Assembly (NCBI RefSeq): GCF_001618865.1
Contig: NZ_CP015136.1
Coordinates: 4,375,001-4,439,000 of the forward strand
DNA length: 64,000 bases
Direction of reading: 5' to 3'
From: Luteitalea pratensis
GTDB lineage: Bacteria; Acidobacteriota; Vicinamibacteria; Vicinamibacterales; Vicinamibacteraceae
Below, piece by piece: positions 1-64,000 of the stretch (position 1 is its first letter; each line of letters opens with the position of its first letter). Below the pieces are notes generated by a model. That model did not search any database. It saw only the letters and a list, made by a program, of their open reading frames with translations, and had not been told where the DNA came from. The position numbers were made by a program, and so were the translations under genes.

Positions 1-169
1 GGACGCGCCGTTCCAGGTCGTCATACGCCTCGCGCCATGCTTCCCATGACGTGAAGATGTCGGCCAGGTTCCAGCGCTCGGGCTCAGGGACGTCGGGACG
101 GGCACGAGAACCAGCGGGGGCCGAGGCGAAGGTGGTGTCGAACAAGAGGCCGGGCACGGGAGCAGTCAC
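1..169 (-). CDS. M3-family oligoendopeptidase (PepF-like), N-terminal fragment cut by the window edge
   Basis: A frame opening at a GTG (169) reads leftwards without a stop to the window edge, giving 56 residues. Residues 33-45 read WNLADIFTSWEAW, the pattern that opens the helical N-terminal lobe of M3-family oligoendopeptidases. These are cytoplasmic zinc peptidases that cut short peptides. The HExxH zinc site would lie beyond the edge, so activity cannot be judged. The gene diverges from the one at 311; the 141-nt gap between them must hold both promoters, but no clear -35/-10 pair stands out. A GTG at 157 is an alternative start. The family call rests on one short motif. Confidence 0.55.
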   Translation of the reverse strand, partial: MTAPVPGLLFDTTFASAPAGSRARPDVPEPERWNLADIFTSWEAWREAYDDLERRV

Positions 170-310
170 GCCGGCGATCCTACCGGAACCGGAACAGGCC
201 GGGCTACACTTGCGCCGCAATATGGCCTGGGTGAGGGCGGCTCTGCTGGCAGCCCGGCGAGGCGTCCGACGTCCACGACCCGAGGGACGATTCAGAGACG
301 AGGATGCAAC

Positions 311-871
311 GTGGATCGCAACGACTACATCCTGTTCAGCGGTGGGGCCCCCGGGGCCGAGGCCGAGTTCGGCGCGCAAGCGGAGCGGTACGGCATCGAG
401 GAGGTGAACTTCGGCTTCGAAGGACACATCACGGTCCGCAACCGCGGCCTGCGCATCCTCAACCACGAAGAGCTGAAGGCGGGCGACGTGAGCCTCGCGT
501 ACGTGTCGCAGCTCATGAATCGCCGCTACTCGGACACGCCGACGTTCCGCAAGGTCCTGCAGAGCATCTGGTACCAGGTCAACGCCGGGCAGGACATCTT
601 CGTCGTCGGCACGATCCTGCCCGACACCCATGTCAAGGGCGGCACCGGATGGGGCGCGGAGTTCGCCAAACTCTGCAACAAGCCACTGCACGTCTACGAT
701 CAGGAGAAGGACACCTGGTTCACGTGGGATGAGCGGCAGTGGGTGGCGCGCACGGGCTCGGACCTGCCGACGATTCAGCACGCGCACTTCACGGGCACCG
801 GCACACGCACTCTGACCGACGCGGGCAAGACAGCCATTTCCGCACTGTTCGAGCGGTCCTTCCAGGCGTGA
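311..871 (+). CDS. SLOG-like Rossmann-fold protein of unknown function
   Basis: 186 residues from a GTG start. Residues 9-17 read FSGGAPGAE, a glycine-rich nucleotide-binding loop like those of the SLOG superfamily (YpsA/DprA/LOG relatives), and a later hydrophobic strand, FVVGTI, fits a Rossmann core. No signal peptide or membrane segment is visible, so it is probably cytoplasmic. SLOG proteins are thought to bind nucleotide or nucleotide-derived ligands; the ligand here is unknown. Its TGA overlaps the GTG of the esterase gene (GTGA, 868-871), so the two are probably translated together. Coding status is firm; the superfamily call is a motif-level guess. Confidence 0.75.
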   Translation: MDRNDYILFSGGAPGAEAEFGAQAERYGIEEVNFGFEGHITVRNRGLRILNHEELKAGDVSLAYVSQLMNRRYSDTPTFRKVLQSIWYQVNAGQDIFVVGTILPDTHVKGGTGWGAEFAKLCNKPLHVYDQEKDTWFTWDERQWVARTGSDLPTIQHAHFTGTGTRTLTDAGKTAISALFERSFQA

Positions 872-2106
872 CCGGCATGGGTGCGCGCCTGCTGCTGGCG
901 GGACTGCTGCTGGCGGGCTGGGCGCCCGCACACGCGCAGCAGTCTGCGCCGCTCACGCCACAAGCCCTCGATGCGGCCCTGGCCGCCGCGCCGCAAGGCG
1001 CCGACGCGGAACGGCTGGCCGACCGCGTCCGCGAATGGTTCGGTGGCAGCCAACGCCTGCTCGCCGGATCGGCGGCGCCGAAGATCGAGAGTCTGCAGGT
1101 CGCCTGGGCGATCGAGGTGCCAGCCGGGGCCACCACCGACACGGACGTACCGATCGTCGAGTCAGACGCCGTGCACTTCACGCGCCGGCTGACGCGCATC
1201 GGCACGACGAGTGTCTACGCGACTGTCGCCTCGCTGGCGCATGGTGATGCGTTCACGTGGCATTTCACGCAAGGCACGCGTCGGCTCGGTGGCGGTCAAC
1301 TCGAGGTCTACGAGACGCATGCCGATAGCGTCGAACACTCGGGAGTTCCGCGAGGCGTCGTGACGCAGCAGGCGCCGTGGAAGAGCACCATCTTCGATGG
1401 CACCACGCGCGACTGGTGGGTCTACGTGCCCGCGCAGTACACGGCCGGCACACCGGCGGCGGTGATGGTGTTCCAGGACGGCGCGGGGGTGCGGACCTTC
1501 GTCCCCACCGTGTTCGACAACCTGATCGCCCGTGGCGAGATGCCGGTGACCGTGGGCATCTTCATCGAACCGGGTGTCTTTGCCGACGGCCGGCGCAATC
1601 GCAGCGTCGAGTACGACACGCTGTCGGACAAGTACGCGCGCTTTCTCCTCGAGGAGATCCTGCCGGCAGTCGAGAAGACGGTGGCGCTGCGCCACGACGC
1701 CGCGGGCCGTGCCATCGCCGGCGCCAGCAGCGGCGGCATCTGCGCGTTCACCGCGGCCTGGGAGCGCCCCGACGCCTTCGGCAAGGTCGTGTCCTGGATC
1801 GGCAGCTTCACGAACATCGCCAGCGGCACGTCGTTGCGGGAGGGCGGTCACAACTACCAGGCCCTGGTGCGCAAGACACCGCAAAAGCCGATCCGTGTGT
1901 TCCTCCAGGACGGCGCCAACGACCTCGACAACGTCCATGGCAACTGGCCGCTCGCCAACCTCACGCTCGCGAGCTCCCTCGCGTACGCGGGCTACGACCA
2001 TCGCTTCGAGTACGGCAAGGGCTTCCACAGCAATCGCCACGGCCGGGCGATCCTGCCTGACACGCTGCGTTGGCTCTGGCGGGATGGGAAGGACACCACC
2101 AGGTAG
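868..2106 (+). CDS. secreted alpha/beta-hydrolase, enterochelin-esterase-like
   Basis: About 412 residues from a GTG that overlaps the previous stop; an ATG three codons later is equally possible. The N-terminus is a classic signal peptide: arginine, a leucine/alanine-rich core, then AHA-Q as a likely cleavage site near residue 25, so the enzyme is exported. The C-terminal two thirds match the Esterase_D family (PF00756). GASSGG around residue 287 is the nucleophile elbow (GxSxG), an acidic residue follows in QDGAND, and GFHSNRHG near the end supplies the histidine. The roughly 110 residues after the signal peptide resemble the N-terminal beta-sandwich of Fes-like esterases. The substrate cannot be read from sequence; esters of siderophores, lipids or polysaccharides are all possible. 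Confidence 0.85.
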   Translation: MTGMGARLLLAGLLLAGWAPAHAQQSAPLTPQALDAALAAAPQGADAERLADRVREWFGGSQRLLAGSAAPKIESLQVAWAIEVPAGATTDTDVPIVESDAVHFTRRLTRIGTTSVYATVASLAHGDAFTWHFTQGTRRLGGGQLEVYETHADSVEHSGVPRGVVTQQAPWKSTIFDGTTRDWWVYVPAQYTAGTPAAVMVFQDGAGVRTFVPTVFDNLIARGEMPVTVGIFIEPGVFADGRRNRSVEYDTLSDKYARFLLEEILPAVEKTVALRHDAAGRAIAGASSGGICAFTAAWERPDAFGKVVSWIGSFTNIASGTSLREGGHNYQALVRKTPQKPIRVFLQDGANDLDNVHGNWPLANLTLASSLAYAGYDHRFEYGKGFHSNRHGRAILPDTLRWLWRDGKDTTR

Positions 2107-2214
2107 GCTGCAGCCTACGGCCTGTAGCCTGCAGGGGCTGTAGGCCGTCCGTATCCATAAGCCGCAGGCCGTACTTCGTAGGCTGTAGGCTGTAGGCCGC
2201 AGGCTGTGGGATCC
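2103..2214. repeat. heptanucleotide array, unit GTAGGCT and variants
   Basis: The gap between the convergent esterase and ubiD genes is filled with 7-nt steps such as GTAGGCT, GCAGCCT, GTAGCCT and GTAGGCC in both orientations. It starts over the esterase stop with a perfect 16-nt palindrome (2103-2118) and ends just before the ubiD stop. Adjacent inverted copies could fold into hairpins and so act as a bidirectional terminator. Confidence 0.85.
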
Positions 2215-4032
2215 CTATTTACTCGCCGCCGGATCGAGGTGCCCGCGGCTGCTGTCGCCCATCGTGATCTTGCGGTTCGGGAAGTACTCCGCCCATCGGT
2301 CGGACACCAGACGGGCGGTGCCGGAATCGCATTCGACTTCGGCAGGGAACCACGGCTTCATGCGCGCGTCGATCAGGATCGGCGGCGCGTAGCTCACGTG
2401 ATGGCGCACTACGTGTTGCGCGGCGGCGTGAATGTCTGCCGCCGGCTCGAAGCGCGTGAACGTGGTCCACAGGAAGTTCATCTCGCTCGCCGTCGCACGC
2501 AGGGGTTCGTCGCTGAGCACCACCAGTGGCCACTCGCTCAGGGCTGGGTGCTGCACCAATCGCGCCCCGGCGCCGGGTTCGTCGGTGTATCTGGGGCCAT
2601 CGATCACGAGACAGCCCGGGCAGAACACCCGGACGGTCGCCACCCCCGCGGGCAGCTCCGCCGACTGAAACGCCTGTGGCAGATCGCGCACCGGGTCCCC
2701 GAGCCCGAGGAGCACGCCCTTGGATCCCTCGTTCACCTTCGGTCCCGTGTAGTCCAGCGTGTCCATCGAGAGGTTGCCGAGCACGTACAGATCGGTCTCC
2801 GGACGGGTCCGCGCGAGGACGTGCATGAGCGTCGCTCGAAAGTCGCGCAGGTCGACGTCGCGATCGGTCAGCAGGAGGAACTTGGTCAGGGCGAGTTGTC
2901 CCTCGCCGAGGATGCGGAACGCGCTCCCCATCGCCTCACGGCGATACCGCTCCTTGACGACGGCCGCCGCGAGCGAGTGGTACCCGGTCTCGCCGTAACT
3001 CCACAGTTGCCGAACGGCCGGCATGACCAGCGGGAACAACGGCGACAGCAGGTCCTGCAGGAGGTCGCCGATGAAGAAGTCCTCCTGGCGCGGCTTGCCC
3101 ACCACGGTCGCCGGGTAGATTGCGTCGTGACGATGCGCGAGGCGGCGGACGTTGAATACCGGGTAGTCGTGCTGCAGCGAGTAGTAGCCGTAGTGGTCGC
3201 CGAACGGCCCTTCGGGGTGTCGCACGTGCGGGGCGACCTCGCCGATCAGCGCGAATTCCGCGTCGGCGACGAGCGGGTGGGGTGCCATGCCGTGTACGAG
3301 CGGCAGCCGGCGCCCGGCGATCAACGACGCGAGCAGCAGTTCGGGCACGTTCTCGGGCAGCGGCGCGATGGCCGATAGGATCAGGGCCGGCGGTCCGCCG
3401 AGGAAGGCGCTGACCGGCAAGGCCTGGCCGCGCTGCTCGGCGAGTTGGTAATGGAAGCCGCCACCTTTGCCAATCTGCCAGTGCATCCCGGTGCATGCGG
3501 GGGCGTGCACCTGCATGCGATACATCCCCAGGTTATGGCCATGGCCGTCCGGGTGCTCGGTGTAGACCAGCGGCAAGGTCACAAACGGGCCGCCGTCCTC
3601 TGGCCACAGCTGCAGGTTGGGCAACCGATCGAGGCGGACGTCCGAGGTCATCACCTCGGTCACCGGGCCACTGGCCACGCGACGCAACCCGACGCGCGCC
3701 GCCGAGGCGGCGAGATGCCGCGCCTCCCACAGCCTGGCGGGCGTAGGCGGCAGTTCCTGCACCAACCGCACGAGCCCCTTGATGAACGCAAGCGGCCGGT
3801 CGCCGAACGCCTGCTCGGCGCGCGATCGCGTGCCGAACAGATTGGTGACCAGCGGAAAGCTCGATCCCTTCACCCGCGTGAACAGGATGGCCGGGCCACC
3901 CGCCGCGATGACGCGCCTGTGAATCTCGGCGACCTCGAGCCGGGCATCGACCGGGGCATCGACGACGACGAGATCGCCATCGCCGCGAATCCGACGCAGG
4001 AAACTGCGCAGGTCGGGATGAGGAGTGGACAC
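2215..4032 (-). CDS. ubiD: UbiD-family prenylated-FMN decarboxylase
   Basis: 605 residues, longer than the usual 450-500 of this family. UbiD enzymes use prenylated FMN and a divalent metal to decarboxylate (or carboxylate) aromatic and unsaturated acids; the ubiquinone-pathway enzyme acts on 4-hydroxy-3-polyprenylbenzoate. EGPFGDHYGYYS near residues 270-280 is the family's active-site segment with the conserved glutamate, and VGKPRQED/FFIGDLL further on is also typical. The extra length is mostly C-terminal. The gene starts 2 nt after the sigma-factor stop, so it is the last gene of a GNAT-ECF-ubiD operon. The flavin prenyltransferase UbiX is not in this window. The substrate is open: quinone synthesis is the default guess, but many UbiD paralogs are catabolic. 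Confidence 0.88.
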   Translation of the reverse strand: MSTPHPDLRSFLRRIRGDGDLVVVDAPVDARLEVAEIHRRVIAAGGPAILFTRVKGSSFPLVTNLFGTRSRAEQAFGDRPLAFIKGLVRLVQELPPTPARLWEARHLAASAARVGLRRVASGPVTEVMTSDVRLDRLPNLQLWPEDGGPFVTLPLVYTEHPDGHGHNLGMYRMQVHAPACTGMHWQIGKGGGFHYQLAEQRGQALPVSAFLGGPPALILSAIAPLPENVPELLLASLIAGRRLPLVHGMAPHPLVADAEFALIGEVAPHVRHPEGPFGDHYGYYSLQHDYPVFNVRRLAHRHDAIYPATVVGKPRQEDFFIGDLLQDLLSPLFPLVMPAVRQLWSYGETGYHSLAAAVVKERYRREAMGSAFRILGEGQLALTKFLLLTDRDVDLRDFRATLMHVLARTRPETDLYVLGNLSMDTLDYTGPKVNEGSKGVLLGLGDPVRDLPQAFQSAELPAGVATVRVFCPGCLVIDGPRYTDEPGAGARLVQHPALSEWPLVVLSDEPLRATASEMNFLWTTFTRFEPAADIHAAAQHVVRHHVSYAPPILIDARMKPWFPAEVECDSGTARLVSDRWAEYFPNRKITMGDSSRGHLDPAASK

Positions 4033-4034
4033 GC

Positions 4035-4670
4035 TTAGCCGGGATCCGCGGGTATCGACGACTTGCCCATTTCCTGCGCCAGCTTCACCAGCGCGCGGGC
4101 CACGGCCATGCGCGCCGCATCGGGCGAACTCTTGCCGAGCGCCTGCGCCACCTCGGCATAGGACAACCCGAGTTCCACCCGTGCGACGATCGCCTGGCGG
4201 TCTTCGTCCCGGAGACGCGACAAGGCGCCCTCGTACCGCTCCACGGCCTGCGTGCCGATGGCCGACTCCAGCGGCGACGCCGTATTGTCGGTGTGCTGGT
4301 CGGCTTCGAGTTCCTCGGGCGGCGGCCGGCGCTGCGCGCGTCGCACTTCATCGCGAATGCGGTTGATCACGGCCTGCCGCAGATACGCGTGCAGGGCGCC
4401 ATCGTGCCGCATCTCGAAGCCCTTGAGCCGACGGAAGGCGTGGACCAGTGTCTCCTGGACGAGATCCTCGGTCTCGAGCAGATCGCGGGCGTACTGCGGC
4501 AGCCGGCCGCGAGCCCAGCGACGCAGCGGTGGCAGGTAGCGGCTGAACAGCAGATTGACGGCTTCGGCATCACCCTGTTGGGCGCGGGTCAGCAGTTCGA
4601 CCGTGGCGTCGAGGGCCGGGTCGTTGTCGAAAGCGTCGTCGGCGGGAGGGGTACCGGGCGCGTCAGTCAT
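4035..4670 (-). CDS. ECF-type sigma-70 family factor
   Basis: 211 residues. Region 2 (about residues 28-100) contains LETEDLVQETLVHAFRRL, the DAEDLVQET-type core-binding and -10 recognition helix. Region 4 (about 145-200) has the helix-turn-helix LSYAEVAQALGKSSPDAARM, and the linker between them is proline/glutamate-rich. Sigma-1.1 and sigma-3 are absent, as in ECF factors. No anti-sigma gene adjoins it; the neighbours are a GNAT protein (overlapping by 8 nt) and ubiD (2-nt gap). This suggests it is co-expressed with the decarboxylase rather than paired with a membrane anti-sigma. Its target promoters cannot be inferred here. Confidence 0.88.
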   Translation of the reverse strand: MTDAPGTPPADDAFDNDPALDATVELLTRAQQGDAEAVNLLFSRYLPPLRRWARGRLPQYARDLLETEDLVQETLVHAFRRLKGFEMRHDGALHAYLRQAVINRIRDEVRRAQRRPPPEELEADQHTDNTASPLESAIGTQAVERYEGALSRLRDEDRQAIVARVELGLSYAEVAQALGKSSPDAARMAVARALVKLAQEMGKSSIPADPG

Positions 4671-5364
4671 GGTCTAAGCAGGGGGTGGCTCCCGCAAGGG
4701 CGCGGATGCCATCCCGATCTAGTCGGTAGGTCTGCCATTCGTCAAGGGGGACTGCCCCCAGCTGGCGATAGAACTGGATGGCGGGCTCGTTCCACGTGAG
4801 CACCGCCCATTCGAGCCGGCCGCAGGCACGGGCCTCGGCAATGGCGGCCAAACGCCCAAGAAGGGCACGGCCGATGCCGGCACCGCGAGCCTCGGGGACG
4901 ACGAAGAGGTCTTCGAGGTGCAGTCCCGGGCGCGCGAGGAACGTGGAATAGGTCTCGAAGAAAAGCGCGAAGCCGACGTCACGGCCGTCGATGCTGGCGA
5001 TGATCACCTCGGCGGCCGGGTGCGCCCCGAACAGGGTCTCGTCGAGTGCCGCGGCAGTCGCCTTCACTTCGTGCCGCATCCGCTCATAGTCGGCCAGTTG
5101 CTCGATGAAGTCGAGAATGGCCGGCACGTCCTCGCGCGTGGCGGCGCGAACGGTGACGGCGGCAGGCGAGGTGGACTCGGGCACGGGTAATCGCTCGTCG
5201 TGATCGGGCGGGTCGTAGCCGGCGCACTGCCAGCGGGGCAACGCCGGGTACTTGGGAAAACGCGGGTCGGTCCTGGCCCGGCGACACAGGAAGAACGTGG
5301 ACCCGCGCGACGACGACACGACCTGCCCCTGTCGGCACGTCCCGCACTCTCCCGGCGGCACCAT
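4663..5364 (-). CDS. GNAT acetyltransferase with an N-terminal cysteine-rich segment
   Basis: 233 residues from the ATG at 5364; the frame stays open a further 26 codons, but that part overlaps apaG. Residues 1-55 hold ECGTC, a lone LCRR and WQCAGY, the pattern of small metal-binding proteins that often stand alone in this bacterial group. From about residue 70 the GNAT fold begins (VTVRAATREDVPAILDFI); LFVVPEARGAGIGRALL is the acetyl-CoA-binding motif A and NEPAIQFYRQLGA is motif B. It resembles the diamine-acetyltransferase branch. It is either a true fusion or a small cysteine protein whose reading frame runs into the acetyltransferase. It overlaps the sigma factor by 8 nt. The acetyl acceptor is unknown. 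Confidence 0.8.
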   Translation of the reverse strand: MVPPGECGTCRQGQVVSSSRGSTFFLCRRARTDPRFPKYPALPRWQCAGYDPPDHDERLPVPESTSPAAVTVRAATREDVPAILDFIEQLADYERMRHEVKATAAALDETLFGAHPAAEVIIASIDGRDVGFALFFETYSTFLARPGLHLEDLFVVPEARGAGIGRALLGRLAAIAEARACGRLEWAVLTWNEPAIQFYRQLGAVPLDEWQTYRLDRDGIRALAGATPCLDHD

Positions 5365-5410
5365 ACTACAATCGCCCCATGACACCGGCGATCGCGCCTC
5401 GAGGCGCCCG

Positions 5411-5800
5411 ATGAGCTCCTCGACCGCCACCACCAGAGGCATTCGCGTCAGTGTCGACGCACGCTTCTCCGCAGAACACTCCGCTCCCGAACGCCAGCAC
5501 TGGTTTTTCCTCTACACGATCAAGATCGAGAACACGGGCGATCTCACGGTCCAGCTCCAGGCCCGTCACTGGATCATCACCGATGGCGAGGGGCACGTCG
5601 AGGAAGTTCGCGGCCCCGGCGTCGTCGGCGAGCAACCGGTGCTGATGCCCGGCGAGTCGTTCGAGTACACGTCGGGGTGTCCGCTCACGACCCCGCTCGG
5701 ATCGATGGTGGGCAGCTATCAGATGGCGGCGCCCACGGGCGAGACGTTCGACGTCGAAATCGGCAAATTCGACCTGCGCGGACCGTATACGGTGCATTGA
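5411..5800 (+). CDS. apaG: ApaG family protein
   Basis: 129 residues, the usual length. It is an all-beta fibronectin-III-like fold with the family signatures HWFFLYTIKIENTG, LQARHWIITDG, GPGVVGEQPVLMPGE and YTSGCPLTTPLGSMVGSY. ApaG proteins are small cytoplasmic proteins linked to magnesium/cobalt tolerance and dinucleoside-polyphosphate levels in enterobacteria; the same domain is found in some F-box proteins. No catalytic residues are known. The ATG at 5411 was chosen because the conserved fold begins right after it. A TACAAT hexamer at 5367-5372 could be its -10 box, but no good -35 accompanies it. It is transcribed away from the GNAT operon. Confidence 0.92.
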   Translation: MSSSTATTRGIRVSVDARFSAEHSAPERQHWFFLYTIKIENTGDLTVQLQARHWIITDGEGHVEEVRGPGVVGEQPVLMPGESFEYTSGCPLTTPLGSMVGSYQMAAPTGETFDVEIGKFDLRGPYTVH

Positions 5801-5806
5801 TGAAAT

Positions 5807-5930
5807 GCCGCGATGCCGCGATGCCGGGAATGCCGAAGATTCAGGAATCCTGGTCTCGACACTTCGGCATTCCGGCATTCCGGCCTCGGCGCATTTCCGT
5901 CAAGCGTCAGGCGTCAGGCGTTAGGCGTTA
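5807..5930. repeat. short tandem repeats: 8-nt ATGCCG/GGCATTCC units, then 7-nt GCGTCAG units
   Basis: Right after the apaG stop come ATGCCGCG-type units and, 40 nt on, their reverse complement GGCATTCC twice, an inverted arrangement that can fold. The last 28 nt are heptamers: GCGTCAG twice, GCGTTAG, then GCGTTAA. The final copy contains the stop codon of the minus-strand ferredoxin gene, so the array reaches into that coding sequence. Confidence 0.8.
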
Positions 5931-6335
5931 AGTGATTACGCCGCCGAGCGGCTGAACCACGATCGCGTATTCCTCGACGACTCGCCCACCGATCAGGTGT
6001 TCCTGAATGATCCGTTCGAGTACGGGTGGATCGCAGGCGCCGTACCAGACCCCTTCAGGATAGACGACGGCGACGGGACCGCCGGTGCAGATCCGCAGAC
6101 AATTGGCCTTGGTGCGCGCGATGCCGCCCTGGTCGGCGAGCCCGAGCGCGAGCAACCGCGCCTTCAGGTAGTCCCAGGCGACGATCGAACGCTCGCGATC
6201 GCAACACTTCGGCTTCGCCTGGTCGCAACAGAGGAAGATGTGGCGACGTGCGGCGGGCACGCCGATGACGTCAGCCTTCTGTCTCTGGGCCTCGAGCACG
6301 TCGGCCGCCAACGCCGACCCTGCGGCGTCGGCCAT
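5928..6335 (-). CDS. thioredoxin-like [2Fe-2S] ferredoxin
   Basis: 135 residues from the ATG at 6335, which overlaps the previous stop (ATGA). The sequence runs [14 protein letters not shown], then [24 protein letters not shown], the layout of thioredoxin-like [2Fe-2S] ferredoxins: one cysteine group after the first strand and a CxxxC pair before the GP-V-V-YP strand. An extra cysteine in the first group makes the exact ligand set uncertain. No signal peptide, so it is cytoplasmic; its role would be electron transfer or redox sensing. It is translationally coupled to the DUF4920 protein, and the redox partner is not identifiable. The long in-frame extension upstream is rejected because it runs through the DUF4920 gene. 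Confidence 0.85.
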
Positions 6336-6814
6336 CAGTACAGGACCGCGCCGGTGACGCGCACCCAGTAGATTTTCTCGGTCGGGGACTCCGGCACCGG
6401 CTTGCCGCTGTTCTCGGCTGACGTGGCGTGCTCGGCGTGCGCCTCGCGCACCGGCGATGTGAGAATCTCCTCGAAAGTGCCCTGTGCGGACACTTTCCGC
6501 CCCGAGGCGTCCTTCGGAAAGACGATCACCCCGTCCTTGGCCTTGAAGCGGACGCCGCGGCCAAGCGCGGGATCGGCGATCTCGATCCAGCACCCCATCG
6601 ACTGACAGACCTGGCTGACCACCCCGTCCACGCGAACGGCCTTGCCCGCGTGCGCCTGCGGGGTGGCCAGCAAGGCGGCAATCGGGGTCGCGCGTTTGAG
6701 CGTCACGCCGTCGCCGTAGGTCTTGCCAGCCTCGTCGGCAGAGACGTGGGCCCCGCCGAGCGACGCAACGAGCAAGGTCACGGCCGTCAAAGCCAGGCGG
6801 GGTCGGATTGTCAT
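6335..6814 (-). CDS. exported DUF4920 protein
   Basis: 159 residues with a signal peptide: two arginines, a hydrophobic stretch ([13 protein letters not shown]), and probable cleavage near VSADE around residue 27. The rest matches DUF4920: [20 protein letters not shown], then an OB-like segment [21 protein letters not shown] with the C-x3-GCW signature, and [20 protein letters not shown]. The cysteines could bind metal or form a disulfide in the periplasm. The DUF is found in several phyla without an assigned function. It is the first gene of a two-gene operon with the ferredoxin. A histidine-rich stretch near residue 125 (EAHAEHATS) adds to the metal-binding impression. Confidence 0.85.
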
Positions 6815-6845
6815 GGACCGATTGTTGGGCCCGGGCGGTGGCGCG

Positions 6846-6935
6846 TCAATACCGGGTACCGGGTACCGGGTACCGGGTTCCGGGTACCGGGGGACACCAC
6901 ATCGGGAATCGGAGTCGGGAGTCGGGAGTCGACAA
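6846..6935. repeat. two adjoining heptamer arrays, GGGTACC and GGGAGTC
   Basis: Four copies of GGGTACC and one GGGTTCC (from about 6846 to 6890) are followed by GGGAATC, GGAGTC and two GGGAGTC copies. GGTACC is itself a palindrome, so each GGGTACC copy can pair with its neighbours. Both units recur elsewhere in the window in different gaps. Confidence 0.85.
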
Positions 6936-6998
6936 TCAGGGAAGTTGTAGGCGTCGAGCTTGCTCGACGCACACCCGCCACCCTCTCATCGTCGATCG

Positions 6999-7031
6999 CA
7001 TTCCGGCATTCCAGGCATTCCCGGCATTCCG
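6999..7031. repeat. GGCATTCC tandem repeat
   Basis: Four ATTCC units spaced 8-9 nt apart (GCATTCC GGCATTCC AGGCATTCC CGGCATTCC), the same unit as in the gap after apaG. No coding frame crosses it. Confidence 0.75.
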
Positions 7032-7312
7032 TGGCTCTGACCAGAGGTCGTCCGGCCGGTCGACGCTGTCGACGGAGCGACATCTCGTGCAGGCTTCGAC
7101 CGTCGGCCAGGTTGGTGTCGCGCCGCCTCGGCTTGGCGTTCATCTCCGACTTCAGCAGGAAACACTGGCGAAAGCCTGCAGATACGACAGCAATCGGCTC
7201 CGTGACAAATCACATGAATCCCTGGCCGGTACACGCGACGCCCGTGGCACCACGCTTGCTCCTTCAGTGGTCAACCGCGGGAGCAGGCGCTCCCGGGAGG
7301 CACGAGGACATC

Positions 7313-7846
7313 ATGAGCACAGTGCAGGCCACGTCGGCCACTGCAGTCCAGGACCTGGCGAAGAACCTGATCAAGTCCTTCGACGCCAACAGCGACGGAC
7401 AGCTCGGGCAGGACGAGTTCGGCTCGTTCCTGTCGCAGCTGATGAACGGCATCCAGACGGCGAGCGGCACGATGACGGCCTCGACGCAGACTGCCGCCAC
7501 GGGGCTCCAGACCCTTTCGCGGGGCGCGCTTCGCCGCGACCTGTTCGAGGGCTTCAACTTCGACCGCGAGCAGAACGTGGAGAAGTCGGCCAAGGACGCC
7601 TTCGCCAGTCTCGCGAGCGCGGCCGGCGCCGTGCCGGCGACCAAGGCCGAGGCCGAGAACTGGTTCAACCAGAACGTCAAGCAGGGCATGGAGTCGCTCG
7701 GCCACAAGGTGGATTGGGTCAAGGGCGACAAGTTCCAGTTCAGCAACTGGCAGGGCTCGTTTGTCGTCGACTTCGTTCGCGGCGCGGACGGCCCGAACCC
7801 GAGCTTCACCTGGCTCGCCGATCAGGCGGGCGCGAGCCTCACCTAG
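7313..7846 (+). CDS. EF-hand domain protein
   Basis: 177 residues starting at an ATG with GAGG five bases upstream. Residues 24-35 (DANSDGQLGQDE) form one canonical calcium-binding loop with Asp, Asn, Asp, Gly and Glu at the expected positions. A flanking helix on each side (LAKNLIKSF, FGSFLSQLMNG) completes the EF-hand. The remainder is charged and soluble, with no second complete loop; FNFDREQNVEKSAKDAF could be a decayed one. No signal peptide or membrane span, so location is uncertain; many acidobacterial EF-hand proteins have no assigned role. It stands alone, with a strong terminator after it. Confidence 0.82.
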   Translation: MSTVQATSATAVQDLAKNLIKSFDANSDGQLGQDEFGSFLSQLMNGIQTASGTMTASTQTAATGLQTLSRGALRRDLFEGFNFDREQNVEKSAKDAFASLASAAGAVPATKAEAENWFNQNVKQGMESLGHKVDWVKGDKFQFSNWQGSFVVDFVRGADGPNPSFTWLADQAGASLT

Positions 7847-7873
7847 CATCCCACTCCCCTCCTCTCTCCCCCA

Positions 7874-7908
7874 CGCCGTCGGCGCCCGTCGCCGGCGGCG
7901 ATTTTTTT
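7874..7908 (+). terminator. intrinsic terminator after the EF-hand gene
   Basis: An 11-bp stem (CGCCGTCGGCG with CGCCGGCGGCG, one G-U pair) with a 5-nt loop is followed by A and seven T. It lies 28 nt after the EF-hand stop and has the classic rho-independent form. Confidence 0.85.
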
Positions 7909-7917
7909 GGGTGGATA

Positions 7918-7963
7918 TTGGATCGGGAGTCGGGAGTCGGGGGTCGGGAGTCGGGAATTCCCG
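7918..7963. repeat. heptamer array GGGAGTC
   Basis: Three GGGAGTC copies plus GGGGGTC and a trailing GGGAATT sit within 10 nt of the stop codon of the minus-strand cheA-cheX gene at 7966. Confidence 0.85.
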
Positions 7964-7965
7964 CT

Positions 7966-9936
7966 TCAGAGAATGTTGCTGAACTCGGTCGGCTGACTCT
8001 CCCTTTTTGCCGTCGCGGCGCGCTCTCGCCGCGTCAGCAGGCTGACGACGAAGGGTGCACCTTCGATGTCGAAGGTCACGCGCGTGACTGCCTCGCTGCC
8101 AGGCACGCGGATCGAGTAATCGCGTCCTTCCACGACCGCCGGGAGCGACAGCGCGCACTGGCCCTCGAGCAACGCCTTGACGTTGCCACCGGTCATGCTG
8201 GTGATCTCCCCCACCGCGTCCTGCATGTCCTCGAGCGATGTGGCGCTCTCATCGAGTTCGAACATCACCGCGGCTGCGCGACGGGCAACCTGTTCCGGCA
8301 CCTGCAGCACCAGGGCGCCGGCCCAGGCCCCGGTGATGTTGATCACGCCCTCGAGGGTGCGGCCACCCGGCGTCGACGGCGCGGCCGCGTCGAGCGGCAC
8401 GGCATCGAGGTTCACCGTGGCGCCCCAGATGTACTGCGTCAGCGAGATGATTTCCTGCTCCAGATACTGCATGGCACTCTCCGTCCTCGGGACTACGCTG
8501 CCGCGCGCAACGCCGGCGGCGCTTCTGTAACGATCCGATGGCATCCATCCTGGCTGCACGGACAGCCGACCCAACCGGCCATCAGACTGCGTGTCGGCTC
8601 GGGGCGCGCCCAGGAATAGGAAGCCGTCCTGTCGTACCGAACCGTGGATATGGTGTATCGCGGAGCGCTGTGCGCCGGCCGGGACCATGAGCGCCGGGGT
8701 GATCGCTAGGGTCAGCGGGATCTTGATGCGCAGCGTCGTGCCGGTCCCGGCCACGCTGTGGACGCCGACCGTGCCACCGATCCGCTCGATATTGGTCTTG
8801 ACCACGTCCATGCCGACACCGCGGCCGGAGACGTTGGTGATCGTCTCGGCGGTCGAGAACCCCGGCAGGAAGATCAGCGCGATGACGTCGTGATCGGAAA
8901 GGCGCTGTGACTGTTCGCGCGTGATCAGGCCTTGCGCGAGCGCACGCTGGCGCACGCGATCGGCGGCGATACCAGCCCCGTCGTCGCTGATTTCGATGTT
9001 GACCTGGCCGCCCTCGTGAAAGGCGTGGAGCCGAATCGTGCCCTCGGCACGCTTGCCGCGCTCGATCCGATCGGCCGGTCGCTCGAGGCCGTGGTCGACG
9101 CAGTTGCGGATGATGTGCGTGAGGGGATCCTTGATCGCCTCGACGATGGTGCGATCGAGGGCGGTGTCCCTGCCTTCCATCTCGACACGGACTTGTTTGC
9201 CGCACGCCGACGCCAGGTCTCGGGCGACCCGCGGGAACTTGCTCCAGACGTTGCCGATCGGCTGCATCCGGGTCTTCATGACCGATTCCTGCAGCTCGGA
9301 GGTGACCAGGTCCAGGCGCTGCATGGCGTTGAGCAACGACGCGTCGTTGGTCGTCGTCGTGAACTGGAGCACCTGGTCGCGGGCGAACACCAGTTCGCCG
9401 ACCAGGTTCATCAGCGTGTCCATCAGGCCGACGTCGACGCGCAGCGTGCTGTCCGAGACGCCGGGCTTGCGATCGTCAGCGGGCACCGGCGCGTGGTCCT
9501 CGACAGATGCCACGAACTCAGCCACCGGCGATGCGTTCCCCGCACGACTGCAGCGATCGTTGAGTGCCCTGAGGCTCTGGAGAACGGCGGTGTAGTCGGC
9601 ATCGCCCTCCCCCCCGGTGCGCTCGATGGAGGCCAGGATCTCGCGGATGGCGTCGACCATGCCGAACAGCGCGGTGGTGATTGGCGCGTCGAGCACCGTG
9701 TCGCCGTCGCGCAGGCAGCTGAGGAGGCTCTCTCCCACGTGGCTGACGCCCTCGAGCTTGGTGAAGCCGAGGAAACCGCACGTGCCCTTGATGGTGTGAA
9801 TCGCGCGGAACACGCTGCCGAGCGTCTCGCGGTTCCGGGGGGCCTTTTCCAGATCCACCAGGTCCTGATCGAGCCTGTCGAGGCCTTCGTGGCTCTCGAT
9901 GAGGAACTCTCGAATCAGATCATCGGACTCGGTCAC
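7966..9936 (-). CDS. cheA: CheA-type histidine kinase lacking the CheW-like domain, in frame with a CheX domain
   Basis: 656 residues. Order: HPt with His47 in HTIKGTCGF; a short linker; dimerisation helix LMNLVGELVFARDQV; ATPase with HIIRNCVDHGLE (N box), DDGAGI and GRGVGMDVV (G boxes), all intact. At about residue 420 (IPLTLAITPALMV), where the P5/CheW-like domain should follow, the sequence turns into about 65 residues of nondescript text. CheX then starts at residue 489 (MQYLEQEIISLTQYIWGAT). An ATG at 8472 with GGAG seven bases upstream would let CheX be made alone (168 aa). The CheX signature reads EITSMTGGN, with serine where the phosphatase asparagine (ExxN) belongs. Without P5 the kinase should not bind CheW. 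Read either as a decayed kinase or as a novel kinase-CheX fusion. It is last in the motor operon. Confidence 0.8.
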   Translation of the reverse strand: MTESDDLIREFLIESHEGLDRLDQDLVDLEKAPRNRETLGSVFRAIHTIKGTCGFLGFTKLEGVSHVGESLLSCLRDGDTVLDAPITTALFGMVDAIREILASIERTGGEGDADYTAVLQSLRALNDRCSRAGNASPVAEFVASVEDHAPVPADDRKPGVSDSTLRVDVGLMDTLMNLVGELVFARDQVLQFTTTTNDASLLNAMQRLDLVTSELQESVMKTRMQPIGNVWSKFPRVARDLASACGKQVRVEMEGRDTALDRTIVEAIKDPLTHIIRNCVDHGLERPADRIERGKRAEGTIRLHAFHEGGQVNIEISDDGAGIAADRVRQRALAQGLITREQSQRLSDHDVIALIFLPGFSTAETITNVSGRGVGMDVVKTNIERIGGTVGVHSVAGTGTTLRIKIPLTLAITPALMVPAGAQRSAIHHIHGSVRQDGFLFLGAPRADTQSDGRLGRLSVQPGWMPSDRYRSAAGVARGSVVPRTESAMQYLEQEIISLTQYIWGATVNLDAVPLDAAAPSTPGGRTLEGVINITGAWAGALVLQVPEQVARRAAAVMFELDESATSLEDMQDAVGEITSMTGGNVKALLEGQCALSLPAVVEGRDYSIRVPGSEAVTRVTFDIEGAPFVVSLLTRRERAATAKRESQPTEFSNIL

Positions 9937-9988
9937 GACCGTGCCTCCGCGGCGCGTCTTTGCCCCCTGGCAGTGCGGCTACGCACCA

Positions 9989-10015
9989 GAATCGACGGGG
10001 CGATTGCAGTCTTGA
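9989..10015 (-). promoter_or_regulatory. possible sigma-28 promoter before cheA
   Basis: Read on the minus strand: TCAAGACT, 11 nt, GTCGATTC. It matches the local flagellar promoter pattern in spacing and in most positions, and lies about 50 nt upstream of the cheA ATG in the 158-nt gap after the receiver gene. Confidence 0.4.
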
Positions 10016-10094
10016 AGGCAACCGCGACGCTCGAGCCCTGGCGTGGTCATCGGCCGGACCTCAGGTCTCCGATGACAATCGTGCACGGGATGCG

Positions 10095-11456
10095 TCAGTG
10101 GCCTGTTTTCGACGAATCGGCGCCGAGCCGTTTGGCCAGCACGCCCTGAAGGTGGCGCTCGACACGCCCGTACTCCGCCTGCAAAGCGTCCGCCAGGCTG
10201 CCGAGCAATTCGGGAGTGCCACCAGCATGGCCGGCCTGTTCGAGCGCGCTCGCACGCTCCTGCAGCACCAGCGCGCCGAGGTTGCCGGCGCTGCCCTTGA
10301 CGGCGTGCGCGACGCGAACCACATGGCCCGCGTCGAGCGGCCGGGCGAGAAGGTCACGCAGCCGCTCCGGTGTGTCGCGCAGGAACAGCGTGACCAGTTC
10401 GACCACCAGGTCGGGTTCATCCGGCTCCTGCAGCGAGGCGAGCATCTCGAGCACCTCGGGATCGACCGGTAGTGACTGGGGCTGAGGTGTGTCCATTCGT
10501 GAAGTCCTCGAGGGCGTCGCGGTCGCCTCCGACGGGGCGCCCGCGACACGCGCAGCTGGCACGGCGCGCAGCGTAGTGATGAACTGCAGGTCACGGGCAG
10601 ACGACGCGAAGTTGACGCGCATCAGCGCGGCAATGCCTTCGTCCACGGGGTCGACCCGCAACACCGTTGGGTGGCCCAACGTCACTCGGTCGCCGCGCTG
10701 GCGCAATGTGGTCTGCAGGCGGCTGCTGATGATGATGGCCATCTTGCATAGCGTCGAGGCCACGTCCTCGTCCGCGATTACGTCACCGGCTTGCAGATAT
10801 TGAGCCGTCATGCGCTCGCTCATCGAGCGCGGTGCCGCCAGCAGGAACTCGAGGTCGTAATCCTCACGGCCGAGCCGCAGCACCACGCGCACGACGTCGT
10901 CGCCAGCCGACGCGGGCCGGTCGCCGGGCATGGCCAGGACCTCGATCCCGAGCATCATGCCAAAGACCTGTTCGGTTGCCGAGATCATCTGGGATCGCAG
11001 GTCGGCGCGCGCGGTCAGGAAGCTCTGCGGGGGCAGCCCTTCGGGTGGCACAGCCGACAAGCTACGCGAAGGCTGGCCGTTGGCCGCGGTGATGCGCGCA
11101 ATGATTTCCTCGATGCGATCGGCGACGTCGAGCGGCCGCAGCGGCTTGGCCAGGTAGCCCGAGATGCCGTGCCGGACCAGCTGCCGGACCTTGCCTTCGT
11201 CACGCACGGCGGAGAGGACGATGACCGGCAGGTTCCGCAGGGACGGCGTGCGCCGCATGGCCTCGAGCGTTTCGATGCCGTCCATCATGGGCATCAGGAC
11301 ATCGAGCACCACGAGGTCGAAGCGCTGTCGCCCGAGCAGATCGAGCGCTTCGATGCCGTTGGTCGCCTCGCTGACAGTGCACCCGATCTTCTTGCGCAGG
11401 ATGCGCGAGAGCAGCAGCCGGACGTTCGGCTGGTCATCGACGACCAGCGCCCTCAC
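10095..11456 (-). CDS. response regulator with receiver, CheX-like and HPt domains
   Basis: 453 residues from a GTG at 11456 preceded by GGGGGG. Residues 1-120 are a receiver: DD at 7-8, phospho-acceptor Asp52 (VVLDVLMP), and lysine in YLAKPLRP. Residues about 155-310 resemble CheX (FLTARADLRSQMISATEQVFGMMLGIEV), but the helix that should carry ExxN reads STLCKMAIIIS, so phosphatase residues are gone. Residues about 345-440 form an HPt with His in HAVKGSAGNLGA. An internal ATG at 10494 with GAGG upstream could give a free HPt protein. The combination suggests a phosphorelay hub rather than a CheY. It sits between motB and cheA. The frame extends further upstream, but that part lies over motB and is rejected. 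Confidence 0.8.
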   Translation of the reverse strand: MRALVVDDQPNVRLLLSRILRKKIGCTVSEATNGIEALDLLGRQRFDLVVLDVLMPMMDGIETLEAMRRTPSLRNLPVIVLSAVRDEGKVRQLVRHGISGYLAKPLRPLDVADRIEEIIARITAANGQPSRSLSAVPPEGLPPQSFLTARADLRSQMISATEQVFGMMLGIEVLAMPGDRPASAGDDVVRVVLRLGREDYDLEFLLAAPRSMSERMTAQYLQAGDVIADEDVASTLCKMAIIISSRLQTTLRQRGDRVTLGHPTVLRVDPVDEGIAALMRVNFASSARDLQFITTLRAVPAARVAGAPSEATATPSRTSRMDTPQPQSLPVDPEVLEMLASLQEPDEPDLVVELVTLFLRDTPERLRDLLARPLDAGHVVRVAHAVKGSAGNLGALVLQERASALEQAGHAGGTPELLGSLADALQAEYGRVERHLQGVLAKRLGADSSKTGH

Positions 11457-11513
11457 GACGGCCCCCCGGACGTGCCTTCGGGGAAGGGACGAACGCGAAA
11501 CATCACATGTGCG

Positions 11514-11541
11514 GAATCGGCACGAACCCCGTGCGCCTTCA
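11514..11541 (-). promoter_or_regulatory. possible sigma-28 promoter before the receiver gene
   Basis: Minus strand: TGAAGGCG, 12 nt, GCCGATTC, in the 113-nt gap between motB and the receiver gene, about 50 nt before its GTG. The -10 part equals that of the flgM and fliD promoters; the -35 is weaker and the spacer one base longer. Confidence 0.4.
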
Positions 11542-11569
11542 ACACGCGGCGCAGCCGGCACCATCGGCG

Positions 11570-12433
11570 TCAATGCGTCGCGTGGCCGTTGGCCTGGGCC
11601 GGTGTCGCGGGCTCGGGGACGGCACCACCAGGAGCGCCCGATGCCGTGCCCGACACCTTCAGGGGACGCGGTCCGGCATTGTTCTGGACGACAATCGACA
11701 CCCGCCGGTTGCGTGGGTTGAAGGGCTCTCCGGGCGTGCGCAGGATCGTGTCGGCAAAACCACGGATCGCCTTCACGTGCTCGGCCGGCAGCCCGGACTC
11801 CTCCATGATCCGCCGGGCGGCGTTGGCGCGATCGGCCGAGAGTTCCCAGTTCGTGTAGGTACGGTCCCGGCCGAACGGCGCCGCATCCGTATGCCCCTCG
11901 ATGGCGAGAGACTGCGGCAGCACGGCGAGCTCCTTGCCGATCACCGTGAGCACGGCGCGCGTCTCCGCCTTGACGTGGGCACTGCCGGAGTCGAAGAACT
12001 TCGACTTGCCGCCCTCCTGCAACTCTATGCGCAGTCCCTCGGCCGTCACCTTCACTTCGATCTGCGACTCGAGGTTCTTGAAGCCGGGAATCGCCTTGAT
12101 CTGTTCCTTGATCCGTTCGGCGGCCCGCTCGAGGGCGGCCGTCGCCGTGGCGACGTCGGGCTCCTGACGGGCCGTGCCTGATCCGACGATGCCCGCGCCC
12201 GACGCGATCGGCGACCGGCCGTGTTCGTACTCGAACACGCCGGGGTCCTGGAAGTACGCCTGGACGGAGTTCTTGACCTGCGGGCTCTGGTTGACGAGCC
12301 ACATCACCAGGAAGAACGCCATCATGGCGGTGACGAAGTCCGCGTACGCGACCTTCCAGGCCCCGCCATGGTGACCGCCATGCGCGGCCTTCTTCTTCTT
12401 GATGATGATGACCGGCGCGTGCTGGAATGACAT
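11570..12433 (-). CDS. motB: flagellar stator protein MotB (first set)
   Basis: 287 residues. A basic N-terminus with KKKK is followed by one membrane helix (VAYADFVTAMMAFFLVMWL) whose YADF aspartate is the proton-carrying residue. A plug/linker region, then an OmpA-type peptidoglycan-binding domain from about residue 150, with IEGHTDAAPF, NWELSADRANAARRIM and NPRNRRVSIVV. It anchors the stator to the wall and conducts protons with MotA. It lies 9 nt after motA. The C-terminal tail is Ala/Pro/Gly-rich. A second MotA/MotB pair is at 28374-29986. Confidence 0.93.
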   Translation of the reverse strand: MSFQHAPVIIIKKKKAAHGGHHGGAWKVAYADFVTAMMAFFLVMWLVNQSPQVKNSVQAYFQDPGVFEYEHGRSPIASGAGIVGSGTARQEPDVATATAALERAAERIKEQIKAIPGFKNLESQIEVKVTAEGLRIELQEGGKSKFFDSGSAHVKAETRAVLTVIGKELAVLPQSLAIEGHTDAAPFGRDRTYTNWELSADRANAARRIMEESGLPAEHVKAIRGFADTILRTPGEPFNPRNRRVSIVVQNNAGPRPLKVSGTASGAPGGAVPEPATPAQANGHATH

Positions 12434-12442
12434 CGACGTGTC

Positions 12443-13315
12443 CTAGGCTGCCGCGGCCATGTCGGCCTTCTGTCCCTTGCAGGCCTGCTCGGTCTCGGTG
12501 AACGTCGGCCGGACGTCCTCGGGCAGCGTCCGTCGCGCGAATTCCACGGCAATCGCCGGCGGGAATCCCTTGTACACGGCCAGGAGACCGGCCTTGATGC
12601 AGATCAGGTAGCGGCCTTCGGCCTCCACCATGTGCTCCATGCTCGTCGCCATCGGCTGCACGAAGCCGTACGAGGCCAGGATCCCGAGGAACGTGCCGAC
12701 CAGTGCTGCGGCCACGCTGTGGCCAATCTCCTCAGGCGGTCCGCCGATGGCCTGCATCGTGATCACGATCCCCAGCACCGCCGCGACGATGCCGAGTCCC
12801 GGCAACGCGTCGGCGACCTTGGCAAGCGTCTGCGCTGGCTTGAGTGCCTCGTGGTGGTGCACGTCGAGGTCCTCGTCCATCAGTGATTCGAGGTCGTGCG
12901 GCGTGACCCCACCGAGGATGATGACCCGCACGGAGTCCGACAGGAACGAGACCGCATGGTGATTGGCGAGGAACGTCGGGAACTTGCTGAAGATCGCGCT
13001 CTTCTCCGGTTCCTCGACGTGCGCCTCGAGCGCCATCACGCCGGACTGCTGCGTCAGGCGATACACCTGGTACTGCAGTGCCAACAGGTCCAGGTAGATG
13101 TCCTTGCTCGGCGGGCTCTTGAAGAAACCGCCCAATCGCGCCAGCAACTGCTTGATCAGCGAAATCGGGGTGCCGATGATCAGGGCGCCGAGGGCGGCGC
13201 CGCCGATGATGACGAGCTCGTTGAGCTGCCAAAGGGCGCCGAGCACCCCCCCGTGCATCATGTAGCCGCCGGCTACCGAGCCCAGCACGATCAGCGCACC
13301 GACGATCAGCAGCAT
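12443..13315 (-). CDS. motA: flagellar stator protein MotA (first set)
   Basis: 290 residues, full length. Two N-terminal membrane helices (LLIVGALIVLGSVAGGYMM and LNELVIIGGAALGALIIG) precede a cytoplasmic domain with charged residues, then two further helices (ADALPGLGIVAAVLGIVITM and VAAALVGTFLGILASYGFV). The PGLGIVAAVLG segment is the family signature that lines the ion path. The C-terminus has the conserved PP-A-EFARR segment. It starts 12 nt after the HD-GYP-like gene and is followed by motB. The sequence resembles proton-type MotA of the enterobacterial kind. Confidence 0.94.
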   Translation of the reverse strand: MLLIVGALIVLGSVAGGYMMHGGVLGALWQLNELVIIGGAALGALIIGTPISLIKQLLARLGGFFKSPPSKDIYLDLLALQYQVYRLTQQSGVMALEAHVEEPEKSAIFSKFPTFLANHHAVSFLSDSVRVIILGGVTPHDLESLMDEDLDVHHHEALKPAQTLAKVADALPGLGIVAAVLGIVITMQAIGGPPEEIGHSVAAALVGTFLGILASYGFVQPMATSMEHMVEAEGRYLICIKAGLLAVYKGFPPAIAVEFARRTLPEDVRPTFTETEQACKGQKADMAAAA

Positions 13316-13327
13316 GTCGGGAATGCC

Positions 13328-14008
13328 TCAGGCGACGTCGGCCGCGACTTCACGGTCCAGTACACGAAGCCATGTGTGCACGAGCGCGGGATCCACGGTC
13401 TGGCCCGCGACCGAGACGAGTTCGAAACAGGCGCGCGCGCTGATGACCGCCGGCTGACCGGGCCACCAGCCCTTGCTGGCCAGGTCGAAGTCCCGGACCA
13501 GGCGCGCGATGCGCGCTTCCAGCGGAATCTCGTCGCCCTTGCGTCCGAAGGGCAGGCCGTCACCATCGAAGCGTTCGCTGACCGACAGGGTGGCCGGCGC
13601 GAGATGTGCCAGCGCCGGAATCGCGCGCAAGAGATCATGCGATGCCCGGCGGCGTTGCCATTCGAGCCACGGGTTGTCACGGGTCTCGACGAGCGCGAGA
13701 TGGCCGATGTCGGCCAGCAGTGCCACGTCGTGGGCGTCACGTGCGATGTCGTCCCGTCCGAGCGACTCGGCAAGCAGGCGCGCCCACTCGGCGGTGCGAC
13801 GCGCCCGCGCCGCGAGAGCACGGTCGCGCCGCGCCAGGACGGACAGCAGCAGCACGGTTGGTGCGACGCCGGCCTGTTCGCCGGCCGTCAGCAGGCCTCG
13901 CACGTGCCGGAGGACTCCGGTCGGGTCCACATCCCCCTGGTCACAGGACGATGCGGGCGGCGGGGAGACCAGCGACAACAGCGAGGAACTGTCGGTAAGA
14001 CCGTACAT
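13328..14008 (-). CDS. degenerate HD-GYP-like domain protein
   Basis: 226 residues. The central part aligns with HD-GYP cyclic-di-GMP phosphodiesterases but lacks the metal ligands. RTAEWARLLAESLG stands where HSxRV is expected, VALLADIGHLAL where the HD dyad (HDIG) is expected (His to Ala), and SERFDGDGLPFGRKGDEIPLEARI where HHExxDGxGYP would be. The fold-specific DG-G and KGDEIPL remain. Catalysis is therefore unlikely; binding c-di-GMP or acting as a scaffold is possible. It heads the motA-motB operon, 12 nt before motA, which hints at a role in motor control. No receiver or membrane span is visible. Confidence 0.75.
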   Translation of the reverse strand: MYGLTDSSSLLSLVSPPPASSCDQGDVDPTGVLRHVRGLLTAGEQAGVAPTVLLLSVLARRDRALAARARRTAEWARLLAESLGRDDIARDAHDVALLADIGHLALVETRDNPWLEWQRRRASHDLLRAIPALAHLAPATLSVSERFDGDGLPFGRKGDEIPLEARIARLVRDFDLASKGWWPGQPAVISARACFELVSVAGQTVDPALVHTWLRVLDREVAADVA

Positions 14009-14055
14009 GCACGCTCCGAAACGGGGGACGGGAAATACCTCTCCCTGCGGACGGG

Positions 14056-14083
14056 CAATCGGCCGGGCCCGGGCATCGCTTCA
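14056..14083 (-). promoter_or_regulatory. possible sigma-28 promoter for the HD-GYP-like/motAB operon
   Basis: Minus strand: TGAAGCGA, 12 nt, GCCGATTG, about 48 nt before the ATG at 14008. Same TGAAG-N12 form as the candidate before the receiver gene; the -35 is weak. Confidence 0.35.
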
Positions 14084-14120
14084 ATGACTGGCCCTGCATG
14101 ACACGCCAACCCCTGTTGAT

Positions 14121-14180
14121 GGTGGTCGGCTCCGGCCGATATCTCGACACGGGGTCTGCGCCGGCTCGGTGCCGACCACC
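14121..14180. promoter_or_regulatory. perfect 10-bp inverted repeat upstream of the glycosyltransferase operon
   Basis: GGTGGTCGGC at 14121-14130 and its exact complement GCCGACCACC at 14171-14180 are separated by 40 nt and end 9 nt before the ATG at 14190. A GCCGATAT box (14135-14142) lies between the arms, but its -35 is poor. The arms could be an operator pair, or a long leader hairpin near the ribosome site. Confidence 0.45.
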
Positions 14181-14189
14181 AGCACCACC

Positions 14190-15257
14190 ATGAAAGTCGC
14201 GATCGACGCACGAGCCTACTTCCAGCGCACGGGGATCGGCAGGTACACCCGCGGGTTGCTCCAGGCCCTGGCGGCGCGCCCGGCCGGCCACGAGTTCCTG
14301 GCGCTGCTGTCGGACCGGCATCGGCCCGAGGAACTCGCGCTCGGTCCCCATGTCACGGCGCAGTGCTCGCTCGCGCGATGGCTCTCGGCCGACGAACGAG
14401 CGGTGCTCGAACGAGAGGCACGCGCATGGGGCGCCGATCTCCTGCATGCGGTGTTTCCCCCGCTCACAGCCCCTTCCCTGCCCACCATCGTCACGCTGTT
14501 CGACATCACACCGGTGTCGCTGCCTCACATGCACCAGCCCGTCGTACGTGAGGCGTTCGAACGCGGCTGGGCGGACATCGTCCGTCACGGAACGCCGCTG
14601 GTGGCTGTCTCGAACGCGACACGGGACGCCGCCATCGCGGCCGGGGCCGCGCCCAGCCAGACGGCGGTGATCGGGATCGGCTTGTCCTCGCCGTTCGACG
14701 CCTACCCTCCCGTCGGCGCCGACGCCGACGCGAGAGCCGGCGTGCTGTGTGTGGGCACGCTCGAGCCACGCAAGAACATTCCGCTGGTAATCGAAGCCAC
14801 ACTCGCGCTGGGAGAGCGTGGCGTTGCCACTACACTCACCATCGTGGGCAAGACCGGCTGGGGCGAGGTCCCGATCGCGGCACAGGCCACGGCATCGGGA
14901 CGCGTGTACCTCACCGGCTTCGTCGACGACGCCGACCTGCTGGTGCTGTATCGCCGGGCGGCGATCCTCGCGTGCCCGTCGACGGAGGAAGGATTCGGCC
15001 TGCCGGTCCTCGAAGCGATGGCCCAGGGCGCCCTGCCACTCGTCTCGCGCGCCGCCGCACTCCAGGAGACGGTTGGCGATCCCGCATTGGTAGTGAACAA
15101 CTCGCGTGACGCCTGGGTCGAAACGTTGGCGCACTGGCTCGCGCGGCCGGCGGAACGGGCGGCCAAGACGAGTGAACTGGTGGAGGCCGCACACGCCCGA
15201 CGCTGGGAGGCGATCGCGGACGCCTGGATCACGCGGTACCACGAGGTCGCGCGGTGA
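14190..15257 (+). CDS. family-4 glycosyltransferase
   Basis: 355 residues from the ATG that opens with KVAIDARAYFQRTGIGRYT, the usual GT4 (GT-B) first strand and donor loop. The C-terminal half has CVGTLEPRKNIPLVIEA, TIVGKTGWGE, and STEEGFGLPVLEAMAQGALPLVS, where the E-x7-E motif (EGFGLPVLE) binds the nucleotide sugar. No signal or membrane helix; the enzyme would act in the cytoplasm. A GTG seven codons upstream is possible but less fitting. First gene of a four-gene operon with 4-nt overlaps that also encodes a Maf-type protein, so glycosylation of flagellin is the likely setting. Donor and acceptor sugars are unknown. Confidence 0.88.
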   Translation: MKVAIDARAYFQRTGIGRYTRGLLQALAARPAGHEFLALLSDRHRPEELALGPHVTAQCSLARWLSADERAVLEREARAWGADLLHAVFPPLTAPSLPTIVTLFDITPVSLPHMHQPVVREAFERGWADIVRHGTPLVAVSNATRDAAIAAGAAPSQTAVIGIGLSSPFDAYPPVGADADARAGVLCVGTLEPRKNIPLVIEATLALGERGVATTLTIVGKTGWGEVPIAAQATASGRVYLTGFVDDADLLVLYRRAAILACPSTEEGFGLPVLEAMAQGALPLVSRAAALQETVGDPALVVNNSRDAWVETLAHWLARPAERAAKTSELVEAAHARRWEAIADAWITRYHEVAR

Positions 15258-16390
15258 CGATCGTCCATGTGATTCCGTTCCTCTGGAGCGGCGCCGGGCG
15301 CGTCGTGATTCGCCTCTGCGAAGCACAACGCCGGTCCGGTCATGCCGTGCACGTCGTGACCAGCGTGAACTCTCGCGGCCTGAGCGACTGGCAGCCGCAC
15401 CGACGCGCCGCAAGCCGGCTCGGCGTCCGCCACCATCGCATCGACACATTCGATCGTGACCCTGCGTCGTTCTGGCCAGCCACCGGCGCGATCGGAGACC
15501 TTCTGAACCATCTGCGTCCCGCCGTCGTCCACGCGCACGCCGGCGTGCCCGCGGCAGCGGTGGCGATGGCGGTCGCCGGCACGACAGGTCGGCCAGCAAT
15601 AGTGGGACAGCTCTACAGCTGGGGCCCGAATCGACCCGCCTGGATGGACCAGATGGATCTCTGGGGGTTCCGGAACGCGGACGCCGTGATTGCGTCCGCG
15701 CGTGCCTACCACCACCTCCTCGCGGCCGGGGGCGTGGAGGCCAGGCGGCTGCACCTGGTGCGACTCGGCATCGACGTAGCGCCGGAGAAGAACCAGTCAC
15801 TGCGACCCAGGCCTCGGAGTGGGCCGCGCCTGGGTTTCGTCGGCCGTATCGAGCCGCGCAAGGACCAGCGCGGACTCGTGGCGTTGCTGTCAGAGCTCCG
15901 GCGGCACCAACCGGCTGTGACGCTCGACCTCGTCGGGCCGGTAGCCGACCCCGCGTATGACGCCCTCGTCGATGCCGACATCCGTCGATTGGGCCTCGAG
16001 GGTCATGTGCGACGTGTCGGCCAGGTGCGCGACGTCTGGAGACACCTGCGGTCGTGGGATCTGTTCGTCTCGTTGTCGACCGACGAGGGGCAGGGTCTCG
16101 CGGTGCTCGAAGCCATGTCGGTCGGCGTTCCGGTGGCCGCGCGCAGCGCCCCGGGCATCGAGGATTACCTCGAGGACGGCAGGACCGGCATCGTGCTGCG
16201 GGGCACATCATCGAAGCACCTCGCGCGCGCGCTCCGGCTCGGCCTCGCTGACGTCCCGGTGCTTGCGCGCATCGCCCGCCGCGGTGCGGCCATGGTCGTG
16301 CGTCGATACCGTTGGCAAGAGACCATCGCCCGCGTCGAAGCGGTGTACGCGTGCGCTATCGACGACGCGAAGCGGCGGAGGCGCACGTGA
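15254..16390 (+). CDS. family-4 glycosyltransferase
   Basis: 378 residues, GTG start overlapping the previous stop (GTGA). TIVHVIPFLWSGAGRVVIRLCEAQRRSGHAV is a typical GT4 N-terminus. GFVGRIEPRKDQRGLVALL, LDLVGPVADPAYDALV and LSTDEGQGLAVLEAMSVGVPVAARSAPGIEDYL form the donor-binding half with the E-x7-E motif (EGQGLAVLE). A tyrosine-rich stretch, IVGQLYSWGPNRPAWMD, is unusual and may contact acceptor. It ends in a basic KRRRRT tail. It is coupled to the Maf-type gene downstream by another GTGA overlap. Confidence 0.87.
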   Translation: MTIVHVIPFLWSGAGRVVIRLCEAQRRSGHAVHVVTSVNSRGLSDWQPHRRAASRLGVRHHRIDTFDRDPASFWPATGAIGDLLNHLRPAVVHAHAGVPAAAVAMAVAGTTGRPAIVGQLYSWGPNRPAWMDQMDLWGFRNADAVIASARAYHHLLAAGGVEARRLHLVRLGIDVAPEKNQSLRPRPRSGPRLGFVGRIEPRKDQRGLVALLSELRRHQPAVTLDLVGPVADPAYDALVDADIRRLGLEGHVRRVGQVRDVWRHLRSWDLFVSLSTDEGQGLAVLEAMSVGVPVAARSAPGIEDYLEDGRTGIVLRGTSSKHLARALRLGLADVPVLARIARRGAAMVVRRYRWQETIARVEAVYACAIDDAKRRRRT

Positions 16391-19300
16391 GTGGCAAGAC
16401 GCTGCTCGCCGGCAATCTCGCCGCCGTGCCCCGACTGGCATGGCTGGAGGGCGTGGTCGAGTCGACATTGATCCGCCTGATCGCCGCCGACGACAGCTCC
16501 GTGCTGCAGGTGCGCACGAGCCGCGATCAGTGGGTGGCGCTGCATGGACGGCACGACCCGCTGCGTGACGCGAGGCGACTGATCGAGACCGCGAGGGTGC
16601 CGACGCACGACGCAATCGTGGTGCTGGTGGGCGCAGCAGGCGGACACGTGGCGGAGGTCCTGCTCGAGGAGCTGCACGCCAGGCATGTGTTGATTCTCGA
16701 GCCGCACGCGCTGTCGGCCCGCACCATGCTGGCGCGGCGCGACTGGCGGCCGGCACTTGACGCCGGACGTCTCACCCTATTGGTGGGTCCTGCCTACGCT
16801 GGTGCGTCCGACGCGTGGGCCGGGCTGGACGGCGTGGACGATTCCCGAGTCCGCGTCATCGAGGACGCGGTCCTTGCCCGGGAGCACGAACCGCTGGTGG
16901 CGCGCGCGCGCGACGTGCTCGAGCGGGTCCGTTTCGACGCCGCTGCCAACCGGAAGGCGCGCGAGGATCTGGGGGCATGCTATGCCCTGCAGACCCTGAC
17001 GAACCTTCCCGCCGTACTGCAGTCGCCCTCGCTGCAGACGCTGGCCGGTCGCGCGACCGGCTGGCCGGCCGTGATCGTGGCCGCGGGTCCGAGTCTGTGG
17101 CGCAATCTCGAGGGCAGCGGTGCGTGGCGCGATCGCGTGGTGGTGATCGCCGTCGACACCACCGTCCGTATGGCGCTCGCCCACGGCCTCGAGCCCGACT
17201 ACATCGTCGCCGTAGACCCGACGAACACGAACGGCCGTCACCTGCGCGGCCTCGGTGCGCTCGCGCGGAGCTGGCTCGTCGCCGAGGCGAGCATCGCGCC
17301 GGCAGCACTCGACGTGTGCGGCGAGCGGCGCACGTTCTTCCGGGTCGCCGACAACATCCCCTGGCCGTGGCTCGTTCGGCACGGACTCGACCTTCCACGG
17401 CTGGCCGTCTGGGGTTCGGTACTCACCGCCGCGTACTCGCTGGCGCGGCACCTGTCGTGTGCGTCGATTTCGCTGCTCGGCGCAGACCTCGCGTTCACCG
17501 ACGGGCAGCCCTACAGCCGCGGCGTGGTGTTCGAGCGGGAATGGGCACGCCAGCGGCTCGAAGGAGTCCCCCTCCGCCAGGCCTGGGCTCGGCAGCGACG
17601 CAAACGCCCCGTCGTCGAGGTGCCAGACGTCTCTGGTGGTCGCGTGCTCTCGGCTCCGCACCTGCTCGCCTTCCGCGACTGGCTGGCCGAACAGAGCGCG
17701 AGTGACGGCATCGCCGTCCGCAATGCGACAGGTCGCGGCGCGCTGATCGGGCCAGGCATCACCCAGATCAACACGAGCGAGCTCGCGACACTGCCCGCCC
17801 CGTCGGTCCGGTTCGACCCGGCGCCGACGGGCGTTGGCGACGCGTCAGGGCAGCTGGCTGCACGCCTGCGCACCGCCCTTGCGCACGACAGCCGGGAGCG
17901 CGACGGACTCGAGGCAGCGCTCGCCAGGGTCGCGAGTGCCGAGGAAACGACGGCTACGCTGACAAACATGGCGACTCGACTGGGCGCCACTTCCCGACGC
18001 GCGCAGGTGGCCTTGCCTGAGGCGCCGCTGCTGTCGGCCGCGTATCCGTGGCTCGACGAACGCCTGGTGCAGTGGTGCGCGGCGCGCGCCGGTCGGACCC
18101 CGTCATGGCTGCAACCCACCGTCGGTGAGGCCGATGCGGAGCAGCGCCTACAGCAGGCTGACACGCTGATGGCCTGGCTGTCGCGACATGGAACGCTTAC
18201 GGACACGAGCTCGACACAGACGCAGGCGCTGCCGCTCGCGTTGCCCCGCGAGGTCCGGCTGTTGATCGAACTGCCCTGGCGCCCAGACGCCGAGGCGGCC
18301 GTCCTTGGCCTGCAGGCGCTCGCTGCTGGTGAAGCCCGGGCGCGCGCGTCGCTGCCCGGCCGCTGGCGGACAGATGGGCGCGCAACAGTTGTCGCATCGT
18401 CTGGAGCCCTGGGTCCAGGCGCGCACCGTCGACAGGAGCGGGCCGCTCGCCTGGCAGCGATGGCACTCCGTACGCAATTGGCCATCTGTCGCGCCGCTGA
18501 ACGCCCTGATCCGGCGCTGCACGTGTGCGCGGCGGTGATCGACGGGTGTGTGCCCAACGCGAGTGACGAGGCGTTCGTGGTGCATGCGCGCATGGCGTTC
18601 CCAGGCGCGCAGTTGTCGGTTGCAGGGACCATTGCCAGCACGACACTGCTCAGCGCACTCGAGGGAGCACTGATGCGTGCCGACGCCACGCCGCCGCAGC
18701 CGCTCACCTTCCGATGGACGGACGGCCCTGCGCTGCACGCGCAGGTCGCCATCCGTCCGCGTCGCCGTGCATCGACGACAGCATCGCTCGACTGCCGCAT
18801 GCCGTGTGCCTGGCTGCGGCCAAGGTGGCTGACCGATCACGGTCTTCCACCCAGTCATGCCGCATCGCCGTCAAGCGACGGACGGTACGCCGTGCTGACG
18901 CCGCGTGGCGCCCGCGCCAGTGTGCTTGTCGACTCCGCGGGGCTGTCCACTCCGCTCCGCGAGTGGCCCGTCGCGCTGGTTGCGGAGCTTCAAGGTCCGC
19001 ACTGGCACGTCGCGCTCAGCCAGGAACACGACGGCCACGTCTGTGCGCGCGCGACCAACGACCCCACGACCGTCATCGGGGCGTCGATCACCGGCGTGCC
19101 GTACACGGCTGCCTGGGCTGACGACCATCGCGTTCTCGTGACCACGTCCACCGGCTTGTGGGAATGGAGGCCCGGCACTCCTGCGCGACTGGTCGTCGAC
19201 GTGCCCCCTGCTGCCATCGTCGACGTCACCCGCGACAGCGTCCGGCTCGATCCGATTCCCGTGCTGGACGGGCGCCACGAACCGCGCCGCCTCAGTGAAG

Positions 19301-19626
19301 GCTGGCGCATCGACCTGGTCGACAGCACCGTCACGCGTCAGGCGCTCGATGCCGCCGGACAGGCCTGGGGCCGAACGCAGCGTGGTGACGTCATCGCCAT
19401 CGCGCATCCCGAATCGAACCTGATCAGGTTGGACGCCGACAACACTTCGTGCTGGCTCGCATGGCACCGGCCCCGCGGCGTCGTCTGGCTCGACGAACAT
19501 CTGCTCATCTGGGGCGCAGACGGGCGAATCGCGTTGGTTCGCGACGCGTGGTCGACCGTGACCTCTGCTCTCACCGGTGCTTCGCCGGCCCTTCAACTGG
19601 CGATGCACGAAGGACGGGAGTCATGA
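16387..19626 (+). CDS. Maf/MptE-like (DUF115) protein with a propeller-like C-terminal region
   Basis: 1079 residues from a GTG overlapping the previous stop. Residues about 200-420 match the MptE-like/MAF_flag10 domain (PF01973). WPAVIVAAGPSLWRNLE (about 225-240) is its nucleotide-sugar loop, followed by VVVIAVDTTVRMALAHGLEPD, YIVAVDP and ISLLGADLAFTDGQPYS. Maf proteins modify flagellin with nonulosonic sugars in the cytoplasm before export. The middle (about 430-780) is mostly helical. The last 250 residues look like a beta-propeller: repeated short strands such as DGRYAVLTPRG, TAAWADDHRVLVTTSTGLWEW and GVVWLDEHLLIWGADGRIALV. Typical Maf proteins are 600-700 residues and lack this part. It is flanked by glycosyltransferase genes, all with 4-nt overlaps. 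Confidence 0.82.
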   Translation: MSGKTLLAGNLAAVPRLAWLEGVVESTLIRLIAADDSSVLQVRTSRDQWVALHGRHDPLRDARRLIETARVPTHDAIVVLVGAAGGHVAEVLLEELHARHVLILEPHALSARTMLARRDWRPALDAGRLTLLVGPAYAGASDAWAGLDGVDDSRVRVIEDAVLAREHEPLVARARDVLERVRFDAAANRKAREDLGACYALQTLTNLPAVLQSPSLQTLAGRATGWPAVIVAAGPSLWRNLEGSGAWRDRVVVIAVDTTVRMALAHGLEPDYIVAVDPTNTNGRHLRGLGALARSWLVAEASIAPAALDVCGERRTFFRVADNIPWPWLVRHGLDLPRLAVWGSVLTAAYSLARHLSCASISLLGADLAFTDGQPYSRGVVFEREWARQRLEGVPLRQAWARQRRKRPVVEVPDVSGGRVLSAPHLLAFRDWLAEQSASDGIAVRNATGRGALIGPGITQINTSELATLPAPSVRFDPAPTGVGDASGQLAARLRTALAHDSRERDGLEAALARVASAEETTATLTNMATRLGATSRRAQVALPEAPLLSAAYPWLDERLVQWCAARAGRTPSWLQPTVGEADAEQRLQQADTLMAWLSRHGTLTDTSSTQTQALPLALPREVRLLIELPWRPDAEAAVLGLQALAAGEARARASLPGRWRTDGRATVVASSGALGPGAHRRQERAARLAAMALRTQLAICRAAERPDPALHVCAAVIDGCVPNASDEAFVVHARMAFPGAQLSVAGTIASTTLLSALEGALMRADATPPQPLTFRWTDGPALHAQVAIRPRRRASTTASLDCRMPCAWLRPRWLTDHGLPPSHAASPSSDGRYAVLTPRGARASVLVDSAGLSTPLREWPVALVAELQGPHWHVALSQEHDGHVCARATNDPTTVIGASITGVPYTAAWADDHRVLVTTSTGLWEWRPGTPARLVVDVPPAAIVDVTRDSVRLDPIPVLDGRHEPRRLSEGWRIDLVDSTVTRQALDAAGQAWGRTQRGDVIAIAHPESNLIRLDADNTSCWLAWHRPRGVVWLDEHLLIWGADGRIALVRDAWSTVTSALTGASPALQLAMHEGRES

Positions 19627-21659
19627 GTGGTGCCGGTCTCGAGATCGTGTTCGATCTCACGACCAGCGTCCACGCCGGCAAGCGAAGTGCCGGCATGAGC
19701 CGGGTCGAGAACGCGCTCGCACAGGCGTTGGCAGACGTGCACACCGGACCGCTCGGGTACGTGGCGTGGGACGCCACGAATGGCGCGGTCGTCGACCTCC
19801 CTGCGCCGGACAGCGCGGCCGCGGCAGCACGAATCGGTGATGTCCGCCAGCGCGTGCTACTGGTCACGGGTGGCGGCTGGATGTCCAACGCGCCGTACCT
19901 GCACGCGCTGCGGCGCTGGCGTGACGCAAACGGCGCGGCGCTCGTTGCCGTCGTGCACGACGTGCTGCCGATCATCCGTCCGCACTGGTTCCCGGCACGA
20001 GAGTCGGGGCGCAACTCGGCCAACATCGCGACGATGCTGGCGCTCGCCGACGGCATCCTGACGTACTCGACCTCGACGAGCGACGACCTGACCGATGCAA
20101 CCAGGCGCCTCCACCTCTTCCCGGTCGAGGCGCGGCGCATCACGCTCGGTATCGAGATGTCGGTGACGACGCCGACCGAGGTCCCGCCGGCGCTTGCGCG
20201 GCTCGTCGATCGGCCGTTCGTCCTGTTCGTGAGCACCATCACGTTTCGCAAGCGACACGAGTTCCTCTGTGACGTATGGCGGGTAGTGGTGCAGGCGCTG
20301 GGCGCACGTGCCCCACGGCTGCTGCTGGTCGGCCGCACTGCCCCCGACGGCGCCGCCGTTGCCGACCGCATCCGCCGCGACCCGGCGTTGCACGACCACG
20401 TCGTCCATCTCGATGACGTGGACGATGAGGCGCTGGCGTGGTGCTACCGGCACTGCCTGTTCACGACGTACCCGTCGCTGTACGAGGGCTGGGGCCTGCC
20501 CGTGAGCGAGAGCCTGGCGCACGGCAAGGTCTGCGTTGCAGCCAACACGTCGTCGCTACGGGAAGCCGCGGCCGGCGTCTTTCCGCTCCTGGACCCCTAC
20601 GATCACGTGGCCTGGTGTGGTCTCGTCGAGCAGCTCTCAAGGCAGCCGGAGGCTCTGGCCGCGCGCGAGGCCGCGATACGCGAACATCGGACCCTGCCGA
20701 CGTGGATTGACGCGGCTCACTCGGTGCTGGCGGCTCTTTCAACTCCGTTTGCTGCCCGCGCTCCTCTCCCCCCAGTGCCATGTCTCGATGACCTTGTCGT
20801 CTGGCGCGAGGGCTGTGACCTAAGCGGGGAAGGCGAGGTGAGTCTCACGCATCACGCGCGCCTGGGTGTGCTGATCGACGACGCAATGCGCGAAGCTGGC
20901 GTCGCGATCAGCGCGACGGCGGCGGGTGTCACAGGAACGCTCGCAATGGCCATCGGCGGCATACCGGCCGCGACCTGGGATATCGGGCCTTTGGCCAGCC
21001 GCCACGAGTTGCACGTGCCCCCGCTTGCACTCGTCGAGCGCGCGGTCCTTGACATCGAAACGACCTTCACGAGCGCCGTACCTGGCGACGCTGCCACAGC
21101 CGTTACGCTGGCCGACGTGCGATTGCGCGCGCTGTCGGACCAGGAGCGCACCATCGCCGTCGCGCGGCAGCGGATCGGCTGGACGGTGGGCGACGTCCTC
21201 GCCTTCGGTTCAGGACAGCGTGGGCTCCTGTTGCTGCAAGAGGGGTGGAATACACCCGCACACTGGGGCGTCTGGAGCGAAGGGCCGGCCGCTCAACTCA
21301 CGTTCGCCCCGCTTCCTGCCGGTGGCCGCCGCCTTTACCTGCGGGCGTGGGGACGTGCGTTCGTGATGCCCCAGGCCCCGACGATCAGCGTCGAGGTCCT
21401 GGTCGACGATCGGGTCATGGACACGTGGCACTTCCGTCATCCCCACGACGAGCGCCCGGTCGAACGGATCGTGGCCTTCCCCACGACCGGCCGACCCGTG
21501 ACGGTGACTTTACGCATCCCGGACTGCCGTTCACCAGAGTCACTGGGTCTCGGGACGGACACGCGTCGTCTCGGCTTCGGATTGATGTGCGCGCAGTTGA
21601 CCGCGACCAAGCCCACGCCCGGCGATCGCCCGTGGCGAGTTCGCGACGCGTTGTCCTGA
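19623..21659 (+). CDS. glycosyltransferase (family 4) with an extra C-terminal beta domain
   Basis: 678 residues, ATG overlapping the Maf stop (ATGA). The first 400 residues are GT4. FDLTTSVHAGKRSAGMSRVENAL opens it, FVLFVSTITFRKRHEFLCDVWR starts the second lobe, and TYPSLYEGWGLPVSESLAHGKVCVAANTSSLRE carries the donor motif. Residues about 530-670 form a beta-rich segment ending in ESLGLGTDTRRLGFGLMCAQL, a signature seen at the ends of other polysaccharide glycosyltransferases; it may bind carbohydrate. Last gene of the plus-strand operon. It faces the giant glycosyltransferase gene with 119 nt between them. Confidence 0.87.
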   Translation: MSGAGLEIVFDLTTSVHAGKRSAGMSRVENALAQALADVHTGPLGYVAWDATNGAVVDLPAPDSAAAAARIGDVRQRVLLVTGGGWMSNAPYLHALRRWRDANGAALVAVVHDVLPIIRPHWFPARESGRNSANIATMLALADGILTYSTSTSDDLTDATRRLHLFPVEARRITLGIEMSVTTPTEVPPALARLVDRPFVLFVSTITFRKRHEFLCDVWRVVVQALGARAPRLLLVGRTAPDGAAVADRIRRDPALHDHVVHLDDVDDEALAWCYRHCLFTTYPSLYEGWGLPVSESLAHGKVCVAANTSSLREAAAGVFPLLDPYDHVAWCGLVEQLSRQPEALAAREAAIREHRTLPTWIDAAHSVLAALSTPFAARAPLPPVPCLDDLVVWREGCDLSGEGEVSLTHHARLGVLIDDAMREAGVAISATAAGVTGTLAMAIGGIPAATWDIGPLASRHELHVPPLALVERAVLDIETTFTSAVPGDAATAVTLADVRLRALSDQERTIAVARQRIGWTVGDVLAFGSGQRGLLLLQEGWNTPAHWGVWSEGPAAQLTFAPLPAGGRRLYLRAWGRAFVMPQAPTISVEVLVDDRVMDTWHFRHPHDERPVERIVAFPTTGRPVTVTLRIPDCRSPESLGLGTDTRRLGFGLMCAQLTATKPTPGDRPWRVRDALS

Positions 21660-21729
21660 GCGCGCCGGCGATGCCCTTCAGCTGGGCAAACGCAACGTGT
21701 GCGGCGCCCTGGGATCCCACGCGGCGGCT

Positions 21730-21752
21730 CGTGGTGCCAGGTCTTCACCACG
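21730..21752. terminator. hairpin between convergent glycosyltransferase genes
   Basis: CGTGGTG and CACCACG (7 bp, 9-nt loop) lie midway between the two convergent stops. There is no T-run, so termination is only a guess from position. Confidence 0.3.
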
Positions 21753-21778
21753 GCGTGACGGCTCCACGCGGGCGCAGT

Positions 21779-24700
21779 TCAGGACTGCGAGTCGAGACGT
21801 GCCTCGAGGGCGCGCGCACCGGCATGATCCGGCACTTCGCCGAGCACAAGCGCCAGGTGGCGACGAGCGGACTCGATGTCACCTCGCCCCGCCATGAGGC
21901 GCGCGAGGTGGAAGTGGCTGCCGCTGCGCAGGTCGGCAGAGGACGCTTCCCTCGCCACCCGCGCGAAGTGCAGCACGGCGTCGTCGACGCGGCCGGCCCG
22001 CGCCAGCACGGAGGCGAGGTTGTATCGGGCGAGTGTCCAGCCAGCGCGGTAGCTACACGCACGTTCGTACGCGGCGATGGCCTGTTCCAACCTGCCGGCC
22101 TGCTCCTCCGTCCGGGCCTCGATCAGCGCCAGCCAGGCCTGCGCCGCGCGATGGTCCGGCGTCGTCGCGAGGGACGCGTGAAAATGTGGCGCGGCCACCT
22201 CGGGCAATCCTTCCTGCATCGCCAACTCGCCAAGATGGAACCGGACACCCGCGCGAAGCGTTGTGTCCGGTGTCTCGACGATGGACTCGAAGAGGCGACG
22301 GGCATGCGGGCGCTTGTTCAAGCGCGCGAGCAGGGACGCGCGATTGTAGACAGGCTCGTGCCAGCCGCGCCGTGCCCGCGCAGCGACGAGGTACGCCTCC
22401 AGGGCGCGCTCGTGCTGGCCATCCGCTTCGGCGCGACGGCCGCGCCTGAGCGCCTCGTCTGCATCCGGCGCCAGTACCTGGAGTCGCTCCCGGACCCAGC
22501 GTGCCGTGCGCTCCGGAAACCATGTCGAGGCGATCGACGCGCGCGCGGCGGCGCCCTTGCGACGCGCCTCCTCGGGGTGATCGAAAGCCTGCCGCATCAG
22601 GGCAGCGGTATGGCCGACCGACGGCTCCGCCCAGCGCTGGGACGTGCGGTAGAACGGGCTACGTGCCGCCTGCGCCGCATCCACCGGCACGATGGCGTCC
22701 ACGTCGATGAGCCACCCGGTCTCGTCGGTGACGAAGTCCAGGTGCCCGCTCCAGCGGGTCGCGATCACCGGCACACCGGAGGCCATCGCCTCCATGAAGG
22801 GCAGGCCGAGTCCCTCGCCTCGCGTCGGCAGCACGAACACGGCCGCAGCCCGATAGAGCCGCACCATCTCCGCGTCCGTGAGTGCATCGGGCAGCATGAT
22901 GATCGGCGGGATCTCGTCGTGCGTCCGGCCGATCGAGGCCAACAGAGTATCGATCTCCGCCGTCACGTTCTCTTTGCGGCGGCTCGACGTGCGCAGGACG
23001 AGGCACACATCGTCAGCTGCGGTGAACGCACGCGCATAGGCCTCGACGAGCACGTCCCAACCCTTCCTGAGGGACCAGTCGAACGTGGCGAGGAACACGA
23101 AGCCGCGTCGACCCGCGATCGGCAACGGTGTGACGCGGCCCGGATCGAAACGCGCCGCGTCGATGCCTGTCGGCAGCACATGGATACGATCCGGCGACAG
23201 GCCCGCGTCCAGGAACAGATCGCGCACGAACCGGCTGGGCACCCAGAGTTCATCGAGCTCGGCGCAGGCATCAGCCCAGCCGACAGGTAGTGGGTCGCAC
23301 TCGAAATGCGTCAGGCCCACATACGCGCGGTAGCCTGGATGCTCCTCCCGACGCTGACGGAACACACTGGCGCCTGACCAGTCGGTTGGCGTGTAGAAAC
23401 TGACGTGCACGTCGCGGCGGCTGACGCGACGAAGCAGGCGCTGCCAGCGCTCGACGTCAGGTGCTTCCGGCGCCAGCATCTGCGCGCGCACCGCCGGCAC
23501 GTCGTCGCGCGTGCACAACTGCACGGAGAGCCCGCCGGACGCGAGGGCTCGCGTCAGGTAGCGACTGTGCGCGGCATATCCCGTCGTGTTGAAGAACGGT
23601 CCATCCCAGAGCAGCGTCGGTATCCAGGCGCCCGACTCGTCGGGGGGCGGCACCGAAGCCAGACCGACGGGACGCAGGGCGCGACGAGCCGAAATCCGCA
23701 GTCCCCAGCCCGGCTCTTGTCGCGTGACGCGTTCGAAGCCCGCGGCGGCGAGCAGTCGTGTCACGAGCGTTTCGTCGAGCACGGCGCCGTGGAAGTTCTC
23801 CGGGTAGTCCTGGCCACCGAACATCTTGACCATCGCCCACGCGGACGCGTCGTAGCCTGCCAGCGCCCGGGCCGCATCGTCGCGCAGTGCCCTCTCGAGA
23901 TGCGTGTCGGCACGGCCCTCCAGGTACTGCCGGCAGAGATACTCGAAGTCAGGCGTCCACAGGTCGAGCGTCCCGTGCGGCTTGAGGATGCGCGCCCATT
24001 CGCGTAGCACGGAGTCCACCTCACGCCACGGCACGTGCTCGAGGCAATTACGCGACGAGACGTGGTCGAACGTCGCGTCCGGGAACGGGAGCGGCGAGCG
24101 GATGTCGGCCACGTGGTCCACACCCGGCAGGTCGGCACGCGCATCGAGGTGCTCGTGATCCGGGAGCGGCGCGGAGCCACTGCCGATTTCCAGCGCGCGC
24201 CGTGGTGGCGGCGTCCAGCCGCCGGCATCGATGCCTCGAGCCGCCAGCGCCGTGCCGTACGCGCGTGCGGTATCCCGCGCCGCGTGTTGCCATGTGAGGG
24301 CGCGGGCGATCCAGGCCCGCATGTCGCGGGCTCGTGAGCCGCCGTCCCGGTCGTGCCACGCGTCGAGCACCGCGCGGCGGATGTCTCGCCAGTCCGACGG
24401 ATCGCAATAGCGCGCCAGCGGCCCGAGCGATTCGCGTTCCCCGGACCGATCGCTGAGGACCAGCGAGGCACCGGCAGACGCGGCCTCGAGTGCAGAGAGC
24501 GGCATGCCCTCGCTCCAGCTCGGAAGCGCAAACACCCGTGCGCCGGCCAGCGCGGACGCCAATAGCGGGTCGTCATGCACAATCCGCGGCACGAAATGCA
24601 CACGCGAGCCCCCCGCGGCCTGGACGAGCATCTGATAGTCAGGCTTGGGCGTGTCGCCGATCAGTACGAGATCGAGTCCCGTCTCGCGCAGCGCATGGGC

Positions 24701-26602
24701 CAGAAGCAACTGGTTCTTGCGCGGCTCGACACGACCCACACACAACACGTATTCACCGATACCGAGATGCTCGCGGAAGGCCGCCCCGCCGTCGTCGGCA
24801 CGCCAGTCCAGGTCGACCCCGTTGTGCACGAGTGTACAGGGGCGAGTCAACGCGCCGAACTGATCGAGCAGGTCGATTTCGCGCGTGCTCAACACCAGCA
24901 GGTGATCGGCGAGACTCGTGATCTCGCGTACCGTCGCAGGCCATGCCTCCCATGCTGGCGAAAGCGCCGCGCCGAGCGCGCGCCGGTCGTCCATCGGCGT
25001 GGCGTGCAGCCGGGCGAGTTCGCGTTCGACGACATCGGGCGTGTGTCCGGCCCGGAACACCGGCAGGATCGTCCGCTGCGACCAGAGGCCCTCGAACAGG
25101 TCGAGCAGGATCGGCGAGAAGACAATGGGGACGCCCGCCGCACGGACGTGCGCGAGCTGAAGACGCGCCGATTCCGGCTCCCACACATTGAACGCGTGGA
25201 CGACATCGTACCCGTTGACGTGGGGACATTCGCTGGTCGCGACATCGGCGTCAATACCGAAGCCTGCCAGCGCCTGCTGCATCTGCCGGACGCGGATCGA
25301 TGGACCGCCCGTGGGAGCGATCGTCTCCGGGGCATGAAGCGCCAGCAGCACCCGCAGCCGCGGCGTGCTCGCCGTGGCGGGTTCGGCGGCGTCCACCGTC
25401 GCCGACGGTGGACCCAGCCGTGACGCCGACGCCAGCAGTTCACCGAAGATGCGGTCGTGATCGGCGGCCCAGGCATCCCAGGTGCGGTGCGCCACCGACT
25501 GCCGCAGGCCCTGGCGTCGTCCCACCAGTTCACGCAGCACCCGCCGCAGGTCATTGGGGTCGTCGCGCTCGTACGCGATGTGCGGGTACTCGTCGACGAA
25601 GCCGACGTCGGGTGCAATGACCTCCACACCGCTCGCGAGTGCCTCGAGCACCGACATCGGGCCACCCTCGTACCGTGCCGGCACGAGGATGTAGTCCATC
25701 TCGCGGTAGAAGGCCGGCAGGTCCGCGTCGGCGACGTGACGGCCAGGTCGAGGCCAGCCGCTTCCGGTGAAGTGCCATTCGATACCGGGTTCGTCCATGA
25801 CTGCTGCGACGAGCGCCTCGCCCTTCCGGCCCGTGTGGTAGGCCCGGCCGGCGACGCCGATGCGGACGCGGGGCTGGAAGCGATCGAGGTCGACGCCGGG
25901 CGTCACCAGGCGCACGTCTCGCGCTCCCGCCTCACGCAGGCGCGTCGCGTATCGTGCCGCCATGCAGAGGGCGACGTCGACGCGACGGCCCGCCTCGAAG
26001 AAGCGATCGGCCGCCGCCGGCACATCGTCTTCGACGTGGGTGAAGAATGCGGCCTCCAGTCCGGCGCCGCCCCTGGCCGCAGGCATCGCCGAGTAATTCA
26101 CGTAGTAGGTCAGACGCGCCCGCCCCGTGGGCGCGTCGACGATCCTCGCGTAAGACAGTCTCGACTCGAGTTCGCGTGCGCACCGCTCGAGAATCCAGCC
26201 GCGGTCGGCGAGCACGATCTCGACGGCCGTCTCACCGGATGCGTGAGTGAGTCGAGGAGTCGGCCGGGGCCGTGGTGCCGGCGAGGGCGCGGGACGCGGC
26301 TGCGTCGGCACGACGGCGGCGCGCACCTGGTCGAGGCTGGTCACGACGCGGGAGGCGATGCCGAGGTCGACCAGTTGCCTGGCGATGGCAGGCGCATACA
26401 TCGACGTCAACCACACGACGGCGATGTCGGCAAAGGCCTCGCGCGACGGCTCGCGCACCGGCACGCCGTCGATCTCGCTGCCCCACCGGGAGGCGTCGTT
26501 GTCGAAGACGCAGGTGGCGCGGAGTCCCGCCGCGGCCAGGGCAGCCAATCCCTGTCGGCCGAACGATCCCGCGCCGAAGAGCGCGATCAGGCCTGGTCCC
26601 AT
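21779..26602 (-). CDS. 1607-residue multidomain protein: three glycosyltransferase modules, methyltransferase, TPR
   Basis: ATG at 26602 overlaps the end of nadE by 16 nt. Approximate layout: residues 1-105 Rossmann-like (LIALFGAGSFGRQG), similar to the N-terminal part of PglD-type sugar acyltransferases; 120-410 GT4-like module (EGGPMSVLEALASGVEVIA near 314); 430-790 GT4 module (YVLCVGRVEPRKNQ near 622, SEGMPLSALEAASAG near 700); 800-985 class-I methyltransferase (ALEIGSGSAPLPDHEHLDA near 804, then NCLEHVPW and LKPHGTLDLWTPD); 995-1370 GT4 module (LPTRGEGLGLPFMEAMASG near 1264); 1385-1607 TPR repeats (HEPVYNRASLLARLNKRP, WTLARYNLASVLARAGRVDDA). No membrane span. A processive or stepwise glycan builder with a capping methyltransferase is plausible. 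The reading frame is open further upstream, but that part lies inside nadE. Confidence 0.85.
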   Translation of the reverse strand: MGPGLIALFGAGSFGRQGLAALAAAGLRATCVFDNDASRWGSEIDGVPVREPSREAFADIAVVWLTSMYAPAIARQLVDLGIASRVVTSLDQVRAAVVPTQPRPAPSPAPRPRPTPRLTHASGETAVEIVLADRGWILERCARELESRLSYARIVDAPTGRARLTYYVNYSAMPAARGGAGLEAAFFTHVEDDVPAAADRFFEAGRRVDVALCMAARYATRLREAGARDVRLVTPGVDLDRFQPRVRIGVAGRAYHTGRKGEALVAAVMDEPGIEWHFTGSGWPRPGRHVADADLPAFYREMDYILVPARYEGGPMSVLEALASGVEVIAPDVGFVDEYPHIAYERDDPNDLRRVLRELVGRRQGLRQSVAHRTWDAWAADHDRIFGELLASASRLGPPSATVDAAEPATASTPRLRVLLALHAPETIAPTGGPSIRVRQMQQALAGFGIDADVATSECPHVNGYDVVHAFNVWEPESARLQLAHVRAAGVPIVFSPILLDLFEGLWSQRTILPVFRAGHTPDVVERELARLHATPMDDRRALGAALSPAWEAWPATVREITSLADHLLVLSTREIDLLDQFGALTRPCTLVHNGVDLDWRADDGGAAFREHLGIGEYVLCVGRVEPRKNQLLLAHALRETGLDLVLIGDTPKPDYQMLVQAAGGSRVHFVPRIVHDDPLLASALAGARVFALPSWSEGMPLSALEAASAGASLVLSDRSGERESLGPLARYCDPSDWRDIRRAVLDAWHDRDGGSRARDMRAWIARALTWQHAARDTARAYGTALAARGIDAGGWTPPPRRALEIGSGSAPLPDHEHLDARADLPGVDHVADIRSPLPFPDATFDHVSSRNCLEHVPWREVDSVLREWARILKPHGTLDLWTPDFEYLCRQYLEGRADTHLERALRDDAARALAGYDASAWAMVKMFGGQDYPENFHGAVLDETLVTRLLAAAGFERVTRQEPGWGLRISARRALRPVGLASVPPPDESGAWIPTLLWDGPFFNTTGYAAHSRYLTRALASGGLSVQLCTRDDVPAVRAQMLAPEAPDVERWQRLLRRVSRRDVHVSFYTPTDWSGASVFRQRREEHPGYRAYVGLTHFECDPLPVGWADACAELDELWVPSRFVRDLFLDAGLSPDRIHVLPTGIDAARFDPGRVTPLPIAGRRGFVFLATFDWSLRKGWDVLVEAYARAFTAADDVCLVLRTSSRRKENVTAEIDTLLASIGRTHDEIPPIIMLPDALTDAEMVRLYRAAAVFVLPTRGEGLGLPFMEAMASGVPVIATRWSGHLDFVTDETGWLIDVDAIVPVDAAQAARSPFYRTSQRWAEPSVGHTAALMRQAFDHPEEARRKGAAARASIASTWFPERTARWVRERLQVLAPDADEALRRGRRAEADGQHERALEAYLVAARARRGWHEPVYNRASLLARLNKRPHARRLFESIVETPDTTLRAGVRFHLGELAMQEGLPEVAAPHFHASLATTPDHRAAQAWLALIEARTEEQAGRLEQAIAAYERACSYRAGWTLARYNLASVLARAGRVDDAVLHFARVAREASSADLRSGSHFHLARLMAGRGDIESARRHLALVLGEVPDHAGARALEARLDSQS

Positions 26603-28230
26603 GTCCCGCGTGCAATCGGCATCCGCCAGCCGGTGCCGAAGGCCCGCGGCGTCACCTTCAGCACCGGCGCAGCCTGCTTGCGTTTGAACTCCGAGATCCG
26701 CACCAGGTGCACCACCTGGTGCACCATCGTGGGATCGAAGCCCTCGGCGACGAGCGTCGGTCCATCGGCGCACTGCTCCACGTGTCGCACCAGCATGGCA
26801 TCGAGCAGGTCGTATGGCGGCAGGCTGTCCTGGTCGGTCTGGTTCGGACGCAATTCCGCAGAGGGCGCCTTGTCGATCGTGGACGCGGGAATCACCACGC
26901 CACCACGGTTGACCCAGTGTGCGAGACGATAGACGAGCGTCTTGTACACGTCGGCGATGACCGCGAGCGCACCGTTCATGTCGCCATACAACGTGCAGTA
27001 GCCCGTCGCCAGTTCGGACTTGTTGCCGGTCGTCAGCAGCAGGTCGCCGGTCTTGTTCGACAATGCCATGAGGAGTGTGCCGCGGATGCGCGCCTGCAGG
27101 TTCTCCTCGGTCACATCGGCCGGACGCGCCGCGAAGGGCCCGGCCAGCACATCGTCGAAGGCGTTCATCACGGGGGCGATCGGCAGGGTGTGGGTCCCGA
27201 TGCCGATGGCGGCGGCGAGTTGCTCGGCATCGGTCAGGCTGCCTGCACTCGAGAAGGGCGACGGCATCAGCACGCCCGTGACGTTGTCGCGGCCGAGCGC
27301 CTCGACGGCAATCACCGCCGTCAGCGCGGAGTCGATGCCGCCCGAGAGGCCGAGCAGCGCCCGCGTGAAGCCGCACTTGCGCGCGTAGTCGCGGACGCCG
27401 AGGACCAGCGCCGCGAACACTTCCGCCTCGACGGCCTCGTCCCACGGGTCGACGCCGCCGTAGGGCGCTCCGGTGTCGACGATGAGCGTGTCCTCGGCAA
27501 AGGCTGCCGCGCGCGCCACGCAGGTTCCGTCAGGCGCAAATGCGAGGCTGCGTCCGTCGAAGATCAGGTCGTCGTTGGCCCCCACCTGGTTGGCATAGAA
27601 AGCCCAGACGCCGTACTTGCGCGCGAGGTGGGCCAGCAGTTGCTCGCGCTGGGCGAGCTTGCCCTGTGCGTAGGGCGATGCCGACATGTTCAGCATGACC
27701 GGCGTCGCGAGATCGCGCAGCGCGGCGACGGGATCGCCACCGTACCGCCGCGTCGTCCACACGTCGGGATCGTTCCAGACGTCCTCGCAGATGCTCACCG
27801 CGGCCCGGCAATTCCCGATCGCGACTGCGCCGACCGTTCGGCCGGGCTCGAAGTAGCGGTCTTCGTCGAACACGTCGTAGGTCGGCAGCAACGTCTTCGC
27901 GAACGACTGCCCCACTGTCCCGCCTCGCAGGTGCACAGCGGCGTTGAGCAGCGGCCGGCCGGGCTCCACCCCGGATGGGATGGGCATCCCGAGCAGGACG
28001 TCCGGACCAGACGCGAGGACGCTCGCCAATCGCGAGGCGACCTCCTGGGCGTGCGCGATGAACCCTGGCACGAGCAGCAGGTCCCGTGGCGGATATCCCG
28101 TGAGGGCCATCTCTGGCGTGACGCAGACATCAACCCGACCCTGCACGGCACGAACTGCCGCTTCGATTCGGGAGGCGTTGGCGTCGAGGGCTCCGACGAT
28201 GGGGTTGAGCTGGAGGAGCGCGATGCGCAT
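26587..28230 (-). CDS. nadE: glutamine-dependent NAD+ synthetase
   Basis: 547 residues. N-terminal nitrilase-type glutaminase: TPEMALTGYPPRDLL (catalytic Glu), KTLLPTYDVFDEDRYF (Lys) and AVSICEDVWNDP (Cys, nucleophile). C-terminal synthetase from about residue 285: LLGLSGGIDSALT is the PP-loop that binds ATP, and TTGNKSELATGY, YGDMNGAL and KAPSAELRPNQTDQDSLPPY are family signatures. It amidates nicotinate adenine dinucleotide to NAD+, using glutamine as the ammonia source. Length and motifs are complete. It lies between the second stator pair and the giant glycosyltransferase gene, an odd place for a housekeeping gene; a heptamer array separates it from motB2. Confidence 0.95.
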   Translation of the reverse strand: MRIALLQLNPIVGALDANASRIEAAVRAVQGRVDVCVTPEMALTGYPPRDLLLVPGFIAHAQEVASRLASVLASGPDVLLGMPIPSGVEPGRPLLNAAVHLRGGTVGQSFAKTLLPTYDVFDEDRYFEPGRTVGAVAIGNCRAAVSICEDVWNDPDVWTTRRYGGDPVAALRDLATPVMLNMSASPYAQGKLAQREQLLAHLARKYGVWAFYANQVGANDDLIFDGRSLAFAPDGTCVARAAAFAEDTLIVDTGAPYGGVDPWDEAVEAEVFAALVLGVRDYARKCGFTRALLGLSGGIDSALTAVIAVEALGRDNVTGVLMPSPFSSAGSLTDAEQLAAAIGIGTHTLPIAPVMNAFDDVLAGPFAARPADVTEENLQARIRGTLLMALSNKTGDLLLTTGNKSELATGYCTLYGDMNGALAVIADVYKTLVYRLAHWVNRGGVVIPASTIDKAPSAELRPNQTDQDSLPPYDLLDAMLVRHVEQCADGPTLVAEGFDPTMVHQVVHLVRISEFKRKQAAPVLKVTPRAFGTGWRMPIARGTWDQA

Positions 28231-28263
28231 GCGCGTCGCGATCTTAACCGGGGACGGGGGATC

Positions 28264-28355
28264 GCCGAACGGGTGCCGGATACGGGGTACGGGGTACCGG
28301 GTACCGGGTACCGGGTACCGGGTACCGGGTGCCGGGTACCGGGTGCCGGGTGCCG
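28264..28355. repeat. heptamer array GGGTACC / GGGTGCC
   Basis: About twelve 7-nt units (GGGTGCC, GGGTACG, then five GGGTACC, ending in mixed GGGTGCC and GGGTACC) fill the 143-nt gap between nadE and motB2. GGTACC is self-complementary, so the array can fold on itself. There are no spacers, so it is not a CRISPR. Confidence 0.9.
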
Positions 28356-28373
28356 AGGTGCTCTTGTTCGCCG

Positions 28374-29180
28374 CTAGCCGGCGAACACGCGGCCGCTTGG
28401 CATCGTCGACCGCGTGCCCGCCTCTCCGCCCGCGGCGGGCGCGCGTGAGCCGGGCTCTTCGGCGGCGGCCGTCTCCTCGTTCAGGATGATGACGTCGACA
28501 CGCCGATTGCGCGCGCGGTCGGCGTCGCTCGCGTTGGCGACGCGTGGATGGAACTCGCCGTAACCGGCCGCCGACAGCCGGCGCGGCGCCACACCGACCT
28601 GCTCCACCAGATACGTGACGACTGAGGTTGCCCTCGCCGTGGACAGTTCCCAGTTCGACCGGAACCGCCCGGTCTGGATCGGCACGTCGTCGGTGTGGCC
28701 TTCGACGCGCAAGGCCACGGCACTGTCGCCGCCGAGCGTGGCCGCCAACTCCCTGAGGACGTCGCGCGCCACGGCCGACAGGTCGGCGCTGCCGGTCGGG
28801 AAGCTGCCGGCTTCACGCATCGACACGACGACGCCCCGATGATCGATCTCGATGTCTACGGCACTGCCCGCAAGCCGCTCGCGTAGGCGCTGCGCGAGGG
28901 CCCGCTCGCGCTGTTCGGTGGTCAGGCTGGGCGCAGTGGGCGTGACGGGACGAGGCGCCGTCGTCTTCGGTGCGGCGACATCGATACCCCTGGAGTCGAA
29001 CGCTTCCTGCATCGAGTCCACCATCGTCGTCAGCTTGCGCGCGTCGACCGTGGATATCGCATACATCGTGGTGAAGAAGGCAAAGAGCAGCGTGATGAAG
29101 TCCGCGTACGACACCAGCCAGCGTTCGTGGCTCGCCGTATGCGCCTGATGCATGCGCCGGCGGGACCGGCGCGCGCTCAT
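28374..29180 (-). CDS. motB2: flagellar stator protein MotB (second set)
   Basis: 268 residues. HERWLVSYADFITLLFAFFTTMYAIS holds the single membrane helix with the proton-binding aspartate. A linker rich in Thr/Pro follows, then the OmpA domain from about residue 120, with VEGHTDDVPIQTGRF, NWELSTARATSVVTYLV, GYGEFHP and ARNRRVDVII. It differs from the first MotB in having an SYADF/TLLFAFF helix, like the MotB/LafU/MotD group, and in lacking the KKKK N-terminus. ATG overlaps the motA2 stop by 4 nt. It ends the tightly packed sugar/FlbD/stator operon before the repeat array. Confidence 0.9.
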   Translation of the reverse strand: MSARRSRRRMHQAHTASHERWLVSYADFITLLFAFFTTMYAISTVDARKLTTMVDSMQEAFDSRGIDVAAPKTTAPRPVTPTAPSLTTEQRERALAQRLRERLAGSAVDIEIDHRGVVVSMREAGSFPTGSADLSAVARDVLRELAATLGGDSAVALRVEGHTDDVPIQTGRFRSNWELSTARATSVVTYLVEQVGVAPRRLSAAGYGEFHPRVANASDADRARNRRVDVIILNEETAAAEEPGSRAPAAGGEAGTRSTMPSGRVFAG

Positions 29181-29986
29181 GCGGCCCTCCGCCGTGCGCC
29201 CGCCGGGGGCGAGGCCTCCTCGGCTGCAAGCAGGCCCCGCAACTTCTGGTCGATCAGCCGCGGGTTCTGCCCTTCCTGGATGGCGAGCACACCTTCGAGG
29301 ATCACCTCGCGGCGCCGCGCCCGTCGCAGTGCGCGACTACGCAGCTTTGCAGCAACCGGCAGCAGGATCAGATTGGCCGAGCCGACGCCATAGACGGTGG
29401 CCACGAAGGCGACAGCGATGCCCGCGCCGAGCTTGCTCGGGTCGCTCAGGTTCTCCATCACGTGGATCAGCCCGAGCACCGCACCGAGGATGCCGACGGT
29501 GGGGGCGTAACCACCAGCCGCTTCGTAGACGCGCGCCGGCGCCTCCTCGTACTCTTCGCGGCCGTCGTTCTCGGCCTCGAGCATGTGTCTCAGCGTGGTC
29601 GGATTGGTGCCATCGACGGCAAGCCGCAGGCCGCGACGCATGAACGGATCGCTCAGCGAGTCCAGTTCGTCCTCGAGCGACAGGATGCCGTCCTTGCGTG
29701 CCTTGACCGCCAGCCGCCCGATCGCCTCAAGGACCTGGCCAGCAGGCGGCAGGTCGTCCACGAACACGTGGCGGAGGCTGCGCCACGCTTCCGTCACGTC
29801 ACGACGCGGATGACTGAGGAGCACCGCACCGAGCGTGCCGCCGAACACGATCAGCGCCGCGGCACCCTGTAGCAGCGACCCCAGCTTGCCGCCCTCGGCG
29901 ACGTGACCGCCGACAATCATCGCGACACCGAGCGGCAGCCCGATGAGCGACAACATGTCGTAGGAACGCGGCGCGCGGGCGGCCAT
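29177..29986 (-). CDS. motA2: flagellar stator protein MotA (second set)
   Basis: 269 residues. Membrane helices lie at about 10-27 (LSLIGLPLGVAMIVGGH), 37-57 (LLQGAAALIVFGGTLGAVLL), 150-170 (YAPTVGILGAVLGLIHVM) and 182-204 (IAVAFVATVYGVGSANLILLPV). AGGYAPTVGILGAVLGLI is the conserved ion-path signature, and EAGG-Y plus LPVAAKLRSR matches the MotA/PomA/MotC branch. The sequence differs from the first MotA and is closer to the shorter 250-270 residue group. It starts 3 nt after flbD. Together with motB2 it would form an alternative stator. Confidence 0.9.
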   Translation of the reverse strand: MAARAPRSYDMLSLIGLPLGVAMIVGGHVAEGGKLGSLLQGAAALIVFGGTLGAVLLSHPRRDVTEAWRSLRHVFVDDLPPAGQVLEAIGRLAVKARKDGILSLEDELDSLSDPFMRRGLRLAVDGTNPTTLRHMLEAENDGREEYEEAPARVYEAAGGYAPTVGILGAVLGLIHVMENLSDPSKLGAGIAVAFVATVYGVGSANLILLPVAAKLRSRALRRARRREVILEGVLAIQEGQNPRLIDQKLRGLLAAEEASPPAGARRRAA

Positions 29987-29989
29987 GGG

Positions 29990-30223
29990 CTACTCCACGG
30001 CGCGCAGCGCCGTGGCCTCCCCACGCCTGTCCCGCACGGGTGGCAGGCCCAGGCCGCGCTTGTATTCCTGCACCCGGCGCACGATGTCGTCGGGCGTGTC
30101 GCGCACCAGCAGCTTCTCGCCGTTGGCCAGCGCGATGACGGTATCGGGATTGAACTCGATCCACGTGATCTGGTCGATGTTCACCAGCAGCCCGGTGCCG
30201 TCGAGTCGAGTGACGCGGATCAT
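29990..30223 (-). CDS. flbD: FlbD/SwrD-like small flagellar protein
   Basis: 77 residues. MIRVTRLDGTGLLVNIDQITWIEFNPDTVIALANGEKLLVRD matches the FlbD/SwrD family: a short beta-rich protein with ITLxNG-like and VxETxxE-like positions. SwrD in Bacillus raises stator torque, and in many bacteria the gene sits just before motA, as here (3-nt gap). The ATG overlaps the stop of the SpsF-like gene (ATGA). Cytoplasmic; no membrane segment. Confidence 0.85.
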   Translation of the reverse strand: MIRVTRLDGTGLLVNIDQITWIEFNPDTVIALANGEKLLVRDTPDDIVRRVQEYKRGLGLPPVRDRRGEATALRAVE

Positions 30224-30930
30224 GCGACCGCCCGCCTCACGAGCCGCCGGGCAGCCGCGATCACGTCCACCAAACCCGCCACGCGCGGGTCGAGGCCGTG
30301 GTGCTCGAGGTCGGCGGCGAGGCGCCGGACGTAGGCGAGGTCGTCGGGAGTATCCACGGTGAGTCGCAAGTCGGGCGCGCGCACATCGTCTGGGGCCAGC
30401 GGTACCACGCGTACGACGTCGTCGGCCCGTTTGACCCAGGGCGTCACGTGTTCCCGGTCGTACGCGGTGGCGGCTTCCCGCTGTGCCCGCAGCAGCACAT
30501 CCCGCCGGACGCCCTCCACCGCTGCGCCCAACGGCAGCGCTACCTCGACGGCATAATCGGCACCGTCGGACAGCACCTTGAGAATTCTCGCGCACCCGGC
30601 CACGTCGACAAACGGATTGTCCGCCGTCGCCCGTAGCACGTAGCGTGCCTCCGGGTATTGCTCGGCCACCTGCGCAAAGCGCGCGAGCACGTCGTTGGTG
30701 GGTCCTGTCCAGGCACGCGCGCCGAGTTGCGCGCCGAGTGCAACGACAGGCCGATCCTCGGTCGCGGTCGTCGTGGCGACGACAACGGGACCGACACCGG
30801 CCGACGCCAGGCGTCGGACGCAGTACTCGGCGAGTGGCCACCGGAGCACCGGTGCCAGGACCTTGCCTGGCAGGCGCTGCGATCCCATGCGTGCCTGCAG
30901 GATGATTACCGTGCTCGCCAGACCTGTCAC
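30220..30930 (-). CDS. SpsF-like cytidylyltransferase
   Basis: 236 residues. TVIILQARMGSQRLPGKVL near the N-terminus is the nucleotide-binding signature of the SpsF/CMP-sugar synthetase family, and YVLRATADNPFVD carries the metal-binding aspartate. These enzymes activate nonulosonic or related sugars with CTP. In this operon it follows a NeuB-type synthase and an ATP-grasp gene, so it is the natural candidate to make the CMP-sugar donor for the Maf protein. SpsF in Bacillus belongs to a spore-coat polysaccharide pathway with the same gene partners (SpsC, SpsE, SpsG). The start overlaps the ATP-grasp stop by 4 nt. Confidence 0.83.
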   Translation of the reverse strand: MTGLASTVIILQARMGSQRLPGKVLAPVLRWPLAEYCVRRLASAGVGPVVVATTTATEDRPVVALGAQLGARAWTGPTNDVLARFAQVAEQYPEARYVLRATADNPFVDVAGCARILKVLSDGADYAVEVALPLGAAVEGVRRDVLLRAQREAATAYDREHVTPWVKRADDVVRVVPLAPDDVRAPDLRLTVDTPDDLAYVRRLAADLEHHGLDPRVAGLVDVIAAARRLVRRAVA

Positions 30931-31943
30931 CGATCTTCTCCAGTCATTGCATGGTCACGTCGGCTCAGCACCTGCGCGGCGGCGGCGGTCAGGAAGAGCG
31001 ACGTCTCGTAGCTGCTCATGCGAAGCGCGTCGGTGAACTCACCGAGGTGCGGGCGCAACGATTCGCCGCGGGCGACGCGGATCGTCCACTCCGCGAAATC
31101 GGCGCCGGCGGCCACCGTCAGCTGGATCCCGCCGCTGAACCGCGGATTGATTTCGAAGATCACTGGCGTGCCGTCGACGACGCGGCACTGCACGTTGACG
31201 GCGCCGCGGAACGGCAGCACCGCGGCGCAGCGCACCGCAAGATCCATCAGGTCGCGGCTGCGCACCGTTCGACCCCGGTCGGTAACGCCCGCTCTGATCA
31301 CCAGCCGCTCGCGCGGCACCGCGGAGATCGGCCGGCCGTGCATGTCGCAGAACAGGTCGATGGTGAACTCCGGGCCTTCGAGGTACTCCTGCACGACCGG
31401 ATCGGCTACGTATTGCAGGAAGAAGCGGAGCTGATCCCGGGTGCGGATCGGGAAGGCGCCGACGCTGCCCCGTCCGCAACGCGGTTTGATGAACAACGGC
31501 GGCCCCAGCTCGAGATCGCGCACCTGCGCAGGCGACCACGTCGCGGCCACGCGGATGCCATGGCGTTGGAGGTGCGCCGCCGTCCGCAACTTGTCTCGGC
31601 AGACCCGCGCCGTCTCGACCCCTGGCCCCATCACCACCACGCCAGCCGCGGCGAAGCGATCGGCAGCCGCGGCGATCGTCTCGAGCTCGTCGTCGATCGT
31701 GGGGACGAGGATGCCGGCGTCGTGCGCGTCGCACACCTCGAGAAGCGCCGTCACGTAGTCGGGATGATCGCTGCGCGGCACTGCCTCGGCGGCATCGGCG
31801 ATGTGAACGGCTGGCGAGAAGGCATCGATGTCGGTCGCGACGACCCGTCCGTGTGGCGTTAACCGTGCCAGCGCGCCCTGGAGCGCGCGGACGAGTGCCA
31901 CCCGGCGCGACGCCGCCGTGACCACGACATTGGGTCTGATCAT
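30927..31943 (-). CDS. ATP-grasp ligase, carbamoyl-phosphate-synthase-like
   Basis: 338 residues. An N-terminal Rossmann half (RPNVVVTAASRRVALVRAL...VVATDIDAFSPAVHIAD) is followed by the ATP-grasp: GPPLFIKPRCGRGSVGAF is the lysine/glycine phosphate loop, VVQEYLEGPEFTIDLFC the adenine-binding strand, and VNVQCRVVDGTPVIFEINPRFSGGIQL the metal-binding E-x-N motif. Such single ATP-grasp proteins (PylC/CPSase-like) join a carboxylate to an amine or other nucleophile. In this setting it might add an amino acid or acyl group to the nonulosonic sugar or its precursor; that is inference. Overlaps both neighbours by 4 nt. Confidence 0.83.
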   Translation of the reverse strand: MIRPNVVVTAASRRVALVRALQGALARLTPHGRVVATDIDAFSPAVHIADAAEAVPRSDHPDYVTALLEVCDAHDAGILVPTIDDELETIAAAADRFAAAGVVVMGPGVETARVCRDKLRTAAHLQRHGIRVAATWSPAQVRDLELGPPLFIKPRCGRGSVGAFPIRTRDQLRFFLQYVADPVVQEYLEGPEFTIDLFCDMHGRPISAVPRERLVIRAGVTDRGRTVRSRDLMDLAVRCAAVLPFRGAVNVQCRVVDGTPVIFEINPRFSGGIQLTVAAGADFAEWTIRVARGESLRPHLGEFTDALRMSSYETSLFLTAAAAQVLSRRDHAMTGEDR

Positions 31944-32998
31944 GCGAGGCCTCCGGGACGGCGCGTGCCGAGATCGAGGGGCTCGAACGGCGATCCCGCC
32001 GCCATGTCGCGGGGCGCGCGGCAGCCGATCAGGACGCGCGCGTACTCGGCGCCAAGGGAGCCGACGGGACGCAGGGCGGCCACGTCCGCTTCTTCGATGA
32101 CCTGACCAGCCACGATGGCACGGCGCGCATACAGTCCGCGGCGACTCGGGACGATGTTGGCACGCTCGGCCTCCATTGGTCCCCGGCGTCCCTCTCCCAT
32201 GGCGTCGTGTGCCCGCGCCAGGCGCCGCACGATGTCGCGCAGGTCGTCCGGCGTCGAGGACACGGGTGCGTCGATGGCGTCGGTGCCTGGCAGGTACACG
32301 TGCCGTTCGTACAGCGTCGCACCCTGCGCGTAGGCCAGCAGTGCCGCGTCGGCCCCCATGCCGTGATCCGAGAGGCCTGTCGGCAGCTTGTACTCGTGCG
32401 CCAGGGTGGCCACGGCACGAAGGTTCTGCTGCGCATCAGGGGTCGGGTACGCAGACACGCAATGCAACAGCGCGAGCGATCGCGCGCCAGCGCCGACTGC
32501 CCAGTCGACGGCGTTCCAGACGTCGCTCTCCGTGCTCATGCCCGTCGACAGGATCACTGGCAACCCCGTTCGCGCCACCTGTTCGATGAGCAAGGCGTGA
32601 GTCAGGTCGGCGCTGGCAACCTTGAAGGCGTCAAGCCCGATCTGCTCCAGCATCTCGACCGAGGCGCGGTCAAACGCGGTGGCAATCGTGGCCAGCCCTC
32701 GTTCCCTCGCGTGGCGCAGCAGGCTGTCATATGCCGCCGCCTGCAACTCGAATCGCGCAAAGAATTCACGCAGCGATGTGGCCTGCACATGCGCCGGGGC
32801 CGGCGCGTCCGCCACCAGCAGCTCGTCGGCCTCGAATACCTGCAGCTTGATCGCCCAGGCGCCCGCATCGGCACACGCGTCGACGAGGCGGTGGGCCACG
32901 TCGGCGTCGCCCATGTGATTCAGCCCGATCTCCGCAATCACGCGCATCGGGCTGCCGGCGGCAATGGACTGACCGGCGATGTCAGCAGGCAGCGACAT
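31940..32998 (-). CDS. NeuB/PseI/SpsE-family nonulosonic acid synthase
   Basis: 352 residues. The start at 32998 is set by GGAGG seven bases upstream, ahead of the conserved MRVIAEIGLNHMGD. KLQVFEADELLV, AFKVASADLTHALLIEQVARTGLPVILSTGMST and LLHCVSAYPTPDAQQNL are TIM-barrel signatures for PEP condensation. After about residue 285 comes an antifreeze-like SAF domain (RRGLYARRAIVAGQVIEEADVAALRP). These enzymes condense phosphoenolpyruvate with an amino-hexose to give sialic, legionaminic, pseudaminic or related acids; which one is not decidable from motifs. The 5' end overlaps the HAD gene by 17 nt. Confidence 0.88.
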   Translation of the reverse strand: MSLPADIAGQSIAAGSPMRVIAEIGLNHMGDADVAHRLVDACADAGAWAIKLQVFEADELLVADAPAPAHVQATSLREFFARFELQAAAYDSLLRHARERGLATIATAFDRASVEMLEQIGLDAFKVASADLTHALLIEQVARTGLPVILSTGMSTESDVWNAVDWAVGAGARSLALLHCVSAYPTPDAQQNLRAVATLAHEYKLPTGLSDHGMGADAALLAYAQGATLYERHVYLPGTDAIDAPVSSTPDDLRDIVRRLARAHDAMGEGRRGPMEAERANIVPSRRGLYARRAIVAGQVIEEADVAALRPVGSLGAEYARVLIGCRAPRDMAAGSPFEPLDLGTRRPGGLA

Positions 32999-33671
32999 GA
33001 TGTACCTCCAGCAGGCGGCCGACGAGGCCGGGTACGTCGGCGAGGCTCCGGGCCACTGCCTCGGCTGCCGGCGGCGCTGGGTCGAGGCGACGCCCTGGCA
33101 GCCAGATCGGACGCAACCCTGCAGCGGCCGCGCCAGCGATGTCCTTCTCCGGATGGTCGCCGATGAACACGGCGCGGGCGGCGTGGACATCGAGCCGCGC
33201 CAGGATGGTCGCGAAGCAGACGTGCGCCGGCTTGCCCTCCGGGGCATGCTCCTGCGCGTAGACCACCACGTCGACCAGGCCGTCGATCCCGAGGGCCCGC
33301 ACCTTGGCGCGCTGCGTCGACGGCAGGCCATTGGTCAGCACGCCGAGGCGGTGACCGCGCGCCCGAAGCACGCCGAGCACGTCACGCGAGTCATGCGGTA
33401 AGCGGAGCCGCGGACCATGCGTGCGAATGATCTCGACCAGGCGCGGTACCTCCTGGGGCGACAGGGCGAACGCGGCGCACAACGCCTGCAGCAGGCCTTC
33501 GCGGCCATGTTTCCTGAAGCGGCGCACGAGGAACCGGTACAGGACGCCGGCCGGCATGCCGGTCTCCCCGCCGACGACGGTGGCCACTGCCGCATAGCCG
33601 CTCAGCGCGAAGCGGCGTTCGGGATACAAGGTGTCGTCGAGATCGAAGACGACAGCTGTGGGCTCACCCAC
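32982..33671 (-). CDS. HAD-superfamily hydrolase
   Basis: 229 residues from a GTG with GGAGG seven bases before it. VVFDLDDTLYPE is the nucleophile motif (DxDxT), GVLTNGLP holds motif II (Thr), EGKPAHVCF supplies the motif III lysine, and VFIGDHPEKDIAGAAAAG is motif IV. A helical cap sits between motifs I and II (type C1). As a small-molecule phosphatase in a NeuB-type operon it could dephosphorylate a 9-phosphate sugar (as NeuA/NanP partners do) or act on an intermediate; not decidable. The frame stays open upstream, but that part lies over the PseG-like gene. Confidence 0.85.
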   Translation of the reverse strand: MGEPTAVVFDLDDTLYPERRFALSGYAAVATVVGGETGMPAGVLYRFLVRRFRKHGREGLLQALCAAFALSPQEVPRLVEIIRTHGPRLRLPHDSRDVLGVLRARGHRLGVLTNGLPSTQRAKVRALGIDGLVDVVVYAQEHAPEGKPAHVCFATILARLDVHAARAVFIGDHPEKDIAGAAAAGLRPIWLPGRRLDPAPPAAEAVARSLADVPGLVGRLLEVHHVAAC

Positions 33672-34656
33672 GAGGGGCCTCCTTCGACACGGCAACAATC
33701 GCCTGGGCCACTCGCCGCGCGCCCAGTCCGTCAACAAGGCGCGGGCCATCGTCGCGAACGACCTCGCGAAGCGAGGAGCTTCGCGCAATACGCTCGACGC
33801 GTGCCGCGACGCGCCTCGCAACGACGTGCGCGCCGCCCGTCGCGAGGCCTGCGGAAACGGTCAGGTGATGGCGGGCAAAGCCACGAATCGTCGGCAGCTG
33901 CGCAGGGACGACCGCCACCGCCACCGTCGGCACGCCAGCCGCGACGGCTTCATACAGGGACACACCGCCGCCGACGATCGCGACGTCCACGCGGGCCAGC
34001 CACGGTGCCAGGCCGTCGGGCGCGGAGACGCGGCGGACGCGGGCGGGGGTTCCGGCAGCGGTTGGCAACACCTGTAGCTGTGTGACGAGCACCTCGACGT
34101 CGGGCAGTCGTCTCATGACTTCATCCGCGACGGCGCGCGACAACGCCTCGCGCGGGCCGCCCCCGAGCGACACCAGCACGCGGCGCACGGCACCGCGCCT
34201 CGTGGCCTGGCGAGGCCGGCCGATCACGGCATAGCGCAGTCCGCGCAGCGTGCAGGCAGCCGGCCATCCACGCGAGGGACTCACGACGCTGCCATCGATG
34301 GCGAGGCTCGATGGCACACGGGCGATGCCGAGGTCGTGGAGGCTGACGACCGGCACCCGGCGCCGCGTGGCGGCGGAAACCCACGCGCCTCCATGGCCCG
34401 CATGCGGGTCGTCCACGATCAGGACGGCCGGACGAACGGCGTCGAGCGTCTCTCCGGCCGCCGCCGGCGCGACGATGGACAGTCGTGTTCCCGCGCCGCC
34501 AGCGCCGCGGATGCTCACGCGCGCCGATCGTCCCAGCGCACACGCGAGGGCCTCGGCGCGACGCAGGTGGCCGTGGCCGATGCGCGGTCCAGCGGCGACC
34601 CTGAAGAGCGCAAACGTGCCAGTCACGCTGATCGGACGACGACGGGTCACGCTCAC
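33664..34656 (-). CDS. PseG/SpsG-like UDP-sugar hydrolase or glycosyltransferase
   Basis: 330 residues with a GT-B (MurG-like) fold. GPRIGHGHLRRAEALACAL matches the G-GH--R---LA pattern of PseG, and the C-terminal half has RRVLVSLGGG and VAIVGGGVSLYEAVAAGVPTVAVAVVPAQLP, the nucleotide-binding part. PseG removes UDP from the 2,4-diacetamido sugar before the NeuB-type condensation. In the sps operon the equivalent is SpsG. It overlaps DegT by 4 nt and the HAD gene by 8 nt. A plain glycosyltransferase role remains possible. Confidence 0.75.
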   Translation of the reverse strand: MSVTRRRPISVTGTFALFRVAAGPRIGHGHLRRAEALACALGRSARVSIRGAGGAGTRLSIVAPAAAGETLDAVRPAVLIVDDPHAGHGGAWVSAATRRRVPVVSLHDLGIARVPSSLAIDGSVVSPSRGWPAACTLRGLRYAVIGRPRQATRRGAVRRVLVSLGGGPREALSRAVADEVMRRLPDVEVLVTQLQVLPTAAGTPARVRRVSAPDGLAPWLARVDVAIVGGGVSLYEAVAAGVPTVAVAVVPAQLPTIRGFARHHLTVSAGLATGGAHVVARRVAARVERIARSSSLREVVRDDGPRLVDGLGARRVAQAIVAVSKEAPRG

Positions 34657-35834
34657 ATCGTCCTGGAGAGCAGCTGCTGGAGGGTCTCGACGACGCGGTC
34701 CGCGTCGGCGAGGGGCATCCCGCTCCAGAACGGCAGGGAGAGCGAGTGATCGCTGTGGTGCTCCGCGTGCGGGTACATCCCGCGGCGCAGGGAGAAGCGC
34801 TCCGCGTAGTAGGAGTGCAGGTGCAGGGCCCGGAAATGGACGCTGGTACCGATCCCCTCACGCCCGAGCGCAGATTGCAGCGCGTCCCGGGTCCAGCCGC
34901 AGCGATCGGGATCGACCATCACGGTGTACAGGTGCCGCGCGTGCGTCCAGGTATCGGGTACGGGCGCCGGGCGCCCGAGCGGCAGGTGCGCGAGCCCCGC
35001 CTCGTAGCGATCCCAGAGGCGGCCGCGCTGCGCCTGCATGTCGGCGAGACGGTCCAACTGCGCCAGGCCGAGGGCGGCCTGCAGGTCCATCATGTTGTAC
35101 TTGTACCCGGCCATCACGACCTCGTACTGCGCCGGCGCGCCTGGGGCGTTGCGCGCCCATGCGTCGCGCGACAGGCCGTGCAACGCGGCGACGCGCATCC
35201 AGTCGGCGTCCTCAGGCGAGTCGGTCGTCACCATCCCGCCTTCGCCGGTGGCAAGGTTCTTGGTCGAGTAGAAGCTGAAGGCGGTGACGTCGGCGATCGA
35301 CCCGATGCGGCGACCGTCCACGGCGCCGTCGACGCAATGCGCCGCGTCCTCGATCAACTTGAGTCCCGCCGCATCTGCGAGCGCGCGAAACGTCAGGGGA
35401 TCGGCCGGACGCCCCGCGTGGTGCACCGGCAGGATGGCACGCGTGCGCGGCGTGATCGCGGCTGCCGTGGCATCCGGATCCATCGTGCCGGTCGCGCGAT
35501 CGACGTCCACGAACACCGGCGTGCCGCCAGCATGGAGGATTGTGTTGGCGGTTGCGCAGAAGGTGAGCGGGGTGGTGATCACCTCGTCGCCCGGGCCGAC
35601 GTGACTCGCGAGCAGCGCCAGGTGCAGCCCCGCCGTGCAGGAGTTCAGGGCCACCGCTTCCGCGGCGCCGACGTGTTGCGCGAACGCCGCCTCGAACGCC
35701 TTCACGCGCGGCCCCGTCGTCAACCATCCCGACGCCAGCACCTCGGCGATGGCCGACAACTCGGCGTCGCCCATGTCAGGGCGAGCGAGTGGCACGAATG
35801 CGGGACCGGTGTGCCCCCTGGGGCCGATGGACAT
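34653..35834 (-). CDS. DegT/DnrJ/EryC1/StrS (PseC/SpsC-like) aminotransferase
   Basis: 393 residues. VPLARPDMGDAELSAIAEVLASGWLTTGPRV is the family start, VALNSCTAGLHLALLA binds the PLP phosphate, and FSFYSTKNLATGEGGM contains the lysine that forms the Schiff base. LIEDAAHCVDG holds the aspartate that contacts the pyridine nitrogen. Such PLP enzymes transfer an amino group from glutamate to a 4-keto-hexose bound to UDP, giving the 4-amino sugar needed for pseudaminic- or legionaminic-type acids. The ATG at 35834 follows the unknown gene by 25 nt. The dehydratase (PseB-like) and N-acetyltransferase (PseH-like) expected beside it are not in this operon. Confidence 0.9.
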   Translation of the reverse strand: MSIGPRGHTGPAFVPLARPDMGDAELSAIAEVLASGWLTTGPRVKAFEAAFAQHVGAAEAVALNSCTAGLHLALLASHVGPGDEVITTPLTFCATANTILHAGGTPVFVDVDRATGTMDPDATAAAITPRTRAILPVHHAGRPADPLTFRALADAAGLKLIEDAAHCVDGAVDGRRIGSIADVTAFSFYSTKNLATGEGGMVTTDSPEDADWMRVAALHGLSRDAWARNAPGAPAQYEVVMAGYKYNMMDLQAALGLAQLDRLADMQAQRGRLWDRYEAGLAHLPLGRPAPVPDTWTHARHLYTVMVDPDRCGWTRDALQSALGREGIGTSVHFRALHLHSYYAERFSLRRGMYPHAEHHSDHSLSLPFWSGMPLADADRVVETLQQLLSRTM

Positions 35835-35859
35835 GGTGGTGAACTCGGGCAACGAGGTA

Positions 35860-36495
35860 TCAGGCGACCGGGACCGGCAGCGCCGACAACAGCGCCTGCA
35901 CCTGTCCGCGCCCCTCGACGAGCCGCGCCTGCCACGCCTCGAGAGATGACGAAAGGTCGTATTCCAGTGCGTCGGCCGCCGTGACCCAATCTTCGGCGCC
36001 CACGGCGCCCTCGATCGCTCCCGCCACCCGATCGACTGCGGCCACATCCTCCCCCAACCAGTCGCCGCCTGCCAAGCCGACCTGCCGCGCCCACAGGTCG
36101 GCGGTGTGCACGAGGGCAGCCATCAGGGCCAGGTTGTCGGCCAGCTCGCCGATCGCCTTGCGCGGCTCGTCCACGTGCGCGCCGCGCAGGCCGGAGGCCA
36201 CGACTCGCGCCTCACCGGCGAGTACCGGCAGGAAACGGAGCGCGTCGTCCAGGGCCTGGAGGGCCATCAGGCCGACCGGGGTCGTATCGAGATCGATTTC
36301 GTCCACGCCGACGAGGCTGCGTTCGAGGATGTCGCGCTCGCGGAATGCCGGTTCGTCGACACCATTGATGCGGAGCGCCGTCACTATGCGCCCCGACTGG
36401 CCGAGGACGGGCTCGACCGCGGAGAGCAGCGCATCGATGGTAATCGGTGCATTCACGCCTGGGATTAGCGAGCAATCAACGCGAAGTGTGGGCAT
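35860..36495 (-). CDS. unknown protein at the head of the sugar/stator operon
   Basis: 211 residues from an ATG with GGAG seven bases upstream; an in-frame ATG four codons earlier lacks a ribosome site. The first 85 residues look alpha/beta (RIVTALRINGVDEPAFRERDILERSLVGVDEIDL); the rest is helical and acidic (ELADNLALMAALVHTADLWARQVG, EYDLSSSLEAWQARLVEG). No signal, membrane helix or known motif. It is divergent from the flagellin gene by 205 nt and precedes the DegT gene by 25 nt, so it is probably co-expressed with the sugar pathway. I do not recognise a family; a flagellin-binding or regulatory role would be a guess from position. Confidence 0.75.
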   Translation of the reverse strand: MPTLRVDCSLIPGVNAPITIDALLSAVEPVLGQSGRIVTALRINGVDEPAFRERDILERSLVGVDEIDLDTTPVGLMALQALDDALRFLPVLAGEARVVASGLRGAHVDEPRKAIGELADNLALMAALVHTADLWARQVGLAGGDWLGEDVAAVDRVAGAIEGAVGAEDWVTAADALEYDLSSSLEAWQARLVEGRGQVQALLSALPVPVA

Positions 36496-36631
36496 CGTGG
36501 TCTCCATGGTGCCAGGGAGAGGAGCAAACACGGGGCCAGCTTCGCGGACATCGAGCAACCGGGCACGGATGTTGGATTGATGCCCTGCGGCAAGTGAACG
36601 AAGGTGTGCGACCGGTGTGCGGAGACCGCAC

Positions 36632-36658
36632 TCATGCTCCGCACACAGCCGCCGATTC
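36632..36658 (+). promoter_or_regulatory. sigma-28-like promoter of the first flagellin gene
   Basis: TCATGCTC, 11 nt, GCCGATTC. The -10 is identical to that before fliD and flgM; the -35 is weak. A start near 36665 would give a leader of about 35 nt with GGAGG before the ATG. Confidence 0.5.
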
Positions 36659-36700
36659 CATTTGTGAGCCCTTGGCTCCCTACCCGGAGGAATAACTGCT

Positions 36701-37513
36701 ATGGCGTCGTTCTCGGTCGTCACCAATGTGTCTGCGGTCAACGCGCAGGCCAACCTGTACCAGACCAACATCGGTCTGCGGCAGGCTCTCACCCGCGTCT
36801 CGAGCGGGTATCGCATCAACTATTCCGGCGACGATGCCGCCGGACTCGCGGTGGCCAACCGCTACCGATCCGATGTGGCGGTGCTGCAGCAGGGCGTCCG
36901 CAACGCCAACGACGGCCTGTCCGACCTGCAGATCAAGGACGGCGCCCTCGACAACATGTCGAAGCTGCTCGACCGCCTCGCGGTGCTCGCCACCCAGGCG
37001 GCCTCCGGCCAGACGACGACCAACTCGCGCAACACGCTCGACGCGGAGTTCCAGGACGTCCTCGGCGAAATCTCGCGGGAGTCGAACGTGGCGCGCCTGG
37101 ACGTGGCCGGCGCCAGCCAGGGCTTCTCCGTGTTCGTCAGCAGCAACGGCACCAACGGCGTCGTCGCCGGTACGATCGGTGACGTGGACATCACCACGCT
37201 CGGCCTCACCGGACTCACCATCGCCAACCAGGCCGGTGCGCAGACGGCGGTCTCGACGGTGACCACCGCCATCACCAACCTGGGGGTGGTGCAGGGCCAG
37301 GTCGGGCAGCTCCAGAATCGCCTCAGCTACGCGATCAGCCTGGCGCAGAGCCAGATCGTCAACACGAAGAGCGCCGAGAGCCGGATCCGCGACGCCAACG
37401 TCGCCGAGGAGTCGGCCAACCTGACGCGCTATTCGATCCTGAATCAGTCAGGCATCGCCGCCCTGGCACAGGCGAACCAGTCGACCAGCGCGGTCCTGTC
37501 CCTGCTCCGCTGA
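36701..37513 (+). CDS. fliC1: flagellin (first copy)
   Basis: 270 residues with only the D0/D1 core. The N-terminal part (NAQANLYQTNIGLRQALTRVSSGYRIN, GDDAAGLAVANRYR, QIKDGALDNMSKLLDRLAVLATQA) and the C-terminal part (QNRLSYAISLAQSQIVNTKSAESRIRDANVAEESANLTRYSIL) are the coiled-coil helices that pack the filament core and carry the export and FliS-binding signals. The variable middle is only about 70 residues, Ser/Thr/Asn-rich (SSNGTNGVV), and would be the surface available for sugars. Start ATG at 36701, GGAGG ten bases upstream. About 75% like the second flagellin by eye. Confidence 0.96.
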   Translation: MASFSVVTNVSAVNAQANLYQTNIGLRQALTRVSSGYRINYSGDDAAGLAVANRYRSDVAVLQQGVRNANDGLSDLQIKDGALDNMSKLLDRLAVLATQAASGQTTTNSRNTLDAEFQDVLGEISRESNVARLDVAGASQGFSVFVSSNGTNGVVAGTIGDVDITTLGLTGLTIANQAGAQTAVSTVTTAITNLGVVQGQVGQLQNRLSYAISLAQSQIVNTKSAESRIRDANVAEESANLTRYSILNQSGIAALAQANQSTSAVLSLLR

Positions 37514-37541
37514 CGCTCGCGAGGACCCCTCCCCCGGGGTT

Positions 37542-37580
37542 GGCCCGTCGTCGCCGTCGCGGCGGCGGGCCGTGTCGTTT
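37542..37580 (+). terminator. possible terminator after fliC1
   Basis: GGCCCGTCGTC and GGCGGCGGGCC pair over about 11 bp (two G-U), ending at 37571, followed by a GTGTCGTTT tail. It is GC-rich with only a short T-run, so termination may be partial. Confidence 0.45.
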
Positions 37581-37610
37581 CTGCTATCCAGATGTAGTGG
37601 CTGCCGGGTT

Positions 37611-37637
37611 TAAAGGCAGGCCGACGTCGACCGATTA
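37611..37637 (+). promoter_or_regulatory. sigma-28 promoter of the second flagellin gene
   Basis: TAAAGGCA, 11 nt, ACCGATTA. Close to the enterobacterial flagellar consensus (TAAAGTTT, N11, GCCGATAA) in both boxes and spacing. It leaves a leader of about 72 nt before the ATG at 37716, with AAGGAGG nearby. Confidence 0.75.
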
Positions 37638-37715
37638 CCTCCACGTCAGCGGCGCCCGTCACGGCGCCACCGGGCTCGCAAGGATGCGAACCCCTCTCGT
37701 TCAAGGAGGATCATC

Positions 37716-38522
37716 ATGGCAAGTTTCTCGGTCATCACCAACGTTGCCGCCAACAACGCGCAGGCCAACCTCTACTCCACCAACATCGGCCTCCGCAACG
37801 CGCTGACGCGCGTGTCGAGCGGCTTCCGCATCAACAGCTCCGGTGATGACGCGGCCGGGCTCGCGGTCGCCAACGGTTACCGTTCCACCATCGCCGTCCT
37901 GAACCAGGGCGTGCGCAACGCCAACGACGGCCTGTCCGACCTGCAGATCAAGGACGGCGCGCTCGACAACGTCTCCAAGCTGCTCGACCGGCTCTCCACG
38001 CTGGCCACGCAGGCCGCTTCGGGCCAGACCACCAGCACGTCACGCACGACGCTGGACGCCGAATTCCAGGACGTGCTCAACGAAATCAACCGCGAGAGCA
38101 ATGTCGCCAACCTGTCATCGGCACAGGGTTTCTCGGTGTTCGTCAGCAACAACAGCGCCAACGGCAGGGTGGGCGGCTCGATTGGCGCCGTCACGACGAC
38201 CTCGCTCGGCATCAACGCCGATGCGCTGACCTCGCAGACCGGCGCGCAGACCGCGGTTGCCAACATCGCCACGGCCGTCAATACCCTGGGCAGCGTCCAG
38301 GGCCAGGTCGGTCAGCTCCAGAACCGTCTCAGCTACGCGATCAGCCTCGCACAGAGCCAGATCGTCAACAACCGGGCGGCCGAAAGCCGTATCCGTGACG
38401 CCAACATCGCCGAGGAATCGGCCAACCTGACCCGGTTCTCGATCCTGAACCAGTCGGGCATCGCCGCCCTCGCCCAGGCCAACGGGCAGACCGCGGCCGT
38501 TCTCTCCCTCCTGCGCGGCTAG
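37716..38522 (+). CDS. fliC2: flagellin (second copy)
   Basis: 268 residues, same D0/D1-only design as the first copy: NAQANLYSTNIGLRNALTRVSSGFRIN, GDDAAGLAVANGYR, and C-terminal AQSQIVNNRAAESRIRDANIAEESANLTRFSIL. Differences lie mostly in the short central part (ANLSSAQGFSVFVSNNSANGRV) and in the linkers. It has its own sigma-28 promoter and a strong terminator, so the two flagellins can be expressed at different levels. AAGGAGG precedes the ATG. Tandem short flagellins next to a Maf and nonulosonate locus suggest that both are modified. Confidence 0.96.
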   Translation: MASFSVITNVAANNAQANLYSTNIGLRNALTRVSSGFRINSSGDDAAGLAVANGYRSTIAVLNQGVRNANDGLSDLQIKDGALDNVSKLLDRLSTLATQAASGQTTSTSRTTLDAEFQDVLNEINRESNVANLSSAQGFSVFVSNNSANGRVGGSIGAVTTTSLGINADALTSQTGAQTAVANIATAVNTLGSVQGQVGQLQNRLSYAISLAQSQIVNNRAAESRIRDANIAEESANLTRFSILNQSGIAALAQANGQTAAVLSLLRG

Positions 38523-38537
38523 TCGCTTCGCACCGTG

Positions 38538-38577
38538 GCGCCGGGCGGGCACCTCCGGGTCCGTCCGGCGCATTTTT
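38538..38577 (+). terminator. intrinsic terminator after fliC2
   Basis: GCGCCGGGCGG pairs with CCGTCCGGCGC (10 of 11 bp) and is followed by ATTTTT, 16 nt after the flagellin stop. Classic rho-independent form. Confidence 0.88.
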
Positions 38578-38625
38578 CCCGCGCCCTCATCTCCCCCGCA
38601 CGTCATCCGATCGCCGCCGCGTCCC

Positions 38626-38652
38626 TATAGCTTCCCGCTCCACTGCCGATTC
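38626..38652 (+). promoter_or_regulatory. sigma-28 promoter of fliD-fliS
   Basis: TATAGCTT, 11 nt, GCCGATTC; six of eight -35 positions agree with the flagellar consensus. Located 43 nt before the chosen fliD start, after the fliC2 terminator. Confidence 0.75.
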
Positions 38653-38694
38653 AGAGGATAGGTCTCCATGATTCGGAGGCCGGAGGCGCGCGCC

Positions 38695-40023
38695 ATGGGA
38701 TCGCCGATCACGTTCAGCGGGTTCAACAACATCGACTTCAACGGTATCCTCGAGGCCCTGTCGGCCCAGGAACGGCAGCCGGTCGTCCAGCTCGAGACGC
38801 AGCAGGCGCAGCTGCAGAAGCAGCGCACTGCCTTCGGCACGCTTGCGACGCGGCTTGGTGCCGTGGAGTCGGCGGCACGTGACCTGGCGTCGGCGACCGC
38901 CTTCACCGGCACCGCTGCGACCAGTTCCAACGAGACCATCGCCAAGGTGTCGGCGGGCAACGGTGCACCCACCGGAAGCTACTCCCTCGTCGTCGGCGCG
39001 CTTGCGAAGGCGCAGGTCACCGCCACCAACGGCACCACACCGGATGCCGACACCACCGTCGTCGCCAACGCCGGTTCGCTCACGATCGGTGGCGTGAGCG
39101 TCACTGTCGCCGGCGCGGTCACGATGAACGGCTTGGCCGAGGCGATCAACGGCACCGCCAACATCGGCGTCACGGCCTCGGTGGTGCGTTCGGGATCGAC
39201 GTACCAGCTGGTGCTGACCGGCAAGGGCACCGGCGCGAGCGAGTCCTTCGCGGTCAGCAACGCGCTCACCGGTGGCAGCGGCGTCAGCTTTGCCGCGACC
39301 AATGCCCAGGCGGCGCAGGACGCATCGTTCACCTTGAACAACGTCGCCGTCAACAGCAGCTCGAACACCATCGAGGGCGCCATTCCCGGCACGACGCTGA
39401 CGCTGCAGCAGGAGTCGACGACGCCGGTGACGATCATGATCACCGCGGACCTGGCGTCGGTGGAGGAACTCGTGAGGAAGTTCACGAGTGCCTACAACGA
39501 CCTGAACTCGTTCCTCGAGACGCAAGCCAAGGCCTATGCCAACAAGGAGCGCGACAACATCGGCGGCGACCCGCTGGTCCGTCAGTTGCGCAACACGCTC
39601 AGCCGCGTCGCTGGCGGTGAGCTGGCGACCGGCGACACGTACACATCGCTCGCGCAGGTCGGTCTCAGCTTCAACCGCACCGGACAACTCGAATTCCGCC
39701 CGGCGGACCTGAAGGCGGCGCTGTCGACCGATCGCAACTCCGTGGTCGCGCTGTTCCAGGGCGGCAGCGGCTTCGACGGTGCCTTCGACAAGGTCAAGAC
39801 GGCGATCGGCAACTACACGGCCAGCGGCGGGCTGATTCCCACGGCTCAGACGCGCCTCGACCATCAGCTCTCCAAGATTGCCGACCGCATCGAGGAACTC
39901 GAGCGCCGGCTGGCCATTCGCAAGGAAGCGATGCAGAAAGAGTTCATCGCGACCGATCTGGCCATTGCGCAGCTCAACGCGTCGATGGGCCAGGTCGGCT
40001 CGCTCGGCGCGAAACTCTTCTAG
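38695..40023 (+). CDS. fliD: flagellar cap protein FliD
   Basis: 442 residues from the ATG of MGSPITFSGFNNIDFNGI, which has GGAGG eight bases upstream; the in-frame ATG at 38668 is less likely. The N-terminal D0/D1 part (LEALSAQERQPVVQLETQQAQLQKQ) is a coiled coil, the middle (residues about 80-290) is Ala/Thr/Val-rich beta, and the C-terminal (DHQLSKIADRIEELERRLAIRKEAMQKEF) is again coiled coil. FliD forms the pentameric or hexameric cap that folds flagellin at the filament tip. It is secreted through the flagellar export gate. FliS follows 21 nt later. Confidence 0.92.
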   Translation: MGSPITFSGFNNIDFNGILEALSAQERQPVVQLETQQAQLQKQRTAFGTLATRLGAVESAARDLASATAFTGTAATSSNETIAKVSAGNGAPTGSYSLVVGALAKAQVTATNGTTPDADTTVVANAGSLTIGGVSVTVAGAVTMNGLAEAINGTANIGVTASVVRSGSTYQLVLTGKGTGASESFAVSNALTGGSGVSFAATNAQAAQDASFTLNNVAVNSSSNTIEGAIPGTTLTLQQESTTPVTIMITADLASVEELVRKFTSAYNDLNSFLETQAKAYANKERDNIGGDPLVRQLRNTLSRVAGGELATGDTYTSLAQVGLSFNRTGQLEFRPADLKAALSTDRNSVVALFQGGSGFDGAFDKVKTAIGNYTASGGLIPTAQTRLDHQLSKIADRIEELERRLAIRKEAMQKEFIATDLAIAQLNASMGQVGSLGAKLF

Positions 40024-40044
40024 CACGAAGCACGACAGTTACCA

Positions 40045-40479
40045 ATGTCCACACTTCTCGCTTACGCGGCACCCGTCCGCCCGAATCCTTCCATGCACAA
40101 CAAGGGTGCCCAGGCCTATCTGCAGACGCACGTCCAGTCCCGCACGCCGGTCGAACTCGTCGTCATGCTCTACGACGGCGCGATCAGGTTCCTCGGTCAG
40201 GCGCGCGACGCGATGGCGAGCGGCGACCTCGTGGTCAAGCGGCACGCGCTGTCGCGCGGTCTCGCGATCGTGCAGGAACTGCAGCACATGCTGAACATGG
40301 AGGCGGGCGGTGAAGTTGCCCAACGCCTGGACGGCCTCTACACTTACGTCCTCGGCCGCTGCTACGAGGCCAATGTGCAGCGCGACACGAAGGGCCTCGA
40401 GGAGGCCATCAGACTGCTGACGCCGCTGCGTGACGCATGGGCAAGCGTCGCAGCGACCCCGACGACTCCGGGCGCGTGA
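40045..40479 (+). CDS. fliS: flagellin chaperone FliS
   Basis: 144 residues, four-helix bundle. QAYLQTHVQSRTPVELVVMLYDGAIRFLGQARDAM is the FliS signature (Y--------P--L--MLYDGAI), and IVQELQHMLNMEAGGEVAQRLDGLYTYVLGRCYEANVQ forms the rest. FliS binds the C-terminal helix of flagellin in the cytoplasm, prevents early polymerisation, and in some species links FliC to FliW. The N-terminus has an extra 20 residues (STLLAYAAPVRPN). Confidence 0.93.
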   Translation: MSTLLAYAAPVRPNPSMHNKGAQAYLQTHVQSRTPVELVVMLYDGAIRFLGQARDAMASGDLVVKRHALSRGLAIVQELQHMLNMEAGGEVAQRLDGLYTYVLGRCYEANVQRDTKGLEEAIRLLTPLRDAWASVAATPTTPGA

Positions 40480-40503
40480 CCGGACCAGCCCTGGAGGCTG
40501 CGC

Positions 40504-40974
40504 GTGACTGCAGATCTTGCGACGGCACTTGCCGACTACCGTACCGGCATGGACGCCGAGTTGCAGGTGCTTGCGCAGCTCGAGTCGATTGCCACACGCC
40601 AGCACGCTCTGCCTCACCCCCCACCCGCCGAGGTCCTGACGAGCCTCGGGCTCGAACGTGAACGGCACCTCACGGCGCTGACCGGCCTCGAACAGCAGCT
40701 TCAACCCCTGCGCGCGCTCGTCGCCGCGCACCTCGAACTCGCGCGCACGCTACCGGGATTTACCGGCGTCGAGGAACGCCACCGCCGCGCTGGCGAATAC
40801 GTCGCCACGATCATGCGCCTCGACGGCGAGAGCCTGGAGGCCCTCCAGCGTGCCGACCAGGAACGGCGCGCCGCCGCCCACGACCTGGAAGCCGGCGAGG
40901 CAACGCTCGCGGCGTATCGACGCGTGCTGCAGCAGCCGCAGCCTTCGGCCGGGCTCTTCAACGAGCGCGGCTAG
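40504..40974 (+). CDS. FlgN/FliT-like flagellar export chaperone
   Basis: 156 residues from a GTG. Mostly amphipathic helices with heptads (ELQVLAQLESIATRQHAL, ERERHLTALTGLEQQLQPLRALVAAHLELARTL, RADQERRAAAHDLEAGEATLAAYRRVL). It has the size and place of FliT/FlgN-type chaperones, which hold hook-associated proteins or FliD before export. It follows fliS by 24 nt and ends the fliD operon. The helix pattern is clear, but no motif decides between FliT, FlgN and an unrelated helical protein. Confidence 0.7.
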   Translation: MTADLATALADYRTGMDAELQVLAQLESIATRQHALPHPPPAEVLTSLGLERERHLTALTGLEQQLQPLRALVAAHLELARTLPGFTGVEERHRRAGEYVATIMRLDGESLEALQRADQERRAAAHDLEAGEATLAAYRRVLQQPQPSAGLFNERG

Positions 40975-41031
40975 CGCCTGCCGGTTGCGTTGACGGCCCT
41001 CGTCGAACAAGGGAAGAGGGAGAACGAAGAA

Positions 41032-41163
41032 GTCAACAGGAAAGTACAAAAGGGACAAGGACAAGAGAGAGAAGGGACAAGGCGCACGCCTGCTGCACGC
41101 GGCTAGTGCGGTTTACCTTGAACCTCTTTCCTTGTGTCTTGTCACTTGTGATTTCCTGTTTAC
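41032..41163. repeat. imperfect inverted repeat with 7-nt CTTGTNN units
   Basis: The gap between convergent genes holds ACAAG-type units on the left (41032-41075) and CTTGTGT, CTTGTCA, CTTGTGA on the right, ending in CCTGTTTAC, roughly the complement of GTCAACAGG at the left end. It can fold as a long imperfect hairpin and is much richer in A+T than its surroundings. It may terminate both genes. Confidence 0.7.
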
Positions 41164-41212
41164 TTATTCGTGGTCACTTGTCTCTTGGTCACCGTCGCTA
41201 ACGCGGCCTGGT

Positions 41213-42160
41213 CTATGCCGAGGCCGCCACTGGCGTTGACAGCACGCGACGGCCGAGCGGGCGCTCGGCATGCAGGAAGTACCCGGTCTGCACGAAACCG
41301 CGGGCGTCGTAGAGCGCTCGGGCGTGCGCGTTGTCCTCGCTCACCAGCAGCGTCGCCACGGCACGGTCGTGGCTCACGCCCCAGGACATCATCGTGTCGA
41401 GCATGCGGCTGGCCAGGCGCTGACGTCGCGCGTCGGGATCGACGACGAGTTGCGCGAGGTGGATCGTCCGCTGCGACAATCCCGTGACCACGGAGGCGCC
41501 TAGTACCTGTCCTGCCGCCGCCCCCGGCGCCACCATGCTTGCCCCGGGGAGGAACTGGCCGAGCGCCGCGCCACGCGTGAGCTGCCCCAGGTACTGGGCC
41601 CACTCCTCGAGGCGGCCATGCGGCGCGAAGCACCTCGCGCCGGCCACTCCCGAGTACGCGCGCGAGAAGAGCCGGACCAGGTCGGGGCCGTCGCCGTCGA
41701 CCATGGCCCGCAAGCCGGGCTCGATCGGGACCACGCACGATCGTTCGAGCGCCCGCCGCAGGTACCAGTAGCGGGTCACCGAGAACCGTCTCCGCTGCAA
41801 GGCACTCTCGCAGGCCGGGCTGTCGGGATAGACGAAGAGGAGCACCTCGTGCGCGAGCGAGGCCTCGGGGGTCTTGAAGATTGCATCGAGCAACAGGCGC
41901 ACGCCATCCGCGGTGCGCGAGTGGAGCGCGCCGACCTGCAGCACGCCGTGCTGTACCAGGAAGTAGGTCCAGCCGACGATGCTCTGGCCCGGCCCGCGAA
42001 CAACGAGCCCGGGCAGCGTGCCTTCGGCGCGCGCGTGCTCCAGGATCTGCAGCGACGGCCCGAGGTCCCATTGCAGGCCGTTGGCCCACCGCGCGCGCTC
42101 GGTTTCGTACACCGGCCGCATCGCGTCGGCCGACAGGTTGCGCCAGTCGTCGAGCCTCAC
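41213..42160 (-). CDS. GNAT-family acetyltransferase linked to csrA-fliW
   Basis: 315 residues with two GNAT-like halves. The N-terminal part (residues about 50-120) keeps the fold but not a clear CoA motif. The C-terminal part (about 215-300) has LAQLVVDPDARRQRLASRMLDTMMSW, the acetyl-CoA loop (R/Q-x2-x-L/A-S), and NAHARALYDARGFVQTGYFLH. ATG overlaps the csrA stop by 4 nt, so it is co-translated with a flagellar post-transcriptional regulator. Acetylation of an amino sugar for flagellin glycan (the PseH-type step missing elsewhere) is a tempting but unproven role; a protein acetyltransferase is the alternative. Confidence 0.8.
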   Translation of the reverse strand: MRLDDWRNLSADAMRPVYETERARWANGLQWDLGPSLQILEHARAEGTLPGLVVRGPGQSIVGWTYFLVQHGVLQVGALHSRTADGVRLLLDAIFKTPEASLAHEVLLFVYPDSPACESALQRRRFSVTRYWYLRRALERSCVVPIEPGLRAMVDGDGPDLVRLFSRAYSGVAGARCFAPHGRLEEWAQYLGQLTRGAALGQFLPGASMVAPGAAAGQVLGASVVTGLSQRTIHLAQLVVDPDARRQRLASRMLDTMMSWGVSHDRAVATLLVSEDNAHARALYDARGFVQTGYFLHAERPLGRRVLSTPVAASA

Positions 42161-42396
42161 GACGTGCCGTCCGGCTGCTTCACCAGGCGCGCCCGCGAGG
42201 CCGGCAGTCCGGCCGGGGCGGCCGCGCGGCGGTTCTCCTCGCGAATCTGGTCGTAGACCTCCTGCCGGTGCACCGGGACGTCAGTCGGCGCGGTCACGCC
42301 GAGACGCACCGCATCCTTGCTGACCCGCAGCACGCGGATCTCGATGCCATCGGCGACGATAATCGCTTCGTTGCGTCGGCGCGTGAAGACCAGCAC
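42157..42396 (-). CDS. csrA: carbon storage/translation regulator CsrA
   Basis: 79 residues. MLVFTRRRNEAIIVADGIEIRVLRV is canonical; VRLGVTAPTDVPVHRQEVYDQI completes the RNA-binding strand and helix. CsrA dimers bind GGA motifs in leaders and block translation, commonly of flagellin. FliW, encoded immediately upstream, sequesters CsrA, so the pair forms the FliW-CsrA-flagellin switch. The C-terminal tail of about 20 residues (RRAAAPAGLPASRARLVKQ) is longer than average. Confidence 0.95.
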   Translation of the reverse strand: MLVFTRRRNEAIIVADGIEIRVLRVSKDAVRLGVTAPTDVPVHRQEVYDQIREENRRAAAPAGLPASRARLVKQPDGTS

Positions 42397-42411
42397 GGGC
42401 AGATTCCTCGC

Positions 42412-42861
42412 TCAGAACAACTGCGCGAGCTCGAACCGCAGCGGGTACAGGCTGTTCGAGGGCATCAGCTGGTAACCCAGCATCCGCGTGGGGTTCACGA
42501 CGACAGGCGCACGCAGGTTCACGAGCGTCTGGTCGTCAAGGACGGTCACCACTGCAAGCCACACCAGCGCTGCCTCGTCGGGCTCGCCGAGACGCGCCCG
42601 ATCGACGTCGGACAACACGCAGCGGTAGTCGGGGAAGGCGCGCCGCGGATCGACTGCCAGGAACGAGGCCGACGGGCCCTCCACCGACTGCAGGCACTGA
42701 AACGGATCGAGTTCGCGCGAGGACAGCACGACGAACCGGCGGCACTCCTCAAAGCCGGGCAAGCCGGCGGGAAAGGCAATGATTTCGTCGGTCGACACGT
42801 CGAACGTGCCGAAGGCGGTCTCCACGCGGGTGACGTCGCCTGGTGGTAGAAGTGGGCTCAT
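42412..42861 (-). CDS. fliW: flagellar assembly factor FliW
   Basis: 149 residues. VETAFGTFDVSTDEIIAFPAGLPGFEECRRFVVL is the family start, and PFQCLQSVEGPSASFLAVDP and VWLAVVTVLDDQTLVNLRAPVVVNPTRMLGYQLM follow. FliW binds CsrA away from its RNA site and is displaced by unexported flagellin. Overlaps flgL by 4 nt, followed 15 nt later by csrA. Length and motifs are normal. Confidence 0.95.
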   Translation of the reverse strand: MSPLLPPGDVTRVETAFGTFDVSTDEIIAFPAGLPGFEECRRFVVLSSRELDPFQCLQSVEGPSASFLAVDPRRAFPDYRCVLSDVDRARLGEPDEAALVWLAVVTVLDDQTLVNLRAPVVVNPTRMLGYQLMPSNSLYPLRFELAQLF

Positions 42862-43754
42862 CGGAGGTAGTCCATCAACGAGGCCTTCTGGCTCGTGCCG
42901 GCCGCGGCAATCGCGACCTGCTGAGCCTGCTGGGCGCGGCTCATCTCGGAGATGGCCTCGGCCAGGCTGATCTCTTCAGCCTGCGATCGACGCGTGTCGC
43001 TCGCGCGCCGCAGTTCGTCGAGGCGCGCCTTCTCGGCCGGCAGCGCGCTCAGCGTCGCACCGACACGGCTCTGCGCCGAGGTCACGCGATTGAACGCCTC
43101 CTCCAGCGCGGACAGCCCGCTGTCGATGCCGGCCATGTCGCCGGACCGCACGGCGGCCGCCAGGGCGTCAAGGCTCCGGAACAGGTCAGACGAGGCACTC
43201 CCCTGCATCAGGCTGCCGCCATCGACCGTCACCGCCGCCGACGACGTGCGCGAGACGTCCACCTGCACGACGTTCGCATCGCCCTGGTAAGCGGAGATCG
43301 TCGCGCCGGCGCGCGTGTACGGCGCCGACGTGTTGTCGGCTCCGGCAAACAGGTAGATGCCGCGGTAACTGGTATTGACCGCCGTGAAGAGGGCTTCCTT
43401 CGCGCCATCGATCTCGAGGGCCACGGCTTCGCGCTGTTCCGGCGTCAGCACCGTCGTGCGGCCCGATACGGCCCTGGTCTGCGCCGTGGTGATGCTGGAA
43501 ATGATGTCGCTGAGGACGGCGTCGGTCACGCGCAGGCGCGAGTCCACCGAGTCGTTGGCGTCACGGTACCGATCGACGGCGCGAATTTCGGCCCGCTCGC
43601 GCAGTCCGATGGTCGCGGCGGCCGGGTCGTCGCTCGCCTGCTGCAACCGCTGCCCGGACGACACCTGCTGCTGGGCGCGCGCGAAGGCCTCGGCCGTGCT
43701 CTGGATGTCGCGCAACGAGTTGCGGAAGAGTGTGTTGCTGGTGACGCGGAACAT
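42858..43754 (-). CDS. flgL: hook-filament junction protein FlgL
   Basis: 298 residues, flagellin-like ends. FRVTSNTLFRNSLRDIQSTAEAFARAQQQVSSGQRLQQASDDPAAATIGLRERAEIRAV is the D0/D1 start, and the C-terminus (LDELRRASDTRRSQAEEISLAEAISEMSRAQQAQQVAIAAAG) matches. It forms the second junction ring between hook and filament with FlgK. Lies 13 nt after flgK. Confidence 0.93.
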   Translation of the reverse strand: MFRVTSNTLFRNSLRDIQSTAEAFARAQQQVSSGQRLQQASDDPAAATIGLRERAEIRAVDRYRDANDSVDSRLRVTDAVLSDIISSITTAQTRAVSGRTTVLTPEQREAVALEIDGAKEALFTAVNTSYRGIYLFAGADNTSAPYTRAGATISAYQGDANVVQVDVSRTSSAAVTVDGGSLMQGSASSDLFRSLDALAAAVRSGDMAGIDSGLSALEEAFNRVTSAQSRVGATLSALPAEKARLDELRRASDTRRSQAEEISLAEAISEMSRAQQAQQVAIAAAGTSQKASLMDYLR

Positions 43755-43767
43755 TGGCGGCCTCGCG

Positions 43768-45132
43768 CTAGCGCTTCAGTGACAACAACGTCTGGATCGT
43801 CTCGTCGATCACGGTGAAGAACTGCGCGTTGGCCTGATAGGCCCGCTGGAAGCGCATCATCATCGCGGCTTCTTCATCGATCGAGATGCCCGACACGCTG
43901 TCGCGCAGTTGCTCGATCTGGTGGACGATCTCGCCCCGGCTGGCCTGCTCGGTGCGGGCGCGGCTGACGTCACTGCCGACGCTGTAGACCAGCGCCGACC
44001 ACGCCTCGTCGGCAGTCTGCCCGTTCACGATCGCACCATCCCGCAGATCGGCCAGCTTGCGCGCGACGCCGTTGTCGCCAGGCGCAACCAAGCCGGCAGC
44101 AGCGATCCGTGAGGGATTGCCGAGCAGGGCCGGATCGACCGACAGCGCCGCGGCGGCTCCCGCGACACCGGCCGGGGGCGTGAAGAAATTGCCGCCGGCA
44201 GTGCCGTTCAGATCGAAGCCGGTCGCATGCACCGTGTTGACCGCGGTCGCCACGCCGTACGCAACCTGATCGAGTTGCGCGACATATCCCGGGATGTCGC
44301 GATCACGAACCTGCAAGACCCCACCGAGATGACCATCGGTGATTTCGGCGGTGATGTCGCGCCCACCCGCCTGTACGGTCGCGTAACCGGATGGCGGACC
44401 GCTCACCGCACTCAGCGGATACGCATCGTCGCCGATCACGAGCGGCCGGCCGCTGCGGGTCACGATCTGCACCGTGCCGTCGTTCATTTCCAGCACCTGT
44501 GTGCCGAGCAGCCCCGACAACTCCTTCACGGCCTCGACCTGCTGGTCGCGCAGATGCAGCGTCTGCGACGGGTCGGAGGAGCCGATCGACTTGTTCAGCG
44601 AGGCTATGCGGCTGGAGAGTTCGTTGATGCTCGCGACGTCCTCGCGGACGCGCGCGTCGGTGGCTCGCGCCGCGTCGGTCAGGCGCGAGGCCATGCCGTT
44701 GAAGGCCCTGGCGAGTGACTCGGCTTCCGAGACCACCTGTTGCCGTGCCGTCGGCGACGTCGGGGCGTCGGCCAGTTCGGCGAACGCGTCGAAGAAATCC
44801 GCGAGGTCGGCGTCGATCGAGCTCCCGGGCTGCCCGAGTGCCACTTCGGCCAGGCCGAGCGAATCGGCCATCGCCGACTGCTGTTGTTCGAGCGGCGACT
44901 CGTCGAACAGTCGCTGGTCGTACAGGCGATCGCGCATCGAGCGCACGCCGAGGACCTCGACGCCGTTGCCCGCCGAGAAGCGGTCCGGCGGCGGGATCGC
45001 GCCGAGATCGGCGACGCGCTTGGTGTACCCGGGCGTGTTGACGTTCGCGAGGTTGTTGCCGACCACATCCAGGCCGAAGCGCTGGACGTCGAGGGCCCGC
45101 GCGGTGGTGCCGAGCATGCCGAAGAGCGACAT
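43768..45132 (-). CDS. flgK: hook-filament junction protein FlgK
   Basis: 454 residues from the ATG of MSLFGMLGTTARALDVQRFGLDVVGNNLANVNTPGYTKR, which carries the flagellar rod/hook motif (NNLANVNTPGY). The centre is beta-rich, and the C-terminus (SIDEEAAMMMRFQRAYQANAQFFTVIDETIQTLLSL) is the paired coiled-coil helix. Shares one base with the stop of the FlgN-like gene (TGATG). In-frame sequence upstream of 45132 is rejected as it covers that gene. Confidence 0.94.
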   Translation of the reverse strand: MSLFGMLGTTARALDVQRFGLDVVGNNLANVNTPGYTKRVADLGAIPPPDRFSAGNGVEVLGVRSMRDRLYDQRLFDESPLEQQQSAMADSLGLAEVALGQPGSSIDADLADFFDAFAELADAPTSPTARQQVVSEAESLARAFNGMASRLTDAARATDARVREDVASINELSSRIASLNKSIGSSDPSQTLHLRDQQVEAVKELSGLLGTQVLEMNDGTVQIVTRSGRPLVIGDDAYPLSAVSGPPSGYATVQAGGRDITAEITDGHLGGVLQVRDRDIPGYVAQLDQVAYGVATAVNTVHATGFDLNGTAGGNFFTPPAGVAGAAAALSVDPALLGNPSRIAAAGLVAPGDNGVARKLADLRDGAIVNGQTADEAWSALVYSVGSDVSRARTEQASRGEIVHQIEQLRDSVSGISIDEEAAMMMRFQRAYQANAQFFTVIDETIQTLLSLKR

Positions 45133-45494
45133 CAGCCTCTCGCAGTCAGGAAGGTGCCGCCGCCGCTCTGGGCCACGGGACGACCCACAGGGCTGTAGCC
45201 GCGCGGGGCATTGAGGGTCGCCGGTGACTGCCCCGCCATGAGGGACAGTGAGAGTCCGAGTCGCCGACAACGTGCGAGTGCCGTCATCACCGCCACGGCG
45301 TGTGCCGGGGTCAGCGTGTCGCCGTTCGCGCTCCCGTCGACCGCCGCAGCGCGGAAGTCGCCGCTCGTGGCTTCGATCACGTGCTGGCACGCCGTGATGG
45401 CGTCCTGGTCGGCATACGCCAGGGCGTCGCCCAATGCCGCGAGGGCCCGCGCCAGGGCGTCTGCCGTGGTGCTCAGTCGGGATGTCTCAGTCAC
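45132..45494 (-). CDS. flgN: FlgN-like export chaperone
   Basis: 120 residues. The first 90 are helical (LSTTADALARALAALGDALAYADQDAITACQHVIEA, HAVAVMTALARCRRLGLSLSLM), and the end reads ATLNAPRGYSPVGRPVAQSGG, the short Tyr/Gly tail seen in FlgN-type proteins. FlgN chaperones FlgK and FlgL, and this gene lies between flgM and flgK, the usual place. Sequence similarity within the family is low, so position is part of the evidence. Confidence 0.72.
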   Translation of the reverse strand: MTETSRLSTTADALARALAALGDALAYADQDAITACQHVIEATSGDFRAAAVDGSANGDTLTPAHAVAVMTALARCRRLGLSLSLMAGQSPATLNAPRGYSPVGRPVAQSGGGTFLTARG

Positions 45495-45531
45495 ACCCCA
45501 CGCTCCTCGTTCTGGCCGGGCTCAGCCCGGC

Positions 45532-45825
45532 CTATGTCGACAAGAGGCTGTCGATGAGGCGATCCGCAAGCCGGCCCGGGTCGTTGCCGATCTCGCCGGC
45601 CGCCAACTTGGCCTTGGCGCGGTCAACGACGTCCTGCCGAATCTCCGGTGCCTTGCTGGCGGCGTCCACCGCCTTGCCGAGCAGGCGTGCATCGGCAGAA
45701 ACCTCGACGCGGTCGCCGGCATCCACACCACCACGCGCCTGTTGCGTGCGCTGTCCGGCTTTGTCGACCTGCTGGGTCTGGCCGGCGTCCTGTACGCCCG
45801 AGGGGCGATCGCCCTGAATCTTCAT
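45532..45825 (-). CDS. flgM: anti-sigma-28 factor FlgM
   Basis: 97 residues. An unfolded, Gln/Gly-rich N-terminal half with VEVSADARLLGKAV is followed by helices EIRQDVVDRAKAKLAAGEIGNDPGRLADRLIDSLL, the region that binds sigma-28. FlgM holds FliA inactive until the hook is complete and FlgM is exported. First gene of the flgM-flgN-flgK-flgL-fliW-csrA-GNAT operon, preceded by a sigma-28 promoter, so it controls its own transcription. Confidence 0.92.
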   Translation of the reverse strand: MKIQGDRPSGVQDAGQTQQVDKAGQRTQQARGGVDAGDRVEVSADARLLGKAVDAASKAPEIRQDVVDRAKAKLAAGEIGNDPGRLADRLIDSLLST

Positions 45826-45871
45826 CGTCTACTCCTGTCGCGCACGACGAGACAGCCGGCGCTTGGAGGAG

Positions 45872-45898
45872 GAATCGGCAGCCGCTCACTGACCTTTA
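45872..45898 (-). promoter_or_regulatory. sigma-28 promoter of the flgM operon
   Basis: Minus strand: TAAAGGTC, 11 nt, GCCGATTC. It overlaps the end of the flgJ coding sequence and gives a leader of about 40 nt before the flgM ATG. One of the closest sigma-28 matches in the window. Confidence 0.8.
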
Positions 45899-46764
45899 GT
45901 GTCACTCGTCAAATTCCTGACGAACTGCTCCGGATCCACCCGTCGACCAGCTTGCGTCACCTCGAAATGCAGGTGCGGACCGGTCGACCGGCCCGTGCTG
46001 CCCACCCGACCCACGTGCTGCCCCTGACTCACGACGTCGCCAGCCTTCACATCCAGCGAGGCGAGGTGCGCATAGCGCGTCTCGATTCCGTCGGCATGCC
46101 GGAGGACGACGGTGAGTCCGTATCCTCCCTGGGCCTCTGCGGTGACCACGGTGCCGCTCGCAGCGGCCGGCACCTCGGTGCCATACCTGGCTGCAAGGTC
46201 GATGCCGCCGTGAAATTTCGTGTGGCCTTTCAACGGATCGTTGCGCCAGCCGTACGCCGAACTCACACGACCGGCCATTTCCAGCGAAAGGCCACCATCG
46301 GCGCTGCCTGCAGGCGCTTGCGGTACGGGCGCGACCTGTCGAGAAGCCGACATGGCGGCAGCCGACGTCGTCGGCAACAGGGCCGGTGAACCGACAGGCA
46401 TCGCGCGACCAGCTGCCGGCGTCACGATCGATCCGGGCGCGACCGCGCCCTGCTGTCGTTGCCACGCGTCGACGAGCGTCGGCGCCAGCCCGATCCCGCC
46501 GGCCTTGGCCAGGTGCAGCGCCAGCTCCTGATCGATCGTCGAACTGTAGGTCTCCTTGCCCAGGCCGTCGCCTTCTCCCCCGTCGTCGAGGAGCGACTTG
46601 CGCATCTGCTTGATCATTTCCAGCATCAGCATCGACTCGAACTGGGCCGCCAGTTCTCCGAGTTTCTCCCTCTCGGCGGCCGGCGACGACGTGCGATCGA
46701 GCGTCGTCAACCGGTCGGCACCAGGGGTGGGGAACGAAAGCGGGGAGTGCGCGTCGGCGGACAT
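45886..46764 (-). CDS. flgJ: FlgJ rod-binding domain fused to an M23 (LytM) peptidase
   Basis: 292 residues. Residues about 30-100 match the FlgJ N-terminal rod-cap domain (KLGELAAQFESMLMLEMIKQMRKSL, LGKETYSSTIDQELALHLAKAGGIGLA). After a Ser/Ala/Pro linker, residues about 165-285 form an M23 endopeptidase: HGGIDLA and HLHFE hold the zinc ligands, with YAHLASLDVKAGDVV between them. Classical FlgJ has a glucosaminidase C-terminus; here a peptide-cutting domain replaces it, to open the peptidoglycan for the rod. No signal peptide, consistent with flagellar export. The first four flgM-promoter bases overlap its end. Confidence 0.9.
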   Translation of the reverse strand: MSADAHSPLSFPTPGADRLTTLDRTSSPAAEREKLGELAAQFESMLMLEMIKQMRKSLLDDGGEGDGLGKETYSSTIDQELALHLAKAGGIGLAPTLVDAWQRQQGAVAPGSIVTPAAGRAMPVGSPALLPTTSAAAMSASRQVAPVPQAPAGSADGGLSLEMAGRVSSAYGWRNDPLKGHTKFHGGIDLAARYGTEVPAAASGTVVTAEAQGGYGLTVVLRHADGIETRYAHLASLDVKAGDVVSQGQHVGRVGSTGRSTGPHLHFEVTQAGRRVDPEQFVRNLTSDTKGQ

Positions 46765-46765
46765 G

Positions 46766-46830
46766 GGTGGGAGTCGCGAATCGGGAGTCGGGAGTCGGGA
46801 GTAGTCGGTGCCGGGTGCCGGGTATGGCTG
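46766..46830. repeat. heptamer arrays GGGAGTC and GGTGCCG
   Basis: GGGAGTC, GCGAATC, two GGGAGTC and GGGAGTA are followed by two GGTGCCG units, in the 110-nt gap between flgI and flgJ. The same units occur in three or more other gaps. Confidence 0.85.
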
Positions 46831-46874
46831 CCTCGCGCCAGGTCAGGTCGACGGTCAGCTGATGACGATCTCGG

Positions 46875-47996
46875 CTAGATGATCACGATTTCCGCGCGGA
46901 GCGAGCCCGCGGCCTTGAGTGCCTGGACGATCGCGATGATGTCGCGCGGGGTGACGCCGAGCGAGTTGAGCGCACGGACCACCGCATCCAGCGTGACCCC
47001 CTCGTCGAGAGCGATCAGTCTCGCGTCGCGCTCGCTGACGTCGACGTTCTGGTTGGGCACGACGACCGTGTCGGCACGACTCGGACCCCACGAGGCATTG
47101 GGCTGCGAGACGTCGAAGCGCGTGGAGATGCGGACCGCGAGCGAGCCGTGGGCCACCGCCGCAGCGCCGAGCGTCACCTGCGCCCCGATGACGACCGTGC
47201 CCGTACGCTCGTTGATCACCACGCGCGCCGGCATGTCGGATTCCACCGGCAACGGTTCGATCCGTGCCATCAGTTCGGGGATGTTGCCGCGGAAGTGTGC
47301 CGGGACCGCGATCGAGACCGTCGCCGGGTCCAGCGCCTTCGCGGTGCCGACACCGAGCGCGCCGTCGACGGCCGCGGCCAGCCGCGAGGCGGTCGAGAAG
47401 TCCGGCGTGTTCAGGGCCAGCATCACCTGCTCGCCATCGGGCACCGTCGTCCGTGGCTGCACCTGCACCAGGCCACCGCCGGGCACCCGGCCCGCGGTCA
47501 GGTGATTGACCTGCACGCCGTTGGCCGCATTGCCGGCGCCGAAGCCGCCAAGCGTCAGCGGCCCCTGCGCGAGCGCCACCACCTGGCCGTCCATGCCGCG
47601 CAGGGGTGTCGGGACGAGCGTGCCGCCCTGCAGGCTGCGCGCGTCGCCGATTGACGAGACGAGGATGTCGAGTCGCACGCCCGGCCGCGCGAAGGGCGGC
47701 AGTTCCGAACTGACCATCACCGCGGCGATGTTTTCCACCTTCATCATCTCCGGCGTCACGACGACGCCGAACCGTTCGAGCGTGTTCGCGAGCGAGACGT
47801 TCGTGAAGAGCGTCTGCCGCTTGTCGCCGGTCCGGTTGAGACCGATGACCAGGCCATAGCCGATGAGCGGCGTCGGGCGCACGCCAACGAGCGAGGCGAT
47901 GTCCTTCACGCGCATCGACGCGCCGCTGCGGGCGCGCAACGGTGCGCTGCCCAGGACCACCGTCGCCATCAGCACCGCACAGATCACCCGAGACAT
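46875..47996 (-). CDS. flgI: flagellar P-ring protein FlgI
   Basis: 373 residues. A signal peptide (VICAVLMATVVLGSAPLRA) is followed by RVKDIASLVGVRPTPLIGYGLVIGLNRTGDK, the family start. FTNVSLANTLERFGVV, ARPGVRLDILVSSIGDARSLQGGTLVPTPL and VVVPNQNVDVSERDARLIALDEGVTLDAVVRALNSLGVTPRDII are all typical. Forms the periplasmic ring around the rod in the peptidoglycan. Its presence with flgH indicates an outer membrane. Confidence 0.95.
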   Translation of the reverse strand: MSRVICAVLMATVVLGSAPLRARSGASMRVKDIASLVGVRPTPLIGYGLVIGLNRTGDKRQTLFTNVSLANTLERFGVVVTPEMMKVENIAAVMVSSELPPFARPGVRLDILVSSIGDARSLQGGTLVPTPLRGMDGQVVALAQGPLTLGGFGAGNAANGVQVNHLTAGRVPGGGLVQVQPRTTVPDGEQVMLALNTPDFSTASRLAAAVDGALGVGTAKALDPATVSIAVPAHFRGNIPELMARIEPLPVESDMPARVVINERTGTVVIGAQVTLGAAAVAHGSLAVRISTRFDVSQPNASWGPSRADTVVVPNQNVDVSERDARLIALDEGVTLDAVVRALNSLGVTPRDIIAIVQALKAAGSLRAEIVII

Positions 47997-48104
47997 TGCG
48001 TCGCTCCGAAAGAGTTCACACCCGAAACCGTCGAATAGGCCGGCGGCTACACCTGTCGTCGTCCGCTCGCGACCGTCGACCTGAAGGTCGACGGCTACAA
48101 CTTC

Positions 48105-48177
48105 GACTCCCGCTTCCCCACTGCCGCTTCCCGACTCCCGGTTCCCGATTCCCGGTTCCCGGTTCCCGGTCCACGAC
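48105..48177. repeat. heptamer array CGGTTCC / CGACTCC
   Basis: Ten consecutive 7-nt units (CGACTCC, CGCTTCC, CCACTGC, CGCTTCC, CGACTCC, CGGTTCC, CGATTCC, two CGGTTCC, CGGTCCA) end at the flgH stop. They are the reverse complement of the GGGAGTC/GGAACCG type seen elsewhere. The gap also holds about 100 nt without other features. Confidence 0.88.
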
Positions 48178-48879
48178 TCAGAAAACCTTGTTCAGCACCC
48201 GCACCAGCCAGCCCGGCTTCAGGTTGTCCTTCATAAGGCCCTTCCCGTAGTACTGGATGCGCAGTTGGGCGACCTGCGTGGACAGCACCTGGTTGCTGCG
48301 GCGCAGGTCCTGCGCACGGACGATGCCGGTCAGCACGACGACCTGGCGCTCGCCATTGAGGTCGATCTCGCGCACGCCTTCCAGTACCAGGTCGCCATTG
48401 GGCAGTACCTCGCTGACCCGCGTTGTCATCGTCGCGGTCAGCATGCTGGTGCGCGTGGTGCTGCCACCGCCCTTGAAGGCGCTCTCGTAACGGGTGCTCG
48501 CCAGGTTGTTGGGATCGATGCTGTCTGGCAGCTTGGTCTCGAGCCCGAACAACGTCGGCACCGCGGCCTTGGCCTTGCTCTCCTTGTCCAGCTGCGAATC
48601 GGCGGTGGCCGACGACTCGATGTTCTCGATGACCCGCACGGTGATGAGGTCGTTGACCCGGCTCGCCCGCCGGTCCGACGTCAGGCCAGTGATCCAGTCG
48701 AACGACGGCTCGTCGGACGGCGCGGCCGAGGCCCTTGCGAGCTGGCGGGCGGTCTCGAGGTGACGCGCGACCGCCTGGTCGTACGTGTCGTTGGACGGCT
48801 TGGTGCTGGACTGGGCGAACAGCGGCGCGGCAGCGAGCAGGCTGCCCACGGCTGCGATCACGATCCGCCTAAGAACCAT
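48178..48879 (-). CDS. flgH: flagellar L-ring protein FlgH
   Basis: 233 residues. The signal peptide VLRRIVIAAVGSLLAAAPLFAQSS has no cysteine, so there is no lipobox, unlike enterobacterial FlgH which is a lipoprotein. The body is typical: DLITVRVIENIESSATADSQLDKESKA, LTATMTTRVSEVLPNGDLVLEGVREIDLNGERQVVVLTGIVRAQDL and LRIQYYGKGLM. It forms the outer-membrane ring. Overlaps flgA by 11 nt. Confidence 0.92.
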   Translation of the reverse strand: MVLRRIVIAAVGSLLAAAPLFAQSSTKPSNDTYDQAVARHLETARQLARASAAPSDEPSFDWITGLTSDRRASRVNDLITVRVIENIESSATADSQLDKESKAKAAVPTLFGLETKLPDSIDPNNLASTRYESAFKGGGSTTRTSMLTATMTTRVSEVLPNGDLVLEGVREIDLNGERQVVVLTGIVRAQDLRRSNQVLSTQVAQLRIQYYGKGLMKDNLKPGWLVRVLNKVF

Positions 48880-49597
48880 GGAACACCTCGACCATCGCGG
48901 CGGCGACGATTCGCGCGCGCAGGCGCTTGCGACTGTCTGGATTGACGACGATCACTGTCTCTCCCAACCCACCGGACTGAGCGGCAATCGCGCGGCCTCG
49001 CACTTCGATCGCGCCGATGCGCGCAATCGTCACCACTTCCTCACCAGACGCGACCATCTCGTGTGCGACGAGCGCTACCGGCGTGATGACCTCGCCGGGC
49101 ATGAGTGTCTTGCGGGTCGAAACACCGGTTACCGCGTCCATGGTCGGCAGCACGCCGAACACCTGGCGACCGATGTCGCCGCGGACGACTTCGACGTCGT
49201 CCGGGTTGATGACGCTTCGCATGGCCACGCGCTGCCGCGCTCGCACGTGGCTTGCGGCAACATCGATGCGGGCGGTGAGCCGCCCGATGCGGCGTGCGGG
49301 CCCCTCGCCCGCCGCATACAACACGAATCGCACCGGACCCGCGGTGCGGCTCGACGGTTCAGGCACGGCCCTGGTCACGAGCGTCGCATCTCCCGTGACC
49401 GAGAGCACCGGCTCGGAGACGGTCACCTCGGCGTCAACGCCGAAGGCCTCGCGCACAGCGGCGGTGGCCACCGCAGCGGCCCTGTCGACATCTGCCGAGG
49501 TCTGCGCGCCGGCCGGAACGGCGACGGCCAGCCACACGGAAGCAGCCAGGCCCATGTGCCGCCAGGCAAGACGCGGCCGGATGGCGTCAGCGAGCAA
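48869..49597 (-). CDS. flgA: P-ring assembly chaperone FlgA
   Basis: 242 residues from a TTG that overlaps the flgG stop; an ATG at 49555 would give a shorter signal peptide and is possible. GLAASVWLAVAVPAGAQ is the hydrophobic core of the signal. The C-terminal SAF-type domain has VINPDDVEVVRGDIG, RKTLMPGEVITPVALVAHEMVASGEEVVTIARIGAIEVRGRAIA and NPDSRKRLRARIVAAAMVEV. It assists FlgI ring formation in the periplasm. Confidence 0.88.
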   Translation of the reverse strand: MLADAIRPRLAWRHMGLAASVWLAVAVPAGAQTSADVDRAAAVATAAVREAFGVDAEVTVSEPVLSVTGDATLVTRAVPEPSSRTAGPVRFVLYAAGEGPARRIGRLTARIDVAASHVRARQRVAMRSVINPDDVEVVRGDIGRQVFGVLPTMDAVTGVSTRKTLMPGEVITPVALVAHEMVASGEEVVTIARIGAIEVRGRAIAAQSGGLGETVIVVNPDSRKRLRARIVAAAMVEVFHGS

Positions 49598-50375
49598 GGT
49601 TGTTCACCTGCGAGAGCATCTCGTCGGCCGTGCGAATGACCTTCGAGTTGGCTTCGTACGCACGCTGGCCGAGGATCATGTTCACCATCTCCTCGACGAT
49701 GCTGACGTTGGATTCCTCGAGAAATCCCTGCTGCAGGGTGCCGAGGCCGTCGGTGCCCGGCAACCCGGTGATGGCATCGCCCGACGCCGTCGTCACCGTG
49801 AACAGGTTGCTGCCCATCGCGTGCAAGCCGGCCGGATTCTGGAAGGCCGCGATCTCGATGGTGCCGACCTGCTGCGGCGCGCTCTCGCCCGCCACCGTCG
49901 CCGAGACGATGCCGTCCTTCGAGATCGTCACCGAGACGGCGTTGGACGGGATGGTGATCGAGGGTTCCAGCACATAGCCCTCGTTGGTGACCAGCGTCCC
50001 TTCCTGGTTGACGTGCAGGTTGCCCGACCGCGTATAGGCCTCCTGTCCGTCTGGCAGTGTGACCTGCAGGAAGCCACGCCCCTCGATCGCCACGTCGTAG
50101 GGCGCGTTCGTTGCGCGCAGGTTGCCGCTGGCGAAGTCGCGCGAGATCGCCACCGGCTTGGCGCCGAGCCCGAGTTCCATGCCAATCGGCGATTCCGCTG
50201 TCGCATCGGTCGGCGTGCCCGGCGCGGCGATCTGCTGGTAGACCAGGTCCTCGAACTCGACGCGGCTCTTCTTGAACCCCGACGTGTTCACGTTGGCCAG
50301 GTTGTGCGCGATGTTGTCGATGTTGGCCTGCTGCGCGTTCATGCCGCTCGCGGCGGTGTACATCGCTCGAATCAT
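49587..50375 (-). CDS. flgG: flagellar distal rod protein FlgG
   Basis: 262 residues. IRAMYTAASGMNAQQANIDNIAHNLANVNTSGFKKSRVEFEDLVYQ is the family start; FLQVTLPDGQEAYTRSGNLHVNQEGTLVTNEGYVLEP and SNVSIVEEMVNMILGQRAYEANSKVIRTADEMLSQVNNL are the central and C-terminal signatures. Length is the usual 262. It overlaps flgA, and a heptamer array separates it from flgF. Confidence 0.95.
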   Translation of the reverse strand: MIRAMYTAASGMNAQQANIDNIAHNLANVNTSGFKKSRVEFEDLVYQQIAAPGTPTDATAESPIGMELGLGAKPVAISRDFASGNLRATNAPYDVAIEGRGFLQVTLPDGQEAYTRSGNLHVNQEGTLVTNEGYVLEPSITIPSNAVSVTISKDGIVSATVAGESAPQQVGTIEIAAFQNPAGLHAMGSNLFTVTTASGDAITGLPGTDGLGTLQQGFLEESNVSIVEEMVNMILGQRAYEANSKVIRTADEMLSQVNNLAR

Positions 50376-50430
50376 GGTCGTCCTCGATCTGTCGATTACC
50401 GGTTCGCCGAAGTGCGGCTCATCACTTGGG

Positions 50431-50525
50431 TCGGCGGCCTTCGTCGTTCGGCCTTCGGCCTTCGGAGAGTCATGCCCGTGTTTCGTGTTGGCCGTTAGGC
50501 ATCAGGCATCAGGCATTAGGCATTA
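50431..50525. repeat. heptamer arrays GGCCTTC and GCATCAG/GCATTAG
   Basis: GGCCTTC, GTCGTTC, two GGCCTTC at 50436-50465, then GCATCAG twice, GCATTAG and GCATTAC at 50499-50526, the last abutting the flgF stop. They fill the gap between flgF and flgG. Confidence 0.85.
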
Positions 50526-51254
50526 CTAGCGCCGCCCCAGTTCCGTGATGGCGCGCCCGTCCAGTTCGGTGCTGAGGATGTTGAGCCCGCGCTGCAGGGC
50601 CTCGAAGCCGCGCGCGACCTCGGTGAGCGCCACCATGCGGTCGACGACCGAGACGTTGGACGCCTCGAGCATGCCGGCGCGGACCGTGGTGGCCTCGGCA
50701 TCGACTGGTGCGGCCGTGCCCGGCGCCCGGAAGCGACCGAGGTCCTCGCGCTGCAGGGTCGAGTAGTCGTCGAAGTCGACGATCCGCAGCTTGCCCGCCG
50801 CCTTCGTCCCCACACTCACGGTGCCGTCGTCGGCGACGCTGACCGGGCCGGTCGCCTTGCCGACCTTGAGCGGGCCCTTCTCGGTCTGCACTGCGTGACC
50901 GTCTGCCGTGGTGACCGTCCCGTCGGCAGCCAGCGAGAAGTTGCCGTTGCGCGTGTAGCGCGTGCCCTGGGGCGTGTCGATCACGAAGAAGCCGCGGCCC
51001 TCGAGCGCAAAGTCGAGATCACGGCCGGTCCTCTCCATCGAGCCGGGCCGGAAGTCGAGATGTCCGGGGCCGGGCGCGACGTCGACAGCAGCCTGCAACG
51101 TCCGGCCGAAGTTGGGACGTTCGACGGCATTCGTGGTGACGCGTTCGGCCTTGTAGCCCGCGGTCTTGGCATTGGCGATGTCGCCGGCCAGCCGATCGAG
51201 CTGCTCCAACCGCGTTCGCAATCCGCTCAATGCTGCGTACGTGCCGCCTGCCAT
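50526..51254 (-). CDS. flgF: flagellar rod protein FlgF
   Basis: 242 residues. AALSGLRTRLEQLDRLAGDIANAKTAGYKAER corresponds to the rod-protein N-terminus with a weakened NNLAN motif. RDLDFALEGRGFFVIDTPQGTRYTRNGNFSLAADGTVTTADGHAV and SNVSVVDRMVALTEVARGFEALQRGLNILSTELDGRAI complete it. As a paralog of FlgG placed before it, FlgF (proximal rod) is the best call. Its start overlaps the MshEN-type gene by 28 nt. Confidence 0.88.
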   Translation of the reverse strand: MAGGTYAALSGLRTRLEQLDRLAGDIANAKTAGYKAERVTTNAVERPNFGRTLQAAVDVAPGPGHLDFRPGSMERTGRDLDFALEGRGFFVIDTPQGTRYTRNGNFSLAADGTVTTADGHAVQTEKGPLKVGKATGPVSVADDGTVSVGTKAAGKLRIVDFDDYSTLQREDLGRFRAPGTAAPVDAEATTVRAGMLEASNVSVVDRMVALTEVARGFEALQRGLNILSTELDGRAITELGRR

Positions 51255-52045
51255 GTGTGCTCCGTCCGAGAGGACGCGACAATCAGGTCTTCACTGCCCG
51301 ATGCCCCGTCGAGCCGTATCCATGCAAATCCCGGGCCCCACGTGTGTTGCCATGTCGCGGCGCGTCCTGCGATCGCAGCGTCGGCAATGCGTCGGGCTGC
51401 CTGCACCGCCGACAGCCGGCCGACACCCGGGGCCGGCGACGGCGTGACGTCAGCCCCATAGGCGTCGAGCAGTTCGCGCAGCATCGCATCGCTCACCAGG
51501 TAGGGCCGGACGCGCAATCCCGTACCGGACTGCAGGGCGGCGATGGCCATGCGCGGTAACGGCGCAGTCACCGCGATCCGCAGCGTGCCGTCGCGATCGC
51601 TCTCGAGCGGCACGACACCCAATGCCTGGACGACGGTGCGCGAGAGGCCACCCACGGTCTTGCGCACGGCTCTCACGTCGACCTTGGTCAGGAAGCCCAC
51701 GCCCGACTGGCGCGCGAGCGCATGCGTGATCGTGAGTTCCTCGACCGCGCCCATCGCCACGAGCTGGGCACCGAGACGGAGTCCGGTCGTGGCCTGGCTC
51801 GCGAGCGCCTGCGCGAGGACGTCGGAAGAGATGCTGCGCGACGCCAGCAGCGTTGCGCCGAGCCGCACCGGCGGCATGGTCGGCACGCGCGCGATGCTCG
51901 GCGGCCGCAGTGCCTCGAGGCGCCGCGCTGTCGCATCGGCGAGGCAGCCGGGACCGCAGAACCATTCACTGTCGAAAGTAATGCCGCGGCGCATCGCGGC
52001 GAGGAGCCGCCAGGCGCGGCAATCGCTATGCGCGCAGCGACGCAC
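51227..52045 (-). CDS. cysteine-motif / MshEN-like (GspE N-terminal) protein in the flagellar operon
   Basis: 272 residues from a GTG with GGAG upstream. Residues 1-40 contain CAHSDC and CGPGC, a likely zinc knuckle. Residues about 55-200 resemble the MshEN/GspE N-terminal domain: RLGATLLASRSISSDVLAQALASQATTGLRLGAQLVAMGAV, then HALARQSGVGF and VRAVRKTVGGLSRTVVQALGVVPLESDRDGTLRIAVTAPL. Some MshEN domains bind cyclic di-GMP. No ATPase follows, so this is a stand-alone reader-like protein. It overlaps flgF by 28 nt and the DUF6115-like gene by 20 nt. Function unknown; a c-di-GMP input is a guess. Confidence 0.75.
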   Translation of the reverse strand: MRRCAHSDCRAWRLLAAMRRGITFDSEWFCGPGCLADATARRLEALRPPSIARVPTMPPVRLGATLLASRSISSDVLAQALASQATTGLRLGAQLVAMGAVEELTITHALARQSGVGFLTKVDVRAVRKTVGGLSRTVVQALGVVPLESDRDGTLRIAVTAPLPRMAIAALQSGTGLRVRPYLVSDAMLRELLDAYGADVTPSPAPGVGRLSAVQAARRIADAAIAGRAATWQHTWGPGFAWIRLDGASGSEDLIVASSRTEHTWQAARTQH

Positions 52046-52490
52046 GTCCACTCTCCGTCGTCTTGCGGCTACGCCCGGAGGCACCGGCGTCGGCGAGCGA
52101 CAGGCGAAGCCGCACCTCCCCCTCTGACACCCGCTCGGCAACGGCGATCTCCTTGACCGTCCGGCCACGACGTGCCGCCGCGCGAAGCCGCACTGCCGTG
52201 GGGCGCGCAGGAGTGGCTGCCGGTGCCGCCGCGCGCTTGTCCGCCGTAGCCTTGGCGAAGGGGGACGAGGCCGCGCTCGCTGTTGAGAGGCGCTCGATCT
52301 CGGTGGCGACCTGCCGGAAGCCGGTCTCGGTCGTGTCGGTCAGCAGGTTGATGCCCTCCTGCAGGCGGACGACCCGCTGCTCGAGTTCGACAGTGTGTCG
52401 CAGCGCGCGGACGAGACGGGTGGCGACGAGCAGAATCACGCCGGTCGCCAGGAGCAGGATCGAGGTCATCACGAGCATCGGGATCGTCAT
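52026..52490 (-). CDS. membrane-anchored DUF6115-like protein
   Basis: 154 residues from the ATG of MTIPMLVMTSILLLATGVILL, preceded by GAGGAG. One N-terminal membrane helix (about 3-23), then a coiled coil (ALRHTVELEQRVVRLQEGINLLTDTTETGFRQVATEIERL), a low-complexity Ala/Pro part, and a C-terminal helix-turn-helix-like segment GRTVKEIAVAERVSEGEVRLRLSL. This layout is that of DUF6115 proteins, often found in flagellar operons between fliN-type and hook genes. Function unknown. Confidence 0.8.
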   Translation of the reverse strand: MTIPMLVMTSILLLATGVILLVATRLVRALRHTVELEQRVVRLQEGINLLTDTTETGFRQVATEIERLSTASAASSPFAKATADKRAAAPAATPARPTAVRLRAAARRGRTVKEIAVAERVSEGEVRLRLSLADAGASGRSRKTTESGRASLRA

Positions 52491-52501
52491 CGAGGCACTC
52501 C

Positions 52502-53287
52502 TCAAAATTCCAGGCTGAGAAGGCGGTCTGCCGGGCTGACCACCTCGCTCACTCGCACGCCGTAGCACCCGGACACCACGACGACCTGGCCGCGTGCCAC
52601 GAGGCGGCCGTTCACCAGCAGGTCGACGGGATCCTCGGGCGAACGTGCCAGGTCGATCATCGAACCCGGGCCCAGCCGCGCCAGGCCTTCGAGCGTCATC
52701 TGCGTCTCGCCGAAGCGAACGGTGATCGGCAGCTCGATATCGAGCACGACGTCGAGGTTGCGTGGCGGCGCAGCGAGCGAGGCACCCATCGAAGCGGCGG
52801 GCGGCGGCGCTGCCGGCATGGCGGTACGCGATGGCTCGGGTGACAGGCCCGCGACCGTACGTCCCCAGCCGACGATCCGGATCGGATCGCCCGTGCCCAT
52901 CATCAGGTCGTAGTGCTGCGCGTCGGGCACCACGGGAGCGGTCGCCGGGACCGGTGTCTCGATGATGAGATCGAGCCCTTTGCCCTTGCCGTGCGCGTGT
53001 GCACTGGCGGCCTGGCCGAGGAGCTCCTTCATCGTGTCGACGATGTCGGCGTCGGCGACGAGGCTGGCGTCACCCAGGATCGACGCCACGAGCCGTGTCG
53101 CGTCGGCCTGGCCCACGCCGAGCCACACGGTGCCGACCGCGCTGCCACCGACCTGTATGGGTACCTGCCAGTCCACGGTCACTTCGCCCACGGTCGGCAT
53201 GGTACGGACTGCCGTACCGGTCATCGCCCCAAGCGATGCCCCGAGGCTGGTCGCGAGTGCGTCCAGGAGCGTCCGTGTGTCAGCCAT
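52502..53287 (-). CDS. fliY: FliY/FliN-type C-ring protein with an N-terminal extra domain
   Basis: 261 residues. The C-terminal 85 (LDVVLDIELPITVRFGETQMTLEGLARLGPGSMIDLARSPEDPVDLLVNGRLVARGQVVVVSGCYGVRVSEV) are a FliN/SpoA domain. Residues 1-130 (VTVDWQVPIQVGGSAVGTVWLGVGQADATRLVASILGD, ADADIVDTMKELLGQAASAHAH) resemble CheC/CheX-like parts of FliY, but the ExxN phosphatase pair is not evident. It lies right after fliM (8-nt overlap). A separate 100-residue FliN is at 61332. Confidence 0.87.
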   Translation of the reverse strand: MADTRTLLDALATSLGASLGAMTGTAVRTMPTVGEVTVDWQVPIQVGGSAVGTVWLGVGQADATRLVASILGDASLVADADIVDTMKELLGQAASAHAHGKGKGLDLIIETPVPATAPVVPDAQHYDLMMGTGDPIRIVGWGRTVAGLSPEPSRTAMPAAPPPAASMGASLAAPPRNLDVVLDIELPITVRFGETQMTLEGLARLGPGSMIDLARSPEDPVDLLVNGRLVARGQVVVVSGCYGVRVSEVVSPADRLLSLEF

Positions 53288-54272
53288 GCACCACCTCCGG
53301 GACCGCGGGATTGGCCACGGCGTGCAGCAGGCGCACGCCGGCGCGGCCGTGTTCCTGCATCGGATACCCCTCGAACTTCACCGTGTCGCAGACGCGGATC
53401 TGCAGCGGATCCGAGAGACGATGACCGAGCGCAAGCACGTCACCCGGCGCGAGTTCGAGCACGTCCCGCGCCGGCAGCGTCGTCTCGACCGTCGCTGACA
53501 CGCCCACCGGCAAGTGGCCGAGCGTCCGCCAGAACTGATAGCGGTCGTTCATCGTCGGCTCTCGGTGCGAGCGGTACCAGGTGTGGGTGAACGAGTCGCC
53601 CAGGGTCTCGATCGCCGTCGCCGGCAGGCAGAAATTCAACATTCCGCGGGCGTCGCCGATCTTGATGTCGAAGCCAATGAGGACGACGACTTCATTCGGG
53701 GCAGCGACCTGCAACATCTGGGGACGGGTGTCCCGGCCGTTGACCCGGAACCGCACGTCGACGATGTTGCGCCACGTCTCGGTCAGATGCTCCAGTACCA
53801 GCTTCACGACGCCATCGATCACGTTGTGTTCTATTTCGGTCAATCCGCGCGTCGGCGCCATCCCCTTGCCGGAACCCCCGAGCATCCGGTCGATCATCGA
53901 GAACGCCACCGAGGGGTTCAGCTCGAGTGCGCCCAATCCTTCGATGGGCGTCAGCGAGATCGCATAGAACGCCGTGGGATCGGGCAGCGACATCAGGAAT
54001 TCGGAGTATGTGAACTGTTCCACGGAGGTCACGTTCACGTCGGTGACGGTGCGCAGGTATGCCGAAAGGGACGTCGAGATGTTGCGGGCGAAGCGATCGT
54101 GCAGGAAATGCAGCGAGCGGATCTGCTCCTTGTTGACCCGATCCGGCCGGCGGAAGTTGTAGACGATGACCGACTCGCCCGCGAGGGGCATTTCGGTGTG
54201 CGTCGTCTTCTCCAGGGCCGCGGCCGATGTCAGCAGCGCATCGATCTCGTCCTGCGAGAGGATCTTGCTCAC
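53280..54272 (-). CDS. fliM: flagellar switch protein FliM
   Basis: 330 residues from a GTG that overlaps the fliA stop (GTGA). SKILSQDEIDALLTS is the N-terminal CheY-P-binding motif. YNFRRPDRVNKEQIRSLHFLHDRFARNISTSLSAYLRT, EFLMSLPDPTAFYAISLTPIEGLGALELNPSVAFSMIDRMLGGSG and TEIEHNVIDGVVKLVLEHLTETW are middle-domain signatures. The C-terminal SpoA part (VGVSATVETTLPARDVLELAPGDVLAL) ends it. CheY binding implies a CheY elsewhere in the genome. Confidence 0.95.
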   Translation of the reverse strand: MSKILSQDEIDALLTSAAALEKTTHTEMPLAGESVIVYNFRRPDRVNKEQIRSLHFLHDRFARNISTSLSAYLRTVTDVNVTSVEQFTYSEFLMSLPDPTAFYAISLTPIEGLGALELNPSVAFSMIDRMLGGSGKGMAPTRGLTEIEHNVIDGVVKLVLEHLTETWRNIVDVRFRVNGRDTRPQMLQVAAPNEVVVLIGFDIKIGDARGMLNFCLPATAIETLGDSFTHTWYRSHREPTMNDRYQFWRTLGHLPVGVSATVETTLPARDVLELAPGDVLALGHRLSDPLQIRVCDTVKFEGYPMQEHGRAGVRLLHAVANPAVPEVVHG

Positions 54273-55057
54273 GCCCTCGTCCCCGGCTTCTGCAGCCGTG
54301 CCTTGAGGCTGGTGCGGAGTCGGGACAGAGCCAGCGAACGCAGCTGTGACACGCGCGACTCGCACACCCCGATGACCGCGCCGATTTCGGCCATGGTCAT
54401 CTCTTCCTCGTAGTAGAGGGCCAGGATCTGGCGTTCCCGTTCGGGCAGTTCCATGATCGCTTGCGCGAGCAGGACACGCAGTTCCTTGCGTTCGAGCTGC
54501 GCGTCGGGTCCTTCATCGACGTCGATGCACAGCTCGAGGAGGGGCTGGCCGTCTTCACCGGTCGCATCCAGCTGCCTGATGGCCCCGACGTCCAGCGTAC
54601 GGACCTGGTCCATCGCCTTGTCGTACTCGGACGGCGACATCTGCATCTGGCCCGCGACTTCGTCCTCGGTCGGCTCGCGCTTCAGCTCGGCGCGCAGCTT
54701 GGCGACCGCGCCATCGAGTTCCCGACGCATGCGCCGCAGCGAGCGCGGTGCCCAGTCGAGATCGCGCAGGGCGTCGAGCATGGCGCCCTGGACACGGCGG
54801 CGGGCGAATGCGTCAAACGGGACGCCCATCGACACCTTGTACCGTCCGGCGGCGTCGATGAGGCCCATCACCCCGACGCTGATCAGGTCGGTCATCTCCA
54901 CTTGCGCCGGCAAGCGCTGCGCGAGGCGATGCGCCATGGCCTTGACGAGACCGACATGCGCGATCACCAGTTGGTCGCGGTCCATATGGCTCGCCTGGGG
55001 GATCAGTACCGGCACGGCCTTTTCTCCTGTCCTGCGCCCTCTCGCGGGGGCATTCAT
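54269..55057 (-). CDS. fliA: flagellar sigma factor FliA (sigma-28)
   Basis: 262 residues, ATG overlapping the flhF stop (ATGA). Region 2 has QLVIAHVGLVKAMAHRLAQRLPAQVEMTDLISVGVMGLIDAAGRYKVSMGVPFDAFARRRVQGAMLDALRDLDWAPR, close to the FliA consensus. Region 3 is RRELDGAVAKLRAELKREPTEDEVAGQM, and region 4 is LPERERQILALYYEEEMTMAEIGAVIGVCESRVSQLRSLALSRLR. It directs the late flagellar promoters listed here and is inhibited by FlgM. It lies between flhF and fliM. Confidence 0.95.
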   Translation of the reverse strand: MNAPARGRRTGEKAVPVLIPQASHMDRDQLVIAHVGLVKAMAHRLAQRLPAQVEMTDLISVGVMGLIDAAGRYKVSMGVPFDAFARRRVQGAMLDALRDLDWAPRSLRRMRRELDGAVAKLRAELKREPTEDEVAGQMQMSPSEYDKAMDQVRTLDVGAIRQLDATGEDGQPLLELCIDVDEGPDAQLERKELRVLLAQAIMELPERERQILALYYEEEMTMAEIGAVIGVCESRVSQLRSLALSRLRTSLKARLQKPGTRA

Positions 55058-56064
55058 GCGTGCACCACCGGCACCTGCCCGAGCAGGCACGCCGCGATCA
55101 TTTCGGGTTCGCCCTCGACGAGATCCTCGGGAACCCGTTGCCCGAGGCCGATCAACGACACCGGTACTTCGCGCTCACGCAGCGCGCGCACCAGCGGCAT
55201 CACCGTTTCGGCCTCGTCCACTTTCGACATCACGATCCTGTCGGCGCCCGCCCCCGCAAACCGCTCCCAGAGGCGATCGAAGTCGCGCGGGGTGGTCGCG
55301 CCCGGCACCACCAAATGTGTGCGTACGTGCGGCAGCGCCGCCAGGGCCGCAAGGAAGGCGCCTGCCTCCTCGTTGGCCGGCGACAGACCCGGCGTGTCCA
55401 CGAGCACGGGCAGCTTGCTGCCGTTCACCGCACCGGTCACCTCCTCGGGCGTCCGGGCGACGACGAAGGGGCTGCCGATGATGTCGGCGTAGAGCCGCAG
55501 TTGCTCGATCGCACCGACACGGTAGCCGTCGGCGGCGACGAGGCGGAATCGCCGCTCGCCGCGGGCGCGGGCCTGGGCCGCGATTTTGGCGATGGTGGTC
55601 GTCTTGCCGACGCCCGGAGGGCCGATGAAGACGTTCACGTCGCCGAGCGCCTGGCCACGCGCTGCGATGGGCAGCAGGCAGGAGGCCAGGGCTTCGCGAA
55701 TCTGCCCCTGCGACGCGTCACGGCGACGCGCCTGGGGCATCTGTTCGACGACCGACTCGGCGAGGTCGCGATCGAGGCCGGTGGCGATGAGGCGGGCGAC
55801 GAGACCATCGGTGACCGGGCTGCGCGCATCGGTCGTCACGGTGCGCGCGGCGTGTGCGGTATTGGTCGTCCACGATCGTCGGTTCTCCGACACTCCGGCA
55901 CCGATGAATGCCGAGACTTCGACTTCGCGGCCACCGAGCCAGCCCCGCCAGCCGGATGCCGGCACGAGCCGCGTGCCCAGCACGAGGGCCGACGGCCCGA
56001 GGGCTTCCTTGGCCTGCGCAAGGGCGTCACGAACGCTGGAACTGCGAAAACGCTGTGGAGTCAT
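55054..56064 (-). CDS. flhF: SRP-type GTPase FlhF
   Basis: 336 residues. The basic N-terminal part (TPQRFRSSSVRDALAQAKEALGPSALVLGTR) is followed by the N domain, then the G domain: FIGPPGVGKTTTIAKIAAQA (P-loop), RFRLVAADGYRVGAIEQL, LVDTPGLS and IVMSKVDEA. FlhF fixes the place and number of polar flagella and usually works with the ATPase FlhG. Here fliA follows directly and flhG is absent from the window. It lies 4 nt after flhA. Confidence 0.93.
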   Translation of the reverse strand: MTPQRFRSSSVRDALAQAKEALGPSALVLGTRLVPASGWRGWLGGREVEVSAFIGAGVSENRRSWTTNTAHAARTVTTDARSPVTDGLVARLIATGLDRDLAESVVEQMPQARRRDASQGQIREALASCLLPIAARGQALGDVNVFIGPPGVGKTTTIAKIAAQARARGERRFRLVAADGYRVGAIEQLRLYADIIGSPFVVARTPEEVTGAVNGSKLPVLVDTPGLSPANEEAGAFLAALAALPHVRTHLVVPGATTPRDFDRLWERFAGAGADRIVMSKVDEAETVMPLVRALREREVPVSLIGLGQRVPEDLVEGEPEMIAACLLGQVPVVHA

Positions 56065-56068
56065 GGCG

Positions 56069-58117
56069 TCAATCGAGTACGGCTACGGGCGCGACCTTCA
56101 CGTGAGTGGGCACTTCGCTGTGCGAGAGCACCCCTATCTGCGGCAGCACCCGGGTGAACAATCGCCACAGGTGAGGACGCAGTGCTGGAGAACACAAAAG
56201 CACAGGCTGTGCCACTGCCGTTTCGAGGGCGCGGGCGATACGTGACGCCATGTGCTGGGCATCGTTCGGATCGATCGCGAGCACCACGCCATGCTCGGTC
56301 CGGACGATGGCTTGCATCAGGCGCTCCTCGAGCGACGGCGCCAGGTTGATGGTCGGGAGATCGCCCTGTTCGGTCTGATGCTGGCGGCAGATGGCGCGAC
56401 CGAGCGCCTGCCGCACGGCCTCGTTCAACTGGTCGGCGTCCTTGGTCTGCCCGGCGACGTCGGCGAGCGCCTCGAGAATCGTCGTCAGGTCCTTGACCGG
56501 GACGCGTTCGCGCAGCAGCTGCCGCAGGACGCGCTGGACGTCGCCGAGACCGAGCAGCTTCGGGATCAGGTCGTCGATCAGGCGCGGCGACTGCTGCGCC
56601 ACGCGGTCGACCATGTCCTTGGTGTGCTGGCGCGTCAGCAGGTCCGGCAGGAAGTTCCTGATGATTTCCGACAGGTGGGTCGAGAGCGCCGTGGTCGGAT
56701 CGACGACCGTGAAACCGGCGGCAGTGGCCGCATCCCGCTGCTCGGCCCGCACCCAGAGTGCCGGCAGCCCGAACGCGGGCTCGCGCGCCGTCGTCCCCTC
56801 GATGGTGCCGGTCGCGGTTCCGGGATTGATGGCCAGCAGCCGGTCCGGCATCAGCTCGGCACGCGCGACTTCGACGCCTTTCACGAGCAGCGCGTAGGTG
56901 CGCGGCCCGAGCTGGAGGTTGTCGGCGACGTGAACGGGCGGGACGATCATCCCCGTCTCGGTGGCGATCTGCCGCCGGATCGATTTCACCCGCTGCAGGA
57001 GCGTGCCGCCCTGGCGTTCGTCGACCAGCGCGATCAGCGCGTAGCCGACTTCGACGCTGAGCGGATCGACCGACGCGAGGGTCTCGACACTCTGTTCGGG
57101 CTGGGCGGGTGTGCCGCCCGTGTCGAGCGGCCCGTCGAGCGCCGCGTCGCCTGTCTCCGCCCGGTTGGCGTAGGCGGCGTACGCGAACGCCGCGGCGACG
57201 AGGAAGAACGCCATCTTCGGGAGCCCTGGCACGAGGCCCATCGCGAAGAGGACGGCGGCGCCGATGGCCAGCGGCTGCATCTTGCTGAGCAGCTGCGTCG
57301 CGACATCCTCGCCGAGCGAGGACTCCGACGAGGCGCGCGTCGTGATCAGGCCGCCCGACATCGACACCAGCAACGCCGGGATCGCCGTCACCAGCCCCTC
57401 GCCCACCGTCAGGATGGTGAACGTCTTTGCCGCTTCGCCGATCTCCATGTCGTACTGCATGACGCCGATCACCAGGCCGGCGATGATGTTCACGCCGGTG
57501 ATCAGCAGTGCGGCCAGTGAATCGCGCTGCGTGAAGCGGATGGCGCCGTCCATCGCGCCGTAGAAGTCGGCCTCCTTGCGCACGTTGTCGCGCCGCCGCT
57601 TGGCCTCGCGCTCGTCGATCGCGCCGGCGTTCAGGTCGGCGTCGATCGACATCTGCTTGCCGGGCATCGCGTCGAGCGTGAAGCGCGCCGTGACTTCCGA
57701 GATGCGGACCGCGCCGTGGTTGATGACCACGTACTGGATGGCCACCAGGACCAGGAAGACCACGACCCCGACGACGAAGTTGCCACCGACCACGAACTGG
57801 CCGAACGACATGATCACGTGACCGGCCGCGTCGACGCCCTCGGCGCCGTACAACAGGATCAGCCGCGTGCCTGCGACGTTCAGCGACAGCCGCAGCAGGG
57901 TCAGCAACAACAGCAGCGACGGAAAGACCGTGAACTCGATCGGATCACGCACGTAGACGGCCGTCAGCAGCAACACGACCGACAGGGCGATGTCCACCGA
58001 CAGCAGCAGGTCCAAAATGATCGTCGGCAGCGGCAGCACCATCAGCGCCAGCACCAGGATGACGACACCCGGCACCAGGAGCTGGGACGGCCCGAACGGC
58101 TTGGCACTCGACATCAC
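56069..58117 (-). CDS. flhA: flagellar export gate protein FlhA
   Basis: 682 residues. Eight N-terminal membrane helices (to about 330), including the conserved cytoplasmic loop FTLDAMPGKQMSIDADLNAGAIDEREAKRRRDNVRKEADFYGAMDGA, then the C-terminal cytoplasmic domain, with PPVHVADNLQLGPRTYALLVKGVEVARAELM and LSEIIRNFLPDLLTRQHTKDMVDRV. It is the export-gate ring that docks substrates. Full length. Confidence 0.95.
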   Translation of the reverse strand: MMSSAKPFGPSQLLVPGVVILVLALMVLPLPTIILDLLLSVDIALSVVLLLTAVYVRDPIEFTVFPSLLLLLTLLRLSLNVAGTRLILLYGAEGVDAAGHVIMSFGQFVVGGNFVVGVVVFLVLVAIQYVVINHGAVRISEVTARFTLDAMPGKQMSIDADLNAGAIDEREAKRRRDNVRKEADFYGAMDGAIRFTQRDSLAALLITGVNIIAGLVIGVMQYDMEIGEAAKTFTILTVGEGLVTAIPALLVSMSGGLITTRASSESSLGEDVATQLLSKMQPLAIGAAVLFAMGLVPGLPKMAFFLVAAAFAYAAYANRAETGDAALDGPLDTGGTPAQPEQSVETLASVDPLSVEVGYALIALVDERQGGTLLQRVKSIRRQIATETGMIVPPVHVADNLQLGPRTYALLVKGVEVARAELMPDRLLAINPGTATGTIEGTTAREPAFGLPALWVRAEQRDAATAAGFTVVDPTTALSTHLSEIIRNFLPDLLTRQHTKDMVDRVAQQSPRLIDDLIPKLLGLGDVQRVLRQLLRERVPVKDLTTILEALADVAGQTKDADQLNEAVRQALGRAICRQHQTEQGDLPTINLAPSLEERLMQAIVRTEHGVVLAIDPNDAQHMASRIARALETAVAQPVLLCSPALRPHLWRLFTRVLPQIGVLSHSEVPTHVKVAPVAVLD

Positions 58118-58130
58118 GCGCTCCTCGGCT

Positions 58131-59192
58131 TCACAGGACCAGCTGCTTGAGACGAATCAGGTACGCCAGCACTTCGGCCACGGCCTCGAACAGGTCGCCG
58201 GGAATGAACTCCCCGACGTCGACCTGCCGGTAGATGGCCCGCGCCAGCGGCGGGTTCTCGACGATCGGCACGCCGTGCTCGCGGGCGATCGTCCGGATCT
58301 TCAGCGCGATGTTGTCGGCTCCCTTGGCCACCACTTCGGGCGCCGCCTGGCCGCGCGTGTACCGCAGCGCCACCGCGAAGTGGGTCGGGTTGGTCACGAC
58401 CACGGTGGCCTTCGGGACGGCGGCGAGCATCCGCTTGCGGAACATCTCGCGCTGCACGCGACGCACGCGCGCCTTGATCTCCGGGTTGCCTTCGGCCAGC
58501 TTGTGGTCGTCACGGACCTCCTGCTTGGTCATCTTCAGCGACTGCGCGGTGCGCCACTTCTGCAGTCCGAAGTCCGCGGCCGCGAGCGCCAGCAGCGCGA
58601 TGGAGGCGCGCTTGAGGAACGCCACGGTGTGCGCCCAGGCGCCGATGCCGGAAGCGAGCGGATCGAGCAGCGCAAAGCGTGTCGAGTCGGCCAGCAGCCC
58701 CGAGACGGCCGACCAGGCGACGGTACCGACGATGCTGGCCGCAATGATCGTCTTGACGAGATTCAGTCCGGCCTGCGACGGCATCAGGCGCTTGAACCCC
58801 GCAGCCGGGTTCAGCCGGGTGAGGTCGATGCGAAGCGCTTCGGTGGCGATGTTCAAGCCGCCCTGTGCCTGCGCCGACGCGGCCGTGGCCACCAGGGCAG
58901 CCAGCGCGAGCGGACCGACCAGCCAGCCAATCTGCGTCACACTGCTCACCGCCAGGTTCACGACCTCGCCCGACGTGATGGAGACCGACCGGGCGTCTCC
59001 CATGCGCGTGAGACCGGTGGCCATCACGGTGCCCATGCCCGAGACGAGCGAGGGTCCCCAGTAGGCCAGCACCATCAGCGCCGCCCCGAGATGGAAGGCA
59101 TCGTTGAGATCGCGGCTGCGCGCGACCTGGCCGCGCTTGGCCGCGTCCTTCAGGCGCCGCGATGTGGGTTTTTCTGTGCGGTCGTCGGACAT
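58131..59192 (-). CDS. flhB: flagellar export specificity switch protein FlhB
   Basis: 353 residues. Four membrane helices in the N-terminal 210, then the cytoplasmic domain with the autocleavage site NPTH (VVVTNPTHFAVALRYTRGQAAPEVVAKGADNIALKIRTIA). FRMVPP-like KATVV strand and PLARAIYRQVDVGEFIPGDLFEAVAEVLAY close the family pattern. It switches export from hook to filament proteins together with FliK. Overlap-free, 13 nt from flhA. Confidence 0.95.
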   Translation of the reverse strand: MSDDRTEKPTSRRLKDAAKRGQVARSRDLNDAFHLGAALMVLAYWGPSLVSGMGTVMATGLTRMGDARSVSITSGEVVNLAVSSVTQIGWLVGPLALAALVATAASAQAQGGLNIATEALRIDLTRLNPAAGFKRLMPSQAGLNLVKTIIAASIVGTVAWSAVSGLLADSTRFALLDPLASGIGAWAHTVAFLKRASIALLALAAADFGLQKWRTAQSLKMTKQEVRDDHKLAEGNPEIKARVRRVQREMFRKRMLAAVPKATVVVTNPTHFAVALRYTRGQAAPEVVAKGADNIALKIRTIAREHGVPIVENPPLARAIYRQVDVGEFIPGDLFEAVAEVLAYLIRLKQLVL

Positions 59193-59194
59193 GG

Positions 59195-59950
59195 TCAGCG
59201 AAGCGCCGCCGCCGTCCGGGCGCCGAGCGAGAGTGCCTGCGGGAAGGCGCGGATCAGGATGTCCGGGAGCACCCGAATCGTCAGGGCCAGCGCCATCCAG
59301 CCGACGAGCAGGCGAACCGGGGCCGCCGTCACCATCAGGTTGAGCGTCGGCGCAACGCGGGCCATCACGCCGAGGACGACTTCGACCAGCAGGAGGGTGA
59401 TCACGACCGGGGCCGACAGTCGAACGCCAAGTGTGAACATCAGCCCGAACATGCGCGCGACCATGTCGGCGATCGCGCTATCCACCACGCCAGCACCGAT
59501 GGGCAGCGCCTCGTACGAGGTCGCGAGTGCCCGCAGCACTTCGTGATGCGCGTTGGTCAACAGGAACACCATCACCGCGATCGAGCCGTACAGCGCGGCA
59601 AGGATGTTGTTGCGGACGCCGCTCTGCGGGTCGACGAGGGCCGCGTAGGACAGGCCCATCTGGAAGCCGGTGAGATAGCCTCCGAGTTCGGCACCGGCCT
59701 GCAGCAACCGCACCGCCATCGCGAGGCCAAAGCCGATCAGCAACTCGCGCAGGACGACCGTGAGGAACATGCCGGGCTCGATCGTTCGCGGAACGCCGAT
59801 CACCGGCGCCATGAAGGCGCCGAGCACGAGTACCAGGCCGATTTTCGGCGCCGCCGGCGCGAATGTCCCCCCGAACAGTGGCGTCGCCAGCACCAGCAGG
59901 CTGGGGCGGATCAAGGCCATCGCGAAGACGAGGATCGGCGACAGATCCAT
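59195..59950 (-). CDS. fliR: flagellar export protein FliR
   Basis: 251 residues from the ATG sharing a base with the fliQ stop (TGATG). Six hydrophobic helices; ALIRPSLLVLATPLFGGTFAPAAPKIGLVLVLGAFMAP, LLIGFGLAMAVRLLQAGAELGGYLTGFQMG and APVVITLLLVEVVLGVMARVAPTLNLMVTAAPVRLLVGW are family segments. Part of the core FliPQR pore. The longer in-frame reading upstream covers fliQ and is rejected. Confidence 0.93.
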   Translation of the reverse strand: MDLSPILVFAMALIRPSLLVLATPLFGGTFAPAAPKIGLVLVLGAFMAPVIGVPRTIEPGMFLTVVLRELLIGFGLAMAVRLLQAGAELGGYLTGFQMGLSYAALVDPQSGVRNNILAALYGSIAVMVFLLTNAHHEVLRALATSYEALPIGAGVVDSAIADMVARMFGLMFTLGVRLSAPVVITLLLVEVVLGVMARVAPTLNLMVTAAPVRLLVGWMALALTIRVLPDILIRAFPQALSLGARTAAALR

Positions 59951-60219
59951 CAGCGCACCAGTTCGGGCAGCCGGGTGACCATCTGCCGCGCGAAGCCGGA
60001 CATCAGGCGCAGCATCCACGGGAAGGTGATGGCGAAGGTGAGGAAGATCGCGGCGGCGCGCGGGATGAACGCGAGCACGTTGTCCTGGATGCTCGTCACG
60101 GTCTGGAAGACGCTGACGAGGACGCCGGCCACGAGACCCGCGAGCAACATCGGCAGGCTCACCAGGATGGCGAGCTCGATCGCCTGGCGCACGATACCAA
60201 CGACAAGGGCTTCTGACAT
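59950..60219 (-). CDS. fliQ: flagellar export protein FliQ
   Basis: 89 residues, two membrane helices (AIELAILVSLPMLLAGLVAGVLVSVFQTVTSIQDNVLAFIPRAAAIFLTFAITFPWMLRLM). The FQ--T-IQ pattern between helices is the family signature. Eight-nt gap to fliP; overlaps fliR by one base. Confidence 0.94.
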   Translation of the reverse strand: MSEALVVGIVRQAIELAILVSLPMLLAGLVAGVLVSVFQTVTSIQDNVLAFIPRAAAIFLTFAITFPWMLRLMSGFARQMVTRLPELVR

Positions 60220-60226
60220 GACGGCC

Positions 60227-60967
60227 TCAGAGGAAACTGCGCACGAGGGAAGAGACCAGCAGGTTCCAGCCGTCGATCATCACGAAGAGCATGATCTTGA
60301 ACGGCAGCGAAATCATCGCCGGCGGCAGCTGCAACATCCCCATCGAGAGCAGCGTCGTCGAGACGACCAGGTCGATGAGCAGGAACGGGACGAACAGGTA
60401 GAACCCCATCTGGAACCCGGTCTTGATCTCCGAGAGGATGAAGGCCGGCACGACCACGCGCATCGGCAGCGACTCGGGCGTCTGCGGACGCGCCACCTTG
60501 CCGAGTTCGACGAACAACGCGAGATCGGTCTCGCGCGTCTGCTTCAGCATGAAGCCGCGCAATGGCGGCGTGCCCCGCTCGAGCGCCTGCGTCACCGTGA
60601 GCTCGTTGCGCAGCGCCGGCTGCACGGCCGCCTGGTTGATCTGCTCGCCCACCGGCGCCATCACGAACACGGTGAGGAACAACGCCAGGCCGATCAGGAT
60701 CTGGTTGGACGGCGCCTCCTGCGTGCCGAGGGCCTGCCGCAGGAAGTGGAAGACGATGACGATCCGCGTGAAGGCGGTCATCGTCATCAGGATGGCCGGG
60801 ATGAAGCTGAGGAGCGTCAGCAGCAGCACGACCTGCAGCGGCGCAGAGATCGCGCCGATGCCGTCGATGTCGATGCGTGTGGCCCCGGCCTGGGCCAGGA
60901 CTGGCGTGGCCATCGACAGCCACAGGGTGGCCGTGCCGGCAATCGCAAGCAGTGCGCGACGCCTCAC
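60227..60967 (-). CDS. fliP: flagellar export protein FliP
   Basis: 246 residues from a GTG overlapping the fliO stop. A cleavable signal peptide (RRRALLAIAGTATLWLSMATPVLAQ) is typical of FliP. MTAFTRIVIVFHFLRQALGTQEAPSNQILIGLALFLTVFVMAPV and FILSEIKTGFQMGFYLFVPFLLIDLVVSTTLLSMGMLQLPPAMISLPFKIMLFVMIDGW are highly conserved. The frame extends upstream through fliO and is rejected there. Confidence 0.95.
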   Translation of the reverse strand: MRRRALLAIAGTATLWLSMATPVLAQAGATRIDIDGIGAISAPLQVVLLLTLLSFIPAILMTMTAFTRIVIVFHFLRQALGTQEAPSNQILIGLALFLTVFVMAPVGEQINQAAVQPALRNELTVTQALERGTPPLRGFMLKQTRETDLALFVELGKVARPQTPESLPMRVVVPAFILSEIKTGFQMGFYLFVPFLLIDLVVSTTLLSMGMLQLPPAMISLPFKIMLFVMIDGWNLLVSSLVRSFL

Positions 60968-61335
60968 GGCGCGCTCCCAACGGGCATGCGTGCCGCGAGG
61001 GTCTCGGGGAACGAGGGGCCGGCCGGGCCAAGTTCGGTCACCAGGGCGACATGCATCGGCGTGACGCCGAGCAGGAGCCGTCGACCCTCGACCGAGACGA
61101 TCACCAGCTGACGGCGGTCGCCGAGGCCGACCGCGGTCTCGATCTGGACGGCGCGCGGTCCTTTCCGCAGGCCGCCCTGCCAACCGCCGCGGCGAATCAG
61201 CCACAGGCAGCCGCCGAGGAGGCCGAGGACGACCAGCAGGGAAAGCAGTGTGCGGACGACGCCGGGGCCGTCCGACCAACCGACGGCGGGCACCGGCGCC
61301 TGCTGTGCCTGCGCCAGGAGGAACGGCAGCATCAC
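60964..61335 (-). CDS. fliO: flagellar export protein FliO
   Basis: 123 residues. An N-terminal segment (PFLLAQAQQAP) and one membrane helix (TLLSLLVVLGLLGGCLWLIRR) precede a small cytoplasmic domain, RAVQIETAVGLGDRRQLVIVSVEGRRLLLGVTPMHVALVTEL, the FliO consensus (RRQLVIVEV...LLLGVT). FliO helps FliP assemble. Overlaps both neighbours by 4 nt. Confidence 0.9.
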   Translation of the reverse strand: MMLPFLLAQAQQAPVPAVGWSDGPGVVRTLLSLLVVLGLLGGCLWLIRRGGWQGGLRKGPRAVQIETAVGLGDRRQLVIVSVEGRRLLLGVTPMHVALVTELGPAGPSFPETLAARMPVGSAP

Positions 61336-61634
61336 GCCAGGGCCTCGGTCGCGGTCTTCTGTCGGAATTCAGTGAGCCGGAGCGACACGCTGTCGTCGAT
61401 GATCACGACCTCCCCGCGCGCGACCGGCACGTCGTTGACGAGGACGAAGAGGTCCTGGCCCGCCGACTGCGAGAGACGCACGACGCTCCCCCGCTGCAGG
61501 CCCAGGCAGGCTCGCAGCGTCATGGTGCCGCGGCCGAGGATGACGTCGACGCGCAACCGCACGTCGCCGAAACCCGCCAGCGCAGGCGGCAAGGACAGGT
61601 CAGAACTGGATGACGAAGTCGGAGAAGAGGACAT
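61332..61634 (-). CDS. fliN: flagellar switch protein FliN
   Basis: 100 residues. After a serine-rich start (SSSPTSSSSSDLS), the SpoA domain: VRLRVDVILGRGTMTLRACLGLQRGSVVRLSQSAGQDLFVLVNDVPVARGEVVIIDDSVSLRLTEF. It forms the lower C-ring with FliM and binds FliH. This export-operon copy lies beside fliO/fliP as in enterobacteria; the longer FliY-like copy lies beside fliM. Confidence 0.93.
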   Translation of the reverse strand: MSSSPTSSSSSDLSLPPALAGFGDVRLRVDVILGRGTMTLRACLGLQRGSVVRLSQSAGQDLFVLVNDVPVARGEVVIIDDSVSLRLTEFRQKTATEALA

Positions 61635-62127
61635 CGAGCACCTCGTGATGCAGCACCCTGGCCGCCTTTTGGGCGATGGCCTTCTTGAGGGCGTCCTTGC
61701 CCTCCGGCGTCGCGATGTCTGCCGACTTCTGTGACGACAGCAGGTCGAGCACGGCGGAGCGGACCCGCACGACGGGAAGCTTCGCCTCTTCGATCTCCTT
61801 GATGAGGGCTTGGTCGCCGTCGATCACGAGTTGCACGTTGGTGCGAAGGAAACGCTGCGCTTCCGCGTCAGCCAGGTTGACGGTGAAGACGTCCAGCGCC
61901 ATGAGCGTGCCGCGCTCGGCAGCCGCGCCTTCCGCCTTGCCGCCCTCGGCATGGCTGACCGCCTCCCCATGGCCAGCCTCGGTCTCGGTGGCCGCAGCGG
62001 CCTTCTGCCTGGCCAGCCACCAGTAGCCGCCCCCGCCACCGACGCCAAGCAGGACGACCAGACCGACGATCAAGGGCAGCTTGCCCTGCCTGGCGCTGAC
62101 ATCTGGGGACTTCGCGGCTTTGCTCAT
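61600..62127 (-). CDS. fliL: flagellar basal-body protein FliL
   Basis: 175 residues from the ATG at 62127. One membrane helix (KLPLIVGLVVLLGVGGGGGYWWL), an Ala/Glu/His-rich linker, then a periplasmic domain: LDVFTVNLADAEAQRFLRTNVQLVIDGDQALIKEIEEAKLPVVRVRSAVLDLLSSQKSADIATPEGKDALKKAIAQ. FliL surrounds the stators. Its end overlaps fliN by 35 nt. Sequence upstream of 62127 in the same frame is repeat-rich and not coding. Confidence 0.92.
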   Translation of the reverse strand: MSKAAKSPDVSARQGKLPLIVGLVVLLGVGGGGGYWWLARQKAAAATETEAGHGEAVSHAEGGKAEGAAAERGTLMALDVFTVNLADAEAQRFLRTNVQLVIDGDQALIKEIEEAKLPVVRVRSAVLDLLSSQKSADIATPEGKDALKKAIAQKAARVLHHEVLDVLFSDFVIQF

Positions 62128-62225
62128 GGACACTCCTGCGTCCGCCCGGTGTGGCGGCGGTTGCCGGAGGAAGGAGCAAGGGCGATGCCGCAGCGCAGCA
62201 GGCGGCTGTGCCCGCGCCACACGAT

Positions 62226-62252
62226 TCAAGTTGGCGGGAAATCTGCCGATTT
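62226..62252 (+). promoter_or_regulatory. sigma-28-like site pointing away from fliL
   Basis: TCAAGTTG, 11 nt, GCCGATTT on the plus strand (6 of 8 in each box), opposite to all surrounding genes. A CCGATT/AATCGG palindrome overlaps the -10. It would drive a transcript through the repeat hairpin and antisense to the end of fliK; chance is not excluded. Confidence 0.3.
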
Positions 62253-62324
62253 CGATGAATCGGTATCGAGCGGGCGGCCGTGCCGCCGCCGCCCCTCCGG
62301 CGGGGGTGACGGCAAGGCGACACG

Positions 62325-62535
62325 GCAAGGAGAGAGGAGAGAGGACGGAGGAGAGAGGACGGAGGAGAGAGGACGGAGGAAGGATGGAGGAAGGATGGAG
62401 GGAGGAGGGTCGAGGAAACCCCGCCGCCGTCAACGGGCATTTCCTCGGTCCCCTGTCCTCCGTCCTACCTCTGTCCTCCGTCCTCCGTCTTCCTTCCTCT
62501 GTCTTCCGTCCTCCGTCCTCCGTCCTCCGTCCTAT
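62325..62535. repeat. purine heptamer array facing its pyrimidine complement
   Basis: From about 62325 to 62410 the plus strand is nearly all purine in 7-nt steps (GGAGAGA, GGACGGA, GGAAGGA). From 62452 to 62535 it is pyrimidine in complementary steps (TCCTCCG, TCTTCCG). The two arms can form a stem of roughly 80 nt with a 40-nt loop, ending exactly at the fliK stop. It may end fliK transcripts. Confidence 0.88.
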
Positions 62536-64000
62536 CTAGGCTTTCAGCTCGAATCGCGGCGCGGCGGGGTCCTGGTTGTCCTTCGTGGTGCCGCGAGGAC
62601 GACGACCCCCTGGTTCGGGTGACTCTTCACGCGACTGCTGGCGCTGGTCGTCGGGCGACACCACGAGTTCGTCGAGTGTCAGGCCGGCTGCCTCCATCTG
62701 CTGGCGAAGCGTCTGCTGGTGCTGAAGGACCCACTCCTGGACCTGAGCCGATTCCGCGCGCACGACCGCGGTCACCGCACCGCCCTCGACCCGAAGCGAC
62801 ACGCTCACGGCGCCGAGGGCGTCGGGACGCAGGTGCAGCTTCGCTTCGCCTATCCCGTCTTTCCACTGCATCTTGATCGACGACACGAGCTGATGCAGCA
62901 CCTGCTCGCCCGCCGCGGGCGGGAGCGGTGCCGCCGTGGCAGATACGGGCGTCGCCGTGGCGATTGGCGGGGATCCCGCAGACGTCGCGGTCAACACCTG
63001 GCCGGAGGCCGCCGTCGACGGTCCCGGTTCGCGCGGGTCGCGGGAGCCGCTTTCGCCGAGCGCCAGTCGCGTCAGCACGTCGGCCGCTCGGGCCGTGGGA
63101 AGCGGAGGATTCGAGAGCGGGGACTGGCCATCGACCTGCGCCCCTTCCTGGCGGGATGCCGTCCCAAGCGCCTGGGCGAGGCGACTGACCGCCTGTCCCG
63201 GCGCGCGTGAGACACCTGTGGCCTCGCCCTTGCGCTGCGCCACAATCGATGGCGGTGCGGGAACGTCGCCGCCCGATCGGCGGGCTGCAACGTGCCAGCG
63301 CGCCAGCATCTCGGCGGCCGGATTCGCCGATGGGGCATCAGACGATGCGACCTCGGGCCCCAGGGCGGGCGCCCAGTCTTCGCCCGCTCGTTGCGCGGTC
63401 AGCGCGGGCCCGTGCTCGACCGCTGGCGCGCTACCCGGAGGCAACGGAAGCGCCGCGCCTCCAGGCGCATCTTCGGGCGAGTTCGTGATCGGCTCGCTGC
63501 TGTCGCTTATGACGCCGACCGGCCCTGGCAGGGATGCTCTCCCGGGGACCACACCGTCGCTCGGGGTGCCCAATGTCGCTGGCGCGTCTGCGGGACTCCC
63601 CACGGCAGCGGCACGTGCACCGCTCATGGCGAGCGTTGACACGCCAGCCTCGCCGGCAGGGCTCTGGGCCACGGCCACGGCTGGCACACCTGTCTCGGTC
63701 ACGCCGATCGTGAGGGCGTGTTCCGCGGCAGGCTCAAAGCATTCAACCAATGGCACTGCCGATTCGCTGGCAGCTTCATCGACGCGCGAGTACGCGCCAG
63801 TGCCGAGCGCCAGAAGCAGCCAGGGTGCCTGAACCGGCGCAGCGCCGGGCGACTCGACTGGCACCGGCACGATCGACGACGAGCCGTCGGCATCGTCGAG
63901 GACCTTCTCCGGCGTTTCTGCCTCGGCAACGTGCGCGACACGGCCAGCGCGACCGGCGTTGGCGTTCGCGGCAGGCGGGCCCTTCTGCTCCTGGACGACA
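62536..64000 (-). CDS. fliK: hook-length control protein FliK, 5' part beyond the window
   Basis: At least 488 residues; the frame is still open at the right edge, and the GTG at 63870 is only one of several possible internal starts. The first 330 residues seen are Ala/Pro/Gly/Ser-rich and low in complexity, as in FliK rulers. The C-terminal domain (residues about 390-460 of the visible part) matches Flg_hook: QVLHQLVSSIKMQWKDGIGEAKLHLRPDALGAVSVSLRVEGGAVTAVVRAESAQVQEWVLQHQQTLRQQM, including the L-L-P--LG-V-V pattern. A charged tail (RRPRGTTKDNQD) follows. It measures the hook and triggers the FlhB switch. Confidence 0.88.
   Translation of the reverse strand, partial: VVQEQKGPPAANANAGRAGRVAHVAEAETPEKVLDDADGSSSIVPVPVESPGAAPVQAPWLLLALGTGAYSRVDEAASESAVPLVECFEPAAEHALTIGVTETGVPAVAVAQSPAGEAGVSTLAMSGARAAAVGSPADAPATLGTPSDGVVPGRASLPGPVGVISDSSEPITNSPEDAPGGAALPLPPGSAPAVEHGPALTAQRAGEDWAPALGPEVASSDAPSANPAAEMLARWHVAARRSGGDVPAPPSIVAQRKGEATGVSRAPGQAVSRLAQALGTASRQEGAQVDGQSPLSNPPLPTARAADVLTRLALGESGSRDPREPGPSTAASGQVLTATSAGSPPIATATPVSATAAPLPPAAGEQVLHQLVSSIKMQWKDGIGEAKLHLRPDALGAVSVSLRVEGGAVTAVVRAESAQVQEWVLQHQQTLRQQMEAAGLTLDELVVSPDDQRQQSREESPEPGGRRPRGTTKDNQDPAAPRFELKA

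Follow-up and report, generated by a model that had tools for sequence, protein, structure and literature searches.

A conserved flagellar operon of Luteitalea pratensis with a putative nonulosonate pathway and an added ATP-grasp ligase

Organization of the operon and its surroundings

We describe here an operon of Luteitalea pratensis in which six putative sugar-biosynthesis genes run directly into genes for the flagellar stator. The source genome is complete, in a single contig of 7,480,314 bases, and the window analysed is a stretch of 64,000 nucleotides (positions 4,375,001 to 4,439,000 of NZ_CP015136.1), to which coordinates refer unless stated otherwise. The six genes lie on the minus strand with intact open reading frames, and encode in order a DegT/DnrJ/EryC1 sugar aminotransferase of the ArnB/PseC-like kind (34653..35834), a PseG/SpsG-like candidate NDP-sugar hydrolase (33664..34656), a HAD-superfamily phosphatase-like protein (32982..33671), a NeuB-type nonulosonate (NulO) synthase with a SAF domain (31940..32998), an ATP-grasp carboxylate-amine ligase-like protein (30927..31943), and an SpsF-like cytidylyltransferase that is a candidate CMP-NulO synthetase (30220..30930). 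Successive genes overlap by 4, 8, 17, 4 and 4 nt. The start of flbD (29990..30223, minus strand; assigned by Pfam) overlaps the end of the SpsF-like gene through ATGA, and FlbD, MotA (29177..29986) and MotB (28374..29180), the two stator proteins being assigned by position and conservation and likewise encoded on the minus strand, adjoin the 3' side of the SpsF-like gene without a real gap. An earlier note on this DNA had described this gene set, with its overlaps of 4–17 nt and its continuation into flbD-motA2-motB2, and that description holds at these coordinates with the tested motifs intact, but the operon has one more gene at its start than was proposed, encoding a 211-residue protein (35860..36495, minus strand) and situated 25 nt upstream of the DegT gene. 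The same gene order is kept in many genomes, which rules out a chance arrangement. The 211-residue protein belongs to no assigned family, with no match in Pfam or NCBIfam and a confident predicted model (pLDDT 88) without a significant fold match in the PDB, and its gene is kept between fliC and the sugar genes in relatives.

Divergent from the operon is the first of two flagellin genes on the plus strand (36701..37513, followed by 37716..38522), whose products are the presumed glycan acceptors. A Maf-type (PF01973) candidate flagellin glycosyltransferase is encoded elsewhere in the window (16312..19626, plus strand, start codon uncertain), and the NulO genes are thus linked both to fliC and to a Maf-type transferase, as in a flagellin glycosylation island. 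The flagellar region also includes a GNAT acetyltransferase gene (41213..42160, minus strand), a possible N-acetyltransferase. An Rfam search of the whole window gave no match.

A motif search of the window located a TGGC-N7-TTGC element, TGGCCCCGTGTTTGC (36524..36538, minus strand), which resembles a sigma-54 -24/-12 promoter and is placed 29 nt ahead of the gene that opens the operon; shuffling indicates that about two matches to such an element are expected on both strands of the whole window. Among 19 operon leaders checked the element is present in eight, twice in the form TGGCACTCAAGTTGCT, and absent from 11; besides this operon, the leaders of seven other loci have it. No sigma-28 consensus was found within the window. 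The location and recurrence of the element suggest that the operon is under sigma-54 control and, because the sugar genes share one operon with motAB, it is suggested that the supply of glycan is coordinated in time with stator synthesis.

Identity and conservation of the sugar pathway

The domain assignments, made with Pfam and NCBIfam, are mostly secure. The DegT domain scores 394 bits and the NeuB domain (PF03102) 212 bits, both above cut-off, as is the SAF domain (PF08666), and the ATP-grasp, CTP_transf_3 and HAD domains each exceed their own cut-offs. Catalytic residues are intact in NeuB (E23, K51, H212, E231, H233 and R310), in DegT, where the lysine lies in SFYSTKN, and in the HAD protein, which carries DLDDT and GDHPEKD motifs. 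A NeuB phylogeny had been proposed as a check against membership in a non-sugar SAF family, and by its domains and catalytic residues NeuB is a member of the NulO-synthase family proper. It matches TIGR03569 (249 bits) better than TIGR03586, the PseI model (218 bits), with both scores below cut-off, that of TIGR03586 being 340. In a tree with annotated and structurally solved enzymes the PseI clade has 100/100 support and contains no NeuB from this type of cassette, and a PseI identity of this NeuB is rejected on the tree and the TIGR03586 score. The deep forks among SpsE-like and NeuB/LegI-like types are weak. Of the "Sps/Pse-type nonulosonate pathway" first suggested for these genes, the NulO and Sps-like parts are supported and the Pse-like part is not. 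The complete genome encodes one NeuB well above cut-off, and a second, weak family match (43.7 bits) that also exceeds it.

The PseG-like protein is more distant, reaching 42.8 bits against TIGR03590 with a cut-off of 153.6 and giving no usable match among PDB sequences, although a GHGH motif is present. The SpsF-like gene is the only CTP_transf_3 gene of the genome besides a KdsB-like one. DegT, SpsG-like, SpsE-like and SpsF-like genes are thus gathered in one cluster, as in Sps-type pathways, and no PtmE-like nucleotidyltransferase, LegB or NeuC-like LegG, as would belong to the GDP-linked legionaminic pathway, is encoded in this operon. Other classes do have a sugar nucleotidyltransferase and, in one case, a LegB-like gene.

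The cassette is no one-off. Orthologues of the ATP-grasp protein, 45–55% identical, occur in seven further genomes of this order as well as in other classes, and the layout within the order is fliS-fliD-fliC facing orf-DegT-PseG-HAD-NeuB-ATP-grasp-SpsF-(FlbD)-MotA-MotB; in other classes a sugar nucleotidyltransferase, usually together with DegT, lies between ATP-grasp and SpsF. A scan of a genome collection returned 63 loci, mostly from Acidobacteriota, with others in Nitrospinota, Nitrospirae, Aminicenantes and single further groups, and including a Firmicutes MAG in which NeuB, a fused SpsF-PseG, ATP-grasp and HAD are encoded beside fliS. The position of the PseG-like gene is kept in 35 of 38 cassette loci, and the HAD gene is present in 32 of them. 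By these comparisons the cassette is conserved across the phylum Acidobacteriota beside fliC and motAB.

Association with flagella is close. Among 162 genomes of the order, a cassette NeuB is present in 30 and a flagellin-family gene in 43, the two occurring together in 29 of the 30 (Fisher p 2e-20, kinship not corrected for). The NeuB threshold of at least 260 bits was picked after the gap in scores had been seen, and the flagellin count uses PF00669, which also catches FlgL-type proteins. The tie to flagella that the earlier note drew from the shared operon with motAB is borne out by this co-occurrence and by the conserved order. One could propose instead that the sugar is destined for lipopolysaccharide or exopolysaccharide and that the flagellar neighbourhood is incidental, and indeed NulO genes frequently serve surface polysaccharides and several further glycosyltransferases are encoded within the window. 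We consider this improbable, as the cassette tracks flagellin, keeps its co-linearity with motAB and fliC from family to family and from class to class, and has a Maf-type gene near it; Maf homologues are found near the cassette at eight other loci as well. The operon probably makes a sialic-acid-like nine-carbon sugar that decorates flagellin.

The absence of a local dehydratase and N-acetyltransferase was correctly reported for the operon of this genome, where no SMK-type UDP-GlcNAc 4,6-dehydratase of the Sps pathway is encoded. However, 16 of the 30 cassette genomes of the order have, downstream of NeuB and in its orientation, a WbpM/SpsM-like dehydratase gene, mostly directly after motB, usually at a distance of about 4.2–4.9 kb and in one instance 2.9 kb; these proteins are 49–57% identical to the query, which was itself taken from one of the 16 loci. 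Within this genus four genomes bear the cassette, and none of them has a linked dehydratase. Because relatives carry the gene right after motB, its absence here is, from these comparisons, a lineage-specific one. The linked enzymes contain a VMGATKR motif, with methionine where PseB-type enzymes have tyrosine, which is the mark of the retaining dehydratase type, and given this type in relatives a legionaminic-type sugar is our best guess for the product. The genome search that had been proposed for a dehydratase identifies a 653-residue WbpM-like protein as the best homologue (41% identical), encoded far outside the window at genome positions ~5877279–5879231, and this could be a candidate replacement acting in trans; B. 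subtilis spsM is likewise situated outside spsABCDEF. FnlABC-like genes near the distant gene indicate that it may serve another polysaccharide instead.

Roles of the ATP-grasp and HAD proteins

The acylation step can be read in more than one way. We favor a model in which a CMP-activated NulO, destined for flagellin, is the product of a flagellar operon of the sigma-54 type, with an ATP-grasp-formed amide replacing the acetyl-CoA step, and we give this reading as a whole a probability of about 0.5. A retaining WbpM/SpsM-type dehydratase, supplied in trans here and from behind motB in relatives, would convert UDP-GlcNAc to a 4-keto-6-deoxy sugar, and DegT would add an amine at C4. The ATP-grasp enzyme, using a carboxylate and ATP, would then form an amide on this amine, a reaction that would take over from the acetyl-CoA-dependent one catalyzed by SpsD, PseH, LegH or PglD, with the HAD protein probably supplying or trimming a phosphorylated precursor. 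The PseG/SpsG-like enzyme would take off UDP, NeuB would condense the free sugar with PEP, SpsF would form the CMP-sugar, and the Maf-type transferase would load it onto the two neighbouring flagellins. The sequences show the gene families, the intact motifs, the kept gene order, the tie to flagellin genes and the dehydratase linked in relatives, and from these we infer each substrate, the succession of steps, what the ligase acts on, the part played by HAD and the transfer by Maf.

For the role of the ATP-grasp protein the genomic context is more informative than the fold. The protein contains PF15632 and a PylC-like N domain, and its predicted model is confident (pLDDT 88). The nearest solved structure is 2pn1, titled carbamoylphosphate synthase large subunit; biotin carboxylases come next and an L-amino acid ligase lower down. 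The fold and its conserved core are those of carboxylate-amine ligases, a class within which the fold does not name the substrate. The addition of such a ligase to the pathway was anticipated correctly, and as to the amino acid or acyl group that it might attach, the context suggests that the amine made by DegT is what becomes N-acylated. Seven loci have adjacent ATP-grasp and HAD genes without NeuB, and six of these also have a same-strand DegT gene no more than about 1 kb away, and four have a dehydratase. Two of the seven also have a PglC-like sugar transferase and another a NeuC/LegG-like epimerase, and Pfam scans of the neighbouring genes at these three (covering part of the open reading frames, with the contig of the last ending nearby) contain no acetyltransferase. 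Because ATP-grasp and HAD accompany DegT and dehydratase even where NeuB is absent, these patterns suggest that the pair N-acylates a DegT-made amine, and what the ATP-grasp enzyme adds, instead of the usual acetyl, is probably an unusual acyl or amino-acid group. In loci of Nitrospinota and Nitrospirae the partners of ATP-grasp are a Gfo/Idh/MocA oxidoreductase and SpsF, with no local DegT, so that the amine need not be DegT-made, and the HAD gene is missing from some cassettes (three were noted), so that HAD is not essential to the acylation step. More tentatively, and with somewhat less confidence than we place in the reading for this operon, we suggest that a CoA-independent ATP-grasp and HAD N-acylation module replaces the N-acetyltransferase widely in the bacterial routes to 4-amino-6-deoxy sugars, those for flagellin NulOs as well as those for bacillosamine-like initiating sugars, and yields sugars with aminoacyl or hydroxyacyl groups that have yet to be described for Acidobacteriota. 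We also note that a cluster in Aureibacter annotated as pseBCF...pseI contains an L-amino-acid-ligase-like ATP-grasp protein.

A possible but less probable model is an ordinary di-N-acetyl legionaminic-type route, in which the GNAT acetylates the C4 amine in the role of SpsD and the ATP-grasp enzyme adds its decoration later, once the NulO is complete or in its CMP-linked form. No SpsD-type N-acetyltransferase is encoded in the operon and no NeuD/PglD-type acetyltransferase scores above cut-off in the genome, and the flagellar GNAT is the candidate at hand; it is kept in the flagellar region of 28 of the 30 cassette genomes and adjoins motB in another class. The cassette ATP-grasp gene, moreover, adjoins NeuB and usually SpsF too, and in Shewanella the ATP-grasp gene sfmE is required for just part of the flagellin mass shift (PMC3765264). 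However, 42 of the 162 genomes contain the GNAT. Of the 43 with flagellin it is present in 39, among them 11 of the 14 that lack the cassette, and within flagellin-bearing genomes its association with the cassette gives p 0.09. It follows flagella with or without the cassette and is not supported as a cassette-specific partner; it may or may not supply the acetyl step, as was suggested earlier, and could still acetylate the NulO sugar. The pairing of ATP-grasp and HAD with DegT in loci where NeuB was not found also speaks against this route.

It is improbable that the HAD protein acts as a NulO-9-phosphate phosphatase of the mammalian type, with NeuB taking a 6-phosphosugar and HAD dephosphorylating the product. 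The order HAD-NeuB would fit such a role, and the structural matches of the HAD protein include the N-acylneuraminate-9-phosphatases 2w4m and 4knv, but these are weak and mixed with generic HADs, and we rejected the assignment as NANP-like on these grounds. A 6-deoxy route through DegT leaves no 6-OH available for phosphorylation, and HAD is paired with ATP-grasp where NeuB is absent and lacking in some NeuB cassettes.

Relationship to known systems

Among the closest known systems is the legionaminic pathway SpsM-C-D-G-E-F of Bacillus subtilis (PMC7439481), with which the operon shares the DegT, SpsG-like, SpsE/NeuB and SpsF functions and, in relatives, the dehydratase; it differs in having ATP-grasp and HAD and no SpsD, and its proposed target is flagellin, whereas that of sps is the spore crust. 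The pseudaminic pathway PseB-C-H-G-I-F shares the DegT, PseG-like, NeuB-family and cytidylyltransferase functions, but the cassette NeuB is outside the PseI clade, the dehydratase of relatives is of the methionine (retaining) type, and there is no PseH in the operon.

Clostridium and Shewanella already provide published examples of ATP-grasp genes close to SpsE/SpsF or within loci for flagellin glycans. The Clostridium acetobutylicum cluster CA_C2186-2199, in the part of the published account that lists it, includes spsE, an 'ATP-grasp amino acyl ligase', spsF and a Maf-domain gene (PMC4000134). As in the cassette, its ATP-grasp gene adjoins spsF near spsE and the cluster includes a MAF_flag10 gene, the likeness being one of gene content; unlike the cassette, that listing has neither motAB nor HAD (PMC4000134). 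In Shewanella oneidensis sfmABCDE, NeuB-like and ATP-grasp genes are both needed for full NulO modification of flagellin, but the operon has ilvB-like, reductase and methyltransferase genes and a 412-residue ATP-grasp_4 protein, and lacks DegT, PseG and SpsF (PMC3765264). At the C. difficile type B flagellin locus the ATP-grasp protein CDR20291_0245 is needed to complete a peptidyl-amido flagellin glycan, which differs in its backbone of HexNAc and rhamnose and in its gene set (PMC5207246).

What is new here is a conserved cassette of Acidobacteriota that is joined to motAB behind a sigma-54-like site, together with the explanation for the missing dehydratase and the context evidence on the roles of ATP-grasp and HAD. 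Among the papers searched, none joins Acidobacteria, flagella and pseudaminic acid. If the proposed reading is true, it provides a conserved flagellin NulO system for the Acidobacteriota, a soil phylum that is dominant yet little studied, and a testable role for a class of ATP-grasp proteins annotated merely as 'carbamoyl phosphate synthase-like'. The Acidobacteriota hosts of the cassette come from both soil and sediment.

Further genes in this genome

The operon opens with a conserved 211-aa protein (window 35860-36495, - strand), and in several classes its homologues occupy the interval that separates fliC from the cassette; searches against Pfam and NCBIfam gave no family for it, and comparison with the PDB gave no significant fold match. 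Downstream of nadE and motB lies the gene for a 1609-aa protein (window 21779-26608, - strand). This protein combines three regions of glycosyltransferase group 1 type with a methyltransferase and TPR repeats, and may act as a flagellar glycan extender. The polysaccharide locus far off in the same genome also holds a transaldolase-like domain paired with an HAD-like region (L048:5329-6621, genome ~5883329-5884621).

Nucleotide-sugar genes in other classes

A 237-aa sugar-1-phosphate nucleotidyltransferase sits between ATP-grasp and SpsF in loci L056 and L058-L063, and L058 also has a LegB-like dehydratase there (TIGR04180, 391 bits), so the NDP-sugar of cassettes in other classes may be another one.

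Variant loci

Two flagellar loci lacking a local DegT encode Radical SAM/SPASM proteins (L105:1745-2740 and L123:1801-2808) close to NeuB, PseG and ATP-grasp. In the second, from a Firmicutes MAG, a single protein fuses SpsF with a PseG-like domain (L123:6139-7959) and adjoins NeuB, ATP-grasp, HAD and fliS. In an Aminicenantes MAG, a formyltransferase (L119:9641-10276) adjoins ATP-grasp and SpsF.
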